Of a stretch of 64,000 bases of DNA, positions 1 through 64,000 are shown piece by piece. The translations under genes and the position numbers were made by a program. Under the pieces are notes generated by a model. That model saw only the letters and a list, made by a program, of their open reading frames with translations. It did not search any database and was not told the origin of the DNA. The stretch spans positions 1-64,000 of the forward strand of contig JAAYAX010000004.1 of NCBI GenBank assembly GCA_012719175.1, read 5' to 3'. Every line of letters starts with the position of its first letter. Within the stretch, counting starts at the first letter, position 1. This stretch comes from Methanomassiliicoccus sp. GTDB lineage: Archaea > Thermoplasmatota > Thermoplasmata > Methanomassiliicoccales > Methanomassiliicoccaceae.

Positions 1-198
1 CAGTTCCAGGAACCACGTACGGGTGAGACCGCGGAGGAAAGAGCGGTCAGGACGTTCTCAGGGATGGATTATGAGAAGGCATCGGCCAGTGCGAAGACGC
101 TTCGCGAGGAGGTCGGTCAGTTCAGATATCCTCGCACCGGGCCAGAGTGCGAGCGAGGTCCAGGCGACACATCCCAGGGAGCAGGCGTTGTCCACAAG

Positions 199-324
199 AT
201 GATGACCCGAGAGGAGGCTGGTCTTTACATGGACTGCCCCCTGTGCGATGTTGCTCTCAGCGGCGAGACCGAAGAGGACCTTTCTGATAAGCTTAAGGCC
301 CACTTCCAGGAGCACCACCAGTAG
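199..324 (+). CDS. DUF1059-like small metal-binding protein
   Basis: This 41-residue product has Cys13-x2-Cys16 followed by a helix-like stretch and His35, His39 and His40. That is the layout of the DUF1059 predicted small metal-binding family. The specific role is unknown; the residues suggest one bound zinc. The frame is open back to an ATG at 64, but the extra 45 residues look unconserved in composition, so the ATG pair at 199/202 is preferred. An ATG at 229, right before the first Cys, is also possible. It ends in TAG and is followed at once by a terminator-like hairpin, so it is probably monocistronic. Confidence 0.6.
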   Translation: MMTREEAGLYMDCPLCDVALSGETEEDLSDKLKAHFQEHHQ

Positions 325-336
325 ACGATCTTCCAT

Positions 337-364
337 GGGGGGCTACCCCCTTCCAGGTTTTTTT
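337..364 (+). terminator. hairpin plus T-run terminator
   Basis: A G-run (337-342) and a C-run (346-350) can pair around a GCTA loop. A T7 run follows at 358-364. It sits just after the stop of the DUF1059-like gene. Confidence 0.55.
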
Positions 365-408
365 CTAGCACCAGTACAAGGGAGGCACTGTGAAAATTCA
401 GAAGGACG

Positions 409-426
409 TATACTGACAGGAGTATA
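409..426. promoter_or_regulatory. inverted repeat upstream of the 531 gene
   Basis: TATACT and AGTATA flank a 6-base spacer about 105 bases before the next start codon. It could be an operator or simply an AT-rich promoter element. The half-site resembles the ATACT/AGTAT halves of the palindrome before the LuxE-like gene. Confidence 0.3.
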
Positions 427-530
427 TATCGGATTAGGCGAAGGTTCGTTTTTTTCTCACAAAGAGACCATAAAGTAATTAATCGCGCTGCCTTCGTCAT
501 TACGGTGATTTACTGGCAGAGAAGGTAGGA

Positions 531-836
531 TTGCTAAGCAAAATACGCAAGGCGCTCGGAGGCTCACCGAGCGACCGCCCTCATGAAGGCCAAGGTACCG
601 TTGCCGAGGCTCCGGTGCGAGAACCCCTGGATATAGTTCGTGATACTGCCAGGGACCTATGCTCCGATGCTTGGCTGGCTAACAGCATGACCCTGGAGAT
701 AAAGGCCGAGGGCGGGAAGAAGACGCTCGTGGCAACACCGGCAGAGGCCTTGCCGTTCGTCAAGGCCGCCTACGCGATAAGGAAGGACGAGCTCCCCGCG
801 GAAATGAAAGGAATGTTCGAAAGCTTCGCTGGATGA
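531..836 (+). CDS. hypothetical soluble protein
   Basis: A 101-residue product starting at TTG, with a purine-rich stretch just upstream, and ending in TGA. It has no membrane segment or signal peptide. The N-terminal 35 residues are polar and Pro/Gly-rich; the remainder looks like a small alpha/beta fold with a charged C-terminus. I do not recognise the family. It stands alone between a terminator and an AT-rich spacer, so the neighbours give no functional clue. Codon use is ordinary for the window, which is the main reason to accept it. Confidence 0.55.
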   Translation: MLSKIRKALGGSPSDRPHEGQGTVAEAPVREPLDIVRDTARDLCSDAWLANSMTLEIKAEGGKKTLVATPAEALPFVKAAYAIRKDELPAEMKGMFESFAG

Positions 837-1120
837 GCACTTCCTCTCTCAAACCCCCTTCCCAATTTTAATACGTGGGCAACAGGTCCCTCATCTTGGT
901 CGATGGCCTGAGATCAGGGGCTACGCACGCTTCTAAGAATGAGGGGATCCTCTTTTTATCAAATCAGCAATATTGTACATTTTATTTGTCCAGTCGCTCT
1001 TATGCCGACGAGGGGCGTGCAGTCGAAAAAGTGCGCAGAAACCTAACTCAGCCACTCATTGAAAGAAATGATAATATGATATTCTTAATATAAATATAAT
1101 AATAATAAGGTACTGGAGCA
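837..1120. other. AT-rich spacer with promoter for the PsiE-like gene
   Basis: No convincing gene is seen. A short GAGG/CCTC hairpin followed by five T's lies near 938-957 and may be a weak terminator. The very AT-rich tract at about 1075-1108 is a good archaeal promoter candidate for the gene at 1121. An open frame at 875-1093 has a composition unlike the window's genes and is not accepted. Confidence 0.4.
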
Positions 1121-1552
1121 ATGCAAAACCTGATGACGATCCTGCCAGTCTACAAGAAGATTGTGATGTATACCGCCATCGCCGTTATAGGTTTCGTCAT
1201 TTTCCTCATTTTGCTGTCTACGATTATGGATGTTCTGGGTTCGACTCTGAACAAGGACCTGCTCATCTCCACCAGGATGACCGTCCTCAATCTCATCGGA
1301 AACTTCCTGTTGCTGGTGGTGTGCGTGGAACTCATGGACACCCTGTACGCCTACGCAGTCAAGCAGCAGATACATGTTGAGATCGTCATACTGGTCGCGT
1401 TGACCGCTGTCGCCAGGGAGCTGATAGTCTTCAACTACGAGACCGTCAGTGCCGAGGTCCTCATGGGAGTGGGAGCGGCAATACTGTCGCTGTCGATATC
1501 GTATTTCCTGATACGCCGCTGCAAGGTGAAGCCGGAAGGTGAAGCGGTCTAA
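1121..1552 (+). CDS. PsiE-like small membrane protein
   Basis: The 143-residue product has four hydrophobic segments, at about 15-37, 55-75, 83-101 and 112-130, with short loops. Length and layout match the PsiE (phosphate-starvation-inducible E) membrane family, whose biochemical role is not established. The ATG has a GGAG-like site close upstream and an AT-rich promoter before it. It is a single gene, convergent with the DUF937 gene. Without a pho-box-like element in view, phosphate regulation should not be assumed. Confidence 0.65.
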   Translation: MQNLMTILPVYKKIVMYTAIAVIGFVIFLILLSTIMDVLGSTLNKDLLISTRMTVLNLIGNFLLLVVCVELMDTLYAYAVKQQIHVEIVILVALTAVARELIVFNYETVSAEVLMGVGAAILSLSISYFLIRRCKVKPEGEAV

Positions 1553-1661
1553 GCGCGTGGAGTCGATCATATTCCCTGAAGCGGAGCGCCGACCGCATGT
1601 ACTTCTTCCCTGGCATTAGCTTACTCTATCTCATATAGCCTGGTCCGAATATCGGGACGGA

Positions 1662-2237
1662 TTACTTGAATAGCGCCTTTAGCTTGGCCAGGAAGCCAGT
1701 CTTCTCTCCTGCGCCCCCGGTGATCTGCTTCATGATGTCCGCCATGTCCGGAGAGGATTGCATGGCCATCTTGGACTGGTCACCAAGGAATGCGGTCAAT
1801 CCCTTGTCATCCATCTTCTGCGACGTGAACATCTTGCTTACCTTGGCCATTATCATGGGTACAATCATCGCTAGCACCTGCCCTATCGCCGAGGCCGGCA
1901 GCCCGGTCTTTTTGGCAATGGCGTTCTGTATGGGGGCAAGCTGACCGCCCAGAAGGCCGCTGAGCATATCTGAACCTCCGGCCGACCCTCCGCCGCTGAG
2001 CATGGCGGCCATGTCTCCCGTGGGGTTGGCGGCATCCGCCTTGGACATCATTCCCTTGAGCATATCCAAGCCACCGGGCTTCGAAGCGTTATTGGCCATG
2101 GACCCTAATATGGCGGGGATACCCATCCCCAGCGCGGACTTTACGGCGCTAGAATCTCCACCTACCGTCTTGCTAATAGCTGAAAGGTTGTCCCCCGAGG
2201 ACAACATTCCCATCAGACCCTCACTGATCGATTCCAT
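1662..2237 (-). CDS. DUF937 family protein
   Basis: A Gly/Ala/Met-rich protein of about 191 residues. The N-terminal half fits the DUF937 (YidB-like) pattern: a short amphipathic start, a segment ending in alternating small residues, then a flexible Gly/Ser linker near residue 90-100. No signal peptide or clear membrane anchor is visible. The function of the family is unknown. The frame is open to 2336, but the domain starts at the Met encoded at 2237, so that start was chosen; 2267 and 2276 are alternatives. It is divergent from the HerA-like ATPase, sharing a spacer of about 145 bases. Confidence 0.6.
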   Translation of the reverse strand: MESISEGLMGMLSSGDNLSAISKTVGGDSSAVKSALGMGIPAILGSMANNASKPGGLDMLKGMMSKADAANPTGDMAAMLSGGGSAGGSDMLSGLLGGQLAPIQNAIAKKTGLPASAIGQVLAMIVPMIMAKVSKMFTSQKMDDKGLTAFLGDQSKMAMQSSPDMADIMKQITGGAGEKTGFLAKLKALFK

Positions 2238-2383
2238 GAAAAGGGAAAAGGACTCAAAGGTTATCATTTGTTGCATTGGTAAAAGACCAGCATGCTGGTA
2301 AAATCCGAGAACACCTGGACCCTGGCCGCGCATCATAAGCTATTTGTGCGATGACCCTTATAAAACGACGAGAGGAGCGGTCG

Positions 2384-4780
2384 ATGCAGGACTTCGAGAA
2401 ACTTGGGATATTCTACCTGGGACGTGAGTACGATCTAGCTAAAAAAGCGGCGAAGGAGAACCTTCTCCTTTATGACTCCAAAGACCTGGTCACGCATGCC
2501 GTCTGTGTGGGGATGACCGGGAGCGGCAAGACCGGCCTGTGCATATCCCTCCTGGAAGAGGCCGCCCTGGACGGCATACCTTCGATCATCATTGACCCCA
2601 AGGGGGATATGACCAACCTCCTGCTGACATTTCCCCAGCTGCGCAAGGAGGATTTCGCCCCGTGGGTCAACGCCGAGGATGCTGCCAAGAAGGGCCTGTC
2701 CCTGGACGAGTATGCGGCCAAGCAGGCCGAGTCATGGAGGAACGGCCTGGCCTCCTGGGGGGAGGACGGTGCCCGCATCCAGAGACTGCGCGATGCGTGC
2801 AGCTTCAACATCTACACTCCCGGGAGCAATGCCGGGACGCCATTGTCCATCCTCAAGTCGTTCTCCGCTCCCCCCCTGGAGATCATAAAGGACGAGGAGA
2901 TGCTTCAGGAGCGGGTGAGCACGACCGTCACCAGCCTTCTAGGCCTCATAGGCATCGAGGGGGACCCCATCCGATCACGGGAGCATATCCTGCTCTCCAC
3001 CATACTCTCGGAGGTGTGGAGGAAGAACGCCGATCTCGACCTCGCAGGCCTCATCCATCAGATCCAGTCGCCGCCTGTAAAGCAGATCGGGGTGCTAGAG
3101 GTGGAATCCTTCTACCCCTCCAAGGACCGATTCGCCCTGGCCATGCAGATCAACAATCTGCTGGCAGCTCCTGGCTTCCGCCTCTGGCTGGAGGGCGATC
3201 CCCTGGATATCAGGTCCTTTCTCTATGACGCCAACGGGAAGCCCAAGGTGTCCATTTTCTCCATCGCCCACCTCAGTGATGCCGAGCGTATGTTCTTCGT
3301 GTCCTTGCTCTTGAACCATGTGGTGGGGTGGATGCGCACCCAGTCCGGCACCACGAGCCTGAGGGCCATCCTGTACATAGATGAGGTGTTCGGATACCTT
3401 CCTCCGGTCGCCAACCCTCCCTCCAAGCTCCCCTTGCTCACCCTCATGAAACAGGCCCGGGCGTTCGGCCTGGGGGTCACCCTAGTCACCCAGAACCCGG
3501 TCGATTTGGATTACAAGAGCCTTTCCAACACCGGAACCTGGTTCATCGGGCGGTTGCAGACCGATAGGGACAAGCTCCGCATCCTGGATGCCCTGGAGGG
3601 GGCGTCCGCGGGAACGGGCACTCGGTTCGACCGTGGCCAGATGGACGAGATCATCGCTGGCCTGGGCAACAGGGTGTTCCTGATGCACAACGTCAATGAT
3701 GATGTCCCCACGGTCTTCACTTCGAGGTGGGCTATGTCCTACTTGCGCGGCCCGCTGACGAGGGAGCAGATCAAGGTCCTAATGGATCCCATAAAAGCAT
3801 CCTCACCTCGCCCTTCCCCGTCACCGACGGTCGCTGCCGTGACCTCAAGGGGCGCGATGGCTACCACTGCCACTTTCACAACCGGGGTCCAGCGTCCTGT
3901 GCTTCCGGCGGAGATACCACAATACTACCTGCCTGCGGGGACCTCTGCGGGAGGACAAATGTACCGGCCCATGATCTTGGGATCCGCTACGGTAAGGTTC
4001 GCTGATGCCAAGAAGAAGGTGGACGTGACGCGGGACATGTCCTTCGTGGCACCTCTGACCAACGACCCCATACCTCTGAGCTGGGACAACGCCAGGCCTC
4101 TGGACCTGGACCTGTCGGCCCTGGGAAGGGCACCGGTCGAGAGGGTCAGCTTCACCGAGCTCCCCCCAGCTGCGTCCAAGACCAAGAGCTACACCTCTTG
4201 GGAGAAGGAGTTCCAGGGCTGGCTGGCCAGGAGCCAGACCCTAGATCTGTGGTGGAGCCCCAGCCTGGAGAGGTTGTCCATGCCAGGGGAGAGGGAGAGC
4301 GACTTCCGGATACGCCTACAGCTGGCAGCGCGGGAGGTCACCGACGACAGCATGGAGAAGCTGAGGAAGAAGTACGCCCCCAAGTACGCCGCTCTGGACG
4401 AGAAGATACGCAAGGCCCAGATAATCAAGGAGAAAGAGCAGGAGCAGGCACGCAGCCAGAAGTACCAGACCGCCATGACCCTGGGCTCCTCCATTCTGGG
4501 AGCCATGGTGGGAAGGAAGGCGAGCACTGCGGCCAGTAAGTCGGCCAAGCAGCTCAGCCGCTCCTCCAAGGAGAAGCAGGACGTGGAGTATGCCAAGGAG
4601 AACCTGGAGGCCTTGAAGGAGCAGCGGGACAGGTTGGAGGAGGAGTTCCAAGTGGACGTAAGGGCTATGAGCTCGCGCATCGATCCGTTGACGGAGAAGT
4701 TGGAGATCATGTCCATCAAGCCCACGAAGACCAATATCACCACCAAGCTTCTGGCGCTTGTCTGGAACCCCAACCCCTGA
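2384..4780 (+). CDS. HerA-like ATP-binding protein with C-terminal coiled coil
   Basis: This 798-residue protein belongs to the HerA/FtsK-type P-loop ATPase group that couples ATP hydrolysis to movement along DNA or assembly of hexamers. Walker A (GMTGSGKT) is at about residues 43-50. A Walker B strand ending in IDE is at about 325-330. The C-terminal third is charged and predicted coiled coil at about 690-770, including a long Lys/Glu-rich tract. The ATG at 2384 is preferred to 2351 because GAGGAG lies 8 bases upstream. No NurA nuclease or Mre11/Rad50 partner is adjacent, so this is not the standard end-resection HerA; the actual client is unknown. Confidence 0.75.
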   Translation: MQDFEKLGIFYLGREYDLAKKAAKENLLLYDSKDLVTHAVCVGMTGSGKTGLCISLLEEAALDGIPSIIIDPKGDMTNLLLTFPQLRKEDFAPWVNAEDAAKKGLSLDEYAAKQAESWRNGLASWGEDGARIQRLRDACSFNIYTPGSNAGTPLSILKSFSAPPLEIIKDEEMLQERVSTTVTSLLGLIGIEGDPIRSREHILLSTILSEVWRKNADLDLAGLIHQIQSPPVKQIGVLEVESFYPSKDRFALAMQINNLLAAPGFRLWLEGDPLDIRSFLYDANGKPKVSIFSIAHLSDAERMFFVSLLLNHVVGWMRTQSGTTSLRAILYIDEVFGYLPPVANPPSKLPLLTLMKQARAFGLGVTLVTQNPVDLDYKSLSNTGTWFIGRLQTDRDKLRILDALEGASAGTGTRFDRGQMDEIIAGLGNRVFLMHNVNDDVPTVFTSRWAMSYLRGPLTREQIKVLMDPIKASSPRPSPSPTVAAVTSRGAMATTATFTTGVQRPVLPAEIPQYYLPAGTSAGGQMYRPMILGSATVRFADAKKKVDVTRDMSFVAPLTNDPIPLSWDNARPLDLDLSALGRAPVERVSFTELPPAASKTKSYTSWEKEFQGWLARSQTLDLWWSPSLERLSMPGERESDFRIRLQLAAREVTDDSMEKLRKKYAPKYAALDEKIRKAQIIKEKEQEQARSQKYQTAMTLGSSILGAMVGRKASTAASKSAKQLSRSSKEKQDVEYAKENLEALKEQRDRLEEEFQVDVRAMSSRIDPLTEKLEIMSIKPTKTNITTKLLALVWNPNP

Positions 4781-4867
4781 GGTACGCGTCTCGCCTCCCG
4801 AAGGCTTGACCGCGCTCCTGTCCAATCGCAGGATAGGAAAGGGGAGCGAGCAGGTCTCATGCAATTC

Positions 4868-4888
4868 GCATGTCCGGCCTTGGACATG
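4868..4888. repeat. hairpin upstream of LuxE-like operon
   Basis: CATGTCC and GGACATG are perfect inverted copies around a 6-base spacer (4869-4888). It lies between the ATPase stop and the LuxE-like start. It may terminate the ATPase transcript or bind a regulator; no T-run follows. Confidence 0.35.
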
Positions 4889-4918
4889 TGCCGCAGCCGA
4901 ATAGCCGATTCCATAAAG

Positions 4919-4933
4919 ATACTGGGTCAGTAT
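4919..4933. promoter_or_regulatory. palindromic operator candidate ATACTG-GGT-CAGTAT
   Basis: A perfect 6+3+6 palindrome ends 11 bases before the ATG of the LuxE-like gene and just downstream of an AT-rich element at about 4911-4920. In that position a bound protein would block transcription initiation. No regulator gene is adjacent. Confidence 0.45.
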
Positions 4934-4944
4934 ATCTGCGTCAA

Positions 4945-6210
4945 ATGACGGTCGAGGAAATTTTCCAGAGGGCCCGGACCAGCGCCCTCCTCTCCGATCC
5001 ATATGTCAAGAAGGTGTGGAGCTTGGTCCACGAGGACCTCTTTTCCCTCCCTCCGGACACATTGGCAAGGCTCAGGAAGGAGCTGATGGGCGAATGCCTG
5101 AGGTTCTTTCAGAGGCGCAGCCCCTATTACGCCGACCTGTTCGAACGCACTGGTATCGATATCCGCGATCCCGATTTGACGGACCTGTCCCACATCGCCG
5201 TTCCTTCCGATATGCTCAGGGGCGATGGCCACAGGAGGTTCCTCATACCTGGTGTGGAGGAGGAGGGAGAGACGTTCTCCTCCTCCGGCACCAGCGGAAG
5301 GGCTCCGGTGAAGATCTACCGCAGCCCCTTGGACCTGGCCATCATGGTTCAGGCCAACACAGCATTGTTCGAGCACGTTTACGGGGGAAGCCTGGAAGCA
5401 GGAAAGGGCATCGCCCTCTTCATGGCGGCCCCCGAGCTGAGGTACAGGCTGAGCTTCGTGGCTTTTGTGGCCCTGACGCTGGAGTCCAAGGGGATCGATC
5501 TGCTCTACGGGATGGACCTGGAGGAGGGAAGGGACGGCGACAAGCCCTGGACCAAGCTCACACCCAACACCTCCAACATCATCAAGTTCCTGAAGAGCAA
5601 GGCCGAGCCCAAGCTCTTCTTCACGGCCCCCGCAGGGGTCCACCTCCTCACCAAGAAGATGGATGAACTGTCCTGGGGAAAAAGGTTGATGCAGAGGTTG
5701 GCCACGGGTACGCCCCCAGTGAAGCTGGGTAGGGGAGGCTTGATAGTCACCGGAGGTGGCACCAAGGGGTTCGACGATCTCCCGCCGTATAACGACATCG
5801 TGGATAACGCCCGGAGACAGTTCACTGCCCAGGAACGGGACGGAACCGCGGTGCCCGCTCCGTTCATGGACGTCCTGGGGATGACGGAGACCCTCACCGC
5901 TTTGATAGATCGGCTGGGGGTCATGGCCAAGGTGCCGCATCCCTTGTCCACCGTGTTCCTCATCGACCCCGTTACACTGGAACCACTTGAAGAGGGGGAC
6001 ACGGAAGGGTTGGCATGTCTGTTCAACCCCTTCGTCACATCTTGGTTGGAATGCTTCTATCCTGGGGACCTTATGACCTCCCGACCCTCCACCTCTTTCT
6101 ACGGCAGGGAGTTCACCTACCAGCGCAGGCTGACGGTGAAGGAGGGATGGAGCCTGCAGAGGGCCTGCGGAGGCTCCATGGAGGAGATGATGACGGGAGG
6201 TCAGAGATGA
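4945..6210 (+). CDS. LuxE-like acyl-protein synthetase (AMP-forming)
   Basis: The 421-residue product resembles LuxE-type acyl-protein synthetases, which activate a carboxylic acid as acyl-AMP and hand the acyl group to a thiol. The nucleotide-binding Ser/Thr/Gly loop (SSSGTSG) is at about 111-117. A GMTET-like segment near 312 corresponds to the adenylate-binding motif of the superfamily. Two Cys residues near the C-terminus are candidate acyl acceptors. The stop overlaps the ATG of the LuxC-like reductase by four bases, which implies coupled translation. ATG 4945 is chosen over 4870 because the promoter and palindrome lie between them. In archaea, without ordinary fatty acid synthesis, the acid substrate is unclear. 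Confidence 0.75.
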   Translation: MTVEEIFQRARTSALLSDPYVKKVWSLVHEDLFSLPPDTLARLRKELMGECLRFFQRRSPYYADLFERTGIDIRDPDLTDLSHIAVPSDMLRGDGHRRFLIPGVEEEGETFSSSGTSGRAPVKIYRSPLDLAIMVQANTALFEHVYGGSLEAGKGIALFMAAPELRYRLSFVAFVALTLESKGIDLLYGMDLEEGRDGDKPWTKLTPNTSNIIKFLKSKAEPKLFFTAPAGVHLLTKKMDELSWGKRLMQRLATGTPPVKLGRGGLIVTGGGTKGFDDLPPYNDIVDNARRQFTAQERDGTAVPAPFMDVLGMTETLTALIDRLGVMAKVPHPLSTVFLIDPVTLEPLEEGDTEGLACLFNPFVTSWLECFYPGDLMTSRPSTSFYGREFTYQRRLTVKEGWSLQRACGGSMEEMMTGGQR

Positions 6211-7655
6211 GGCTTGTCCCTTGGATGTTGGGGAACGAACCGGAGACGGTTGTCACGACAGCGACCGAAGTGGAGGTGGAGGAGCTTACAGAGGGGTCGA
6301 TAGACAATTTCCTGTCCGCAGGCCGAGCGGTGCAGGCAGAGCTGTGCAAGGTGCCCCTGGCCGCGCGTCTGACAGTACTGCACCAGCTGGGAGATATCTG
6401 GAGAGCCCGCAGCATGGATGGAGAGCTGCGCGGTGTACGATCGGAGCTGATGAGGTCCACCGGCTACTCCGAAGCGAACATGGACCTGGAGATGTCCCTG
6501 GTACCTCAGGCCCTGGACCAGGGTTCGTTGGAAGAGAACATCGACCTCTCGCTTCCCGGGGGGCGCGATAGCACCGAGCGATTCGTTCCCCTGGGGAGGT
6601 CGGGGGAGGTGCGCCACCTACCTGCTGGCCCCGTCCTTATCATAGCCTCGGGGAACTCCATCGTTCCTGCCGTGATCCCCACCGCCCTATCTCTGGCTTT
6701 GGGCAACTGCACCATGGTCAAGCCTTCCATGGCGAACCATCATGCCCTGCAACAGGTTTTCGAGCCCCTGAGGGAGCTGGCCTATCACGATCAGGCGGCG
6801 AACCTCATGGCCCAATCATTGGCCGTGGCCTACTTCACCCATGACAGCCCTCGCCTGCGACATCTCCTGAGCAACGGCGAGCTGGGCGTGGTGAACTACT
6901 GGGGCGGTGAGCCCGGCCGCTCCGAGGTCCTGGTGAGGGCAGCGACCAATCCCCACCATCCTCGCTGGCTGTCCCACGGCCCGCTGACCGGCTTCGCCAT
7001 CATCGCCCAGGAAAGATCTGATGACAGGACCGCACGGGGGCTAGCCGAGAACATGGTCCTGTACGAGCAGCAGCTGTGCTCCTCCCCCACCCTGGGGGCG
7101 TTCATAGGAACAAAGGACGAGGCCGTCGATTTCGCTAGTAAGGTGGCCGCACACCTGCAGGAGATCGGAACTAAGCATGCGACCGCTCAGAGCGATGACC
7201 TCGGCTTCATCCGGGCCAGCTCCCTGAGGATCATGGAGCTGTGCGGTTCCACCGTCCTGCGGTCAAAGGATGGCAGTAATCCCTGGTCGATCGCCGTGAC
7301 CCCGGGCGGGAGCGTTCTCGACGAGGCACTGATATCATTTCCAGCCTACGGACCTCATGTCCGAAGGCGTTTCATGGAGCTGGTGGTCGTGAGCGACACC
7401 GCCACTGCTGTGGACCTCATCGCTCGCCTGCCGGGGATGAAGGCATATCAGGGTGTGGACAAGGTGCAGACTGTAGGCCTGTCCCTGTCCGAGCATCAGC
7501 ACGCCGAGGCCAAGGCGGCGCTGTTGGCCACGGGGGCGTATCGGCTGGTGCCTCTGGACGACATGTACCGCAGGGACCCTGCAGAGCCGTACGACGGCTC
7601 CCCTCTGGCGTCCCTGTTCGCATATGCCATGTACCACCGGGCCCGGGGGCCATGA
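6207..7655 (+). CDS. LuxC-like acyl-CoA/acyl-protein reductase
   Basis: The 482-residue protein matches the LuxC family, which reduces an enzyme-bound acyl thioester to the aldehyde with NADPH. The catalytic Cys is visible in EQQLCSSP at about residue 291. The glycine-rich nucleotide-binding part lies upstream at about 130-190. The start codon lies inside the LuxE-like stop and has a GGGAGGT ribosome-binding site. LuxE and LuxC are the acid-activating and reducing parts of the bacterial fatty acid reductase, so their coupling here suggests that an acid is converted to an aldehyde. No luciferase (LuxAB) genes are present, so bioluminescence is not implied. Confidence 0.8.
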   Translation: MRLVPWMLGNEPETVVTTATEVEVEELTEGSIDNFLSAGRAVQAELCKVPLAARLTVLHQLGDIWRARSMDGELRGVRSELMRSTGYSEANMDLEMSLVPQALDQGSLEENIDLSLPGGRDSTERFVPLGRSGEVRHLPAGPVLIIASGNSIVPAVIPTALSLALGNCTMVKPSMANHHALQQVFEPLRELAYHDQAANLMAQSLAVAYFTHDSPRLRHLLSNGELGVVNYWGGEPGRSEVLVRAATNPHHPRWLSHGPLTGFAIIAQERSDDRTARGLAENMVLYEQQLCSSPTLGAFIGTKDEAVDFASKVAAHLQEIGTKHATAQSDDLGFIRASSLRIMELCGSTVLRSKDGSNPWSIAVTPGGSVLDEALISFPAYGPHVRRRFMELVVVSDTATAVDLIARLPGMKAYQGVDKVQTVGLSLSEHQHAEAKAALLATGAYRLVPLDDMYRRDPAEPYDGSPLASLFAYAMYHRARGP

Positions 7656-7656
7656 G

Positions 7657-8643
7657 ATGCGCCTGCTGGTCACCGGGGCCTCTGGCTTCCTGGGAGGCCA
7701 TCTTTGCGAGGCGCTGTCTGGGAAACATGAGATAGTGGCCATGGTCCGGAAGGGCAGCGACACCTCCCTGCTGACCCCCCTGGGGGTGGAGCTGCGCTGC
7801 TGCGACCTAGCCGACCCTAGCAGCCTAATAGGGGTGGCCAGGAACGTGGACGCGGTGGTACACCTCGCCGCCTACTACACTTTCACAGGGGACGAGGAAA
7901 GTTACCGCCGCATCAATGTGGAGGGAACCCGCGCCCTTCTCGCTTCGATGATCAACAGTGGTGTCGCCCGCATCGTCTACTGCTCCTCCACGGAGGCCCT
8001 GGGGCCCACCGGGGCGGAGCCCGCGAACGAGGACCGTACCCCAGCTCCAGTGTACGCTTATGGACGCTCCAAGGTTCAAGGGGAGGAGCTGGTGCGGGAG
8101 CATGCTTCTAGGGGAATAGATCATACGATCATCCGACCGTCAGGCATCTATGGGCCTCGGAACTTCGAGGACATCTCATACTGGTTCATTTCTGCCTTCG
8201 GAGGCTCAGTGATGGGGCGCTTTGTAGTGGGTGACGGGCGAAGGCTCCTCCAATTCGTCCATGTGGACGACGTAGTGCAGGGGTTCCGCCTAGCCCTGGA
8301 GAACCCCCGGTCCATCGGGAGGACTTATCATATCTCCGACTCCCGAGCCTATACCTACGATGAGATATACGCCATGCTCGCAGCGATATTCGGGCGCAGA
8401 CCCCCCCGCCTGCATGTCCCGGTCCCTGTGGCCAAAGCCCTGGTAGCCCCTGTGGAGGGTCTGAACAGGCTGATGGGTAAGGATTCCTTCATGTTCAGGT
8501 CGAGCACGATGGAGACCTTCCGCGAGGACCGTAACTACAGCATTGAGCGAGCCAGTATGGAGTTGGGATACTCTCCCCGCTGGTCACTACCGGAAGGGTT
8601 GGAGGCCACGGTCCGATGGTACCGGGAGAACGGCTACTTGTGA
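7657..8643 (+). CDS. NAD-dependent epimerase/dehydratase (extended SDR)
   Basis: The 328-residue protein is an extended short-chain dehydrogenase. The Rossmann motif GASGFLG is at residues 7-13, a catalytic Ser-Ser-Thr is near 110, and YGRSK supplies the Tyr and Lys at about 135-139. It begins one base after the LuxC-like stop, so it is the third gene of the operon. Members of this group act on nucleotide sugars, sterol-like ketones or hydroxy-acyl aldehydes. Next to LuxE and LuxC it may reduce or modify the aldehyde product. ATG 7657 is chosen over 7624 because the longer form would overlap the reductase and adds no Rossmann sequence. Confidence 0.8.
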   Translation: MRLLVTGASGFLGGHLCEALSGKHEIVAMVRKGSDTSLLTPLGVELRCCDLADPSSLIGVARNVDAVVHLAAYYTFTGDEESYRRINVEGTRALLASMINSGVARIVYCSSTEALGPTGAEPANEDRTPAPVYAYGRSKVQGEELVREHASRGIDHTIIRPSGIYGPRNFEDISYWFISAFGGSVMGRFVVGDGRRLLQFVHVDDVVQGFRLALENPRSIGRTYHISDSRAYTYDEIYAMLAAIFGRRPPRLHVPVPVAKALVAPVEGLNRLMGKDSFMFRSSTMETFREDRNYSIERASMELGYSPRWSLPEGLEATVRWYRENGYL

Positions 8644-8721
8644 AACAGACGTAGTTCCAGTATCAGGGAAGGCTATCTAAGGAAGACCACATCTGGGTGA
8701 GTGCTCCACCTTTGTTATGAG

Positions 8722-8747
8722 AAAAAATGCTGAGGGGTTCAACCCCT
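8722..8747 (-). terminator. hairpin plus T-run on the minus strand
   Basis: On the minus strand AGGGG and CCCCT pair around a 5-base loop (8733-8747) and a T6 run follows (8722-8727). It lies downstream of the microprotein gene. Confidence 0.5.
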
Positions 8748-8780
8748 GCAATTCAAAATGGTTTCATTTCTTGGTCCAGC

Positions 8781-8798
8781 GGATGCTTGGTAGCATCC
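8781..8798 (-). terminator. 7-bp hairpin after the microprotein gene
   Basis: GGATGCT and AGCATCC pair around a 4-base loop directly after the TAG stop at 8800. A second hairpin with a T-run lies about 35 bases further on, so the transcript has two possible end structures. Confidence 0.45.
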
Positions 8799-8799
8799 C

Positions 8800-8904
8800 C
8801 TACGGGAACTTGATCCTCGCCCCAGTCCGGACTCGGATCAATATGGCCGTCCACAAGGCTGCGAATCCTATGACCAACTCATTGCCGAATGCCAACTCTA
8901 ACAT
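8800..8904 (-). CDS. 34-residue single-span membrane microprotein
   Basis: A short gene found by reading the spacer. ATG at 8904 is preceded by GGAGGAG at a suitable distance, and an archaeal TATA-like element lies about 40 bases upstream. The product has an acidic N-terminus, one hydrophobic helix at about residues 10-23 (core LVIGFAALWTAILI) and an Arg/Lys-rich tail, so it should sit in the membrane with the tail inside. It ends in TAG and is followed by two hairpins, the second with a T-run. Promoter, ribosome-binding site and terminators all agreeing makes it more than chance. The function is unknown. Confidence 0.55.
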   Translation of the reverse strand: MLELAFGNELVIGFAALWTAILIRVRTGARIKFP

Positions 8905-9323
8905 GTTCACCACTCCTCCGAACCTGCCTTGGGGGGCCTGATATAATGATTGGGAGGGTGCCCTATTTAACAATATTCTATTCGATAATATTTAAAATGC
9001 CGTCGATCGTAAATGCTGGACGCATCAGTATCAAATTTGACCATTCTTCTATAAAGACCGAATGGCACCAAGGTACGGCAACCCGCCATCGCTCGAGGTC
9101 AGCCCTCCAACGGCCCGTGGACGAAACAACACATTTTTCTTTCCCTATCGACACATATTGCCCGGTCAGCTATGTTGATACTTGGTAATGAGAACACGAT
9201 GTCCTTGACATCCGTTTTCATATTATGAGGGGGGAAAAGGTCCCCTTCTAGGATCATTTGGGAAAGGTGTATGGGAGCCGCGCCCCGTCGTCCTGATCAC
9301 CGCAGGCGAACCCTAAGGTCGAC
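8905..9323. other. intergenic stretch, promoter of the microprotein, otherwise unexplained
   Basis: About 420 bases. The first 45 hold the minus-strand promoter of the microprotein. The remainder is AT-rich at 8965-9060, then mixed, with a G/C hairpin at about 9226-9249 that may end the propeller gene's transcript. No gene with window-like codon use is visible on either strand; an unrecognised RNA cannot be excluded. Confidence 0.35.
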
Positions 9324-11309
9324 CTACCTTTTCCTTTCCTTTGCCCTTCTTATCCCCAGGGTCAACGCCAAGATGACCGCCAGCGCGATGATGCCCGCTC
9401 CCCACATCGTCCACCCTGATAACGTTACGGGGGAAGGGTCGGTGTCATCTATGGTGCCTCCAGGCTCCGGACCTGAATCCTGCGTCGGGCCTCTCAATAC
9501 CACCATCTTGGTGAGCTCGCTTCTCAAGCCGGCAGAGTCTGTGATGACCAGGGTCACCTTATGGGCCGTGGCGTTCTCATAGGTATGGTCAACGTTCATC
9601 CCACTGGCCATTTGGCCATCCCCAAAGGACCAATTGTAGGTCAACCCCCCTTCCCCTCCATAGGATAGGCTGCCGTCGAAGTGCACGGTGGTACCGTTCA
9701 CAGTATAAGCGAAGGAACTGACAGGAGGAACGATCCACTGCAGGTCCTCGAAAAAGAACGCATAAACGCTGCCCTCGCTCGATGTTAGGTATAGCATGTT
9801 ATCGGAGATAGAAGGCGAGCTGGTTATGATCTGGGAGGGTTCGATGACCTCCTCCCATTCGACGAAGCCATGACTATTGACGGCCACAAGCCGGCCGCTG
9901 TCGCCCGTGGTCACTACCAGGGTCATGCCGTTCATAGCCAGGGGTGATCCGATGGGAACGGAGGGATCCAGAGGAGCGGTCCACTGGGGTTGGCCATCCA
10001 GAGATACCGAGGTCATCCCGTGAGAGGAAACGGAGACCACGCCATCGGGCGTGACCGCCGCAGAGCCTGGAGTGGGAGCGGTGGGGGCTTCCCATATGAG
10101 CGCCCCGTCGTACGATACCGCGGCCATCCCCCCGCCCGTGGGAATGCTATCTGTGTAGTTGGTATAGGTGATGACGACCCTATCGTCCAGTGCCACCGGC
10201 GAGCCGGTTATGGTGCCGCCTATGGTAACGTTCCATACCTCACCGCTCCCATTGCTCGCCATGGCGTACAGATTGCCGTTCTTTCCGCCGACCAGCAGCA
10301 GGTCCTTGAAGGCCGCGGGGGAGGACGCGAAAGTTGAGGGCACATTCATCGACCAGTAGAGGGAGCCGGACCTCGTTACCGCTAACAGCTCCCCGGGGTT
10401 GCCGGATATGATGATGAGGTTGTCGCAGACGATGGGGGATGTGACGTTGTCATCGGTCTTGCCTGTGCAGTAGGTCCATTTAAGATTGCCGTTCTCAGCA
10501 TCGAGCGCGTACAGAACCCCATCGGCGGAGTGAACGTACACTGTCCCGTCCCACAGCAGGGGCGCGGCATCCTGGTGACCCTTCCCCACCTCCACCTGCC
10601 ACAGCACATCGCCGGACTGAGCGAAGCAGAAGAGCTTGGAGCTGGTAACGTACGTGTCCATGACGCTGACGTGGACCCCGCTGCTGAGGGCGTACAGCCG
10701 GCCAGCCCCAGAGATTACGGGAACATCGATGGCCCCATTGCCTAGGTCCAGGCGCCACTTCATCTCCACTCCTGTAGCATTATAGGATAAGGCACTGCCC
10801 GAGTTCAGGAAATCATGCCTCTCGCTTATCCACGGGTCCCGGTGCTGCGGTGTGGCCGTTGGAGGCCCCATGTACGGATACCGCGTGTACATCAAGGCGA
10901 TGGCCTTGGTGGCGAGGGGATCTACATCATCTATCATACTGGAGGTCCAGGTCCACTCGTCGACCTCATCGCTCCACTTGAGGAGTCTCCAGATATCATA
11001 AGGGCACACGGGACAGGAGTAGTTGTAGGTGCCGGTGTAGCCGTCGATGCTCGTGATGTAGTGGCCATTTGGCATTTGATATGAACTGCTCTCGGCCAGG
11101 CCCAACATGGCGGTGGCGTTCTCATACACGTCGAACCCGGTCATGCCCTCGGTCACGGGGACGTCTGCCCATAGTATCCTGCCGTTTCCGAAATCGATCA
11201 GAAAAGCGCATGTCGAGGGCTCCTCCGCAGCTGTGGCTGGTCCGCTGATGCAAAGGACCATCATCGAGGTGATCAGGATCGTTGCCACCGCTCTCTTAAT
11301 TAGACCCAC
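9324..11309 (-). CDS. exported PQQ-type beta-propeller protein with PKD domain and C-terminal anchor
   Basis: The 661-residue protein has a signal peptide (1-27), then a DUF4430-like segment (about 35-125). Propeller blades with repeated 'LYAL/GxLxW' strands cover about 165-530. A PKD domain with a WSFGDG-type motif is at about 535-610, and a C-terminal membrane helix (about 632-652) is followed by a basic tail. This fits a surface protein tethered on the outside of the cell. DUF4430 occurs in cobalamin-binding and other surface proteins; the ligand here is unknown. PQQ-like propellers often do not bind PQQ, and no calcium or PQQ ligands can be judged by eye. It is divergent from the CxCH/NapH-like/CcmF operon across 288 bases. 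Confidence 0.75.
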   Translation of the reverse strand: MGLIKRAVATILITSMMVLCISGPATAAEEPSTCAFLIDFGNGRILWADVPVTEGMTGFDVYENATAMLGLAESSSYQMPNGHYITSIDGYTGTYNYSCPVCPYDIWRLLKWSDEVDEWTWTSSMIDDVDPLATKAIALMYTRYPYMGPPTATPQHRDPWISERHDFLNSGSALSYNATGVEMKWRLDLGNGAIDVPVISGAGRLYALSSGVHVSVMDTYVTSSKLFCFAQSGDVLWQVEVGKGHQDAAPLLWDGTVYVHSADGVLYALDAENGNLKWTYCTGKTDDNVTSPIVCDNLIIISGNPGELLAVTRSGSLYWSMNVPSTFASSPAAFKDLLLVGGKNGNLYAMASNGSGEVWNVTIGGTITGSPVALDDRVVITYTNYTDSIPTGGGMAAVSYDGALIWEAPTAPTPGSAAVTPDGVVSVSSHGMTSVSLDGQPQWTAPLDPSVPIGSPLAMNGMTLVVTTGDSGRLVAVNSHGFVEWEEVIEPSQIITSSPSISDNMLYLTSSEGSVYAFFFEDLQWIVPPVSSFAYTVNGTTVHFDGSLSYGGEGGLTYNWSFGDGQMASGMNVDHTYENATAHKVTLVITDSAGLRSELTKMVVLRGPTQDSGPEPGGTIDDTDPSPVTLSGWTMWGAGIIALAVILALTLGIRRAKERKR

Positions 11310-11492
11310 CGTAGGAGGCTCCTCCGTTACTCAGCGGTTTTAAGACATATTGTAAGTATAAGAACGCTCCTGCCGGACGCGCTCCTCGATCGGGGGGTAA
11401 GATGCCCTCGATCGATCAAGGTTTTAGGATGTACGTCGGATCGGAAAATTTATCGAAAATACACGAGAAGGCTACTTTTTTTATTATTGTAT

Positions 11493-11505
11493 GAACAGAA
11501 TGTTC
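11493..11505. promoter_or_regulatory. palindrome GAACA-GAA-TGTTC
   Basis: A perfect 5+3+5 palindrome lies in the spacer between the divergent propeller gene and the heme-related operon. It is about 90 bases before the latter's start, beside an AT-rich tract. It is an operator candidate only. Confidence 0.3.
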
Positions 11506-11597
11506 TTTGAACCGCCCATTATACTGGTCATGATTACCTATTGCGATATTGACGGGCGAAAAGTTAAAGTTCTAGTACGTCTCCTCGGGACGGAAAA

Positions 11598-12530
11598 ATG
11601 AGCAGACGACCATACCTTTTGGCTCTGGCCGCCGTAGCTTTCGTAGTTACATTACTCTTAACGCCTGTCACGGGATGGGCCGGGGGTGGCGGTAACAGCA
11701 ATTTTCAGGCAGGCGATTGCAGCTGCCATGGCGCGGTTAGTAGTGCCGTCGTCAGCATGTCCGCGTCCCAGACCATCCTCTCACCGGGCGAGCAGGTTGT
11801 CGTTACCGTCACCGTCACCGGCGGGGAGGCGGAGAACAACCCCCTGGGCGTTATGATAGTTTCCAAGCTGAGCGGGGGGAACACCATGCCCACTGACTAT
11901 GGATGGGCCATAGTGTCCGATACCTGGTCTACCCAGTACAATTACAACGAGATCACTGTCTACAAGGGAAGCGCTGAGTTCGTATGGACCCTGGAAGCGC
12001 CCGAGAAGCCTGGAGTGTACTCCCTGTACGCCAGGATGGAGAACAGCGATAATGGCATAGGATATTACAAGGACTACTCTGCGGGCATGGCCTTCACTGT
12101 CGAAGACGGCTCCTCGTCCGACGATACCTCCACCTTCCTATCGATCCTGACCCCGGTCAACGGGACCACCTTGAGCGGAAGCGTAACCATCGATGCCACC
12201 GTGGCAGCCAGCGAGGCCGCTGACATCACCTCGGCCAACCTTGAGATCGATGGCTCCCCCGTCGAAAGCACGGACGGCTCCTCCTACAAGTGGACGGTGA
12301 ACACCTCTGATCTGCAGGACGGTGAGCACACGATAAAGGTCACTGCCATCACCACGACTGGGGAGACGGTGTCTAAGGAGGTCGATGTGACCGTGAGCAA
12401 CCAGGCAGCGTTGATTGCGCCATTACAGCAGTTCAATCTCACCCTGGCCGATATCGGGTTCTTGACCGTGGTCGGCTTCATATTTGCCATCGGCATTATG
12501 GAGCTGAGGAGAAAGAACAGATGGCATTGA
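11598..12530 (+). CDS. exported membrane-anchored protein with CxCH motif (choice-of-anchor-V-like)
   Basis: The 310-residue protein has a signal peptide (1-28), then Cys41-Ser-Cys43-His44-Gly, a beta-rich domain to about 175, an Ig-like domain (about 180-270) and a C-terminal membrane helix (about 285-303). Position and surroundings resemble the choice-of-anchor V type of domain, where a heme-binding-like CxxCH normally sits just after the signal peptide. Here the spacing is one residue shorter, so covalent heme attachment is uncertain; a metal or a Cys pair is possible. It overlaps the NapH-like gene by ten bases and leads an operon ending in CcmF, which makes it a candidate target of that machinery. 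Confidence 0.7.
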   Translation: MSRRPYLLALAAVAFVVTLLLTPVTGWAGGGGNSNFQAGDCSCHGAVSSAVVSMSASQTILSPGEQVVVTVTVTGGEAENNPLGVMIVSKLSGGNTMPTDYGWAIVSDTWSTQYNYNEITVYKGSAEFVWTLEAPEKPGVYSLYARMENSDNGIGYYKDYSAGMAFTVEDGSSSDDTSTFLSILTPVNGTTLSGSVTIDATVAASEAADITSANLEIDGSPVESTDGSSYKWTVNTSDLQDGEHTIKVTAITTTGETVSKEVDVTVSNQAALIAPLQQFNLTLADIGFLTVVGFIFAIGIMELRRKNRWH

Positions 12531-13801
12531 GGAACCCTCTGAAAAACACCCTCACCCTTGACAGATCCAAGCTCCCTGGCCCCTTGAAGGGCCGCACCCC
12601 TTCGCAGGTTTCCAACGTGCGATTGCCGGAGGCTGAGCAGCCTACCGCAGAAAACGTCAGGCCGAAATTGCCGAAGACGGTGTGGCGGAACAGCGAACGG
12701 TACCTGGGCTTGATGGCAGGCTTCTTCCTGTTCATCGCTCCCTTCGCGGTGTTCACCAGGCTGGCATATGGCATTGTGGGGTCAACCGATGAGGCGACTA
12801 TACACTCGATCTGCTTCAAACTGCCGATGGAGCTTCTGATCAATGGGTCAGTTCCTGCGAGCATCGGCCCTATCGCTCTCGGCACCATGGTCGTGATCCT
12901 AGTGGTCGCGCTCCTCTTTGGTCCTCTATTCTGCGGACGTCTATGCCCGGTAGGGGCCATGAGCGAGATGCTCAGCAGGATAGTCCCGATCCCGGACCGA
13001 TATCGCATGCGGATCCAGAACACCAAGGTAACCGCCAGCCTGCGCTACGGTTTCCTCGCTGGGTTCATCATCGTGGGATGGGCTATGGCCGGCCCGGTGG
13101 CCCAGTGCTCTTACGGGGTGGACCTGGGAAGGTTCTGCAGCCCCGCTCTGATGGAGTACATGTCGCTCGGTCTGTTCTCCACCGCTCCTGAGAACTTCTG
13201 GAACACCGGTGCTGTCCTGACCATGATAGTCTGGCTGCTCCTTGGAGGGATCATGATGGTAGGAGGACGAGGATGGTGCCTGTTCTTCTGCCCCCTGGGG
13301 GCGATATCGGGCATATCCCATGCCATCGGTGCCAAGCTCGGCTTCTATCGCCTGGAATATGAGGCCACCAACTGCCGGAACTGCCGGAAGTGCGAGGTCA
13401 ACTGCCCCATGTGGGCCATAAGTATGGATGGCAAGATCGAGAGGTCGCTGTGCATAGGTTGCAGGGAGTGCGTCAACAACTGCTCCTTCAATGCCTATCA
13501 CGGTGCCTATGGTAGAACCGGAGAGATGATACGAAGGAAGGTGAAGGACGTGGTGTCGAGGGTCCGTATTGCGAGCACTTTCATGCTGGCCGCGGCCACA
13601 GCACCCCTTGCGTACATGTTCACCGGCCCCTGCGCGGCCACGGGATGCGCCGCCTGTCCCCTGGGAGGTGCCTGCGCCGTATCCATCCCTCTTCTATATG
13701 GCGGTTTGCTGCTGTCGCGGACATCCACAAGGTTGAAAGCCGCCTGGTCATCGCTGCGAACCCGGCTCCGGAGGGATGGCCGAGAGATACGGTCGGAGTG
13801 A
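12521..13801 (+). CDS. NapH/NosR-like membrane polyferredoxin
   Basis: The 426-residue membrane protein carries two CxxxCP segments (CGRLCP at about 138-143 and CLFFCP at about 250-255). It also has two ferredoxin-type four-Cys clusters (CRNCRKCEVNCP and CIGCRECVNNC, at about 286-325) and a further Cys-rich stretch near the C-terminus. About five membrane helices surround these. NapH/NosR/RdxA-type proteins pass electrons across or along the membrane through 4Fe-4S centres. Between a CxCH protein and CcmF it could supply electrons for heme or thiol reduction. The C-terminus nearly abuts the CcmF start. Confidence 0.75.
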   Translation: MALRNPLKNTLTLDRSKLPGPLKGRTPSQVSNVRLPEAEQPTAENVRPKLPKTVWRNSERYLGLMAGFFLFIAPFAVFTRLAYGIVGSTDEATIHSICFKLPMELLINGSVPASIGPIALGTMVVILVVALLFGPLFCGRLCPVGAMSEMLSRIVPIPDRYRMRIQNTKVTASLRYGFLAGFIIVGWAMAGPVAQCSYGVDLGRFCSPALMEYMSLGLFSTAPENFWNTGAVLTMIVWLLLGGIMMVGGRGWCLFFCPLGAISGISHAIGAKLGFYRLEYEATNCRNCRKCEVNCPMWAISMDGKIERSLCIGCRECVNNCSFNAYHGAYGRTGEMIRRKVKDVVSRVRIASTFMLAAATAPLAYMFTGPCAATGCAACPLGGACAVSIPLLYGGLLLSRTSTRLKAAWSSLRTRLRRDGREIRSE

Positions 13802-13805
13802 GTCG

Positions 13806-15773
13806 ATGAACCTCGGAACGGTACTACTGGCGGCGGCGGCCGTGTCGGCCCTTGCGGCCAGCGCTGGCGGAGGCCTGTTCCTGGCGCGCGGGAACGGTCG
13901 ATGGGAGCGCATCTCGCGTTACAGCGCCCTCCTGTCGCTAGCCTTCCTCACCGCCGTCTTCATTCTCATGGCCTACCTCTTCCTCACATCCGATCTCAGC
14001 ATCGAGTATGTGTGGTCTCACTCTTCAGTGGGCATAGATCCCTTCTACAAGCTCGTGGGAGTGTGGGCGGGCGGTGAGGGCGGCCTTTTACTGTGGGCCT
14101 GGTTCATGTCCCTCGCCTTGGCCGTGGAGACACTGTTGGAGGGACGGCGGGGGCTCGGTCGTAGGTTCTCTTCAGCTTTTCGGATGGCGGCCGGCAGCAT
14201 GGTGCTCCTCTTCGTACTGATCGTCATGGCGGCGGACCTCTTCGCCCTTACCGAAGCCTCTGAACTTGCACTCCACCCCCAGGGCCTGGGTATGAGCCTG
14301 TCCCTGCAGACCCTGGAGATGGCCCTCCATCCCCCTCTGGTCTTCGCGGCCTACGCGTTCTGCGTGGCCATATTCTCCGCGTCCATAGCCCGCTTCCTTT
14401 CTCTCGAGGATGATTGGCTGAAGGTGGCCCTTCCTTGGGCCAGGTTGGCAGGCCTCCTGCTTGCCCTGGGAATCGTGGTCGGAGCAGTGTGGGCCTACTA
14501 CGAGCTGGGTTGGGGAGGATTCTGGGTATGGGACCCCGTGGAGACCGCCTCCCTACTCCCCATGCTCGTCGTCATGGCCTTCCTGCATGCGCATAGGTCC
14601 CGCGCCGCCGCTCAGGGATATCTGCTGCCTTTACTGGGCGTTCTCTCCTTTGTGTACGTGCTTCTATCCTCGTTCATAACCCGCACTGGCGGACTGTGGG
14701 GGTCCTCGGTGCACACCTACGGCAGCTCGGTGAGCGGCTCTATGGCCTCCCGCTTCCTCACCGTGATCGAGGGGGACAAGAGCATCATGGGCCTGTTCAT
14801 CGTCATCGTGCTGCTCCTTCTCATCGGATGTGTCCTCAGCTACCGCATGTCGAAGAGGGAGAGGGTTAGGGTGGAGGACAGTGTCCTGGGTACGGTTGTC
14901 CTCCACGTGATGTTCTCCGTCCTGCTGCTCCTGCTGCTTATAAAGAACGTGGGTCTGGACCAGGGGGAGAACTTCATGGACTTCACCGAGAAGACCTCGT
15001 ACCTGCTGACGATTATGCTCATAGCGCTCCTGGTGATGGAATCGTACCCCCGGTTGGGACGGCGCAAGGCTCTGATGCTGGGTACGGGCATCGGCCTGGC
15101 ATCGGTCATGCTGGCCGTGGTCGCATTGGTGACAGGAAGCATTCCCCTGCCTGTTGCCATCATCCTCCCGCCGGCCGGGGCGACACTTACTGCATCGTTA
15201 TTCCGGCTCGTAAGAACGGACCGTTCCCCGGCACGGCGTTGGATCAGGAGGGCAGGGCCGATACTGGCCCATGTGGGCCTGGTCATCGTGGTGCTGAGCT
15301 TTCTGATCTCATCGTACTACCAGTCCTCGTTGCCTGAGGACAGGGAGATCATGGGAATAGGGGACCAGGTATCGTTGGGCGACCGCACGGTGAGCCTCCT
15401 GGAGCTCGCGTCGGAACCATGGACATCATCCGCGGGGGTGCCGGGTGAGGTACGCACGGCCACCTTTGAGGTGACCGGCGGAGGGGGGACGCGAGTGGTC
15501 TCGGTGTCCAACCATTATGAGAACGGTTATTCTGGGTCCCTGCTGGTCCATGGAGGCACCCAGGTCCTAAATGGGCTGTCCGAGGACCTCTACCTCAGCT
15601 TCGATTGGATGTCCAACGAATCGGCCTTGGTGCAGGTCCGCCTCCTGCCAATGGTCAGCGGGGTGTGGCTGGGCTCGGCGCTGCTAATCATGGGCATGTC
15701 CATGATGCTCATCGCCACATCGTTCAGGGATGAGATGGACATCATCTCCGATCGGGCGCGCTCTGGAGATTGA
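13806..15773 (+). CDS. ccmF: CcmF-type cytochrome c heme lyase subunit
   Basis: The 655-residue polytopic protein has the CcmF hallmarks. The WWD-type loop WGGFWVWDPVE is at about residues 234-244. A conserved HPP segment is near 175. A TRTG...SVHTY loop near 295-310 corresponds to the external His-containing loop of CcmF. The long soluble C-terminal segment before the last helix is also present. CcmF joins heme to CxxCH apocytochromes outside the membrane. ATG 13806, with GGAGTGA upstream, is preferred to 13776. No ccmA, ccmB, ccmC or ccmE is in the window. Cytochromes are not generally reported from Methanomassiliicoccales, so presence here is notable if that placement is right. Confidence 0.85.
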   Translation: MNLGTVLLAAAAVSALAASAGGGLFLARGNGRWERISRYSALLSLAFLTAVFILMAYLFLTSDLSIEYVWSHSSVGIDPFYKLVGVWAGGEGGLLLWAWFMSLALAVETLLEGRRGLGRRFSSAFRMAAGSMVLLFVLIVMAADLFALTEASELALHPQGLGMSLSLQTLEMALHPPLVFAAYAFCVAIFSASIARFLSLEDDWLKVALPWARLAGLLLALGIVVGAVWAYYELGWGGFWVWDPVETASLLPMLVVMAFLHAHRSRAAAQGYLLPLLGVLSFVYVLLSSFITRTGGLWGSSVHTYGSSVSGSMASRFLTVIEGDKSIMGLFIVIVLLLLIGCVLSYRMSKRERVRVEDSVLGTVVLHVMFSVLLLLLLIKNVGLDQGENFMDFTEKTSYLLTIMLIALLVMESYPRLGRRKALMLGTGIGLASVMLAVVALVTGSIPLPVAIILPPAGATLTASLFRLVRTDRSPARRWIRRAGPILAHVGLVIVVLSFLISSYYQSSLPEDREIMGIGDQVSLGDRTVSLLELASEPWTSSAGVPGEVRTATFEVTGGGGTRVVSVSNHYENGYSGSLLVHGGTQVLNGLSEDLYLSFDWMSNESALVQVRLLPMVSGVWLGSALLIMGMSMMLIATSFRDEMDIISDRARSGD

Positions 15774-15801
15774 ACGAATTGATCCGATCCTTCTTAGGAC
15801 C

Positions 15802-17019
15802 TCATGGTAGCGGCGGTTCGGACATGTGGCGGTGACGGGTGAATAGGAGCAGAAGGGCCAGCGCCAGCAAGCTCATCGCCCCGCCGTAGGCGAAAGTGAT
15901 CTCAGGGCCCAGGGAATCCCATAGGATGCCGGCCAGGATACCGCCGGGTAGCATCACCAGCCCTACCGCGGTGTGGTAAATCCCTAGTGCGGTTCCGCAG
16001 AGGTCCCTCGGCACGACATCGATGACAAAGGCCTTGAACACCCCCTCGCTGGAGCCTTTGTACACACCGTACAGGATGAAGCCCAGCGCGAGCAGGGGCA
16101 GTCCGTCCGCCAGGCTCAGTGTCAGACAGGTGGTGGCAAAGAGAATGAAGGAGAACGCCAGGACCGGCCTCCTCCCCCAGCGGTCGGAGAGGATGCCAGA
16201 GGGGATGGACATGATCACGAAAACGACGTTGTACAGAATGTACAACAGTATCGTGGTCACTGTGCTGGACCCAAGACCTTCGGACCTAAGAACGAAGAAC
16301 GCGTAGCTGATCTCCCCCAGGAAGAACACCACCACGACCAGTGCGAGGAGCCAGAAGTCCCTGCCTAGCCGCCTGGAGTCCCTGAAGATGCTGGTGGTGC
16401 ACCTCTGTACCTTGCGGTCACCCTCCCTCACGTACAGAACGATGATGGCGACCGAGATCACCGCGGGGATCGTGGCCAACAGGAACACTGTTCGGAACGT
16501 GCCCTCGGTCACGGTGCCGGCGGCCAGCAGGATCGGCAGTATCAAAAGAGGACCTATCACTGCGCCCATGGAGTCCATGGCCTTATGCAGCCCGTAGGCC
16601 CTGCCCAGGTCCTCCTTTCCTGTGGAATCGGCGATGAGAGCGTCTCGAGGGGCGGCCCTTAGCCCCTTCCCGACCCTTTCCGTGATTCGGACACCAAGCA
16701 CCTGCCAGTAGGATGCGGTCAGGACTAGGAGGGGCTTCGCCAGGGTGCTCAGACCGTACCCTGCGGTGAGGAACGGTTTCCTTCTGCCAAACCGATCGGA
16801 AAAGCGTCCAGACACCACCTTGAGGAGGGATGCCGTGGTCTCCGCAGCCCCCTCAATTAGGCCTATCACCGCCCCGCTGGCACCAAGGCCTGCCAGGAAC
16901 AGAGGCAGTAGGGGGTAGATCATCTCGCTGCTGGCGTCGTTGAGAAGGGAGACCAGGCCGAGAACCAGCACATTGGTGGATATGCCCGTAAGCAGCCCCC
17001 TGCGCCTCTTGCCAGCCAA
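15802..17019 (-). CDS. MFS transporter
   Basis: A 405-residue protein with about twelve membrane helices and the MFS loop 2-3 motif (a DRFGRRK-type sequence near residue 75, with a second related copy DRWGRRP near 282). It should exchange a small molecule across the cell membrane; the substrate cannot be read from the sequence. It starts at TTG with a strong GGAGGG site 8 bases upstream, which decides the start. It is convergent with ccmF. The spacer upstream holds inverted copies of CCCTCCCT and an AGTGG/CCACT hairpin, possibly regulatory. Confidence 0.8.
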   Translation of the reverse strand: MAGKRRRGLLTGISTNVLVLGLVSLLNDASSEMIYPLLPLFLAGLGASGAVIGLIEGAAETTASLLKVVSGRFSDRFGRRKPFLTAGYGLSTLAKPLLVLTASYWQVLGVRITERVGKGLRAAPRDALIADSTGKEDLGRAYGLHKAMDSMGAVIGPLLILPILLAAGTVTEGTFRTVFLLATIPAVISVAIIVLYVREGDRKVQRCTTSIFRDSRRLGRDFWLLALVVVVFFLGEISYAFFVLRSEGLGSSTVTTILLYILYNVVFVIMSIPSGILSDRWGRRPVLAFSFILFATTCLTLSLADGLPLLALGFILYGVYKGSSEGVFKAFVIDVVPRDLCGTALGIYHTAVGLVMLPGGILAGILWDSLGPEITFAYGGAMSLLALALLLLFTRHRHMSEPPLP

Positions 17020-17189
17020 TGAAAACCCTCCCTATGCTAGTGGTCGGCCACTGGAAATAACTTGCTGTTCCACAGTGAGCAGGGAGGGAGGCGAAGCGAG
17101 CATGGGACACAATGAACGATCGCATGGCCTATGGAACCATGAAACTGGACGTATCCGTGAGGAAGGGCCGATAGTTAGCGTGCGAGGTC

Positions 17190-20100
17190 CTAAAGATAAA
17201 CGCCTCGCATCCCGTCCCTGGGGACGGACATGACGAAGCGAGCCCCCTTTCCCGGTTCGCCCTCCTCGGTCATGTTTATATCGGTTATGGCCAAGATCTC
17301 CCTCGATAGGAACAGGCCCAGGCCGTGATTCTTCCCGAAACCTCTATTGAACAGCTTGCTCCGGATGTCCGCAGAGATGCCCAGACCATCGTCCTCGCAT
17401 ACGATGGCGTGAACCCCGTCGACCTTCTCCACGGAGAAGCGTATGGTCGTGGCCTTCTCACCGTGACGGATGGCATTGTCGATGAGATTGTAGAAGACCT
17501 TCTTGATGAGAGGATCGGCGAAGACCTCTACCCCTGCTGGGACATCATTGACGATCCGTAGCTTGCTCGGTGGTACGTCCGCTACGCTGTCGATTACCAG
17601 GGCCTTCAGGTCCTGCCAAATGGCCTCGCGTACACCTATCTCCTCGTAAGCTTCGGCGAACTTGATGATGGCGGTCATGCTGTCCGCCGATGCTAGGGCC
17701 TTTTCCATGTAAACATCGAACGAAGGGTCCGCTCTCTTCATCTTCGCCAGGGCCATGTTGCCCGTGAGGGCGGTCATCTGGTTCTTCAGATCGTGCCGGG
17801 TGATGTTGTTCAGGAGGTTCAGCTTTTTATTGACCTGACGAAGGGCCTCGGAGGTCCTGATCCGCTCCGTAATGTCCCTGACCGCAGCCACGTGGACTTG
17901 GTTCCCCTTCCATGTAAAGTACCGACTGTTGACCTCCACTGGGAACATCCGGCCATCCTTTCTACGGTGGTATTCCAGAGGTATGATCACACTGCCGTTC
18001 CTGTTCTCGATTATCTTGCTCTCTGGTTCTCCCCTCTTTGCCAAGAGGTCGCGTGTATACGATTCCAGAAGCTCCTTGTGGGTGTAACCGTACATCTCGC
18101 TCGCAGCGGTGTTGCATTCGAGGACCCTTCCCGTTTCGTTGTCGATCAAGAATACGGCCTCGCTTCCTAGCTCGAAGAGCTCTTGATACTTCTCTTCCCC
18201 CTCCTTCAGGGCCTCATTGATCGCCTGAAGTCGCTTCTCTGCCTCCACTCGCTCGGTGATATCTATTACAATCCCCTGAATTTTGGTCACTATCCCTTCG
18301 GAGTTCCTCTCGAGGTAGGTGCGTTCGTCCACCCAGTGGTAGTCTCCGTCCCTGCTGCGGATACGATAAATACCTTCGTAGCTGTCCTCGCCCTGACGGA
18401 TCTTTTCATCAAAGGCGGCCTTTAAGCCATCGAGGTCATCGGGATGAACGATGTCGGAGAAGAGCAATGAACCATTGAGGAACGCCTCCGGCTCGTACCC
18501 GAACCTCACGACGTTCCCGGATACCAGCTCCACCGGCCATCCCTCCTCGGCCCGCCAGCGGAACAGCATCACCGGGCTGTTCTCCACGATGAGGTTGGCC
18601 TCACGGAGAGCGTCATCAGCCAGCTTACGCTCGGCGATGAACCTCGCCTGCTGTATGTTCTGGTAGGCTATGGATGAGAGCTGGTTGGCCAGAGCGAAGA
18701 GGGTGTGCGCGATGTGCTCGAACCTCTCCTGAGGCATGACAGGCACCTGAAGGAAAGCCTCGCGGAACTGTGAGTCATCTACGCCTATTTCGCGTGCATA
18801 CTCCACCATCTCCTCCTCGGTCTGAGCCTCGTTTCGGACCTGGCCGATCAACCAGTTAGCGATATGGCGGCCGCCGACGGTGATGCTCGCTCCCGCCCCC
18901 CACAGTCCGGCGCTCAAACAACGCTTGATCGTCGGTCCAGAGGGATTATGACCTCCGATTAAAGAGTCGGACGCGATACACTTCTGGCGCCCCTTCTCGT
19001 TCTTGCGGATGAACTCTGCACAGAAATGCGTGAAGTTGCTGGGACGGGTGATGGGGGTACCGTCCGGTCGGGTCAGGAGTACCCCGACGCCCCAGGCCTT
19101 CCCAAGCAGGTCCTGAAGGTGCTGGAGCTCCTGTATGTTGAAAAGGTCCTCGAAGACGATTTCCTCCATCTCGTCCAGAGGTCTGGTCAGCGCCAGTATG
19201 CGCTTCTCTAAGGCCTCCTCGGCTCGCTTCCTGTCCGTGATGTCCCGTAGGATGATCAGAGACCCGTCGTCATTGTTGAACCGGTAAGGCACGGCAGCGA
19301 CCTCAACATCGACTGCTGTCCCGTCAAGCTTGATATAGACCTCGTCCGTCTTCTCCGTGGGCCTCTTCTCGACCTCGAGCTGGTATTTCCGCCTCCTCAA
19401 CGTTGGTCTGAAGCGAGGATCGACGCGGTCCGAGACATAGGTCCCTAATATGTCATCTGCCGAGGAAGCGCCGAACAGTTCCATGGCGGCTGGGTTCAGG
19501 TATTTTATTCTGTCATCTACGATTATGAGCATCGCGTAAGGCGCGTTCTCGACCAGACGCCTGAACTTCTCCTCGCTCCCTCTCAACTCCTCCTGGATAC
19601 GCTTACGTTCGGATATGTCCCGGAACACCAGCTCAACTGTAGACTTTCCTCCTTCGAGGAAGCTCGCGGCCGTGACCTCGACGTCAATAAAGTCCCCATC
19701 GAAGCAGATGAACTGCTCTTCGAGGATCGGCACCACGGTCCCAGGTTTAGCATACAGCTGTCGTATCCTCATCTCCGCTTGTTCCTTGGATTCAACGGTC
19801 AGGAACTCGACCAGGTCCTTTCCGATAAGAGCCTCCCTGTGCTCGGCACGAACGAGTCTGGCCGCTGTATCGTTGGCGAAGATGATCTTGCCATCACGGT
19901 GTGTGATCCTGGCGTCGAAGGACCTTCCCAACAGCCTGCGGTTCCGCTCCTCGCTCTCCTGCAAGCCCTGCTCGGCCAGCTTTCGCTCTGTGATGTCGAT
20001 CACGATACCCTGGTAGTGAGTGACCCCGCCATCGGCATCGCGTTCCACCACGGTGCGGTCCTCCACCCATCGGTAGTGCCCGTCCTTGGTCCTGATGCGA

Positions 20101-22715
20101 TAGGTCTGCTCGAACTGATTATTCCCGCTTCTAACGCACTTTTCAACCTTCTCAGCGGTGTGAGCCAGATCATCCGGGTGTATGATCGACGCATATTTTA
20201 TCGATCCATCGAGCAGTTCCTGGGGATCATAACCGAACTGGGTGATGTTATTGGATACCAGCTCCACCGGCCATCCCTCCTCGGCCCGCCAGCGGAACAG
20301 CATCACTGGGCTGTTCTCCACGATGAGGTTGGCCTGCCGCAGGGCATCCTCCGCCCTCTTCTTCTCCGTGATATCGGTGGCCGTGCCCAGGATCCCGAAG
20401 ACCTTTCCGTCCTTATCCCGCAGTGGGACCTTGCTTGTATCCAGCCAGCCGAACCTACCGTTAAGTCGTTGCTGCCTTTCGATGATGTGTAGCTTGGGTA
20501 TCCCGCTCTCCATGACCTCAAGGTCGTCCGCCCTGTAAGCGTCTGCCTCGGTCTCGGCCCAGGGCAGGTCATAATCGGTCTTTCCGACATATTCAGAGGG
20601 GTCATCGAAGCCCACATTAGTGGCTGATTCCTTGTTCGCACCCAGGTAGACAAGGTTGCGGTCCTTCCAGAACACCACCCCAGGGAAGTTATCGATGACG
20701 ATCTTGAGCATCTGCTCCGAGCGCTGCAGGGCCTCCTCGGCCTCCTTCTTCTCCGAGATATCACGACTATAGCCCATCACCCCGATGACCTCTCCTTCGG
20801 AGTTCATGTAAGGCGCCTTCCAGGTGGAGTATGTCGTCCTACGGCCCCTTATCATGCTGGTAGCCTCGTAGGTCCTGGCTTGGCGTTCCTTGATCACTTC
20901 CTGATCTTCACATCTTACCTGGGCGGCGACCTCGGTGCCAAATAGAGCTTCATCATCCTTTCCTAGCACATCATCGCTGTCCATCCCAAGGAGAGCGGCC
21001 CCTCCGGGGTTCATCATCATATATCTTCCATCAAGATCCTTTATGTAGATGGCATCGGGGATGTTCTCGGCGAAAGAGTTGAGGAGGTTATGATGCTCCT
21101 TCAGCTCTTCCTCGGCCTTTAGCTTACGCACGATGCGCCACATCCCGTCCATGAGAAGGGAAAGATCGGTCGTATCCTCTTCTGTATAGTCGCTTTCTTT
21201 ATTGGCCACGCCTAGGACCGCCACTATGTGGCCACGGTCGAAAACGGGAACGGTCATGAAACGCTCGATCTTCACATGACCTGTGGGCAGGCCTCTCTTA
21301 TTGGTGTGAGGTTCGCTGTAACGATTTACGATGATAGGCCTCCTTTGGCGTAGAGACTCCGTCCACGAACCCGTCTCCTCTATCCTGTATGTATTGGACT
21401 TGTTGGCCACCTTGCATTCTTCCATAGCCTGTTTCGACCAGTTCTGCATGTTCAAGGCCGTCTCGTCCTCGTTCACGAAGGCCACAAAGCCCAGCTTACT
21501 ATCTGACAGTGAGATACAGCAGTTCATTGCCCTCTCGCAGAGGTCTTTGGATGTAGCTCCCGTCATCTGGGAAAGATCGTAAAGCGTATGGTTCCGGGCC
21601 TCCACTCTCTTCAGGGCATCCATGGCCTTCTCCCGTTCCCTCCTCATCCGCAAGGTGATGATCCCGAATGCAAGATCGCCCGCCATCTCCTCCAGAAGCT
21701 CCACCTCTTCCGAGGTGAAGCCATCGGTCTTGTCAGAGTAGATCATCAGGGCACCGAACGCTTCCATACTGTCCATCAGAGGAATGGCGATCAAGGAGCG
21801 GTAACCGTTCTTCAAGGCATGATCCCGCCAAAGGTCATACCTACCATCGTTCAACACGTCCTGTATGAAAGTTGTCCGTCCGGTCTTGATGCTCACGCCC
21901 GCAGGTCCGGTACCCCTCTCGTCATCGCCCCAGGTAGCTCTGACGCTCAGAACGTACTCTTCGTTGCAGCCGCTCCAAGCCACTGGGCGTATGTCCTTCT
22001 TTTCATTATTTTCCGCCAATCCCACCCAGGTCAATCGATATCCAGCGATATCGCAGACGATCCGGCAAATGGAGTCCCACAGCTCCTGTTCGCTCCTGGC
22101 CTTTATTACGGCACGAGCGCATTCCTTTATCGCCATCAGCTCACGGTTCAGCCGGCGCATCCTGGAGTCCAGAAGCAGGATGTCCGTGATGTCCCAGATG
22201 GCCCCCGACATTCTTACGGTCGACCCTTCGGTCTCTTCCATTATCTCCGCCACGGAGAGGACGATCTTGTTGGGTCCACCATCGGCAGGCACGACCTCGA
22301 ACTCCATATCGTGCTCCTTCCTCTCGTTGAACAGCTGCCTCAATGATAGGCGTACCTTTTCAATGTCAGCGATGCAACGACAGATGGTCTCTATCGGTAC
22401 GTATCCGTCATCCGGCACGATTATCCCGAAGATCCTGCCGATCCCCTCCGAGACCCATATCCGGTCCTTGTCTTTTTCCAAGGTGTATATCCAAGAGCCG
22501 GTGAGAACAGGATCCTGAAGTTCGTCCAACCCCCTCCCTCTCGCCTCGTTGCGGTCTCGGGACAGCCTTCTTCTAATGGCCCGCCTCGTCAATCGCTCCA
22601 TTTTTGAGGTCAGATGGTTCTTCGAATTATCATTATCATGATCTATGTTTGGACCTGAACCTGCAGAGCTTATGCCGATCGCCTCCGAGGAAGAATGGTC
22701 GATGTAAAGCCGCAT
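17190..22715 (-). CDS. giant cytoplasmic sensor histidine kinase (PAS/GAF/PocR)
   Basis: The 1,841-residue protein has no membrane helix. Domains in order: PAS (about 70-180), GAF (190-355), GAF (375-530), five PAS (about 545-1170), a PocR-type sensory domain (1185-1350) with Cys residues near 1240-1290, PAS (1365-1485), PAS (1500-1620), a HisKA-like helix pair with the phospho-acceptor in TRHDLKNQ (about 1640) and an HATPase (1730-1835). PocR domains are thought to sense small organic ligands, and PAS/GAF may bind heme, flavin or metabolites. No response regulator is adjacent. An 83-base near-identical repeat encodes the start of two of the PAS domains. The first 38 residues are atypical, so 22601 is an alternative start. 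Confidence 0.85.
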   Translation of the reverse strand: MRLYIDHSSSEAIGISSAGSGPNIDHDNDNSKNHLTSKMERLTRRAIRRRLSRDRNEARGRGLDELQDPVLTGSWIYTLEKDKDRIWVSEGIGRIFGIIVPDDGYVPIETICRCIADIEKVRLSLRQLFNERKEHDMEFEVVPADGGPNKIVLSVAEIMEETEGSTVRMSGAIWDITDILLLDSRMRRLNRELMAIKECARAVIKARSEQELWDSICRIVCDIAGYRLTWVGLAENNEKKDIRPVAWSGCNEEYVLSVRATWGDDERGTGPAGVSIKTGRTTFIQDVLNDGRYDLWRDHALKNGYRSLIAIPLMDSMEAFGALMIYSDKTDGFTSEEVELLEEMAGDLAFGIITLRMRREREKAMDALKRVEARNHTLYDLSQMTGATSKDLCERAMNCCISLSDSKLGFVAFVNEDETALNMQNWSKQAMEECKVANKSNTYRIEETGSWTESLRQRRPIIVNRYSEPHTNKRGLPTGHVKIERFMTVPVFDRGHIVAVLGVANKESDYTEEDTTDLSLLMDGMWRIVRKLKAEEELKEHHNLLNSFAENIPDAIYIKDLDGRYMMMNPGGAALLGMDSDDVLGKDDEALFGTEVAAQVRCEDQEVIKERQARTYEATSMIRGRRTTYSTWKAPYMNSEGEVIGVMGYSRDISEKKEAEEALQRSEQMLKIVIDNFPGVVFWKDRNLVYLGANKESATNVGFDDPSEYVGKTDYDLPWAETEADAYRADDLEVMESGIPKLHIIERQQRLNGRFGWLDTSKVPLRDKDGKVFGILGTATDITEKKRAEDALRQANLIVENSPVMLFRWRAEEGWPVELVSNNITQFGYDPQELLDGSIKYASIIHPDDLAHTAEKVEKCVRSGNNQFEQTYRIRTKDGHYRWVEDRTVVERDADGGVTHYQGIVIDITERKLAEQGLQESEERNRRLLGRSFDARITHRDGKIIFANDTAARLVRAEHREALIGKDLVEFLTVESKEQAEMRIRQLYAKPGTVVPILEEQFICFDGDFIDVEVTAASFLEGGKSTVELVFRDISERKRIQEELRGSEEKFRRLVENAPYAMLIIVDDRIKYLNPAAMELFGASSADDILGTYVSDRVDPRFRPTLRRRKYQLEVEKRPTEKTDEVYIKLDGTAVDVEVAAVPYRFNNDDGSLIILRDITDRKRAEEALEKRILALTRPLDEMEEIVFEDLFNIQELQHLQDLLGKAWGVGVLLTRPDGTPITRPSNFTHFCAEFIRKNEKGRQKCIASDSLIGGHNPSGPTIKRCLSAGLWGAGASITVGGRHIANWLIGQVRNEAQTEEEMVEYAREIGVDDSQFREAFLQVPVMPQERFEHIAHTLFALANQLSSIAYQNIQQARFIAERKLADDALREANLIVENSPVMLFRWRAEEGWPVELVSGNVVRFGYEPEAFLNGSLLFSDIVHPDDLDGLKAAFDEKIRQGEDSYEGIYRIRSRDGDYHWVDERTYLERNSEGIVTKIQGIVIDITERVEAEKRLQAINEALKEGEEKYQELFELGSEAVFLIDNETGRVLECNTAASEMYGYTHKELLESYTRDLLAKRGEPESKIIENRNGSVIIPLEYHRRKDGRMFPVEVNSRYFTWKGNQVHVAAVRDITERIRTSEALRQVNKKLNLLNNITRHDLKNQMTALTGNMALAKMKRADPSFDVYMEKALASADSMTAIIKFAEAYEEIGVREAIWQDLKALVIDSVADVPPSKLRIVNDVPAGVEVFADPLIKKVFYNLIDNAIRHGEKATTIRFSVEKVDGVHAIVCEDDGLGISADIRSKLFNRGFGKNHGLGLFLSREILAITDINMTEEGEPGKGARFVMSVPRDGMRGVYL
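18519..18601. repeat. 83-bp internal repeat, copy 1
   Basis: This copy within the giant kinase gene differs from the one at 20253-20335 by a single base. Both encode the beginning of a PAS domain (core ENSPVMLFRWRAEEGWPVEL). Confidence 0.9.
20253..20335. repeat. 83-bp internal repeat, copy 2
   Basis: Second copy of the repeat at 18519-18601, direct orientation, 82 of 83 bases identical by my alignment. The flanking PAS sequences are much more diverged. Confidence 0.9.
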
Positions 22716-23146
22716 CTCATTGCTTCTCTAGAGGAGGATCGAGGATCCTTAGGTCTCATGGAAAAATGCCTGTCAGTTGAAGACCATGCAGGCGGAGTTG
22801 GTCCATACACTATGGATCTCAGCGTATCTTTGAACAGAGGCCTGCACCTAGGCATGAGCATATAGTTCATCCGCTCTTCTATCCCGGCCTCCGGTGCCAT
22901 TTCGAATCACCCTTTAGAGATATATGGAAAGTACATCTGAACGTGAAAAACCATGAGACCAGGGGTTATTTATCTTTCGAGGTAATTGTCTAACAATGAG
23001 ACGGACCTACGTAGATAGATGCCCTTCTGGATGCTATATGGAACCTAGATTCGATAATAGCCGGAACTAATCGCTTGATATGATGATGTTTATCGATTCA
23101 TTCCAGGGAGAGAACGGATTAATGAGACAACAGCGAAGATGATAAA
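22716..23146. other. intergenic stretch between the giant kinase and a methyltransferase
   Basis: About 430 bases holding the divergent promoters. A minus-strand frame (22670-22900) has an AT-rich element upstream but no recognisable protein and overlaps the kinase start, so it is not called. AT-rich tracts near 22918-22990 and 23075-23105 are promoter candidates. Confidence 0.4.
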
Positions 23147-23860
23147 ATGGATGAGCAGGGAAGGAGGATGGCCGAGATAAGATCGAACTTCTCAAAGAGC
23201 TCGGGAGAATATGATCAGTGGATTAGGAAGGTGATACCCCGATACGATGAGATGCTGGATGTCATCATCAACTGTGTGCGGCTCCCGGAGGGAAGGAGGT
23301 TACGGGCCATAGACATCGGCTGCGGTACCGGAACCCTGTCCGCGAAGCTTCTGGCGTCCCATCCCGCAGTGGAGCTGACCTGTCTGGACATGACAGAGGA
23401 CATGCTGAACATGGCGAGGGAGAGGCTCAAAGGACACAATGGCGTCAGGTATCTTCTTCACAATCTTTATGAATTTGAGTACGATGGACCTTACGACCTG
23501 ATCATCTCTTCCCTGGCCCTGCACCATATGGTCACCGATGAGGACAAGATCGATCAGTACCGTAGGATCTTCCAGGCGCTCTCTTCTGGAGGTTCGTTCT
23601 TCAATGCCGACGTGGTTCTCGCCTCCGATGAAAGGACGCAGGAACTCTATATGGAAAAATGGGCTGATTTCATGTATCATGGACTCCCACGGGAGGAGGT
23701 CGACGGCTCGGTCCTACCCCGCTATCACCGGGAGGACTCTCCGGCCAGACTAACAGATCATCTTAAGTGGATGAAGGATGCTGGCTTTTCGAAGGTGGAC
23801 GTGATCTGGAAGTACTACAATTTCACGGTGTACGGTGGAATGAAGCCTTCTGCCCATTAA
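23147..23860 (+). CDS. class I SAM-dependent methyltransferase
   Basis: A 237-residue Rossmann-fold methyltransferase. The SAM-binding motif DIGCGTGT is at about residues 56-63, an acidic strand end (LDMTE) near 83, and a motif IV-like LIISSLALHH near 120. The N-terminal helix region (YDQWIRKVIPRYDEM) is shared with the second methyltransferase at 34388, so they are paralogues. The small-molecule substrate is unknown. It stands alone, divergent from the giant kinase and convergent with the next operon. Confidence 0.8.
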   Translation: MDEQGRRMAEIRSNFSKSSGEYDQWIRKVIPRYDEMLDVIINCVRLPEGRRLRAIDIGCGTGTLSAKLLASHPAVELTCLDMTEDMLNMARERLKGHNGVRYLLHNLYEFEYDGPYDLIISSLALHHMVTDEDKIDQYRRIFQALSSGGSFFNADVVLASDERTQELYMEKWADFMYHGLPREEVDGSVLPRYHREDSPARLTDHLKWMKDAGFSKVDVIWKYYNFTVYGGMKPSAH

Positions 23861-24002
23861 TGCTCCCAGTCGGGAGGAGGGTCTGATGACACCGGCCGTG
23901 CTGAAAAAATATCCTGGTCCTGGACAGACCGGTGAAGATCAGGGATCTCCCCATGCTTGGTGAGAAGGAGAACCGTGAACAGATGTCCAGGAAGTGGGGC
24001 CG

Positions 24003-25217
24003 TCAATGCACGTGGGTCAGTGCCTCTTCGTCAAGAACGACGCTTAGATTAGGACCCACGACATACACTGGCCAGTAACCAAAGAAGTTGTGCTCGAAAA
24101 GATCGTAGATCACGATGCTGTAGAAGCTGGTCTCCGCATGATCAAGTATGTCGCAGCTAATGGTATCGGAACCGGTGTCACGGGCGAGAGAGAGGGCCTC
24201 CTCAACCGGAGCCAGGGCGTTCACTCTGATACTATCGATCCGATCGTTCAGCAGTGTGCGCGACATCCTCCTTCCGGAGATTGACTGAAGATGGCGCATA
24301 AGCACGATCTCGGCGATGAAGACCACGACAAGTATCAGGAGGTCAGAATCCACATTGATCTTCATGAAGGTCAACAGCTCCTCCCAGGTGCCACCGGGGA
24401 AGAGGATTGCACCTATGAACAGGAGCCCAAAGATGGCAAAGAAAAGGCCCACTATGGCGATGACGAACAGCACGGCCGTTATGCTCTCCCTGCGGGCGCT
24501 CTCGAACCTTCCTTTGAACCTGCGGGCAGTGCGAGCGAGCCCCCTCTCCTGAGGTTCCAGCACCACGAGTAGAATGAAGAAAAGCAGTATGACGATCATC
24601 TGCAGGATGAGATTGATGGCGCTCACCGGGTCGCTCCCGGGGGCGATGAAGCCGTAGTACCCTCCGAACAAGATGCCTGACCCGAACAGCACGAAAAAGC
24701 TCGGAGCCAGAGGGACCATCCCGCTGAGGAACATGGTGATGAGGATCTCCAAGCCCAGGACCTTCTTCTTCTTGACGATGTTCAGGAACGGGTCTTTGAC
24801 CGTTCGTAGGGACAGATATTCCTTGCCCCATCCTTCCTGGTGCACGGTGCCCTTGGTGGTGGGGACGAACCAGATGATGAAGTTGAAGCTGTACAGGAGG
24901 AAGGCGACCAGGGCCCAGAAGAGGAAACCAATGGGATAGATTACGACGATGACCGCGGCCATCGCTAGTATGAGCAGGGAAATGACCCATCCCAATGCCT
25001 CGCCCCAGCGTGGCTCGTTCACGTCTGACAGCATCCGCTCCTCCCTGTGGACCTCATCTATGACCTCACGGCAGAACCTCTCTGCTTCCTCCAGGGTGCA
25101 ATCGGACGCCTCAGCGAGCGTCCCTATGGCCATGTCAGGGTGTATCGCTCGATGATATTTACATGCCTTTCCTTGCAGCTGTCTTCTCGGCCCGTTCCAC
25201 TCTGCTTTTTCAGGCAA
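24003..25217 (-). CDS. hypothetical polytopic membrane protein
   Basis: The 404-residue product has a soluble, acidic N-terminal segment (about 1-70) and about six hydrophobic helices between 73 and 310, then a soluble C-terminal domain of about 90 residues. I do not recognise the family. It begins at TTG seven bases after the stop of the winged-helix gene, so the two form an operon. An internal ATG (25133) is another possible start because no ribosome-binding site stands before the TTG. A role paired with the upstream regulator, such as membrane stress sensing, is only inference. Confidence 0.65.
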   Translation of the reverse strand: MPEKAEWNGPRRQLQGKACKYHRAIHPDMAIGTLAEASDCTLEEAERFCREVIDEVHREERMLSDVNEPRWGEALGWVISLLILAMAAVIVVIYPIGFLFWALVAFLLYSFNFIIWFVPTTKGTVHQEGWGKEYLSLRTVKDPFLNIVKKKKVLGLEILITMFLSGMVPLAPSFFVLFGSGILFGGYYGFIAPGSDPVSAINLILQMIVILLFFILLVVLEPQERGLARTARRFKGRFESARRESITAVLFVIAIVGLFFAIFGLLFIGAILFPGGTWEELLTFMKINVDSDLLILVVVFIAEIVLMRHLQSISGRRMSRTLLNDRIDSIRVNALAPVEEALSLARDTGSDTISCDILDHAETSFYSIVIYDLFEHNFFGYWPVYVVGPNLSVVLDEEALTHVH

Positions 25218-25223
25218 TGATGC

Positions 25224-25730
25224 TCAGCAGCCGCTCATGAAGGGCCACATCATTCTTAGAAAACTTACGATGGTGGCCACATTAGCACCGGAATTGATCA
25301 GCTGGTCCGATATACCCCACAGCTTACGCCGGGTACCGACCTTGTTGGCTTTACCCGTGCGGATATCGTCCAGCAAGGACCGGAGCTCCTCCCGAAGCTC
25401 ACAGATCTCCTCCTCGAACTTGAGCTCGAGATCAGAGACACGCGACTCCAGCGCCTCGATGGTGAGGGCGAGCTCATCGTAATCGATGCCCGGGCCATAG
25501 GGGAGGTCGAGGGCATCGTATCCGGAGTCGGTGATGATGACCCTTCCTCCTACGATGTCCACATACCCCAGGCGCCTCAGCCTGGCGATGGTCGCTATGC
25601 ATGCCTCCTGGTCCCTGCCCATGAGCTGACCGAGCTCATGCAGCCTGACACGCCGGCCTGATCCCTGCCGGGAGGTCCTAAGGAACATATCCTTCAGGAA
25701 CAGGGACGCTTCCTTCTCCACTTCCATCAT
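25224..25730 (-). CDS. winged-helix regulator with coiled coil
   Basis: This protein of about 168 residues has a winged helix-turn-helix at about 5-80, an acidic coiled coil at about 90-135 and a short hydrophobic C-terminus that may touch the membrane. It is probably a transcription regulator. ATG 25730 follows a GGAGG site by ten bases and is chosen over the longer frame to 25781. It precedes the membrane protein gene in the same operon. The hydrophobic end and the neighbour suggest a membrane-linked regulator, but the ligand is unknown. Confidence 0.65.
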   Translation of the reverse strand: MMEVEKEASLFLKDMFLRTSRQGSGRRVRLHELGQLMGRDQEACIATIARLRRLGYVDIVGGRVIITDSGYDALDLPYGPGIDYDELALTIEALESRVSDLELKFEEEICELREELRSLLDDIRTGKANKVGTRRKLWGISDQLINSGANVATIVSFLRMMWPFMSGC

Positions 25731-25797
25731 CTTCCAATATCCTCCATTGCACCTAAGTTCTCCATCCTCGAGGGGTAGCATCTGCGCTCATGTTACC

Positions 25798-26019
25798 TCA
25801 CCGGCGGCACGCTCCGCAGGTCCCGCATCCATCCCTGGACGGCAACCCCCGGTTCTCTTGGCGGCCTGGGGTAAGTCCCCCTCCCTCCTTGCTGATGGTA
25901 TGCAGCGCGGCCTCCACCATGAACAGCGCTGGGCATTGTTCCCGGTGTTCCGCCCCTACCTCATCCTCGATCCAGTTCTTCAGGATCGTCCAGTACGTCT
26001 CCAAGTGCTCTCCGTCCAT
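25798..26019 (-). CDS. small protein with C-terminal CxxCxxC
   Basis: The 73-residue product has an acidic helical N-terminal half and ends in CGTCGACRR, a Cys triplet that could hold a metal or a disulfide. The ATG at 26019 is preceded by an AT-rich element about 15 bases away, suggesting a leaderless transcript. No family is recognised. It lies upstream of the winged-helix gene on the same strand with a gap of 67 bases and may be the first gene of that operon. Confidence 0.5.
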   Translation of the reverse strand: MDGEHLETYWTILKNWIEDEVGAEHREQCPALFMVEAALHTISKEGGGLTPGRQENRGLPSRDGCGTCGACRR

Positions 26020-26229
26020 GCTATCACATAATCCTTACCGGACGCGGGAGTTAAATGAGTGACAGGGAGAGGTGCCCGAAAAACGAAAAGCCAAAGGGAC
26101 GGTTTCCACAAGAGGGTCGAGAAACGACTGGGAGAAATGAAATCGCCGAGACGTGAGCATGCCCCGTGAGAGCTGTCTCCGGTCCGAAAGTACCCTCCAA
26201 GTTCCGGCGTGCACCTTACGTCTTTGTGC

Positions 26230-29211
26230 TCACTCGAACCTCAGCACCTCGGCCGGAGATATCTTGCTCGCGCCCCTGGCTGCAGGGAAAACACTGAGCA
26301 GGGTCGCCAGGAACGCACCGATGCCGACGACGATGATCTCCACCCACGGAATGACGAAGTCGTAGCCCAGCTCCTCGAAGGCCTCCAGGTACACGGTGTA
26401 GCCGATGGATATGCCCAGAAGGGTACCTATCACGATGCCCAGGAAGGAAATAAAGGAAGATTCCAGGGCGAAGTTGGTCACCACCATCCTCTTCGTATAA
26501 CCGATGGCTCGCATCATGCCGATCTCCAGGCGTCTCTCCCTGATGGAGCGGACGGTGATGATGCCCAGGCCGGTCACGCCTATAATGAGGCCTAGGCCGA
26601 GGAAGGCCCGGAACAGAGTGAACACTCCATTTATCTGCTGGACGATCTCCTTGGCGACGGTGTCTATGGGTATGGTCTGCATCCCATAGGCCAGGAACTC
26701 CCTCTCCAGAAGAGCGGCCTGCTTGTCCACGTCCAGTCCATCCTGGACATTGATGAGGTACACTCCCGCGTTGGTGATGTTGAGACTATCCCGCATGAAC
26801 ACATGGCTGACGAAGAGGCCAGTGAGGACGGGCTGCTTCATCACCCCCACCACCGTGAAGGAGTAGCTGCCGTTGGATGTGGTCATGGTGATCACATCCC
26901 CGATATCCGCCTGTGGCCCGGCTGTGAAATCGCTCATCTCGGTGCTGAGCATACTGCCGTCCACAATGACCAGGCTAGTATTGTCCAACACACCGTTCCA
27001 CACCTCGTCCTCGGTTGGAAACCGCTCCTTGTCCCAGTCTGCCAGCCAATAATTGCCTTCAGTATAGATGCGGCTGTCGAAACCCAGGATGTTGTAGACC
27101 GTCTCGTTCATCACCAGATTTCCTGAGGAGTCCGTAGTGGACGTCTTCAGCAGGCCGCTACCCGTTTGCATGGAGACCACGTTGGTTATGTTCTCCCCAT
27201 TGATGAACGAGGTAGAAGCATTGGTCCGCTCCCACAGGTCCCCATCCAGAGGCGTGAGGGGGTTGGTGGTGGCGATTATGTCATAACCCCCCGAGGTCTC
27301 CGCGGCCAGCTTTGGTATGCCCACGTCCAGAATTGCTGACACCACGGACAGGGTGGTGATCGTGAATATGACCAGTCCGAATATGAAGATGGTGAGGGCA
27401 GTGCGGAACTTCGACTTTAGGGGGTAGGAGATCGCGGTCTTCACCACTGCCCTGTAGGCCTTCTTGACGCGCAGGACCTTGGTGAAGAACCAGATGATCT
27501 CGTCGGAGTTGAACATCACCAGTATCAAGGCTGCGGTAACCATGAAGATCCCCGCGACCACGAACAGCTCGATGAAGCCGGAGTAGGGGAAGATGGAGAA
27601 CGGCAGGGGGAGCCATATGAAGAGCGTGGCCACGCCCGCGATGTTCCACGCGATCCTGTCGCCCACGGCCTTGCGCAGCAGGAAGCCCAGGGACATGGTC
27701 GCGCAGGAAAGACCGGTCATACTGAAGAGCTGTGACTCCAGCATTATGCCGACAGCCATGAGGACCGCGCCGAGGGCGAAGAGCATAAGCCCCATTATCC
27801 AGCCTTTGCGGTCCTCACGCGAGAGAGGCGGCTCCGGGATGTTCCTGACCGCCCTGACGATGTTGAGATGGGATATCCTGCGGGTGGTGATGTACACTAC
27901 CAGGAGGGTAAGGATGAACCCGATGAGGTAGGATAAGGCCAGTGAGATCGGGGTGAAGGTGAAGTAGTCGGCCAGGGGCAGGTCGCCCAGGTCGATGCTG
28001 GCCGCTGCCATGTTCACCAGGACATATGCAAGAAATAGTCCCACCAGGGTCCCTATGCCTGCTGCCAGAGCCGCGTACAGCATGCCCTCATAGGAGAAGA
28101 CCCGGACCAGTTGCGACCGCTTCATGCCCACGGCGCGCGAGATCCCTATCTCGCTCTTGCGCTCCTCCCCCAGCATGGTGAATATGTTGACGATGAGGGC
28201 GATCCCGGCAATGATGGAGAACGATCCCAGGAGGAAGAACAGGCTGGTGTAGGTGGCCATGTTGTCCAGGCCCTCATCGATGATCTTCTGCCTGTCCAAG
28301 GTTATCGTGAGACCTTCTTCCTGGTAGTTCTGGAGGGTGGTGTTTAGGTTCTCCCGGGCACGTTCGAAATCCCCCTCCCCTTTCTCCGCCAAGGACAGGA
28401 AGAGGATGTTCTTGTGATCGGGACTGCCGGCCAGGTCCTGAGAGGTGGCCAGGTCGAGATAGGTTTGCGGTTTCAGGCCATAGCTTCCCAGGCCCTCATA
28501 CAGGACTACGCGCTGCACCACTACGTCGATCGTTATGTAGCCGTTAAGCAGCGTGAGGTGATCTCCGATCTTGGCGTCCATCTCCGTGGCCAACTTCTCG
28601 TTTATATAGGCCTCCCCTTCCCCGGGAAGCTCCCTGATCCGCTCTCCGTTTATGTCCTTGAGCTCGTACGAGGTCAGGAGGCTGTCCGTTAGGCCCATGT
28701 AACCGGCCCCGGCGTCCGAGAGCTGGGTCTCGTTGTCCAGAACTCCGGCGGAGGACCACACGAAGGATTCCACGATCTGGACGTTCTCAATGCTTCTAAG
28801 GTCCTCCTCCAGCTCTCCGACCAGAGTGGAGTTTAACATGACGTTGCCCAGTTCGCCTGGCGCCTCAATAACGAAATCGGCTCCCCCGCTGCCCTTGGTG
28901 GTGTCGCCGATTATCATGTTGTCAAGGGTGTCCCCCACGATGAAGGAAGCGGAGATGATGGCCGTCCCTACCATGAGGCCGCAGATGACCAGCACGGTAG
29001 TGCCTTTCCTCCTGAGGATATTGCGGCTTCCGATGATCAAGAGGATGCGGTTCCTCATAGCGTCCAGAAAGATGAACGCTACCACCAGCACGATGCCTAC
29101 CAGAAGCGCGTAGGGTGTTGGCAGCATAAGCAAGGCGACGACGAATAGGGCGATGAGGATGAGCGAGATGAGTACCGTACTTGATCGCACCAAGGCCTCA
29201 CCCCATTTCAT
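26230..29211 (-). CDS. FtsX/MacB-type ABC transporter permease
   Basis: The 993-residue protein has two FtsX permease blocks. Each has a large extracellular domain (about 105-330 and 640-830) and groups of membrane helices (about 12-60, 325-500, 510-600, 870-990). This is the layout of long LolCE/MacB-like permeases, which use ATP to move lipids, peptides or to transmit force across the membrane rather than importing solutes. The start overlaps the ATPase stop by 14 bases. The size, about twice a single FtsX permease, implies that a fused pair works with one ATPase dimer. Confidence 0.85.
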
Positions 29212-29917
29212 CTATTTCCTGCGTTATCCTGTCGACGCTCCCGTTATCGCTGACCACCAGTCCGTCCCGCATGTGAATGATGCGGTCACACCTCGCGCCC
29301 ACCTCGGGGTCGTGCGTCACGATGACGAAGGTCTGCTTGTTCTCCTGGTTGAGCTGCCGTAGAAGGGCTACGATATCGTTAGCTGTTTTCTTGTCAAGGT
29401 CACCGGTAGGCTCGTCGGCGAACACTATAGCAGGGTCGTTCACGAGCGCGCGGGCGATCGCCACCCTCTGTCTCTCACCGCCGGACAGGGAGGACGGGCG
29501 CTGTAGGGACCTTTCGCTCAAGCCTACCCTGTCCAGGAGCTTCAGGGCCCTCTCGTTGGCCTCCTCCCTCTTGGTCCCGCTGATGAGCAGGGGCAGCTCC
29601 ACGTTCTCGGTGGCCGATAGGACCGGCAGCAGATTATAGAACTGGAACACGAACCCCATCCGAACTGCGCGGAGCTCGCTCTTCTCGTCGTCGTCCAGCG
29701 CTGTGATGTCCTTCTCCTCGACGAGGACCTCACCGGAGGTGACGTCATCTAGCCCGGACAGGCAGTTCAGCAGGGTGGTCTTGCCGCATCCTGACGGCCC
29801 CATGATGGCTACCATCTCACCCTTCTCGATCTCCAGCGTGATGCCCTTCAAGGCCTCGACGCGGACGTCGCCCGTCACATAGGTTTTGGTCAGTCCCTGA
29901 CAACTTATAATGGACAC
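29198..29917 (-). CDS. LolD/MacB-type ABC transporter ATP-binding protein
   Basis: A 239-residue ABC ATPase with Walker A GPSGCGKT at about 39-46, signature [10 protein letters not shown] at about 144-153, Walker [13 protein letters not shown] at about 163-174 and the switch His in VTHD near 198. It energises the adjoining FtsX-type permease, whose start lies within its 3' end. The ATPase is first in the operon. The substrate is unknown. Confidence 0.9.
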
Positions 29918-30200
29918 AGGACACCCCGTCTGTCCGTGGTTGATATGTCCAAGACCCTATAAAGTCTGTCGAGGGAGTGAAGGCAACGAGCATGCAGGTA
30001 TTTCATTCGAGCTGTGCTTGATTCGCCCCAATTAGCGTCCTTCAAATACTCACCATCCTTTCCTTCAAAGACCGAAGGGGCCAAAGGCTCATTGAAGCAG
30101 CATCCTCCCAGGATCAATAATATTAGGGAGGCTTAGGCGTGACAGGTTTTTATTATCATTCAAACATGACCATCCTGGTCCACATTATGCGGGATCACAT

Positions 30201-31631
30201 TTGTGGAGGGTGCGTGGCATTCTGAGAAGAAGTGCTCCGAAGGGAGATGCAGATGTAGATCGGCCGGAGAGACTTCCTTCCACATCCCTTGATAGGTTCA
30301 TGAGCCTGGGAAATGACTTCATGGATAGCCAGGCCCGCATCCTGGTCTACTTCCACGGTCATGTGGATGAGGGCAGGCTGGAAGAAGCGGTGCGCCTCAC
30401 GCTTGTGGCCTGCCCGTGGCTGGCATACCGGTACGTCGATGATAGGCACCGACCTTGCTGGCAACGTGTGGAAGAGGGGGAGTGGAGCCAGTTCTTGGAC
30501 ATGGCCGTCTGCCCCCTCACCGATCCCCGTTTCTATCAGTTCATCAACGAACCGCTGCTGACGGATAGCGCTCCCCAGGTAAGGGTGGGTCTGTTCCGCG
30601 GGGAAGATGATGTCCTGTGCATAAGGTCCAACCACATGGCCTTGGACGGAGGAGGTGCGGTTAACTACCTCTCCCTCCTGGCCTCCACATATAAGGAGCT
30701 GGGGAAGGACACGCGGCATTCCTCCATTAAGGTCACCGCAGATCGTCCGGGCCCCCTTCAGGTACTCAGGGAGGTGGGCGTTCTCAACGCCATCAGGGCC
30801 TTGCCCCACATCGATCTGCCCGGGAGGCCCTGGGGGGTCCCGCGGACCGGCGACGATGATGCCCGGGGGGTCTACACGGTGACGCAGCTCAGTCCCGAGA
30901 GGCTGAACGCCGTTCGCGAATACGCCAGGGTGAGAAAGGTAACGGTCAACGACGTTCTGTTGGCGAGCTTTTACCGCTCCCTCTTCGAGGTCTGCGCACC
31001 ACCGGCGGGAGCGAGGCTGATGGTGGAGGTCCCCGTGAACCTCCGTAAATACCTTCCCCGCTCGCAGACGGATGTGCCCAGCGACCTCTCCGCTGTGTAC
31101 CTCGTTAACATCGAGCGTGTGGAAAACGAAACCTATGAGCAGACCTTGGACAGGGTGCACCGGCAGCTGAGCAAAAAGAAGAGCAACAGGGTGGAGCTGG
31201 CGGAACTGGTGCTGCTGGAGCTGTTCATGTTCCCAGGCCCCTGGTTACTGAAGAAGTTGAAGGAAATTGTAGGCTTCAAGGCCGCCCATCCTGTCCTATC
31301 CAACTTGGGCGAGGTCAATACGAGGAGCGCGGACTTTGGAGGCCCTGAGGTGAAGGACGTCCATTTCATCGGTCCGCTCCTGTACCCCCCGAACATCGGA
31401 GTAGGCATCTACACCTTCCGCGGACGGCTCAACGTCAGCCTGAACTATCCTTGCTCGGCGGTGGACGAACGGACCATGGAGCGCTTCCTTGACCTTTTCC
31501 TGAAGGAAATACCAGGGCCGGCCGAAGTGCCGTCCAGTACTGAACTGGATATGGAGGGGGACAATGAAAAGAAGGCAGAACGTACCGTCACATCGGAGAA
31601 GGTGGTATGCATCTGTCCTCCTCCAACCTGA
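30201..31631 (+). CDS. condensation-type acyltransferase
   Basis: The protein of up to 476 residues belongs to the chloramphenicol-acetyltransferase-like superfamily that includes NRPS condensation domains, PapA and WS/DGAT ester synthases. The active-site HxxxDG is present as HMALDGG at about residue 143. A second conserved region (VPVNLRKYLP) is near 277. Such enzymes join an acyl thioester to an amine or alcohol. The listed start is TTG with no good ribosome-binding site; GTG at 30210 or a later Met near 30300 are alternatives. An AT-rich element at about 30150-30160 supports an early start. It is convergent with an AMP-forming ligase, a plausible source of acyl substrate, but they share no transcript. 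Confidence 0.65.
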   Translation: MWRVRGILRRSAPKGDADVDRPERLPSTSLDRFMSLGNDFMDSQARILVYFHGHVDEGRLEEAVRLTLVACPWLAYRYVDDRHRPCWQRVEEGEWSQFLDMAVCPLTDPRFYQFINEPLLTDSAPQVRVGLFRGEDDVLCIRSNHMALDGGGAVNYLSLLASTYKELGKDTRHSSIKVTADRPGPLQVLREVGVLNAIRALPHIDLPGRPWGVPRTGDDDARGVYTVTQLSPERLNAVREYARVRKVTVNDVLLASFYRSLFEVCAPPAGARLMVEVPVNLRKYLPRSQTDVPSDLSAVYLVNIERVENETYEQTLDRVHRQLSKKKSNRVELAELVLLELFMFPGPWLLKKLKEIVGFKAAHPVLSNLGEVNTRSADFGGPEVKDVHFIGPLLYPPNIGVGIYTFRGRLNVSLNYPCSAVDERTMERFLDLFLKEIPGPAEVPSSTELDMEGDNEKKAERTVTSEKVVCICPPPT

Positions 31632-31755
31632 TATCCGGCGAACGCTCCGTGCCGCCGTCCCGGTCCCCATGAGGTGCCCTCCAATGATCCATTATCGTCT
31701 CACGATTATGATGAGCGCTCCTGCGGACGTTGACGGCTGACGTTTTTCGGCGTGC

Positions 31756-33384
31756 TCAGGAACGGGTATGGGAGAACTTTTCGTTCATGACACGGGCGAA
31801 CTCCTCCTCACCGGACATGACGTAGATGTGCTTGGGCTTCAGCTGTCCATAGGAGCGTCCCTCCCGGATGCGCCTGTCGATCTCGGCCTGTATCGCATCG
31901 TATGCGCTCGAGGGCAGGATGATGACCTCCAGCTTCCCCAGGTCGTTCGCGGTCTGGAACGAGTGGGGGATGTCCGAACGCTCCTCGGTCAAACGCTTGA
32001 CGATCTCCGCCTTGAACTTCCTGACATCCGCAGGTTCCCTTTCCGGGACCACCACCACGGCCAGCCGTGCGGGCGAGCCCTTTATGTTGTACATCTCCCA
32101 CCACCGGACATTGCTGGACTTGTGGAGGGCCTCGTTGACATAGCGGGAGTAGAACTTCATCCCCAGGAAGTTTCCGGACTCGTCCTGGGCATCGAAGTCC
32201 AAGGTCTCCACTGAACGGCCCAGGACGCGTATGAGCGGTAGACGGAACGTTACCTCGCCGCCATTTGCCTGATATCTGATCTCATGCGCAGGGTCCAGGA
32301 CCTGTATCACATCGCCGGTGGGATAGCGGACGAGCGGAAGGCACTGCCCTGGACGGGTGATGACGAGCTCGCCCACCATCCCTTCCTTCCAGTCAGGCCA
32401 CATCACGCCCTTGACCTGATGCCGGGGGTCGGCCTTTCCCTTGTGCACTTCCTCCGGGGAGGCTATCTCCGGTATGATGGTGTTTATGATCATGCTCAGA
32501 CCGTTGACCGATGGGTCGATCTGGGCGGCCATGATGGGGTTCTCCGTGCTCCCGTAGAAGTCGTAGATGCGAAGCTGCGGGTAGCACTTTCTCAGCTCAC
32601 CCATATAGGGGTTTAGCGGCTCCGCGTACGATATGGCGGTGCTGGCATGGAGCGTCGTCTCCTTTAGGGAGTCCAGGTCCACCCCCCTCAAGTACACCTT
32701 GCTGACAAGCTTCGCCAACAGCCGGGGAAGATGGTAGGATCTCACCGCCTTGTCCTCCACCAGGCCGCTCAGGAACCCCGGCTCATGGCTCATGCGCCCG
32801 ATAAGGTACAGTATCAGCGCTGGGCTTGCCAGGATCTCGATGTCGCTCTCGGAGGAGGCACGGCGGAGAGCATTGATAAGGTCCTTATCGTCCTTGAGGA
32901 GCGTGGAGAAAGAGCCCCTCATGTCCATGAACTCCCCTACTTTGGTAAGGAAATAACCCGAGACGTCAGGCAACGGCCCTCCCAGGTTCCAGGCCTTCCG
33001 GCCGGGATCGATGCCGATGATGCGGGAGACCATGGCATACTCTTCCACGATCCGCTGAACATCCTCTTTGCCGTAGTAAAAGCGTTTCGGCCTGCCGGTG
33101 GAGCCGGAGGTGTGGAACGCCTGCTCCACAGGCGCCAGTAGAACATTGTCGACTCCTTCACGCTCGGTGCATTCCAAGATATGCTCGTATGAGGTGAGGG
33201 GCAATTCGCCCAGCTCTTCCAGCGAGGATACGGGCGTGATGCGATCAGCATAGATGGGCGACCTTAAAGCACTGGTCGTGATAACTCTGAGAAGGTCCTC
33301 ATGCCTCGTCCTGTACAGCTCATAAGGAACGGCCAACTGCCGTACGACCTCACTGTCAAGGCGAGGTCCGATCGCATCTGCCAT
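31756..33384 (-). CDS. AMP-forming acyl ligase (phenylacetate-CoA ligase-like)
   Basis: The 542-residue ANL-superfamily enzyme has the phosphate-binding loop TSGSTGRPK at about 91-99, a DFYGSTEN adenine motif near 270 and the hinge-region YPTGD at about 354-358. It should activate a carboxylic acid as acyl-AMP and transfer it to CoA or another thiol. The C-terminal small domain is present. The acid cannot be predicted. An AT-rich promoter tract lies right upstream (33390-33440). Confidence 0.75.
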   Translation of the reverse strand: MADAIGPRLDSEVVRQLAVPYELYRTRHEDLLRVITTSALRSPIYADRITPVSSLEELGELPLTSYEHILECTEREGVDNVLLAPVEQAFHTSGSTGRPKRFYYGKEDVQRIVEEYAMVSRIIGIDPGRKAWNLGGPLPDVSGYFLTKVGEFMDMRGSFSTLLKDDKDLINALRRASSESDIEILASPALILYLIGRMSHEPGFLSGLVEDKAVRSYHLPRLLAKLVSKVYLRGVDLDSLKETTLHASTAISYAEPLNPYMGELRKCYPQLRIYDFYGSTENPIMAAQIDPSVNGLSMIINTIIPEIASPEEVHKGKADPRHQVKGVMWPDWKEGMVGELVITRPGQCLPLVRYPTGDVIQVLDPAHEIRYQANGGEVTFRLPLIRVLGRSVETLDFDAQDESGNFLGMKFYSRYVNEALHKSSNVRWWEMYNIKGSPARLAVVVVPEREPADVRKFKAEIVKRLTEERSDIPHSFQTANDLGKLEVIILPSSAYDAIQAEIDRRIREGRSYGQLKPKHIYVMSGEEEFARVMNEKFSHTRS

Positions 33385-33593
33385 AGGATGACATTGAATG
33401 TCGTTCTATATATTATTAATTATTTTGAATAAAGAGTATTAACACCCCGCTATCCATGGGGACATCTTATGGCTTCACTTCTGATCGATGCGAACAATAT
33501 CAATACCCAAAATATCGGGAGAGCTGACGTACGCTCCCGGGGCTGTTTTCCCTGCATATGCTTATTTTCCAATTGATGCATTCTTGATTACCG

Positions 33594-34196
33594 ATGGATG
33601 TTGACGGGAGAGCGGGAACGACAGGGACACCACCCCCTGATGCACGGCCTAACGGTTCCATGTCCACAAGGAGGTGGAGCAGAAGAAGGATGGGTGTGGT
33701 GATCGCGGTCGTCGTGGTGGTCGTGATCGTCCTGATGGCCTGGGCATTCAGCTCTCCCCTCAAGGGTATAATCGCCCAGGCCTACCTTCATAATGGCGAC
33801 TACATCCTCTACGAGGTCGAGGGCGATACGCTCCTGGGCGAGGTGACCGGTATAGTAAGGATCGACATATCCAACGTGACCATCGATGGATTTACCGCAA
33901 CGATGACCTCCTCGGGCGTGCCCTTCCTGGATGACACTTCGTACGATTATTCCTGGGACGATCCCGTGTGGGGAGATATGAACCTGGGGTCCAAGGTCAA
34001 CACCACTGAGGTCTCGACGCCCTGGGGTCAGAAGGCAGTAGATGTGTACATTGCTGATAACAGCAGCGGCAAGATAACCACGTATCTAGGGACAAACCCA
34101 CAGGTGGTCTATCGTCTGGAGGTCGATGCGTTCCTGTACGCGCTCACAGCGGAGATCTCTGATACCAACATAGGGATGATCAAGAGCGGGAACTGA
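33594..34196 (+). CDS. membrane-anchored extracellular hypothetical protein
   Basis: The 200-residue product has a basic N-terminus and one strongly hydrophobic helix at about 33-52, rich in Val/Ile, then a beta-rich soluble domain on the outside. Composition in the outer part is acidic with Thr/Ser/Asn, as in many archaeal surface proteins. I recognise no family. Starts at Met23 or Met33 are possible and would not change the topology. The gene stands alone between the ligase promoter and the second methyltransferase. Confidence 0.6.
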   Translation: MDVDGRAGTTGTPPPDARPNGSMSTRRWSRRRMGVVIAVVVVVVIVLMAWAFSSPLKGIIAQAYLHNGDYILYEVEGDTLLGEVTGIVRIDISNVTIDGFTATMTSSGVPFLDDTSYDYSWDDPVWGDMNLGSKVNTTEVSTPWGQKAVDVYIADNSSGKITTYLGTNPQVVYRLEVDAFLYALTAEISDTNIGMIKSGN

Positions 34197-34387
34197 TGAG
34201 CATGGAGGAACACGGAGTCCGTATTCTTTCACGAGCACAATGAGACCATACAGAAGTGAGCTCGTTCCTATGGGGCAGAAGAGATAGATTCGGAGAACCG
34301 AAAGAAAAGATCGGAGCTCCTCATGCTCTCTTATGCTGTTGCTGCGGGCAACTTGTTATTATCTCCAATGTCCGTGCAAAAAAGGAG

Positions 34388-35071
34388 ATGAGAACCGGGA
34401 ACAGCACTCCCCACCTCCCTGAGGACTACGATGCTCAGGTGATTAGGACCATACCACATTATGAGACGATTCACGGGGAGGTCATCGATCTCATCCTCTC
34501 CCTCCGGTGCCCACCGAAGGTGTGGCTGGACACAGGCTGCGGGACCGGGGCCATGGTAAAGCGGGCATTGAGGGTCATACCCGATACCCAGTTCGTACTG
34601 GTCGATCCCTCACCGACGATGCTGGAGCAGGCAAGAACGAGGCTTGCCCCCGAGCCTAGGGTCCGCTTCCTTGAACCGTGCCGGACCCAGGACCTCCTGA
34701 GAAAGGTCGATGAGGCCCCGGATGTCATCACTGCCGTGCAGTGCCATCACTATCTTTCCCGTGAGGAGCGGGCCGCGGCCGTCCAGGTGTGCTATGACCT
34801 CCTGACCAAGGGAGGGATATTCATCACCTTCGAGAACATAAGGCCGTTCACGGATGTGGGCACGGAGATTGGCAAAAGGAAGTGGGGGCGGTTCCAGGTG
34901 GCCAATGGCAGGGTGGAGGCAGAGGTCGAGGCCCACCTCGCGAGGTTCGACACGGAGTACTTCCCTATCACGGTCGTGGAGCACCTTGAACTCCTCAGGA
35001 GGTCGGGCTTCAGGGCGGTGGAGCTACTGTGGTACTCTAACATGCAAGCTGGCCTCTACGGCGTGAAGTGA
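34388..35071 (+). CDS. class I SAM-dependent methyltransferase, paralogue
   Basis: A protein of about 227 residues with the SAM loop DTGCGTGA at about 47-54 and an AVQCHHYLS motif near 117. Its N-terminus (YDAQVIRTIPHYETI) parallels that of the methyltransferase at 23147, so both come from one family with unknown substrates. The frame is open to a GTG at 34256, but the added residues contain an atypical Cys/Leu run, so the ATG at 34388 is preferred although GGAG lies very close to it. It is convergent with the alpha/beta hydrolase. Confidence 0.75.
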   Translation: MRTGNSTPHLPEDYDAQVIRTIPHYETIHGEVIDLILSLRCPPKVWLDTGCGTGAMVKRALRVIPDTQFVLVDPSPTMLEQARTRLAPEPRVRFLEPCRTQDLLRKVDEAPDVITAVQCHHYLSREERAAAVQVCYDLLTKGGIFITFENIRPFTDVGTEIGKRKWGRFQVANGRVEAEVEAHLARFDTEYFPITVVEHLELLRRSGFRAVELLWYSNMQAGLYGVK

Positions 35072-35097
35072 TATGCGATCGATAGCAGCCGTGATGT

Positions 35098-35922
35098 TCA
35101 TCCGCCCGTCTTCCTGGACTCACCTGTCTGCTGCTCCAAGCCTTGAGCGAGGAAATCGAGAACCAGCTGAACCACCAGCTCTGGGGCCGTTATGACCGCT
35201 TCATGTCGCTGCCCAGGCAGCAACGAGACGAGGTTGTTGGGCAAACAGGCGTGCACCGCCTCGATAGCCGCCTTGTAGAACGGAGTACTGTCCTCACCCA
35301 GCATAAGGAGTGTTGGAACCATCATGCTTTCGAAGCGGCGGGGGTCGAGCTTGTATCCCCGGGCACTGAAGAACTCTCGAGGCATGGTCGGTGCCGAGAG
35401 CAAGCGGGAGCGCCAGTTTGGTTGAGAGCGAAGCAACTCAACCTCCTCCGGCGGAGCATCTGCCAGTTCATATACCATCATCACGGCCTCCTCGTTCCTA
35501 CCCTCCTCGAGGTAAGAGTAGTACCTGTCTGGGGCGTCTGGAGGGTAAGGGATATCGATGTGGGTGTAGATCGGCGGTTCATACAACACCATCCTGCGGA
35601 TCCTATCGGTCAGCAGGGACGCTTCCAGGGAGCACAATGCCCCGTATGAATGGCCCAGCACGTTCACCGGCCCGCCGAGGTGGTCCACCACCGCAGCGAC
35701 GTCCTCAAACTCGCGCTGGATCGAGTATGGCAGAGTGTCCCCGCTCTCCCCCCGCCCCCTCCTATCCATGACGGTGACGGTGAAGCACCTCTCGAGCATC
35801 GTTCTCACAGGCTCCCAGTAAGTGCGGTCGATCCCGGTCCCGTGGACGAGGATCAGCGGCGGTCCCTCACCACCCGATTCACAGAATATGGGAGTGCCGT
35901 CCTTGGAGATGATACGCTCCAT
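35098..35922 (-). CDS. alpha/beta hydrolase
   Basis: A protein of about 274 residues with the alpha/beta-hydrolase signs: oxyanion HGTG near residue 27, nucleophile elbow GHSYG near 90, an acid in LMLGEDS near 210 and the catalytic His in GQRHE near 240. It is a soluble esterase- or hydrolase-like enzyme of unknown substrate. The ATG at 35922 is chosen because a TATA-like tract lies about 20 bases upstream, inside what would be coding sequence for the longer frame to 35955. Confidence 0.75.
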   Translation of the reverse strand: MERIISKDGTPIFCESGGEGPPLILVHGTGIDRTYWEPVRTMLERCFTVTVMDRRGRGESGDTLPYSIQREFEDVAAVVDHLGGPVNVLGHSYGALCSLEASLLTDRIRRMVLYEPPIYTHIDIPYPPDAPDRYYSYLEEGRNEEAVMMVYELADAPPEEVELLRSQPNWRSRLLSAPTMPREFFSARGYKLDPRRFESMMVPTLLMLGEDSTPFYKAAIEAVHACLPNNLVSLLPGQRHEAVITAPELVVQLVLDFLAQGLEQQTGESRKTGG

Positions 35923-36154
35923 ACTATCATACCATAATAAAAATGGCATCTTCACCTACTTGACACCTGTTGGTGCTATTGGAGAGAACATTTAGGACAT
36001 CATCAGACCGCAGCGATCTTAACAAACGGCAACAGGGTCATTTCGGGGAGGAGGGACGCGCCATGAATGAGCACCGTTCATGAGAACGTGGCTTCAGCGA
36101 GGCACATGTCATTAATATCCGCTTGCGCGTGAGGTGGTTCTGCTGGATCGTGAA

Positions 36155-37435
36155 ATGGACTCTGAACTTATAAGGGAATTCTATGCCGGGCACCTGCCTG
36201 ACCTGTCCCGCATTACGGATGTCAACAAGAGACATTTTCGCCTTCTCCTTCCTAATGGCAGGTTCTTCAAGGTCAAGGACGTCATCCGCACGCCTCAGGA
36301 CCTCCAGCGGTGGCTTATCAGATTGAAACCCTTGGACGTGTACTACTCGACCTCGACATACCTTAACCCTACCTCGGTATCTCCACGGCCCAGGTCTGCC
36401 GCCGAGTATTGGGGCCCCGGTAACATCATCCTCGGGAACGATGTGGCCTTCGACCTGGACCGGCGACCTCTGTCCATATTGAACCTGGAGAGGGCCCGCA
36501 GGGATGCGGTCCGTCTCCTCGACCTCATGCTGGATAGTGAATACCACCCGAAGTACGCCGCGTTCAGTGGTAGCAAGGGCTTCCATCTCGTTCTCTCTGA
36601 CCGGGATCCGGAGATGGAAGCGGACCATCGATCGAGGGAGAAGGCGATCATCGAACGGAGGAAGGCCTTGGTGGAAATGGTGTCACAGAGAGGGATCCAG
36701 ACCGATACCTCTGTAACTGTGGACACGAGGAGGATCATCCGTCTTCCAGGGACCCTGAACTCCAAGACCGGGTACTGCTGCCAGATCCTCACGCTCGAGC
36801 AGCTTCGAACTCCAGTGGCGGAATGGCTGGACGATATAGAAAGGATCAAAGAGCATAGAGTGATTCCGAGGTTCGGGTGGAAGCCACTGTCAGGCCACAG
36901 GCCCGCCAGGACAGCACCTCAGCCTGACATTGCGGTCGGAGCGGGGTATACCACCTTCATCACCAGTTCCGTCCTGGGGACCAAGGGCCGCCACGCAGTG
37001 TTGCTGACCCTCCCCAAGGGTATGTTGGAAAGCGTCACCATGAGATTGGCGCGGGCCCAGCAGGAGTACGATCTGACGGACATCTACATCTTCGAGCTGC
37101 CGCGATCCTACCAGGTGATCTGCCTCAAGACTGTGCAGCGGAACCGTTATCAGAAGATCCTGGACTCGGTACGCTCACCTTCGGCGGGCCAGCTCAGGAG
37201 GTACGAACGGGTCTCCCTGAGAATGGGTCCGCTCATCGACCAGAACATGCGCGAGCTGGAGCCCTCAGCAAGGTTCGTGACCTTCCTGGAATGCCCTGAG
37301 GTCATCAGGGAACGCACCTTTGTGAGCCGTGGCCATATCGATTTCCTGGAGAAGCACGGGTTCACCACGATGGTGCATCCGAAGGTGCATGGTAGCGGGG
37401 AGTTCAAGCTGGTCGATGCCGAGGTCCGCCTGTGA
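36155..37435 (+). CDS. PriS-like DNA primase small subunit
   Basis: The product of about 426 residues has the archaeo-eukaryotic primase catalytic signs: YYSTSTY (about 63-69), the metal-binding FDLD (about 95-98), SGSKGFH (about 138-144) and the TRRIIRLPGTLNSKTG block (about 190-206). It should make primers with a PriL partner. The Cys/His zinc-binding stretch usual between FDxD and SGxxGxH is absent, and a C-terminal region of about 170 residues has no match I recognise. GTG 36134 is a second possible start. The gene sits alone with a small unknown protein downstream; no priL is present. Confidence 0.75.
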   Translation: MDSELIREFYAGHLPDLSRITDVNKRHFRLLLPNGRFFKVKDVIRTPQDLQRWLIRLKPLDVYYSTSTYLNPTSVSPRPRSAAEYWGPGNIILGNDVAFDLDRRPLSILNLERARRDAVRLLDLMLDSEYHPKYAAFSGSKGFHLVLSDRDPEMEADHRSREKAIIERRKALVEMVSQRGIQTDTSVTVDTRRIIRLPGTLNSKTGYCCQILTLEQLRTPVAEWLDDIERIKEHRVIPRFGWKPLSGHRPARTAPQPDIAVGAGYTTFITSSVLGTKGRHAVLLTLPKGMLESVTMRLARAQQEYDLTDIYIFELPRSYQVICLKTVQRNRYQKILDSVRSPSAGQLRRYERVSLRMGPLIDQNMRELEPSARFVTFLECPEVIRERTFVSRGHIDFLEKHGFTTMVHPKVHGSGEFKLVDAEVRL

Positions 37436-37601
37436 AGGAGTCATAACCCACGATTAGTTTTTTATGTCCCGGCTCCGATACACAGCCGCACTCCACCTGA
37501 TTCCTTCGGGAAGATGATGCGGACATTCGTCTACGAGTACTACCTCGGGCGGCTGAACGGGAGTGGTTCTCCGCCCTACCTTTCATCTTCAGAGGTCAGA
37601 C

Positions 37602-38036
37602 ATGGGACTGTTCAAGGGTCTTCTAGGTAAGGATGAAGCGGACGGGCGCGGGAAGGCACCACCGCTCAAGCTTGGTCCCCAGTACCAACGCCTGAACAGA
37701 TGGATCGAGTCAAGGATAGGTCCTATGGATCCAGCCGACCCCAATCTACGAACGAGGTTAGATAACCTCCTGAGCAAGGAGATGAGGAACTTTCCATCCG
37801 CTAAGGGTTCTTTGACGTTCACGAAGGTCGGTAATGACACCATTGTTAGGGGGGACACCAGGCCGTTCAAGGGGCGTCTTCGCAGCCTCGGACTCGCCTA
37901 TGACGGAAAGAACAAGCAGTGGGTGGCCAAGAACCGAACCGTCACCGAGGCTGACCTCGATGTTCCCAGCGAGCTTGCTGGCCTAAAGAAGTACATTGAG
38001 TCCATACCCTATAGGGCGCAGTTCGGGGAAAAATGA
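37602..38036 (+). CDS. hypothetical protein with a G-T-K-L-G-W motif
   Basis: A soluble protein of 144 residues with basic N-terminus. Its central part (GDTRPFKGRLRSLGLAYDGK, then KQWV) resembles the short motif found beside nucleic-acid enzymes where a Gly-x-Thr loop is followed by a Lys, a Leu-x-x-Leu-Gly turn and a Trp. That likeness is from memory and weak. It lies downstream of the PriS-like gene, so a nucleic-acid role is possible. ATG 37602 has AGAGGT upstream and is preferred to 37563. Confidence 0.55.
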   Translation: MGLFKGLLGKDEADGRGKAPPLKLGPQYQRLNRWIESRIGPMDPADPNLRTRLDNLLSKEMRNFPSAKGSLTFTKVGNDTIVRGDTRPFKGRLRSLGLAYDGKNKQWVAKNRTVTEADLDVPSELAGLKKYIESIPYRAQFGEK

Positions 38037-38125
38037 AGTAGGGCAGATCGTCCGTTCGATCGACATTGATGAGATGTTCTCTTCCTCATGCTGTGCATAG
38101 GTCACTAAGCAATGATGGATGGCGA

Positions 38126-41100
38126 TTAGGAGGTGGCTCCATCGAGCCCGCCGTTGGTCTTCAACGTCCTGGAAATGGTATCCTCCAGCTCCTTCAGAGT
38201 ATATGGTTTGGGCATGACCTCGACGAAGCCGAAGGCCCTATAGTTGCTCATTACCGGATCGTTGCTGTACCCGCTAGATACAATTACGCGGGCCCGTGGA
38301 TCAAATTGAAGCAGGCGGGATACCGCCTCCTTGCCCCCCATGCCCTCGGGAATGGTCAGGTCCATGATCACCGCATCGAAAGGCGTCCCGTTCCTTTTCG
38401 CCTCTATGTACTTCTTCAGGGCCTCGGCCCCGTCGTGAGAACTTGAGGCCTCGTGCCCCAGCATGTGAAGCATCTCGCTGGCCACCTCCAGGATCATGTC
38501 CTCATCGTCCATGATCAGGACCCGCGCCTCATGGGGCCATTCACCGCAGGCTTCGACGGTAGAAGCTTCCTCCTGAGAGTGCACGCAGCTGCTTGCAGGA
38601 AGGTAGATATGGAAGGAGGTGCCGACACCCAACTTCGATTCCACAGTGATGTCCCCATCATGCTGTTTGATGATGGAGTGGGTCACTGCCAGGCTCATTC
38701 CTGACCTTCCCTGCTTGGTGCTGAAGAACGGTTCGAAGAGATGGGTGAGGTTGGACTCCTCTATGCCCAATCCCTCATCTCTGATGAGCAGGTGCAAGTA
38801 TTTCCCGTCTGGCATTCCCTCATGGTCCAGGTGGACGTTCTCAATGGAGATGTATAGATTCCCTCCGCCGGGCATGGATTCATGAGCGTTCTGGACAACG
38901 CACGAGAGGGCTTGCTTCATCTGCCGGTTGTCCACATCCACGGTCATCAGGTCACCGGGGATGGACTTGTGAACCTCTATCGATGAGGGTAGGGACGCCT
39001 CCTTCAGAACCTCATCCACCAGGGTCGAGATCTGAATGGGGCGCTTCACCGGTCCTCCTCCGCTGGAGAACGTGAGAAGCTGGCCGGCAAGCCCCTTAGC
39101 CCTCTCCAGGACGTTCGCGGACTCCTCCAAACGGGCCCTCATCTCCCCCATGCTCAATCCATCATGCCTCATGACCTCATGGTGGCCCATGAGGATGGTG
39201 AGAACGTTGTTGAAATCATGAGCGATGCCACCGGCCAATATGCCCAACGACTTGAGCCTCTCCACCCTCTCCATCTCGTTCTCTAGCCTCTTCTCGGTGC
39301 TGACATCGTGCAGGACCACAATGGCCCCGATGACCTCACCCTTCCCATAGATGGGCGCGGCGGACTCGTTTATCAACATATCCCCCGAGATCGCTGAAGG
39401 AAGTACCTGCCTATAGTAGGTGAAGGGGGACTTCGTTCTCACTGCCCTCTCCACCGCGCTGATGACGCCCTCCTGGTCCCTTTGAGCGGGGAAGAGCTCT
39501 TCCAGCGAGCTGCCGAGGGCTTGACCGCGGCTCAATCCCAGCATGTCCTCCGCGGTCCTGTTCATGAGCAGGATGTGGTGCGAGGAATCCACAACCAGCA
39601 CTCCATCGGTGATGGTGTTCAGGGTAACGTCTAGCCTGTCCCTCTCCAAGCGCAGCGCGCTTTCCGCCGCCTTCCTCTCAGAGATGTCCCTGTTGATCAT
39701 GAGGAAGGCCTGCTGACCCTCATATTGCACAGGGCGTGCGCTGGCCTCAGAGATCATGTGGGTGCCGTCCTTGGCGATGCTAGTGACCTCTATGCAAATG
39801 CTGCCTTCGCGGAACAATGTGGCGATGGCCTGGGGGATCCTCTCCGCTGTCTCTGCGGTTACCAGGGACATGATGTTGGCCCCCAGCAGCTCCTCCCGCG
39901 ACTTCTTCAGCCTCTCGCAGCCTTGAGGGTTGACCTCGACGATGTTCCCTTCCCTGGAGAGGATGAACATGGAGTCCCCGGCATTATTGAACAGGGTGCG
40001 AAACTTCTCTTCGCTTATCCTTATGGTCTCGTCGGCGATCTTCTTGTCAAAGGCCTGACCGAAGACGTTGGAGAAAGTTTCCAGGATGCGGACCTCCTCC
40101 TCCACCCACAAGCGCTCCCTGGTCACGGACTCTAGGACCACCAAGCCTTGTGGGCTGTCGGCCCACACCAGGGGGTATCCCAAAAAGGAGCGGGTGCCCT
40201 GCGATTCCAGGACCTTGCGTTCATTCGTGGCCTTAAGAGGGAGGTCATGAACGCGAGGGATGTTGATGACCTCTTGGGCCTGAATCTTTGCCCTGGACCA
40301 GGGGATGTGGTCACAGGGTATCTCTTGCAGCTCCCGAACGGGAGATGATATCCCTGGTGCACACCAGGACTGGACGACGCCGATGGTGGTACGGTCCTTG
40401 GAGTACTGTAGGAGATAGGCCCGGTCCACCTTGACAAGCCCCCCCAATGACGACAACGCTTCCTGCACCACACCCGGGATCTTCTCAGGAGTTATGGAGA
40501 TCAGCCTCGAGGACACGGTGGCGAAAGCTGATACCACTCTCATCCGCATCCTTTGCTCCTCCTCCATCCTCATCCTGTTGGTCACGTCCCTGATGATGTA
40601 CAAACAGCTCAGGTTCTTTCCCGACCTCGTGTATATGTTCGATCTCTGAACATCGAAGAAGCGCCCTTCGAATAGTTCCAGCTCAGTATATTCTTGATAG
40701 GTCATCCTGCCCTGGCGCTCTTTCACATCGACATTGAGACCGGGGATCAGATCACTGATGTGCTTTCCGATGTTATCGGACAAGCTTACCACGCCTAGTA
40801 TGCTCCCCATCGCCGGGTTGAGGTAAAGTATCTGATTGAACTCATCGGCGATGAGCACCCCATCCTTCAGGGTGTGAACGGTACCATCGAAGGTGAACGG
40901 CAGCATCCTGAACATCTCGAAGCCGAACGTACCAATGAACAAGAGGATGCTGCTGAGGAGGATACCAGTGATGATCATGACCTCCGCCGGTATGTACTGC
41001 CACAATGGGAACAGCAGCGTCATGCTCATAAGCGGCAGGAGAACGGCCAGCTCCATGATCATGGTCCTCCTCTTCAGGGCCAACCCCACCTTGCGGTAGT

Positions 41101-41596
41101 TGGCGTACAGGACGCCAGCGGCGATGATCATGGTGCTGAACACGTATGTCACGTACATGTAGTACACCGGTCCGCGCTCAGCTTCAAATGAGCGTACCGG
41201 GTCCTGTAGAAGGGTCACATTCGTGTAGTGCAGGCCGTGAAGGGGGTTTGTTGCCACCAGGATGAAGATAAGGGTGCCAATTCCAAGCAACGGCATGATG
41301 TACCTTTTTGACAACCACTTCTCCTTTTGGGCGATGAAAAGGGAGAATATGAGGACCAATGTGGGGGAGAATATGTGGCCGAAATATTCCACGATGTTCC
41401 AGTATAACCGCTCATCTAGCGTTGCTGAGGATATCTCAAAAATGAAGCCTATAAGGATAACGAGGACACAGCCCAGCATGACGACGAAGACATACCGGCT
41501 ACGCTGGTGGCTCACCCTCCAGACGATGATCAGAAGGGCTAGGGTGAGAAGGCCCACTATTACGGTATACATCGTAACGAGAGAGACCGCGTCCAC
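38126..41596 (-). CDS. 7TM hybrid histidine kinase with receiver domain
   Basis: A protein of about 1,156 residues. Domains: seven N-terminal membrane helices of the histidine kinase 7TM type (about 5-225), PAS (235-345), GAF (365-530), PAS (530-650), PAS (655-780), HisKA with the phospho-acceptor in GGIAHDFNN (about 800), HATPase (895-1010) and a C-terminal receiver (about 1030-1150) with phospho-accepting Asp in VIMDLT. It should be a membrane sensor with internal phosphotransfer. The frame is open to 41659, but a TATA-like tract lies at about 41633-41641. The GTG at 41596 has a GGTGGTGA site, so that start is preferred. No separate regulator gene adjoins it. Confidence 0.85.
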   Translation of the reverse strand: MDAVSLVTMYTVIVGLLTLALLIIVWRVSHQRSRYVFVVMLGCVLVILIGFIFEISSATLDERLYWNIVEYFGHIFSPTLVLIFSLFIAQKEKWLSKRYIMPLLGIGTLIFILVATNPLHGLHYTNVTLLQDPVRSFEAERGPVYYMYVTYVFSTMIIAAGVLYANYRKVGLALKRRTMIMELAVLLPLMSMTLLFPLWQYIPAEVMIITGILLSSILLFIGTFGFEMFRMLPFTFDGTVHTLKDGVLIADEFNQILYLNPAMGSILGVVSLSDNIGKHISDLIPGLNVDVKERQGRMTYQEYTELELFEGRFFDVQRSNIYTRSGKNLSCLYIIRDVTNRMRMEEEQRMRMRVVSAFATVSSRLISITPEKIPGVVQEALSSLGGLVKVDRAYLLQYSKDRTTIGVVQSWCAPGISSPVRELQEIPCDHIPWSRAKIQAQEVINIPRVHDLPLKATNERKVLESQGTRSFLGYPLVWADSPQGLVVLESVTRERLWVEEEVRILETFSNVFGQAFDKKIADETIRISEEKFRTLFNNAGDSMFILSREGNIVEVNPQGCERLKKSREELLGANIMSLVTAETAERIPQAIATLFREGSICIEVTSIAKDGTHMISEASARPVQYEGQQAFLMINRDISERKAAESALRLERDRLDVTLNTITDGVLVVDSSHHILLMNRTAEDMLGLSRGQALGSSLEELFPAQRDQEGVISAVERAVRTKSPFTYYRQVLPSAISGDMLINESAAPIYGKGEVIGAIVVLHDVSTEKRLENEMERVERLKSLGILAGGIAHDFNNVLTILMGHHEVMRHDGLSMGEMRARLEESANVLERAKGLAGQLLTFSSGGGPVKRPIQISTLVDEVLKEASLPSSIEVHKSIPGDLMTVDVDNRQMKQALSCVVQNAHESMPGGGNLYISIENVHLDHEGMPDGKYLHLLIRDEGLGIEESNLTHLFEPFFSTKQGRSGMSLAVTHSIIKQHDGDITVESKLGVGTSFHIYLPASSCVHSQEEASTVEACGEWPHEARVLIMDDEDMILEVASEMLHMLGHEASSSHDGAEALKKYIEAKRNGTPFDAVIMDLTIPEGMGGKEAVSRLLQFDPRARVIVSSGYSNDPVMSNYRAFGFVEVMPKPYTLKELEDTISRTLKTNGGLDGATS

Positions 41597-41856
41597 TACT
41601 TCACCACCGTATAAAAAATCAGCAGACAGATATAATAAACCGGAGTAGCACATTATCAATTTCGGTTTCTATATTTTTTTAATGCATATACTAAACCCAT
41701 GGCACCTCAGAACGGCAGGCGATAATCAAAATGAAAAAGGCGAAAACTGTTAGCGTCTCTCATTCTGGGTAAATGGTTCTAAGGAGTCCAAGTTCCCGGG
41801 CGGTAGCATTCGAGGTAGGATCCGACGGTCAGGGAGGTGTTCAGAGCGGTCAAGAG

Positions 41857-43212
41857 CTACGATCTCGACGCCGAGCGGACCATAGCTCTGCCCCAGGAAG
41901 GGTTCGCCAGGGCATGCTGATGCATGTAGGTGCCCATGGACCTTCTTAACATGATGCCGTCCATGGAGTGACCAATCCCTGTACCACGTTGTATCGAGAA
42001 ACCGTAGGGGCCTGAAGGTATGGGCTCGAGGCGAGAGTAATGGAACTCGTGAGCCCGGAGGTCCAATCCCGGGAAGAGAAAGTTATCGGCGGTCCCCCGC
42101 GCCCTCACATATGCCAGGCCTTGGCGGTCCGCGGTAAGGACGGCACGGGCATCAAAGATGCCTGCCATGCGTCTAAGCTTGCCGAAGGCGTCGATGGAAC
42201 GGCACATCACCATCATGCCCCCGCACTCGCCGTACACGAGGGCACCCTGCTCCGACATCTGCCTCAATCCCTCAAGGAAGTCGCTGTTGCCCTCCAGGAG
42301 CTCGGCATGTACCTCAGGGTAGCCGCCGCCGAGGTACACTGCGTCGCAGTCCGGTAGCCGCTCGCCCTCGGTGGGGCTGAAGAACAGGAGCCTCGCCCCC
42401 GCGGCCTCCAGCGATTCCAGATTCTCCGGGTAATAGAAACAGAATGACTGGTCCCTAGGGACAGCGACCCTCACCTCCTGGGCGACGTCGTTCTGGTATG
42501 GCGATCCCTTGTCCAGCTCGATCTCCGGGGCGGAACCCGCTATCTCCAGGATACGTTCCACATCGATCTCCGCCACCAGGTCCTCGAGGTCCCGTAACAA
42601 TGCCCTGGTGTCCTCTCCCCCGTCCACCGTCATCAGTCCCAGGTGCCTCTCCGGCAGGCTCTCCCGACGCCTCTCGATCGTTCCCATGATCTCCGTACCG
42701 GTGAGCGATTCCACTGCCTCCACCGCCTTTCGCCTATGCCTGTCCCCGCCCACGTTGTTGAGTATCACCCCAGCGATGTTCACCGTCCGGTCGAGCATCT
42801 TGAAGCCCAGCACGTGCGCGGCGGCGCTCTTGGCGAGGCTCCGGGCGTTGATCACCAGGATGACCGGCGCCTGCAGGAACTTCGCGATTTCCGCCGTGGA
42901 TCCCGTGTCCCCGGTCGCGGTGAGCCCATCGTACAGGCCTCTGACCCCCTCCACGACCGCCAGGTCCGCGTCCCTGCTCGACCACCCGAAAAGGTTGAGC
43001 AGGGTACCCTTCTCCATGAAGTAGGAGTCCAAATTCCGTGACGAACGGCCGGTGGCCGCTGTGTGGTACATGGGGTCGATGAAGTCGGGACCCACCTTGT
43101 ACCCCTGCACCTTGCGCCCCCTCGACAGCCGGGACATGAGGCCAGTGGTGATGGCCGTCTTCCCTACTCCGCTGCCTGAGCCAGCGATCACAACCCGGGG
43201 CGGAGCGGTCAT
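41857..43212 (-). CDS. cfbB: Ni-sirohydrochlorin a,c-diamide synthase
   Basis: The 450-residue amidotransferase is of the CobB/CbiA type. A P-loop GSGSGVGKT is at about 10-18 and a C-terminal glutaminase domain has its Cys in GECGG near 340. In the F430 pathway it amidates the a and c side chains of Ni-sirohydrochlorin using glutamine and ATP. The start overlaps the cfbC stop by four bases (ATGA), so the longer frame to 43479 is rejected. It is the last gene of the cfb operon. The stop is TAG, followed by 25 further sense codons with coding-like third positions before the next TAG. Confidence 0.9.
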
Positions 43213-43994
43213 GTCATCTCCCGCAGGATAGCGCGGATCTCCTCGGGGTCCAGGGGACGGGGGACGCTCAGCTCGCGGTTCCCCAGCACCGCCTGGCCCA
43301 GGCGCCGGTAGGCGTCCGCTTGCATGTCCTGCGGCGCCCCCTCTATGACGGTGACCCCCCTGTTCTCGCACTCCCTGACCACCGGGCTGCGCGGAATAAA
43401 GCCGATGAGCCGGGAGCCGATCCGTCCAGCGTACTCGGCCACGGCCTCCTCCTCCCTTAGTACGTCCCGGGAATTGCATATGATCCCGCCCAGGGCCACA
43501 TTGAGGTTCGCCAGACCCCTGGCGATGTTGTTCGCCGCGTACAGGGCAAGGTACTCACCGCTGGTAACGATGTAGACCTCATTGGCGTACCTCTCCCGCA
43601 GGGGGGCGGCGAAGCCCCCACATACGACATCGCCAGGCACGTCATAGATCAGGACGTCTTCCTCCTGCCGGAAGTGGTCCTGGGCCAGCTTCTGGACCGC
43701 CACGATGATCCCCCGTCCCGCGCACCCCACCCCGGCCAGGGGACCGCCGGTCTCCACGCACCTCACTCCCCCAAAGCCCGTGAACACCACCTCCTGGCCC
43801 CCTGTCCTCATCTGCTCCAGGAAGGTGGGTATGCTCCTCCCCTGAAGCAGGGTCATGCTCCCGTCGGACTTGGGATCGCACCCGATGTACCAGGTGCGCA
43901 GACCCGCCTCCGCGAAGGATGCCGCCAAGTTCGCGGAGATGGTGGACTTGCCTATGCCCCCCTTCCCGTAGATGGCCATCTGTCTCATGCCCAT
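43209..43994 (-). CDS. cfbC: F430 reductive cyclase, NifH-like ATPase subunit
   Basis: The 261-residue nitrogenase-iron-protein homologue has P-loop GKGGIGKST at about 10-18. Cys91 (VGCAGRG) and Cys125 (DVVCGG) match the ligands of the 4Fe-4S cluster held between two subunits. With CfbD it transfers electrons for the ATP-driven reduction and ring closure of Ni-sirohydrochlorin diamide to seco-F430. The context of all five cfb genes separates it from true nifH or chlorophyll BchL. ATG 43988 would give the four-base overlap used elsewhere in this operon and may be the true start. Confidence 0.92.
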
Positions 43995-45061
43995 CCCCCG
44001 TCCACGATCTCCCTGATGGTGTTGCCCAGCTCACTGTGCAGCACCCTGCTCGTGCTCATGACATCGGCGTGAGTGTTGACCTCCCCCACCGACAGTGGGA
44101 ACCCTTGCTCTATGTAGTTGCGAAGCTCCCGGGGCTGGTCGGTGACCAGGACGTCCTCCCTCCGTAGTCCGGGCACCGCATGGGGCAGGCCGGTGATGAC
44201 GCGTAGGTCCGCACCGCACTCGCCCAGGGCCCGGGCCGCTGCCTCTCCGGCCACCGGGTACTCGTCCAGGCCTCCGGTGAGGACAACATCCACCACTCCC
44301 GATCCCTTGAGGTCCCTAAGAATGTTGGTGGCGTAACGGCGGATGCGAGGCAGGCCTATGTCTGGATCTAGGTTAGCTATGTGGATCACCTCCCCCCCGA
44401 CCTTATCACGTGCGTACTGCACCGCCCGCATGGTATCGGCGAATCCGTAGGCCGTCTCTTTCTTTGCGTTCAGGGCCACCGCCACCCTCTCCCCCTCACG
44501 CAGGGCTTCCACAATCCTCAGCGCTACTGACATCTTCGTCGCCCCCGGATGGGGCTCGAGGTACTCCTTGCTGGTAAGCCCCCGCTCTCGCTCGATCTGT
44601 GTAGCCCTCAGCAGCATGCTCCTCTGCCGGTCCCTCTCCTTGAAGGTGATCACCCCTCTCTCCGCAGCTACCTCCAGGGTGCGTATGGCCCCGGAGGTGT
44701 TGGGGCCCGAGCAGCCGTGCACATCAATGGGCAGGACCGTGGCGCTCAACCCCGCCTTCTTGACCGAGCCATCGAGGTTCTCGCCTATGATCATGGATGC
44801 GCAGGTGCCCACCACCCCCATGAGGCGGGGGTGGAACATCTCATCCACGTTCCGGAGTATCCTTATAAGCTTCTCCTCGGCCCCGAAGATGAGGTCGTTC
44901 TCCTGCATGCCCGTAGTCATGACCCTCACCCCCGCCTCCTCCAGCCTGCGGGAGGCCATGAAGCCGCAGCCCGCTGGACCGTGCATCACGATGATGTCCG
45001 TGTCCAGGTCCCTGAGCGTGTACATGGCCGCGATGATGGGGTTGGGGCGGGGATGGAGCAC
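43985..45061 (-). CDS. cfbD: F430 reductive cyclase, NifD-like subunit
   Basis: The 358-residue NifD-like protein keeps three likely cluster Cys residues, at 32 (GPAGCG), 87 (GTCAS) and 117 (HGCSG). As a CfbC partner it binds the Ni-tetrapyrrole and performs the six-electron reduction. It begins at GTG with a GAAGGA site, five bases after cfbE stops, and its 3' end overlaps cfbC by ten bases. It is shorter than NifD or NifK, as is usual for the CfbD group, which works as a homodimer. Confidence 0.9.
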
Positions 45062-45066
45062 GTCCT

Positions 45067-46362
45067 TCAGAGGTACCCCTCCTTGATGCAGTGTACTAAA
45101 ACCTCATGCTTCCCCATGACGTCCCCCGGCCCATCGATGCGACGGTAGCTGCTGGACTCCCGTGTCAGGCCGGGCATATTGATGACATACAGCCCCGTCA
45201 CCGAGGGGTGCCTCAAGAGCACCTTGTGGACATCCTCCATGTTTAGCTTCTCGCATATCTTCACGTTGACGGGATCGATGGCCACGCCGATGTCCGTTTG
45301 CGAGTAGTAATGCTCTAGCACATTGATGTTCCAGTCGATGGACCCCGCGCTGACCCCGGGGTTGCGCTCGCGTATGAGGAATCTGCCTCTCTCTCGCGTC
45401 ACGTCCGCCCGGCCGGGGACCCCGTTGAAGGTGGCCAGGGAACTCACGGCCCTCTCCATGTCCACGCCCATCGCCAGGGCGGCCGCCAATCCGCTGGCCA
45501 GGGCGGTGGAGTAGCTTGGCGCCAGCAGGCTGCCGGGGAGCCTGATGACAGACCCTCTCCCGTTCCATCGCACAGTGAGCGATGCTCCCTTACCCAGCTC
45601 CAGACGCCCTGGGAGCGATATCTCCAAGTCACCTCCATCCCCGAAGGTGATTATGCGCGCGGAGGATGGTGCATGGGGGGCCCACATCTGCCTCTCTGGC
45701 TCGGGACAGACCAGCACCTTGGCGGTGGAGGCCATGTGTACCTTTCCATCGAAGGCGCTCCTGGTACCCCCCGCTATGGAGTAGTTGTCGTCGAGCCCAG
45801 TTATGACCGACACATCGGCTAGGCCCGTGCCCCCCAGGCTCACCTCGAACACCCCCACGTCCGCTTTTGGATGCTCCAGGGACAGGGCGAGTATGGAGGG
45901 TGGGGCTATGCTCACCTTATCACAATGCCTGACATGACGCTGGGCGTCCATCGTGCACAGCCCCCTGCTGGTGTGTAGAAGGACCTTTGAGCCGCTGAAG
46001 GCCAGGATGTGGGCGAGGACGTGACATGCCGACGTCTTGCCCCTGGCCCCGGTGACCTCCACCGTCGGTATGGAGAACTCAGCCAGTTCGCCCACAGCCT
46101 GGTGAGCGGTAATCCGCCTATCCAGAGTGGCCTGGCCTATGAAGCGGTCTGGGCAGTGGATGGGCACCACCCCCAGGTCGAAGTTCTCAGGCGGAGCCTT
46201 GATCAGGACGCGGATGCCCGCACGCGTCAGACCGTCCTTCTTCTCAGCGGAAGCGGTACCGTATATGTCCACGGCGGTGACGCTATCGCCGCGGGACGCG
46301 AACACCTGGGCCAGGACCTCCCCACCATGGGTGAGGTCCAGCACCAGGACCTTCTCGCTCAT
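45067..46362 (-). CDS. cfbE: coenzyme F430 synthetase, Mur-ligase-like
   Basis: The 431-residue Mur-ligase-family protein has the ATP loop GARGKTS at about 105-111. It catalyses the last step, ATP-driven closure of the carbocyclic ring F of seco-F430 to give F430. It starts two bases after cfbA stops and lies before cfbD. A Mur ligase in an archaeon without murein and inside a cfb operon leaves little doubt about the role. Confidence 0.9.
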   Translation of the reverse strand: MSEKVLVLDLTHGGEVLAQVFASRGDSVTAVDIYGTASAEKKDGLTRAGIRVLIKAPPENFDLGVVPIHCPDRFIGQATLDRRITAHQAVGELAEFSIPTVEVTGARGKTSACHVLAHILAFSGSKVLLHTSRGLCTMDAQRHVRHCDKVSIAPPSILALSLEHPKADVGVFEVSLGGTGLADVSVITGLDDNYSIAGGTRSAFDGKVHMASTAKVLVCPEPERQMWAPHAPSSARIITFGDGGDLEISLPGRLELGKGASLTVRWNGRGSVIRLPGSLLAPSYSTALASGLAAALAMGVDMERAVSSLATFNGVPGRADVTRERGRFLIRERNPGVSAGSIDWNINVLEHYYSQTDIGVAIDPVNVKICEKLNMEDVHKVLLRHPSVTGLYVINMPGLTRESSSYRRIDGPGDVMGKHEVLVHCIKEGYL

Positions 46363-46364
46363 GT

Positions 46365-46763
46365 TTAAGCCCGCTGCATCCGAGCCCTGGTCCTATCGGC
46401 CAGGATCTGGGCGACGCGCTCATCGTCCCCTATGGGATCGCAGCAGCGGAGGGTGATGTCCTTGCCGTCCACGTTCATCTTCGCCTCGCTCTCTCCCTTT
46501 TTGAGGCCGATCTCCCCGGGTATGTCCTCGGTGAGATGGATACCAGACGCGAGGAAGCATGGCTGGACATATATTATGTTCACGCCCATGGCCACCAGCT
46601 CCCTTATGCCGGTCTTTATGTCCGGTTCGTTCAGCTGCATGAAGGCCGCCGTTACCGGCCCGAACTCCTGCAAGGAAGCCATCCTCTCTGCGGCATTGAC
46701 CACCAGGTCTCTGTTGTGCTGCAGCTTGCTACCATGCCCTACTACAAGTACTCCGTTCTTCAT
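46365..46763 (-). CDS. cfbA: sirohydrochlorin nickelochelatase, small CbiX type
   Basis: The 132-residue short chelatase has metal-binding His10 (VGHGSK) and His76 (SGIHLTED). It inserts nickel (and in related enzymes cobalt) into sirohydrochlorin as a homodimer. It is the first gene of the cfb operon and the branch point between F430, siroheme and cobalamin. A 6-bp hairpin lies about 22 bases before the start, and the shared divergent promoter holds the 17-bp palindrome. Confidence 0.92.
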   Translation of the reverse strand: MKNGVLVVGHGSKLQHNRDLVVNAAERMASLQEFGPVTAAFMQLNEPDIKTGIRELVAMGVNIIYVQPCFLASGIHLTEDIPGEIGLKKGESEAKMNVDGKDITLRCCDPIGDDERVAQILADRTRARMQRA

Positions 46764-46784
46764 CTTCGAAATCCCCTTGTCATT

Positions 46785-46800
46785 GACCGCAAGAGCGGTC
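46785..46800. promoter_or_regulatory. 5'-leader hairpin of the cfb operon
   Basis: GACCGC and GCGGTC pair perfectly around a 4-base loop, 22 to 37 bases upstream of the cfbA start. It could influence translation of cfbA or be part of a regulatory leader. Confidence 0.4.
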
Positions 46801-46825
46801 TAGCGGAAATGCACCGGCCCCTTTA

Positions 46826-46835
46826 TTAAGCTTCC
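46826..46835 (-). promoter_or_regulatory. TATA-like promoter element for cfbA
   Basis: On the minus strand an AT-rich TTAATAAAG-type box lies about 65 bases before the cfbA start, giving a predicted transcription start near 46805. It is about 45 bases from the palindrome. Confidence 0.4.
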
Positions 46836-46877
46836 ATTCGAAGGCCGGCGAAGCATCCAGCGTAAATGGAAAATTAG

Positions 46878-46894
46878 TTGGATGATACATCCAA
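46878..46894. promoter_or_regulatory. 17-bp palindrome TTGGATGATACATCCAA
   Basis: TTGGAT and ATCCAA flank five bases in the 189-base spacer between the divergent cfb and hem operons. The same half-sites and spacing recur at 56023-56039 upstream of the CbiQ/CbiO genes. It overlaps the likely BRE/TATA region of the hem operon, so a bound protein could repress hem and affect cfb. NikR-like or other metal regulators are the natural candidates, but none is encoded here. Confidence 0.65.
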
Positions 46895-46895
46895 T

Positions 46896-46916
46896 TAAAT
46901 ACGATGATTGTATTTA
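46896..46916. promoter_or_regulatory. second palindrome TAAATAC-N7-GTATTTA
   Basis: A perfect 7+7+7 inverted repeat directly follows the 17-bp palindrome on the hem side and includes the probable hem TATA box. A further outer pair, CGTAAAT (46861-46867) and ATTTACG (46912-46918), brackets both. Confidence 0.45.
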
Positions 46917-46952
46917 CGTCCTTCACCAATACAGGTTCGACAAGGGGTAACG

Positions 46953-47561
46953 ATGCTACCATTATGGTTAGATCTTAGTAGCCGTAGGGCTGTCGTTTTC
47001 GGCGGCGGCCCCGTGGGAAGGCGGAAGGCCGCTTACTTGGCAGCGGAGGCAGAGGTGGTTGTGGTATCGGAGACCATCGATGGTGACCTGCCCTCCTCAG
47101 TTAGTGCCGTCCAAGGAAGGGCCGAGGACCATCTGGTCGAGATGGTGGGATGGGCGGACCTGGTGGTGGCGGCGACCAACGATCCCGCTCAAAACGAAAA
47201 TATAGCTAGAGAGGCCAAAAGGCAGGGGAAGTGGTGCAACCGTGCTGACGGTGTCTCCACTCTCCTGATACCTTCTGTGGTGGAGAGAGAAAGGTACAAG
47301 GTGGCGGTGTCCACGGAGGGTCGCAGCCCTGGTATGTCCAGGTACCTTCGTCAGGTCCTTGACGAGCACCTGGACCATAAATATGATCTCATGGTCTCCC
47401 TCCAGGAGGAACTCCGTGAGGCGGCCAAGAGGGCGGTCCCGTCCCAAAAGGAACGTGAGCAACGCCTTTGGCAGGTACTCGACGACAGGCGGGTGTGGGA
47501 TCTGCTGGAAAGTGATCCTCAGGAGGCCCGTAGGATCGCCCTTGAGATGGTGGTGAGATAG
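46953..47561 (+). CDS. precorrin-2 dehydrogenase (siroheme synthase N-terminal type)
   Basis: The 202-residue protein has the NAD-binding loop GGGPVG at about 17-22 and the fold of CysG-N/Met8 enzymes. It oxidises precorrin-2 to sirohydrochlorin, the substrate for cfbA. It lacks the methyltransferase part of CysG. The ATG at 46953 is preferred to 46908 on the basis of the family N-terminus. It ends with TAG immediately followed by the ATG of hemA in the same frame. First gene of the tetrapyrrole operon. Confidence 0.9.
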   Translation: MLPLWLDLSSRRAVVFGGGPVGRRKAAYLAAEAEVVVVSETIDGDLPSSVSAVQGRAEDHLVEMVGWADLVVAATNDPAQNENIAREAKRQGKWCNRADGVSTLLIPSVVERERYKVAVSTEGRSPGMSRYLRQVLDEHLDHKYDLMVSLQEELREAAKRAVPSQKEREQRLWQVLDDRRVWDLLESDPQEARRIALEMVVR

Positions 47562-48872
47562 ATGGAGTCCATACTTAGCGCGCATATCACGCACAAGCAG
47601 GCTAGTGTGGCCGACATGGAAAGTTTGGGTAAGGTGGACCCGGAGCTGATGATGAGGAACGCCCTCTCCCTCCCGGGGACCACTGAATGTCTGGTACTTC
47701 GCACCTGCAACCGAATGGAGATTTACCTTGCTACCAGTGACTTGAACGCCACGCGCAAGGGCCTCGAGGACATGATCAACGCCCTGGTACCATTTGACGC
47801 CGAGCAGAACTTGGTGCAGTACCTCAATGGGAAGGAGTCGGTGAGACACATCCTCAGGGTGTCCAGCGGCCTGGAGTCCCTCATCGTGGGGGAGGACCAG
47901 ATCCAATGTCAGGTAAAGGAGGCCTTCGACCTGGCGAAGCGCCATGGCAGTATGGGGCCGGTCCTCACTATAGTGTTCCAGAAGGCCATCTCGGTGGGGA
48001 AGATGGTCCGCAGCAGGACCAACGTCAACAAGGGGTGCGTGTCCATGGGCACGGCAGCCGTGGAGCTTGCCGAGGAGAAGGTGGGTTCCCTCACCGACAA
48101 GAACATCCTGGTGGTGGGGGCGGGGGAGATGGCCGATCTTATTGCCAAGCATCTCGTGGGCAAGGGGCCAAAGGCCGTGTTCGTATCCAACCGCACCTAC
48201 TCCCGGGCGGTGGAGCTTGCCTGGGCGCTCAACGGAAAAGCGGTGCGGTTCGACAGCCTCTTGGAGTTCTTCTCGCGGGCGGACGTGGTTTTGGTGGCCA
48301 CCTCGGCCTCTCATATGATCATAACTCCCGCGCATGTGCGCAAGGCTCAGGACCTCAGGAAGGTGGACGGAAAGATCCTGATTATCGACGTCAGCTTCCC
48401 CCGCAACGTGGATCCACAGGTCGCCTACCTGGAGGGAGTGGAGCTTTACGATATCGACGGCCTGAGAGGAAAGGCCGAGGAAAATCTCCTTAAGCGTCGC
48501 TCCGAGATAAGGAGCGCAGAGCTCATAATCACCCAGGAGCTAGACTCCCTCGGGGAGCGTATGAAGGAGATGAAGGCCAATGAGATCCTCGGCCAGCTTT
48601 ACAGCAAGTACTTCAGCCTCCGGGACCGCGAAGTCAGGAAGGCCTTGAATCGTCTGTCCTCAGGACAGGAGCCTGCTGAGGTCGTCCTCAAGGAGTTCGC
48701 GGACGTGTTGACCAGAAAGTTCCTAGCGGATCCCACCGTGGCGTTGAAGGACGCCTGCCGCATAGGTAACGAGGATGTTTTCGAGAAGGTGCAAAGTTTG
48801 TTCAAATTGGAAGGTGTTTCGATTGTTCCCACAGAGCAGGGCCCGAAGGCTGCGAGCGAGACCGAACATTAG
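47562..48872 (+). CDS. hemA: glutamyl-tRNA reductase
   Basis: The 436-residue enzyme has the catalytic TCNRxE motif with Cys49, the NADPH loop GAGEMADL near 185 and the C-terminal dimerisation helices. It reduces glutamyl-tRNA to glutamate-1-semialdehyde, the committed step of C5-type tetrapyrrole synthesis. It abuts the precorrin-2 dehydrogenase gene with no gap and in the same frame, separated only by one TAG. Its own stop is also TAG, located 50 bases inside hemB. Confidence 0.95.
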   Translation: MESILSAHITHKQASVADMESLGKVDPELMMRNALSLPGTTECLVLRTCNRMEIYLATSDLNATRKGLEDMINALVPFDAEQNLVQYLNGKESVRHILRVSSGLESLIVGEDQIQCQVKEAFDLAKRHGSMGPVLTIVFQKAISVGKMVRSRTNVNKGCVSMGTAAVELAEEKVGSLTDKNILVVGAGEMADLIAKHLVGKGPKAVFVSNRTYSRAVELAWALNGKAVRFDSLLEFFSRADVVLVATSASHMIITPAHVRKAQDLRKVDGKILIIDVSFPRNVDPQVAYLEGVELYDIDGLRGKAEENLLKRRSEIRSAELIITQELDSLGERMKEMKANEILGQLYSKYFSLRDREVRKALNRLSSGQEPAEVVLKEFADVLTRKFLADPTVALKDACRIGNEDVFEKVQSLFKLEGVSIVPTEQGPKAASETEH

Positions 48873-49791
48873 GGACCTGGTCCGGGAGACCGAGCTTTCG
48901 GTCCATGACCTGGTGTACCCAATATTCGTTAACGAGAACCTGTCCTCTCCCAGGGAGATTGGTTCAATGCCAGGGGTCCTATCCCTGCCCATCTCACGGG
49001 CGGGGGAGGAGGCCCGATGCGCCGAAAACCTGGGAATCCCGGCAGTGCTCCTCTTCGGAGTACCCAGCAAAAAGGACCCTCGAGGGACTCCCGCGGACGA
49101 CCCCGATGGGGTCGTGCAGAGGGCGATAAGGGAGATGAAGAGGGCATCGGACATCACCATCATCACGGACCTGTGCCTCTGCGAGTACACCGACCACGGC
49201 CACTGTGGAATCATTAACAAAGACGACGTCGATAACGATGCCACCCTCCAGAGGTATGCGGAGGTAGCTGTGAGCCAGGCTAGGGCTGGGGCGGACATGA
49301 TCGCCCCCTCAGGTATGATGGACGGGCAAGTGGCAGCGATAAGGGATGGGTTGGACCAGGCAGGCTTCGAGAGCATACCCATCATGTCCTACGCCGCCAA
49401 GTATGCCTCCTCTTTCTACGGTCCCTTCCGGGACGCCGCCGAGAGCACCCCCCAGCACGGAGACCGAAGGAGCCATCAGATGGACCCGGGGAACGCAAGG
49501 GAGGCGTTCCGGGAGATGAGCTTGGACCTCGAGGAGGGAGCGGACATCCTCATGGTGAAGCCGGCCTTGCCGTACCTGGACATAGTACGGAGGGCCCGGG
49601 ATAAGTTCAATGTCCCCATTGCCGCGTACCAGGTAAGCGGGGAGTACTCGATGATAAAGGCTGCTGCCGCCAACGGGTGGATCGATCACGACGGGGCCAT
49701 GATGGAGTCCTTGCGGTCGATAAAGCGTGCGGGGGCGGAGATCATCATCACCTACTTCGCCAAGGAGGCGGCGAGGATGGTATCGTCATGA
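48823..49791 (+). CDS. hemB: porphobilinogen synthase
   Basis: The 322-residue enzyme condenses two 5-aminolevulinate molecules. Visible are the metal-binding Cys/His cluster CLCEYTDHGHCG at about 122-133 and the Schiff-base lysines in YAAKYAS (about 190) and MVKPALPYLD (about 245). The TTG at 48823 is chosen because GGAAGG lies at the right distance and translation from there gives the standard family start (FPxxRxRRLR, then the VRET block). It therefore overlaps hemA by 50 bases. Confidence 0.95.
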   Translation: MFPQSRARRLRARPNIRDLVRETELSVHDLVYPIFVNENLSSPREIGSMPGVLSLPISRAGEEARCAENLGIPAVLLFGVPSKKDPRGTPADDPDGVVQRAIREMKRASDITIITDLCLCEYTDHGHCGIINKDDVDNDATLQRYAEVAVSQARAGADMIAPSGMMDGQVAAIRDGLDQAGFESIPIMSYAAKYASSFYGPFRDAAESTPQHGDRRSHQMDPGNAREAFREMSLDLEEGADILMVKPALPYLDIVRRARDKFNVPIAAYQVSGEYSMIKAAAANGWIDHDGAMMESLRSIKRAGAEIIITYFAKEAARMVSS

Positions 49792-51062
49792 CCGGAAGAT
49801 CCGAGTGCCTCTATCATAGGGCGCAGAGGGTGATGCCGGGAGGCGTATCCTCTCCGGTGCGGGCGTACCAGCCCTATCCCCGCTACATCGCCGAGGCCCA
49901 GGGGGACCGGATAATCGATGTGGACGGCAATGAGTACATCGACTACTGCATGGCCTTCGGCCCCCTCATACTAGGCCACGCTCACCCGTCCGTCGTCAGC
50001 GCCCTGCAGGCCCAGGCGGGGAAGGGAACGCTCTACGGGGCCCCCATCGAGGCCGAGGCCCAGTTCGCCGAGGACATATCCAGGGAGTACCGCTCCATGG
50101 AGATGCTGCGCTTTGTGAGCACTGGCACCGAGGCGACCATGCACGCCCTGAGGCTGGCGCGCGGCCACACCGGCAGGAAGAAGGTCCTGAAGTTCGAGGG
50201 TTGCTTCCACGGGGCCCACGATGCAGTCCTGGTCAAGGCCGGCTCCGGGGCCACAACCCACGGCGCTCCCAACTCCCTGGGTGTCCTGGAGGAGGTCGCT
50301 TCCAATACTCTCTTGGCAACGTTCAATGATCTGGGCACGGTGGAGCAAGCGCTGAGGGCGAACCGGGGAGAGGTGGCCGCGGTCATCGTCGAACCGGTCA
50401 TGGGCAACGTGGGTCCGGTTCTCCCCTCCGAGGGCTTCATCCAGGGGCTGAGGGAGCTGACGACCGCACACGACACTCTCCTGATCTTCGACGAGGTCAT
50501 CACCGGCTTCCGGCTTTCTATGGGCGGGGCCCAACGTCGCTACGGGATCACCCCGGATATAACCACTCTGGGTAAGATAGCAGGCGGGGGGATGCCCATC
50601 GGAGTGTTCGGCGCCTCCGAGGAGATCATGAGCAAGATATCCCCGCTGGGAAAGGTCTACCAGGCAGGTACATTCTCTGGGAATCCCATGTCCCTCGCCG
50701 CGGGTATGGCCACCGTGAAAGAGCTGCGCGCTCAAGGCCACGAGGGTCTGGACCGCAAGGGCGATCTGATGCGACGTGGCCTTGAGGAGGCGCTTGGCGA
50801 CATGAAAGTGCCGCATCAGGTGGTAGGCATCGGCTCCATGTTCCAGCTCTTCCTCTCGTCCGCCCCGGTGCGGAACTACCGCGAGGCGTTGTCCTCGGAC
50901 AGCGCCATGTTCGACCGCCTCTTCCGCCGCCTTCTGGAGGAGGGTATCTACCTGGCACCCTCGCAGTTCGAGACCAACTTCCTCTCCACGGCTCACACCG
51001 ATGAGGACATTAAAAGAACGGTGGACTCCTTCGCCACATCCCTGAGCGAGGTGTCGGCATGA
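49788..51062 (+). CDS. hemL: glutamate-1-semialdehyde 2,1-aminomutase
   Basis: The 424-residue PLP enzyme shifts the amino group of glutamate-1-semialdehyde to give 5-aminolevulinate. The PLP lysine is in TLGKIAGGG at about 264, and DEVITGFR with the cofactor-binding Asp is at about 237. The ATG overlaps the hemB stop by four bases, so the longer frame to 49677 is rejected. Its stop overlaps hemC by four bases. Confidence 0.95.
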   Translation: MTGRSECLYHRAQRVMPGGVSSPVRAYQPYPRYIAEAQGDRIIDVDGNEYIDYCMAFGPLILGHAHPSVVSALQAQAGKGTLYGAPIEAEAQFAEDISREYRSMEMLRFVSTGTEATMHALRLARGHTGRKKVLKFEGCFHGAHDAVLVKAGSGATTHGAPNSLGVLEEVASNTLLATFNDLGTVEQALRANRGEVAAVIVEPVMGNVGPVLPSEGFIQGLRELTTAHDTLLIFDEVITGFRLSMGGAQRRYGITPDITTLGKIAGGGMPIGVFGASEEIMSKISPLGKVYQAGTFSGNPMSLAAGMATVKELRAQGHEGLDRKGDLMRRGLEEALGDMKVPHQVVGIGSMFQLFLSSAPVRNYREALSSDSAMFDRLFRRLLEEGIYLAPSQFETNFLSTAHTDEDIKRTVDSFATSLSEVSA

Positions 51063-51934
51063 TCCTCGGCACCCGCGGCAGCGCCCTGGCGCTGGCCCAG
51101 ACGAGGATGGTCATGGAGATGCTGGTGGCCCGCAACCCGGACCTGGAGGTAGAGGTGCGGGAGGTCAGGACCATCGGCGACAGGGTGACCGATCGGCCCC
51201 TGTCCACGCTTGGCGGCTACGGGGCCTTCACCAAGGAGCTTGACCAGCGGATAGTGGATGGGGAGATAGACGTTGCTGTCAACAGCCTCAAGGACATGCC
51301 TGTGGACCTTACCCCGGGGACGATGATGGCGGCGGTCCTCCCCAGGGGGCCAGTGGAGGACATGCTCCTATCCGAGGTACCCCTACCAGAGCTTCCCCAA
51401 GGAGCGGTGGTGGGCTCGTCCAGCGTGCGGCGTCGCTCGCTGCTGGAGGCCAAAAGGCCGGACCTGAACGTTCGGGACCTGCGCGGGAACGTGCCCACGC
51501 GCATAAAGAAGTGGAAGGACGGACAGTACGACGCCATAGTGCTGGCCCGGGCAGGGCTAGAGCGGCTGGGCATCACGGAGAAGGGCTATGTCCTGGACCC
51601 CGAGGAGTTCGTTCCTGCCCCGGGCCAGGGGGCCATCGCCCTGGTATGCGCAGAGGACAGTCCTTATCTGCTTGACCTACAGGCTTTAAACCATGAACGG
51701 ACGAGAGCAGAGGTGGAGGCGGAGCGCTACATACTAAAGTCCCTGGGCGGTGGCTGCTCGGTACCCATAGGGGTGTGGGCATCAATGCTCGGGAGCGAGA
51801 TCAGGATAGTCGGTACGGTGACGGGAGGTGCTCACGTGAAAGGTGTTCATATTGACCAGAATGTGCCATTGAGCGATATGGGAACGGAGCTGGACAGGAT
51901 CGCTGACCTGTTGCGTCCAGCGGTGAGGGGATAA
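51059..51934 (+). CDS. hemC: hydroxymethylbilane synthase
   Basis: The 291-residue enzyme polymerises four porphobilinogens to hydroxymethylbilane. It begins with the typical RGSALALAQT block (about 5-14). The dipyrromethane cofactor Cys is seen in GGGCSVP at about 236. The start overlaps hemL by four bases and cobA follows three bases after its stop. Confidence 0.95.
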   Translation: MILGTRGSALALAQTRMVMEMLVARNPDLEVEVREVRTIGDRVTDRPLSTLGGYGAFTKELDQRIVDGEIDVAVNSLKDMPVDLTPGTMMAAVLPRGPVEDMLLSEVPLPELPQGAVVGSSSVRRRSLLEAKRPDLNVRDLRGNVPTRIKKWKDGQYDAIVLARAGLERLGITEKGYVLDPEEFVPAPGQGAIALVCAEDSPYLLDLQALNHERTRAEVEAERYILKSLGGGCSVPIGVWASMLGSEIRIVGTVTGGAHVKGVHIDQNVPLSDMGTELDRIADLLRPAVRG

Positions 51935-51937
51935 GCT

Positions 51938-52681
51938 ATGCCCGGAAAGGTTCACCTTATAGGGGCGGGTCCCGGGGATGCCGGCCTCATCACCGTCAAG
52001 GGAATGGAGATGCTGAGGCAGGCCGATGTGGTGGTTTACGACGAGCTGGCCAACCACGACCTTCTCCAATATGCCCGTACCGGGGCCAAGCTAATAGATG
52101 TGGGGAAGCAGGGTGGACGCCATAAGGTCCCCCAGGACGGCATAAACCAGATCATCGTTGATGAGGCCATGGCCGGTCACTGGGTGGTAAGGTTGAAGGG
52201 CGGTGACCCCTTCCTCTTCGGCCGGGGCGGGGAGGAGGCGGAGGAGCTCCGGAAGGCCGGGATCGATGTACACGTGGTGCCTGGGGTCACCTCGGCCATC
52301 GCAGCCCCGGCGCTGGCAGGGATCCCGGTGACCCACCGGGACCATGCACCCATGGTCACCTTCGTAACCGGTCACGAGCGCGGGGACCGTTCAGACGAGC
52401 GCATCGACTGGGGCGTGCTCGCCCGCACCGGGGGCACCATAGTGATACTGATGGGCATGAGCAACCTGGAGCATAATATGTCGCGCCTCATGGAGGGGGG
52501 CATGAACCCGGCCACCCCTGTGGGGGTCATCCACCGTGGTTCGACACCTCAGCAGAGGGTGGTGATCTCCACCCTATCAGAGGTGGTGAAGGACTGCCGG
52601 GACCAGGGCGTGGGCTCTCCCTCGGTCGTGGTCGTGGGCGATGTGGTGGGCTGTTATGACCGGCTGGGTGATCTGCGATGA
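51938..52681 (+). CDS. cobA: uroporphyrinogen-III C-methyltransferase (SUMT)
   Basis: The 247-residue SAM-dependent enzyme has the IGAGPGD loop at about 6-12, the GGDPFLFGRGGEE block at about 88-100 and the MGM segment near 172. It dimethylates uroporphyrinogen III at C2 and C7 to give precorrin-2, the entry point for F430, siroheme and cobalamin. It sits between hemC and hemD with overlaps or minimal gaps, so the operon ends in precorrin-2 rather than in heme. Confidence 0.95.
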   Translation: MPGKVHLIGAGPGDAGLITVKGMEMLRQADVVVYDELANHDLLQYARTGAKLIDVGKQGGRHKVPQDGINQIIVDEAMAGHWVVRLKGGDPFLFGRGGEEAEELRKAGIDVHVVPGVTSAIAAPALAGIPVTHRDHAPMVTFVTGHERGDRSDERIDWGVLARTGGTIVILMGMSNLEHNMSRLMEGGMNPATPVGVIHRGSTPQQRVVISTLSEVVKDCRDQGVGSPSVVVVGDVVGCYDRLGDLR

Positions 52682-53478
52682 GGCTGGCGGTCATGCGCCC
52701 ACAGGACAAGCTCGACGAGTCTCTCCAGATGGCCAGGGAGAAGGGTTTGGAGGTGATCGCAGCGTCCCCACTGCTGGTGAGCCCTATAGACGGTGTTGAG
52801 GGTGCTACCATGATCGATATGCTTAAGGAGGGCCCCGCCGAGGTGGTGGTCCTGACCAGCACCACGGGGGTGGAGATCCTGGACAGGATATCGGCGCAGG
52901 GAGGTGAGGACCTGGCCTCAATATTGTCAGGAAGCTGCAACATCGCCATCGGGCCGCTCACGGCCAAGGCCATGACGGACAGGGGGATAAGGGTCGACCT
53001 AATTCCCGAAGAACACTCCTCTGAGGGCCTGGTCCGGCAGATGGGGCGGCAGCTGGCAGGCAAGAGGGTGTACCTGCTCCGTTCGTCCCATGGGGAGAGG
53101 TCCCTGTTCGACGGGCTGGTGGAGTGCGGGGCAGAGGTGACGGAGAGAGTCCTGTACCGACTGATCCCGAACCTCGGCAGCCTGGAGCTCAAGTACCTCA
53201 TCGATGAGAGCATGGCAGGGAGGGTGGACGCCTTCGCCTTCACATCAACCCTCTCGGCGGAGACCTACATCAACGCCGCTGAGCTGTCATACCCGCGGGA
53301 GGACATAATCGCCATGCTCAACTCTCACCTGGTCGCGGCCATGGGAGGACCGACTAGGAGGAAGCTGGAAGGGATGGGCATCCGTGTCTCCGTGGTGCCG
53401 GCCAGTGCCACCTTCGCGGCCATGCTAGAAGGGATAACCACATGGAGAGCGCGGTCCCCTACACCTACAGCCTTCTAG
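52678..53478 (+). CDS. hemD: uroporphyrinogen-III synthase
   Basis: The 266-residue protein has the two-lobed pattern of HemD: a TSTTGVE segment near 60 and an FTSTLSAETY segment near 183. It closes and inverts ring D of hydroxymethylbilane. HemD is poorly conserved in general, and the context (overlapping cobA, last in the hem operon) carries much of the call. It ends in TAG and is convergent with the cbiO gene. Confidence 0.9.
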   Translation: MRLAVMRPQDKLDESLQMAREKGLEVIAASPLLVSPIDGVEGATMIDMLKEGPAEVVVLTSTTGVEILDRISAQGGEDLASILSGSCNIAIGPLTAKAMTDRGIRVDLIPEEHSSEGLVRQMGRQLAGKRVYLLRSSHGERSLFDGLVECGAEVTERVLYRLIPNLGSLELKYLIDESMAGRVDAFAFTSTLSAETYINAAELSYPREDIIAMLNSHLVAAMGGPTRRKLEGMGIRVSVVPASATFAAMLEGITTWRARSPTPTAF

Positions 53479-53597
53479 CCGTGAAGCCCTCGATTGGAAG
53501 ATTAGAAGGCTCCTGACGGGGGAAAGTGAGAGAATTTTCAGTAGCTCACACGATCAGGCGGAATGATACAGAGGCTCGATTATACCATAATCAAGGA

Positions 53598-54788
53598 TCA
53601 CGCTCGTTCCTGGTTGGCGCTGGTCTCCGCCCTCAGAACCAGTCCCGTCTTTTCCTCCAATCTCCGCAATTTCGATTCCACCAGCGTTATCAGAGAAGTG
53701 TCTGTGTACAGAAGATACTCGTTGCCCAAGCTTGCCTGGAGGATGGCATTGTCCATGGCATGGAAGGAGTTATGGACGCTAATCTTCCCCTCCCGAATCA
53801 TGCGCCTGGCCTTGGCACCGTAGGCTCCTGAGTACAGTTGAGAATCACTCATCCTTTGTGAGGCCTCCTCGGCCAGGGCCATGCTCTCAGGGTCGTTGAC
53901 ATCGATTATGCGTACCTTGCCCCCCGGCCTCCCTGCCTCCGCCCACACCCCAGAGCTCGGGAAGCATTTCTCCGCCACCTCCATGAGGTTCCTGGGCAGG
54001 GGCACCAGCGGGGTTGCCTTGCGGTGGTGCAACTGCTGGTTCATTAGCACAGGGAAGGGAGGGACGAGCCTCAGGCGGTCCACAAGCCGCTGATCAGCGA
54101 AAAGAACCTCTGGGGTGCCGGAGAAGATGACCTTGCCGCGGTGCAATACCTTCATCTCATCCGCCCATTCGTAAGCGGTCTCCATGTCATGAGTGGACAT
54201 GATCATGGTCATGCCCCGGTGGTTCAGCTCGTCCGATAGCTCGATGAGTTCATGAACCATCTCGGGGTCCAAGCCGGCCGTGGGCTCGTCCATGATGAGC
54301 ACCTTGGGCCTCATGGCAAGAGCTCCCGCGAGTGAGACCCTCTTCCTTTGACCGAAGGAGAGCTGCTGCGTAGGCCTCTCCCTGAGGTCCTCCAGCCAGA
54401 CCAGGTGCAGTGCCTCGTCTATGCGCCTCTCCACCTCCTCCCGGGGCAATCTCAGATTCATGGGTCCAAAGGCCACATCCTCCTCCACAGTAGTGGAGAA
54501 AATCTGGTCATCAGGGTTCTGGAGGACCATGCCCACGTTCTCACGCAGGAAGGAGAGTGAGCGCTTATCGTACCTCACCTCCCTGCCCTCGTAGAGCACC
54601 TTACCGCTCTGAGGCCGGAGGATACCGTTGAACTGGAGGAACAGCGTGCTCTTCCCCGCCCCGTTGGGTCCGAGAAACACCACCTTCCTCCCCCTCTCCA
54701 GGACCATGTCGACGCTGTCTAGGGCAAGGACCTTGTTGGGGTAGGAGAAGCTCAATCCCTTTGTCTGGATGATAGGAACCAGAGACAT
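53598..54788 (-). CDS. cbiO: ECF-type Ni/Co transporter ATPase with C-terminal extension
   Basis: The 396-residue ABC ATPase has Walker A GPNGAGKST near 40-48, signature LSFGQRKRVS near 143-152, Walker B VLIMDEPTAGLD near 164 and the switch His STHD near 199. The first 275 residues are a normal CbiO/NikO unit. A further 120 residues form an extra domain unknown to me, possibly regulatory or metal-responsive. It follows cbiQ by three bases. The next-door F430 genes make nickel, or cobalt for corrinoids, the likely metal; the sequence does not discriminate. Confidence 0.8.
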   Translation of the reverse strand: MSLVPIIQTKGLSFSYPNKVLALDSVDMVLERGRKVVFLGPNGAGKSTLFLQFNGILRPQSGKVLYEGREVRYDKRSLSFLRENVGMVLQNPDDQIFSTTVEEDVAFGPMNLRLPREEVERRIDEALHLVWLEDLRERPTQQLSFGQRKRVSLAGALAMRPKVLIMDEPTAGLDPEMVHELIELSDELNHRGMTMIMSTHDMETAYEWADEMKVLHRGKVIFSGTPEVLFADQRLVDRLRLVPPFPVLMNQQLHHRKATPLVPLPRNLMEVAEKCFPSSGVWAEAGRPGGKVRIIDVNDPESMALAEEASQRMSDSQLYSGAYGAKARRMIREGKISVHNSFHAMDNAILQASLGNEYLLYTDTSLITLVESKLRRLEEKTGLVLRAETSANQERA

Positions 54789-54791
54789 TGT

Positions 54792-55589
54792 TCACAACCG
54801 GAGGAGGGACACCACTGTGGCCAGATCGACCACATGGAGGTTTATGGAGAACAGTAACAAGAACACCGAGATGGCTGCGATCCCCCACTTGAAGGACATC
54901 CTCGCGGGCGGACGATAGCAGTGGAACTCCCCGATGAAGCTCCGACAGTTCAGGGCGGTCTGCGACCTTTCTGCCATGTCCAGGGACCGGATGAAGATGC
55001 CGACCAGGAGCTTGCCGGTGGTACGGAATCTGGCCCTCAGGCCTCGGAAGCCAAGGCGGGAATGGGCGGCCACGTACATGGTGTCGAGCTGTTCCAGCAG
55101 GAGGAACGAGTAGCGATACACCAGCACCGTCAGCTCCACCAGCTCCGCTGGTACCCTTATCTGCCGCAGTGCATTGGCCAGGTGCGGTATGGGGGTGGAG
55201 GTTGCGAAGAACAGCATCACCGTGATGCCGGCCATTGCACGCAAGAACACCAGGCCACCTAGCTCCAGCCCCTGCCTGGACAGTGTAAGGACGAAGAAGC
55301 CCAGGTCAACCGACCATACCGTGTCACCTGCGGTGACCAGCGCGATCATGAAGGAACCGAGGACAAAGATCCCCACACCCTCCAGCAAGGCAAGCGATAT
55401 GACCCTTGGAAACCGCATGCGGCTCGACAGGAACAGGAGGACAAGGCCTATCAGGGTGACGATCAACGGTATGTCCAGTGAGGATGCCATCAGCGAGGAC
55501 ACCAGCAGGGTCATGGCGAAGATAAGCTTACCTAGCGGGGACCAGTCTCGGAAGGGAGAGGCATAGGCGATCTCATCCATCGCGTGCAT
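54792..55589 (-). CDS. cbiQ: ECF-type Ni/Co transporter transmembrane protein
   Basis: The 265-residue CbiQ/NikQ-type coupling protein has about five membrane helices and the Ala-x-x-Arg-Gly-like coupling helices (AAHSRLGFRGLRAR near 187). It links the ATPase to a substrate-binding partner. A GGAGTGA site lies upstream of the ATG at 55589. No CbiM/NikM substrate-binding component or CbiN is found beside it, which is unusual. It is first in its operon with a 560-base upstream spacer. Confidence 0.8.
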   Translation of the reverse strand: MHAMDEIAYASPFRDWSPLGKLIFAMTLLVSSLMASSLDIPLIVTLIGLVLLFLSSRMRFPRVISLALLEGVGIFVLGSFMIALVTAGDTVWSVDLGFFVLTLSRQGLELGGLVFLRAMAGITVMLFFATSTPIPHLANALRQIRVPAELVELTVLVYRYSFLLLEQLDTMYVAAHSRLGFRGLRARFRTTGKLLVGIFIRSLDMAERSQTALNCRSFIGEFHCYRPPARMSFKWGIAAISVFLLLFSINLHVVDLATVVSLLRL

Positions 55590-55619
55590 CAATAATCACT
55601 CCCTATTGGTGATGCTTTT

Positions 55620-55638
55620 CCTCGTTGAGGCAACGAGG
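55620..55638. promoter_or_regulatory. palindrome CCTCGTTG-AGG-CAACGAGG
   Basis: A perfect 8+3+8 inverted repeat lies 31 bases before the cbiQ start. It could form a strong leader hairpin with a 3-base loop or serve as an operator. Confidence 0.5.
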
Positions 55639-55673
55639 GACGATCGTGCAAATGATGCCTGTTACTTTGGGAC

Positions 55674-55844
55674 ATGAGGCTGGTACTGGGACAAGTGACC
55701 CTTACGCCAGGACAAATCACCGATTCTACGGGGCCTCTAAAAGGATGGGAATATGAGCTCCGTCCACGAGCCCAGGAGGCCCGTATCGACGTGGACATGG
55801 CGATGGGCTTCAGGAGTGTGATCGACCTAATGCTCAGGAGTTGA
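55674..55844 (+). CDS. possible small protein or gene remnant
   Basis: A 56-codon frame with coding-like third positions in its second half, starting ATG and ending TGA. No family is recognised. It might be a real short gene or the remains of a larger one; no clear ribosome-binding site is seen. Confidence 0.25.
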   Translation: MRLVLGQVTLTPGQITDSTGPLKGWEYELRPRAQEARIDVDMAMGFRSVIDLMLRS

Positions 55845-56022
55845 GGGCTTGTATACCTATGATCAAGTGATGACTTCAGGTGATCGATCGATCTGCCAGC
55901 CATCACAGGCGACCAAGGAGAGGGACACGATCTATACAGATGCCGTTGCATGTTATCGTTGAATGTGTCCATCGTGGTGAGGCCTCCTTGAGTTGAACCC
56001 GTTATCCCATTTCCGATAATAG

Positions 56023-56039
56023 TTGGATATATCATCCAA
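56023..56039. promoter_or_regulatory. 17-bp palindrome TTGGATATATCATCCAA
   Basis: Same half-sites and spacing as 46878-46894, and the shared core extends to TAGTTGGAT-N5-ATCCAAT. It is bracketed by CCGATAA (56013-56019) and TTATCGG (56049-56055), as the first copy is bracketed by its own outer pair. It lies 430 bases upstream of cbiQ and about 110 bases before the pseudogene start, so which gene it controls is not certain. Confidence 0.6.
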
Positions 56040-56149
56040 TAAGCCTTGTTATCGGCCATCCTGATATTAAAGTTTTGGCTAGAACTTAGTCTTCTCCGCC
56101 CCCACAAAACAAGCTCCTGCACCATCGGTCCGATGGTAATCGCTCAAAG

Positions 56150-57358
56150 GTGCTTTACGATGGTGGGCACGATCAGCCATATGATAAGCAGCGGTTTCTG
56201 GAGATAGCCAATTCCTTTTTGGAGCTCTCAGGAAACATGATAGTGTATACCGCTAACTCCACAAGGGAGGCTACGTTGGTTATGGAGGGAGGCACGTATG
56301 ACGCCATATTATCCGATTACCAGATGCCGGAGATGGACGGTATAGAGTTCCAAAGTTTCCTGATGTCCCAGGGTGAGAATGTCCCGTTCATACTCTTCAC
56401 CGAAAAGGGCCGGGAGGAGGTATTCATCAGAACGTTGAGCTGCGGTACCGACTTCTACCTCCAGAAGGGTAAGTAACCGACAACCTTGTTCAGGGAGCTA
56501 GAGCATGTCGTCTGAACCGCGGTGAGGCACCGGGAGTCCGAGGAGGCCCTGAAGAGCAGCGAGGCGAAGTATCGCAACCTCTTCAATAACCTGGGCGAGG
56601 CCGTGGGGATATAACGGTACGTCGTCGATGACTGTCATGGGGTGGTGGACTTCACCTATTTCGACCTCAATCCTACTCTGTGACGCACCCACGGCAAGAC
56701 CGAGGAGGAGATGAACGGATGTAACGTGGGACATGTCTTCGGCATGGATAATATATTGCCGAGTATCTCCCTGTCCTCAACATGTGGCGGAAGGAGAGCA
56801 GGGAGATCGAGATCGAGGAGTACCTCTCGCTCGTACGGGGTTACTTCAGGACCATCTGGGTACCGCTGAGCAGAAAGTTGTTCATCGCGTATTCGCTCGA
56901 CATCACCGATCGTAAGTGGGCCGAGGAGGAGCTGGTTAAGGCTAACAATCTCATGAGCTACATCATCGAGCACAGCCCCAGCGGCAAAGCCGTGTTCGAC
57001 AGAGAACTCCGGCACCTGTACGCCAGCACCTGGTTCTTCAAGGTTTACGATGTCACCGAGAAGGACCACATCGGCATGAGGCAATACGAGGCGTTCCCGG
57101 ACCTGCCGCAGAAGATAAGGGGGGGGGGTGGTGCACCGTCGGGCCCTCTCCGGCGAGGTCGTGAGATCCGAGAGCGACCCCTTCGTCAGTGAGGACGGCA
57201 CCACGTAATGGACGAGGTGGGAGTGCCGGCCGTGTCATCAGCACGACAGCGCCATCGACGGTATAATACTGTACAGTGAGATCGCGAACCAGAACATGAA
57301 GCTCAGTGGCTATAACGTTGATGAGAGTGACCGCTTCTATGGTCAGGACTTCGAATGA
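56150..57358 (+). pseudogene. decayed response regulator/PAS sensor protein
   Basis: The first 108 codons give a receiver domain with phospho-Asp in ILSDYQMP and a TEKGREE stretch; then TAA. Read-through in the same frame continues the family sequence (RELEHVV, HRESEEALKSSEAKYRNLF, then a PAS domain) but is broken by TGA 56513, TAA 56612 and TGA 56681. The frame shifts near 56765, runs to a ten-G run at 57119-57128 and returns to the first frame, where a further PAS (GEVVRSESDPFVSEDGTT) is cut by TAA 57206. The histidine kinase end is missing. Mixed TAA/TGA stops exclude a pyrrolysine explanation. Methanogens carry many intact proteins of this plan. Confidence 0.85.
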
Positions 57359-57563
57359 GGTCCATGCTTTTGGCATACAGGTACGACACCGCACCATTTT
57401 CCTAAATATTCTCTGTAGATACTGCCCATCAAAATTTTCTCACTAATGATCTACCTCTTCTCTTATTCTCCATGCTCGTCTCCCGGCCACCACGAACAAG
57501 AAGCACCGCTCAAGGAAAATCTTGAACTCAAGACCAGGGTTTATGGGGCAGGAGTACTGAATA

Positions 57564-58169
57564 TTGGTCACTATGCATAACCCCTCCTCGAAGATAACGT
57601 CAGTGTACGTGGTCGCCTTGATGGCGATAGGTCTCCTGGTGGCCATTACGAGGGGGGACATCTACTGGGTCGGGATCGCCCTATGGGGGCTGTTCCTGGT
57701 GGCCTACCCTGCCCTCCGCCACCGTGATGTGGAAGTACCAGGCGCATACCGGCTCATGCCTCTAGCAACGGTCCCCTTCATCATCGGACTTTTTATGGAC
57801 ATGGAAGGAGGAGGTCTTCTTCCAATTACCTCGCCGTGGTATTGGCTCTCCTTCAGCGTGGCCATATTTTCATTGAGCTTGGTGACGGTTGCATATAGCG
57901 ACATCTATGGGGATCTAAAGACCAACCTCAGTTTCGAGCTGCGGCTGGCCTTCATGCTTTACATGTCGATGGTAACGCTCCAAGGGCCCATATTCTACTA
58001 CGGCGATCTTTGGCTGGGCACGGATATTCTGGCAAGTAATGAGGGCTTGATGTTCAATATTCTGATCAATGCCATCGCGGGCCTGGTCCTAACCCTCGCC
58101 TTCTACTATGCGACCATGAGGGCAGAGCCTAGAGGTAACGTGAGCGAACGAGAGGAGGGAGCGGTGTGA
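57564..58169 (+). CDS. hypothetical polytopic membrane protein
   Basis: A 201-residue protein with about six hydrophobic helices. A GGAG site lies ten bases before the TTG start; the ATG at 57573 is an alternative. The family is not recognised. It overlaps the next gene, whose GTG lies in its last codons, so the two are co-translated and probably form a membrane pair. Confidence 0.6.
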   Translation: MVTMHNPSSKITSVYVVALMAIGLLVAITRGDIYWVGIALWGLFLVAYPALRHRDVEVPGAYRLMPLATVPFIIGLFMDMEGGGLLPITSPWYWLSFSVAIFSLSLVTVAYSDIYGDLKTNLSFELRLAFMLYMSMVTLQGPIFYYGDLWLGTDILASNEGLMFNILINAIAGLVLTLAFYYATMRAEPRGNVSEREEGAV

Positions 58170-58810
58170 GACGGCAGACCATGGCCATCACCGTCATCAC
58201 CGAGGCGATCCTCCTGGCCTTGCTGGTGTACGGTATCTCCAATTGGAGGACCTATTGGATCTCCACTGTCCTCCTATCCCAGGTTCTCATGCTCGTCCCC
58301 CTGGTCCTGGAAGCTAAGAAAATGATCCTGCTACCATGGCCCATTGTCCTGGGAGCTTCGCTCTCCCTGCTCCTGCACAGCCTCGGCCTTGCAACCGAGT
58401 GGTACTTCACCGTCTTCTGGTGGGACAAGCTGACACACATGACCTCCGGTGTCGTGCTCTCCACCCTGGTGGCCATAGAGGTCCTGCTCCTCGACCTGCG
58501 CAACGAATCCGTCAAGATCCCGTACATCTGGTATCTGTTGATAGTCCCGATAGCGATCCTCACCCTGGAAGGAATATGGGAGCTCCTGGAGTACACCATC
58601 GATGTTGTGCTGGGAACTGGAATGCAGCACGGCCTTACCGACACCGTCAACGACATTGCCACCAACCTTATCTCCGGGATCGTGAGTGGCGTAGGGGTGG
58701 TTTACTACCTAAGGCGGCGACCGGTGGACGAGTTCGTTGCCAGCCTTGAGGCCGAACGTCTAGAACAGTGGTTCCTGCGGAGGCTCGGAAAGGGAAGCCG
58801 CCTGTTATGA
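58166..58810 (+). CDS. YjdF-like (DUF2238) membrane protein
   Basis: The 214-residue protein has six or so membrane helices. Its 'WWDKLTHMTSG' segment near 90 and 'DTVNDIATN' near 160 are characteristic of the YjdF/DUF2238 family, whose function is unknown. It begins at GTG with GGAGGG upstream, overlapping the previous gene by four bases. Confidence 0.7.
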   Translation: MRRQTMAITVITEAILLALLVYGISNWRTYWISTVLLSQVLMLVPLVLEAKKMILLPWPIVLGASLSLLLHSLGLATEWYFTVFWWDKLTHMTSGVVLSTLVAIEVLLLDLRNESVKIPYIWYLLIVPIAILTLEGIWELLEYTIDVVLGTGMQHGLTDTVNDIATNLISGIVSGVGVVYYLRRRPVDEFVASLEAERLEQWFLRRLGKGSRLL

Positions 58811-58813
58811 CAA

Positions 58814-58827
58814 GTTCAATATTGAAC
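58814..58827. repeat. palindrome GTTCAATATTGAAC
   Basis: A perfect 14-bp palindrome four bases after the YjdF-like stop. The GTTCA-N4-TGAAC form recurs at 60802-60815. Confidence 0.5.
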
Positions 58828-59113
58828 ACATTTTCCTCTTGGGGGTCTCACTAGGGTTGACGCGATAAGCGAGAGAGAATAACATTGAGCATTGAATTCA
58901 TCGGCGGTCATCCGCCCTCACAAGCGGATGTACAAAACACCATGATCGATCGTGGGCGAGAAAGGAGGTTGGCCCCCGGGCCTCATTGAGGCAACGGACC
59001 CAACAGCCCCCCTCTTGTGCTGGTGACCTATGATCACGCCTTTGACCTACCAACTTAAGAGGAGCTGGCCCACTGCGAAGATAAACCGGAAAGGCATCTT
59101 TAATTCAAACGAT

Positions 59114-59125
59114 TTTAATAAATAT
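59114..59125 (+). promoter_or_regulatory. TATA element for the 59144 gene
   Basis: TTTAATAAATAT lies about 25 bases before the TTG/GTG starts at 59144 and 59147, the normal spacing for a leaderless archaeal transcript. Confidence 0.5.
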
Positions 59126-59143
59126 TGGAAGCTCCAAGTATCA

Positions 59144-59377
59144 TTGGTGTTCGTCCGCATAACATCTTCAAGCAGCAATCTGGCGGCCAGGGTCTGGTGC
59201 AAGAGGTTCAAGACCGAAAGGGTCTGCTCGTTCGGATTCGATAACTTCGTCATGGGCTTTCTGAGAGATGCCAAGGAAGAGGACGACAAGATAATCCTTA
59301 TGGTCGAGGTTACCAACCCTCTAGCCAAGCAGTATCTGTCGGAGATGAGCAAGGGTGAGAGAGTGATCAACAACTGA
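59144..59377 (+). CDS. hypothetical small protein
   Basis: A product of about 77 residues with two Cys near the start, a charged middle and a helical C-terminus. It is not recognised. The frame is open back to 59030, but that region is promoter-like DNA; the TATA box at 59114-59125 sits about 25 bases before the TTG/GTG here, so a leaderless start is preferred. It lies upstream of tbp on the same strand but with its own promoter. Confidence 0.5.
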   Translation: MVFVRITSSSSNLAARVWCKRFKTERVCSFGFDNFVMGFLRDAKEEDDKIILMVEVTNPLAKQYLSEMSKGERVINN

Positions 59378-59567
59378 TCTTTGTCCCCCGCCCAAAGTCG
59401 TTCGTCCACTGGGAACTCTCGATGATGTTGGTGTTCCGACCCGCCCGTGCGCTTCCAATGTTCCCAGATCAAATATTATGATCACCTCTTATAGATCGGG
59501 CGTTGAGATATCGAGGATGGCATTGAAATAGTAAGCTCAATTCTGAGCTGCCGGGGGTTTAAGAGGC

Positions 59568-59586
59568 ATATATAATCATATATATT
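59568..59586 (+). promoter_or_regulatory. strong TATA region of tbp
   Basis: A run of ATATAT/TATAAT sequence immediately precedes the tbp start. The match to TBP's own target could support self-regulation; the exact transcription start cannot be fixed because two overlapping boxes are possible. Confidence 0.45.
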
Positions 59587-59589
59587 GTA

Positions 59590-60174
59590 TTGAGTTATCG
59601 TCCCAGGGGTATTACCATTTCAGAATATGTCATCCAGAACATCGTAGCATCAGCGAATTTGGGCATTGAGCTTGACCTCGGAACGCTTGCGCTCAGCTTG
59701 AGCGGCGCGGAATACGAGCCGGAGCAGTTCCCAGGTCTGATATACAGACTGAAGAGCCCGAAATCTGCTACCCTGCTCTTCCGGAGCGGAAAGCTCGTGT
59801 GCACCGGGTCCAGATCCCTGGCAAATGTCAAACAGGCCATCGAGACCGTGGTATCGGACGTCAAGAACGCCGGCGTCCCCATCACTGCCTCGCCGGAGAT
59901 CATAGTTCAGAACATCGTGGCCTCATCGGACCTGGGGCAGGACATCAACCTCAATGCCATCGCCATCTCCCTGGGTCTGGAGAGAGTAGAGTACGAGCCC
60001 GAGCAGTTCCCTGGCCTGGTATACCGCCTGGAAGAGCCCAAAGTGGTGGTGCTGCTGTTCGGTTCCGGCAAGCTCGTCTGCACCGGCGCACGGACCCCAA
60101 AGGACGTCGAGGCTGCTGTAAAGAAGATCACGGAGGAGCTTCAGTCCATCGGTATGCTGAAGGCGACCGGTTAA
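59590..60174 (+). CDS. tbp: TATA-box-binding protein
   Basis: The 194-residue protein consists of the two TBP repeats (about 8-95 and 98-188). Each has the family marks QNIVAS, EYEPEQFPGL and SGKLVCTG. It binds the TATA box and starts archaeal transcription with TFB. The TTG start at 59590 follows from the family N-terminus, and no ATG is available. It is not in an operon with the downstream minus-strand gene. Confidence 0.95.
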   Translation: MSYRPRGITISEYVIQNIVASANLGIELDLGTLALSLSGAEYEPEQFPGLIYRLKSPKSATLLFRSGKLVCTGSRSLANVKQAIETVVSDVKNAGVPITASPEIIVQNIVASSDLGQDINLNAIAISLGLERVEYEPEQFPGLVYRLEEPKVVVLLFGSGKLVCTGARTPKDVEAAVKKITEELQSIGMLKATG

Positions 60175-60290
60175 GACCCGGAACTCGTCTATGCCCCGCT
60201 CTGCGCGGGCGCAATTTATTCTTACCCGCTCCGGTCGGAAGATCTTTCGCTACCAGATCATCAGGATGGGTCTGGCTGTCTTTTTTTCGC

Positions 60291-60716
60291 TCACTGCCTC
60301 GTGTGCTTCCAGACGTCCTCAGTGAGGGAATCATATACCGACTCTTTGTCAGTATCCTCATCGGCAGCGGCCTTATTCTCGATCAGCTCACGGATCCGCT
60401 CCTTGCGGAACAACCAGTAATGGATCCTCCATTCCCTGCCATCATAGAGGGTGATCTGCTCCATCTCCGTGGTCAGGATCCCAGCGTCCTCTAGCATGTA
60501 GAAGGCGTCCCTATCCACGGGCTCGAGCATGTTATCGACCACGCGTTCGCCGTGGCCAAAGAAATTTAAAATGCGATGGGCAAGCTCCTGGGCCACTTCG
60601 TTGGGCATATCGTGTTCATCAATGGTTCTCTTTATCGCGAGCGCCAGCTCTTCTAGGGTTAAGGTCTGATGATGCTTGGATCGCTCCGTTATTGCGCTGC
60701 TGTCATCTTCTGTCAT
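60291..60716 (-). CDS. DUF6015 family protein
   Basis: A protein of about 141 residues matching DUF6015. It has 'LAHRILNFFGHGERVVDN', 'EPVDRDAFYMLEDAGILTTE' and 'DGREWRIHYW' in order, the pattern I associate with this archaeal family of unknown function. It is soluble. The ATG at 60716 is slightly preferred to 60728. It is convergent with tbp. Confidence 0.75.
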   Translation of the reverse strand: MTEDDSSAITERSKHHQTLTLEELALAIKRTIDEHDMPNEVAQELAHRILNFFGHGERVVDNMLEPVDRDAFYMLEDAGILTTEMEQITLYDGREWRIHYWLFRKERIRELIENKAAADEDTDKESVYDSLTEDVWKHTRQ

Positions 60717-61038
60717 ATGTGTGAACAAAACCGGTCGTTGAAAGATGCGAATGGACTGAATAGTATTTATTGAAGCATGTTGTCAAACACACTAACATCC
60801 CGTTCATGCATGAACAGTACCATAATTCCAGGGTTTTCCATGAATGATCTATTCTATGTTTCGATTAGGCTCCGTGATCGCCAGATCAAGTTATGATGTG
60901 GATATGAAGATGCACCCACAGAGATCGGAGGGAATGGAGAGGCGTTTCATGATATCGCCCTACTATCTCGACATTACAGTCCTAGATCGCCATTTGTCAC
61001 AACAAATAATTTGATGTTGCATCCCTAGATATGATTAA
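60717..61038. other. intergenic stretch with 14-bp palindrome
   Basis: About 320 bases between divergent genes. AT-rich promoter tracts lie near 60755-60775 and 60990-61020. A perfect palindrome is at 60802-60815. No gene is seen. Confidence 0.4.
60802..60815. repeat. palindrome GTTCATGCATGAAC
   Basis: A perfect 14-bp palindrome in the divergent spacer upstream of the DUF6015 gene and the MBL-fold gene, same half-sites as 58814-58827. Confidence 0.5.
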
Positions 61039-61743
61039 GTGAACTTGATGGCTCATTGGCGAATATCCATAGCATATGACTCACCTGCCCTTTCCTCGTT
61101 TAGGGAGGGCTGGGGGTTTTCAGCGGTAATCTCATCGGATGCTGGCAATATACTCTTTGATTGTGGTTGGGACGGTAACATACTGCAAGAGAATCTCTCT
61201 CGCCTGGGATTCGCCTTCTCGGACATGGACCTGGTGGTCCTATCCCACTACCATTGGGACCACCTCACAGGGTTGCCGGTCATGCTGGCAGACCCATTGA
61301 AAAAGAGGACATTGGAGGTATTCGTACCGTATGGCTTCTCTAAGAACCTGATGAAGGAGATAAACCGGAAAGCGATTGCCTTAGATGTCAGGTCACCCCA
61401 GGAGATATCTCCGAACGTGTGGGCCACCGGTCCTCTGGGCGGCGATGTGCCGGAGCAGGCCCTTGTCCTGAAGGGTAAGGGCGGAGTGGCAGTTCTAACC
61501 GGCTGTGGACACCCCGGGCTGAAGGCAGTTCTATCGGCTGGCTCCACGCTAGGGGTACCTCGATGGCTGATAGGCGGTTTACACGATTGCACCCTCTCCG
61601 ACCTTGAGGGCTCGCTCAAGGAGAACCCGTTCTTAAGGGCGGTGCTCTGTCATTGCACCCGATGCAAGGAGGAAGCTTCGGCCGCCCGCATCGACAGGGT
61701 CACCATCGGTGCGGCCGGTGAGATCTACGAAATAGAGCTATGA
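61039..61743 (+). CDS. MBL-fold metallohydrolase
   Basis: A 234-residue metallo-beta-lactamase-fold protein with the metal motif SHYHWDH at about residues 70-76, an FDCG at about 40, a GCGHPG at about 155 and a late His pair. Archaeal members of this group include pterin-related (dihydropteroate-type) and other hydrolases; the substrate is not predictable. GTG 61039 and ATG 61048 are both possible starts. It faces the NifX-like gene. Confidence 0.7.
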   Translation: MNLMAHWRISIAYDSPALSSFREGWGFSAVISSDAGNILFDCGWDGNILQENLSRLGFAFSDMDLVVLSHYHWDHLTGLPVMLADPLKKRTLEVFVPYGFSKNLMKEINRKAIALDVRSPQEISPNVWATGPLGGDVPEQALVLKGKGGVAVLTGCGHPGLKAVLSAGSTLGVPRWLIGGLHDCTLSDLEGSLKENPFLRAVLCHCTRCKEEASAARIDRVTIGAAGEIYEIEL

Positions 61744-61864
61744 GATGGCCGGAGGACTTGAAGAAAAGAAAGGGTCAAGCGCCTGAAGCCCGGTTGGTTC
61801 AATAGTACCAAGGGCCCCGGCCGCTCTTTCCCATGGCCTTTAGAGGCTGAGTCCACAGTTAATC

Positions 61865-62233
61865 CTAATGGCAGTGGCTTCCGCCGCCGCAGACGTCCTT
61901 TACGGTCGCTTCCATGAGGCTACCGCCAAGGTAGTTCTGGAGGGCGTCCTTCACCGTTCCCGCCGCACCCACGAAAACCTTGATGCCGCAGTTCTGGAAC
62001 TCCATAAGAGGACGGCGTCCAATGCCCCCGATCAGGACAGCGTCGATGCCTGCATCGGCCATCTTCCTCACCGGGATCATGCAGTTATGCTCGCCATTGT
62101 TATCAATGGTCCAGACTGACTTGATCTGGCTCTCCTCGATCTCCACTGCAGTGAACAGCTCGCAGTGCCCAAAGTGTGCGGAGACGCCTGCGTCAAGTCC
62201 GCCGGGGTTGTTGCTCGGTATGCCTACTTTCAT
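61865..62233 (-). CDS. NifX/NifB-type Fe-Mo cofactor biosynthesis-like protein
   Basis: A 122-residue protein of the dinitrogenase iron-molybdenum cofactor biosynthesis fold. It has GIPSNN at the start, GHCELF near 22 and a C-terminal GGGSHCH that may bind metal. Such proteins occur widely without nitrogenase and often beside DUF134, as here. Its job may be handling iron-sulfur or molybdenum-type clusters. An AGGTAAGG site precedes the ATG. It ends in TAG. Confidence 0.8.
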   Translation of the reverse strand: MKVGIPSNNPGGLDAGVSAHFGHCELFTAVEIEESQIKSVWTIDNNGEHNCMIPVRKMADAGIDAVLIGGIGRRPLMEFQNCGIKVFVGAAGTVKDALQNYLGGSLMEATVKDVCGGGSHCH

Positions 62234-62449
62234 TTCCTTACCTCTTTTTCGATGCTTAGTGGTCCACTCTCGATCGCTGGACCTGAAATGCTGGATGTTA
62301 GACCCTCTTGGGTCCGATGGGGCCTAAAGTGGATCCATATCCGCCCCTGGTTTCATCATTATGATAATGGCTTTCGGCATGTCTCTGTGACCATGCCTCC
62401 ATTTTTGGATGAGGCCGGTCCGGAGAGGCATCGTTCGCCAACCATCCTC

Positions 62450-62959
62450 TCACTCCTCTTCATAGTCCCAGCTCCGCGCACCATTATTCTCGTCATAGCG
62501 GCATCGACATCTGTAGGTGGACCTCCTTTTGCCGACATCCTGCCCACTCCGCTGTCTCCTTACCTCATCCCGTCCGCAGCTAGGACAATGCGGCGGTTCG
62601 AAGTCGCCATCTGATTCCTCCCCTTCGCCCTTGCCCTCATGGCAGGTGCAATTCCGCCCGCCATCCAAGGCATAGCTGCCTCCCTTGATCTCGATGGCCT
62701 TCCCTGATACCAGGGCGTCCACGATCTTGCTTCTGGCACTTTGGAGGTCCTCCCAGAGAGCACGCCTTGATATGCCCATCCTATGCGCAGATTCCTCCTG
62801 GTTCAACCCTTCCAGGTCTGTCAGCCTTACGGCCTCCAGCTCCTCTAGTGTGAGGGACGTTACTTCTAGCTCTTTTAGGGGCACTCCTCGAGGCTTGAAG
62901 TATGTTACGACCGGCTCTGACTGGATCCTTCTTGGGCATCGTGGTCGTCCCGGCCTCAT
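62450..62959 (-). CDS. DUF134 family DNA-binding-like protein
   Basis: A protein of about 169 residues with the DUF134 core (RPRCPRRI, then [26 protein letters not shown] and a helix-turn-helix with SRRALWEDL). A cysteine-rich C-terminus follows (CTCH, CPSCG, CRCR), which could hold one or two zinc ions. It is likely a regulator. It lies upstream of the NifX-like gene on the same strand, the common DUF134/NifX pairing, with a spacer of about 216 bases. The start may also be at 62971. Confidence 0.75.
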
Positions 62960-63037
62960 AATTTCACTCAATGACGAGGAATTACTTAATCTTAACTATG
63001 CACCTTTTTCATAATTTTCACCATTATAGTTGGTTGT

Positions 63038-63062
63038 GGTGGTGGGATGACCGCTCACCACC
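63038..63062. repeat. inverted repeat GGTGGTG-N11-CACCACC
   Basis: A 7-bp perfect inverted repeat in the divergent spacer between DUF134 and DUF2124, an operator or leader hairpin candidate. Confidence 0.35.
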
Positions 63063-63196
63063 TACGGAGGAAATCGAGCTTTCTTCGCTTTGAATGCTCT
63101 CCGCGGCCCTGTAGTCTATTCTTCGGCAATGGTGCTGAAAGGTGGAATCGTTTATAGGCAATATTCACAGTACCAGCCTATGAGCGGTGATCACAC

Positions 63197-63685
63197 ATGG
63201 AGAATGGTAAGATCGAGGGCATCGTGGGTTTGACCAAGCTGTTCCGGAACGAGACCATCGAACTATCGAAGGGAGATGTCATCATTTTCGCAGGTTCGGA
63301 GGCCGTGTGCGCTCCCTTCGCGGAGCTGTTGGGATACTCCGTACGGGACAAGGACCTCGCTCTCTACTTCTCACCGCTGGCGAGGGAGAAGGATTGTCGA
63401 CCGCTGCAGTGGAAGGATGGGACCGGGTACAATATCTCTTCCTCGGGTGAGGAGATCGCTGGAGCCGACCTTGTAGTGGTCCTGGGAGGACTGGCCATGC
63501 CCAAGTTCGGATGCCCTGTGGAGGCGGTGCAGCAGTTCATCGCAAAAGTGTCCAAGCCTGGAGGAACGAGGGTTGTCGGCGTAAGCTTCATGGACATCCT
63601 GAGAAGGTCTGGATGGCAACACCACATCAGGTTCGATTCTATCCTCAACGCGACCATGGAGACGGAAAAGGTATCTTTATCATGA
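63197..63685 (+). CDS. DUF2124 family protein
   Basis: A 162-residue protein of the DUF2124 family, known mainly from methanogens. It has a Rossmann-like pattern with a VVVLGGLAMPKFG segment near 96 and Cys residues near 36, 68 and 105. Function unknown. The gene is divergent from DUF134 and stands alone. Its presence supports a methanogen host. Confidence 0.75.
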   Translation: MENGKIEGIVGLTKLFRNETIELSKGDVIIFAGSEAVCAPFAELLGYSVRDKDLALYFSPLAREKDCRPLQWKDGTGYNISSSGEEIAGADLVVVLGGLAMPKFGCPVEAVQQFIAKVSKPGGTRVVGVSFMDILRRSGWQHHIRFDSILNATMETEKVSLS

Positions 63686-63766
63686 TATGTCGGACCGCGG
63701 CATTGTGGCCTTTGGACGTTGTACAGTGCCGGAGGGGAACGGCCCTCAATTATCCGATTTCCCTTA

Positions 63767-64000
63767 TCATCCCCTGGGAACGGTCCCGAAGTTCTTTTCG
63801 AACAGGGCGATGCCGTTCTTTACACACTCCAGACCACTCCTCTTATCCTCCCAGCCCAGGATCTCCGTGTTCTTTCCCTCTTCTAAGTGTTTGTAGGTCC
63901 GGAAGAACTCGGCGTACTCCTCGAGATAGTGCTTCGGCAGATCGTACAGATCATGATACTCACGGTTCCGGGGGTCCTTTATGGCCGCACACAGCACCTT
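63767..64000 (-). CDS. ppa: inorganic pyrophosphatase, C-terminal part
   Basis: The gene runs off the right end; only the last 77 or so residues are in the window. They match the C-terminus of family I soluble pyrophosphatase: AAIKDPRN, the DLPKHYLEEYAEFFRTYKHLE stretch and a following GW. It hydrolyses pyrophosphate. The start is outside the window. Confidence 0.8.
   Translation of the reverse strand, partial: KVLCAAIKDPRNREYHDLYDLPKHYLEEYAEFFRTYKHLEEGKNTEILGWEDKRSGLECVKNGIALFEKNFGTVPRG

Follow-up and report, generated by a model that had tools for sequence, protein, structure and literature searches.

A Methanomassiliicoccus gene unit combining a CcmF altered at both channel tryptophans with a NapH-like polyferredoxin and an exported CSCH protein

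The genus Methanomassiliicoccus carries a conserved three-gene unit encoding an exported, anchored protein with a CSCH motif, a NapH-like membrane polyferredoxin, and a CcmF in which both channel tryptophans have been replaced. The unit was analyzed in a 64,000-nucleotide stretch of contig JAAYAX010000004.1 from Methanomassiliicoccus sp. (assembly GCA_012719175.1, positions 1 to 64,000; referred to as the window), and the coordinates are listed in Table 1. We tentatively read the unit, at somewhat less than an even chance, as a stripped-down, remodelled System I module in which a CcmE-independent, ferredoxin-fed CcmF would load scavenged heme onto its partner.

Table 1. Positions of the unit, its key residues and the tetrapyrrole genes in the window, with a related-locus membrane protein (locus handles given).
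Feature	Position	Strand	Remarks
Exported anchored CSCH protein, 310 aa	11598..12530	+	Signal peptide, anchor-V-like beta domain, Big_7 Ig domain, C-terminal TM helix
C41-S-C-H44 codons	11718..11729	+	In a disordered stretch that links the signal peptide to the beta-sandwich; GDCSCHG invariant across the genus, His across the family
NapH-like membrane polyferredoxin, 426 aa	12521..13801	+	Extra 4-Cys C-terminal domain
Two CxxxCP (C138/C142, C253/C257) and two [4Fe-4S] motifs (C285-C295, C311-C321)	12932..13483	+	
C-terminal C371/C376/C379/C385 motif	13631..13675	+	
CcmF ORF	13776..15773	+	Probable start ATG 13806; orthologues begin at the equivalent site
P-His1, H185 (E. coli H173)	14328..14330	+	
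G226 replacing channel Trp (E. coli W216)	14451..14453	+	Gly in all genus CcmFs
WWD heme-handling loop	14490..14552	+	Intact
M263 replacing channel Trp (E. coli W253)	14562..14564	+	Met, Thr, Leu or Phe across the genus; all 33 other CcmFs keep Trp
TM-His1, H271 (E. coli H261)	14586..14588	+	
P-His2, H313 (E. coli H303)	14712..14714	+	
TM-His2, H499 (E. coli H491)	15270..15272	+	
cfbB, cfbC, cfbD, cfbE (coenzyme F430)	41857..46362	-	Tetrapyrrole this cell does make
met8-hemA-hemB-hemL-hemC-cobA-hemD operon	46908..53478	+	No ahb at either end; compare L132
~230-aa two-His membrane protein	L102:15206-15907, L103:12940-13620, L031:8323-9024, L111:6495-7169		

CcmF, its channel and the linked polyferredoxin

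The three plus-strand ORFs of the unit overlap one another, and the nearest records to the unit were from Methanomassiliicoccus. Wherever a genus genome had the locus uncut, the trio kept the same order, and the neighbours were conserved too. In comparison with the nearest species (L002), dN/dS was 0.08, 0.13, and 0.12 for the three genes, respectively, indicating that CcmF, like its two partners, is under strong purifying selection. CcmF was found in 12 of the 147 genomes of the order (all seven of the genus and five of another family), a count that takes in one weak fragment with an internal stop (G130). The polyferredoxin was present in nine of these 12 genomes and in none of the other 135 (hypergeometric probability ~3e-12, relatedness ignored), supporting a genetic tie between it and CcmF. 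The divergent neighbour in every genus locus checked was an exported PQQ-like beta-propeller protein with a PKD domain and a TM anchor (window 9324-11309, minus strand), which could be a functional partner or reflect just synteny. Elsewhere in the window, two very large PAS/GAF sensor kinases of 1841 and 1177 aa (17190-22715 and 38126-41659, both minus strand) and a LuxC-like acyl-CoA reductase adjoining an epimerase, here in an archaeon (6015-7655), were noted.

The preliminary description had recognized CcmF from its WWD loop, and this identification was upheld by profiles, the tree, the intact loop, and the four histidines. The protein scored 162 bits against TIGR03145 and 159 bits against TIGR00353 (E 1e-46 for these two models), both under the curated cut-offs, and 82 bits against PF01578, above the cut-off; it matched Thermus thermophilus CcmF (6zmq) with an E value of 6e-23. 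The CcsB model reached only 41 bits compared with 162 bits for NrfE, and a ResB match of 18 bits was under the cut-off. In the tree, the window protein fell inside the CcmF/NrfE clade, split from CcmC at 100/99, and not outside CcmF/CcsA. Judged by its sequence, it is a genuine CcmF. Histidines 173, 261, 303, and 491 of E. coli CcmF are known or predicted heme ligands (PMC3884852). All four, together with the WWD loop, were invariant in the genus, and these ligands suggest that the window CcmF still binds heme at the transmembrane and WWD sites.

The channel is altered. The position of W216 was Gly in all seven genus CcmFs, and that of W253 was Met, Thr, Leu, or Phe; among the 33 CcmFs from outside the genus, W253 was Trp in every one and W216 was Trp in 28. 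The double loss is therefore confined to Methanomassiliicoccus (7 genus versus 33 other CcmFs). Five of 73 columns conserved elsewhere were altered genus-wide, both channel tryptophans included, and the chance of drawing both in a random set of five was ~0.004, a post hoc figure from one clade. W216 and W253 (W214 and W251 in T. thermophilus) have two proposed roles, passing electrons on from the TM heme to the outer heme and plugging the channel; CcsBA, through whose channel heme moves, has neither, and what reduces the TM heme of CcmF is generally not known (PMC10663686). The loss is not a simple outcome of losing CcmE, because two genomes of another family (G129 and G134, f6) in which CcmE was not detected keep both tryptophans.

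The polyferredoxin had also been proposed earlier to be of the NapH/NosR type, and the comparison bore this out. NapH was its best NCBIfam match at 50 bits, which does not reach the curated cut-off of 213-234 bits; both CxxxCP and both [4Fe-4S] motifs aligned with E. coli NapH, and these motifs were invariant within the polyferredoxin set A2. It resembles NapH/NosR-type membrane ferredoxins in these motifs but differs in its extra 4-Cys C-terminal domain and in its linkage to CcmF instead of NapG/NapC or NosZ. In G129 and G125 the counterpart of the C-terminal part has a small ORF of its own, suggesting that this domain is probably a fused subunit. The structure model of the polyferredoxin was uninformative (pLDDT 36).

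The exported CSCH protein

The protein encoded upstream of the polyferredoxin scored 39.7 bits against the choice-of-anchor V model NF041895, just under the cut-off of 42. It shares with this family an N-terminal Cys/His motif ahead of a beta-sandwich, whereas its motif spacing is altered. GDCSCHG was invariant across the genus orthologues. The CxxCH heme attachment motif does not occur in the protein, and all genus orthologues have CSCH. The export signal and the motif thus stand as first described; the accompanying statement that related anchored proteins have CxxCH holds only in part, since CxxCH was found in one relative and the others have CxxxCH, Cx6CH, CH without the first Cys, Cx5H, CSFH, or CSAH.

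Proteins of this family adjoin CcmF in other families as well (G127, G134, G445, and G338), and their motifs can be sorted by neighbour. Those beside the polyferredoxin carry DCSCH (the genus), DCSFH, DCSAH, or SCSAH, so that the Cys at -1 is not kept in the polyferredoxin-linked relatives of the CSCH protein; those beside a membrane protein of ~230 aa carry CDNCH, CSTDCH, Cx6CH, CH alone, or Cx5H. This ~230-aa protein, which has two invariant His (LHxLTxExHxGxL) and belongs to no Pfam family, follows the anchor-V protein in lineages lacking the polyferredoxin. Across the CSCH-protein family the motif His is invariant and the Cys adjoining it varies, indicating that CSCH is not simply a compressed CxxCH. 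Because CSFH or CSAH stands at this site in the closest relatives linked to the polyferredoxin, two-thioether heme attachment at CSCH is uncertain, which weakens part of the earlier proposal of an unusual heme acceptor; the site may instead hold heme by one thioether or non-covalently, or a metal.

The AlphaFold model of the protein was modest (pLDDT 65), with the motif disordered and pLDDT low at residues 21-47; the alignments behind the structure models were shallow, comprising window and related-locus sequences only. A fold search with this model returned generic Ig-like folds only, a plasmid search for homologues matched the Ig domain alone, and a literature search for CXCH together with Ccm gave no match.

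Heme supply and relatives with full System I

The window's genome (2.42 Mb, 99.6% complete) was searched for the remaining heme-handling genes. CcmF was present, and of the other ccm genes that the preliminary description had suggested looking for, CcmE (PF03100) was not found by profile search, nor was CcmC or CcsA, because the genome holds a single PF01578 protein; ccmA and ccmB were not beside the unit, a statement that covers the locus only. Profile searches found no AhbC or AhbD scoring as high as those of heme makers, no ferrochelatase, and no paired-CxxCH protein (PF09699). The F430 and siroheme-stage gene blocks are divergent (window 41857-53478), and the tetrapyrrole operon stops at the siroheme/F430 stage. 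A Thermoplasmata genome with a full ccm operon (G338) has the same tetrapyrrole gene order, but there the genes are preceded by ahbD and ahbAB and followed by ahbC. On gene content, the heme branch appears to be absent from the window's organism, and heme making seems to be beyond it. Of the two findings that the preliminary description had named as refuting, the lack of heme synthesis and cytochromes is thus largely borne out by the profile searches, the bare hem operon, and the literature's view of the order (PMC10804542), whereas a CcmF outside CcmF/CcsA is not; the earlier picture of a compact archaeal cytochrome-making unit is not supported.

AhbD-like matches of ~300 bits in G018, G015, and G001 were considered as signs of heme synthesis and rejected, the copies in G018 and G001 being isolated radical SAM proteins of 490-510 aa with no ahb neighbours in the two loci read (L131:7812-9329 and L133:7104-8567). 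A second apparent heme puzzle is G125 of the Methanomassiliicoccales: its ccmABCEF operon is full (L030), but neither AhbC/AhbD nor ferrochelatase was detected in this genome.

Within the Thermoplasmatota, the ccmABCEF operon is complete in G125 and in G445 and G338 (L102/L103). The latter two hold the best-scoring CcmFs outside the order, and their operons contain ccmA, ccmB, ccmC, a CcmE-like protein, and a nine-CxxCH cytochrome; G338, the one genome checked, has a complete ahb heme cluster. Since the closest outside CcmFs lie in such operons and the checked genome has ahb, the ancestry of the unit is cytochrome assembly.

Possible roles of the unit

The unit is best described by its likeness to known systems. 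As in Systems I and I* (CcmABCEF, CxxxY CcmE, no CcmH), the window CcmF has the WWD loop, P-His1/2, and TM-His1/2, and in Thermoplasmata relatives the operon is full and its CcmE-like protein has a Cys motif at the end; in contrast, here CcmC and CcmE were not found, both channel tryptophans are lost, a polyferredoxin stands in the operon, and CSCH replaces CxxCH. NrfE is the best-scoring NCBIfam model for CcmF (162 bits, far under the 927 cut-off) and NrfEFG is likewise a special lyase for an odd motif, but no NrfF/NrfG lies beside CcmF and the candidate client has CSCH rather than CxxCK. System II (CcsBA/ResBC) also uses one heme-handling integral membrane protein without CcmE and a channel without Trp (PMC10663686), whereas the window protein is CcmF and not CcsA by sequence and tree, and no ResB/CcsB partner was seen.

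In the remodelled-CcmF reading, the genus CcmF would work with neither CcmC nor CcmE to deliver heme, and the NapH-like polyferredoxin would pass electrons from cytosolic ferredoxin to CcmF, standing in for quinol, which is thought to be unused by this organism. The anchored CSCH protein would be the client outside the membrane, receiving heme or being reduced through it. The heme would probably come from the surroundings by scavenging, because the genome encodes none of the known terminal steps of heme synthesis. This reading best explains why the ligands are preserved, the genes linked, and others missing; counted against it are the Cys at -1, which relatives do not keep, the place of the motif in a disordered tail of a modest model, and the two f6 genomes that keep both tryptophans although CcmE was not detected in them. 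A bolder form, which we consider rather unlikely, is that the CcmF of a heme auxotroph has become, by convergence, a CcsBA-like single-protein heme transporter/synthase: Trp loss would open the channel between the two heme sites, CcmABCE would be unneeded, the ferredoxin-fed NapH-like partner would replace the electron relay, and the CSCH protein would be the client.

The NapH-type partner would also suit a trans-membrane electron conduit that is not a lyase, with electrons running from ferredoxin through the polyferredoxin and the CcmF hemes and ending on the CSCH protein or on acceptors outside, and with the Cys/His site holding a metal or non-covalent heme. A client family with variable Cys and invariant His, and the pairing of other members with the two-His membrane protein in place of the polyferredoxin, are consistent with such a wire; however, losing two tryptophans proposed as the relay from TM heme to P-heme would harm it, and the WWD loop is retained, so that we regard it as unlikely. 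The same invariant histidines and WWD loop, held under purifying selection, argue against a CcmF scaffold re-used without heme, in which CSCH would be a site for Cu, Fe, or thiol-redox chemistry that the polyferredoxin keeps reduced. CxC-H resembles metal sites and no heme synthesis genes were found, yet we think this quite unlikely. If heme were instead made by some unrecognized pathway or out of siroheme intermediates, the unit could be an ordinary minimal cytochrome c maker; the siroheme branch (met8, cobA) is in the window, but the genes for AhbA/B, AhbC, and AhbD are missing beside the operon where G338 has them, AhbC/AhbD were not found in the genome, and no CxxCH cytochrome family matched, making this improbable. 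That the unit is a disappearing remnant of a System I now lost, as the absent ccmC and ccmE and the full operons of related lineages might imply, is very improbable given dN/dS of ~0.1 in all three genes and a unit that is whole wherever a genus genome has the locus uncut.

The order Methanomassiliicoccales is treated as cytochrome-free (PMC10804542), and a methanogen survey that covered 12 of its genomes reported neither CcmC nor CcmF (PMC8351635). The remodelled CcmF unit is not described in the literature surveyed. A conserved CcmF with predicted heme ligands in the type genus calls that cytochrome-free view into question, and a natural double-tryptophan variant of CcmF offers a test case for heme and electron movement in cytochrome c synthases.
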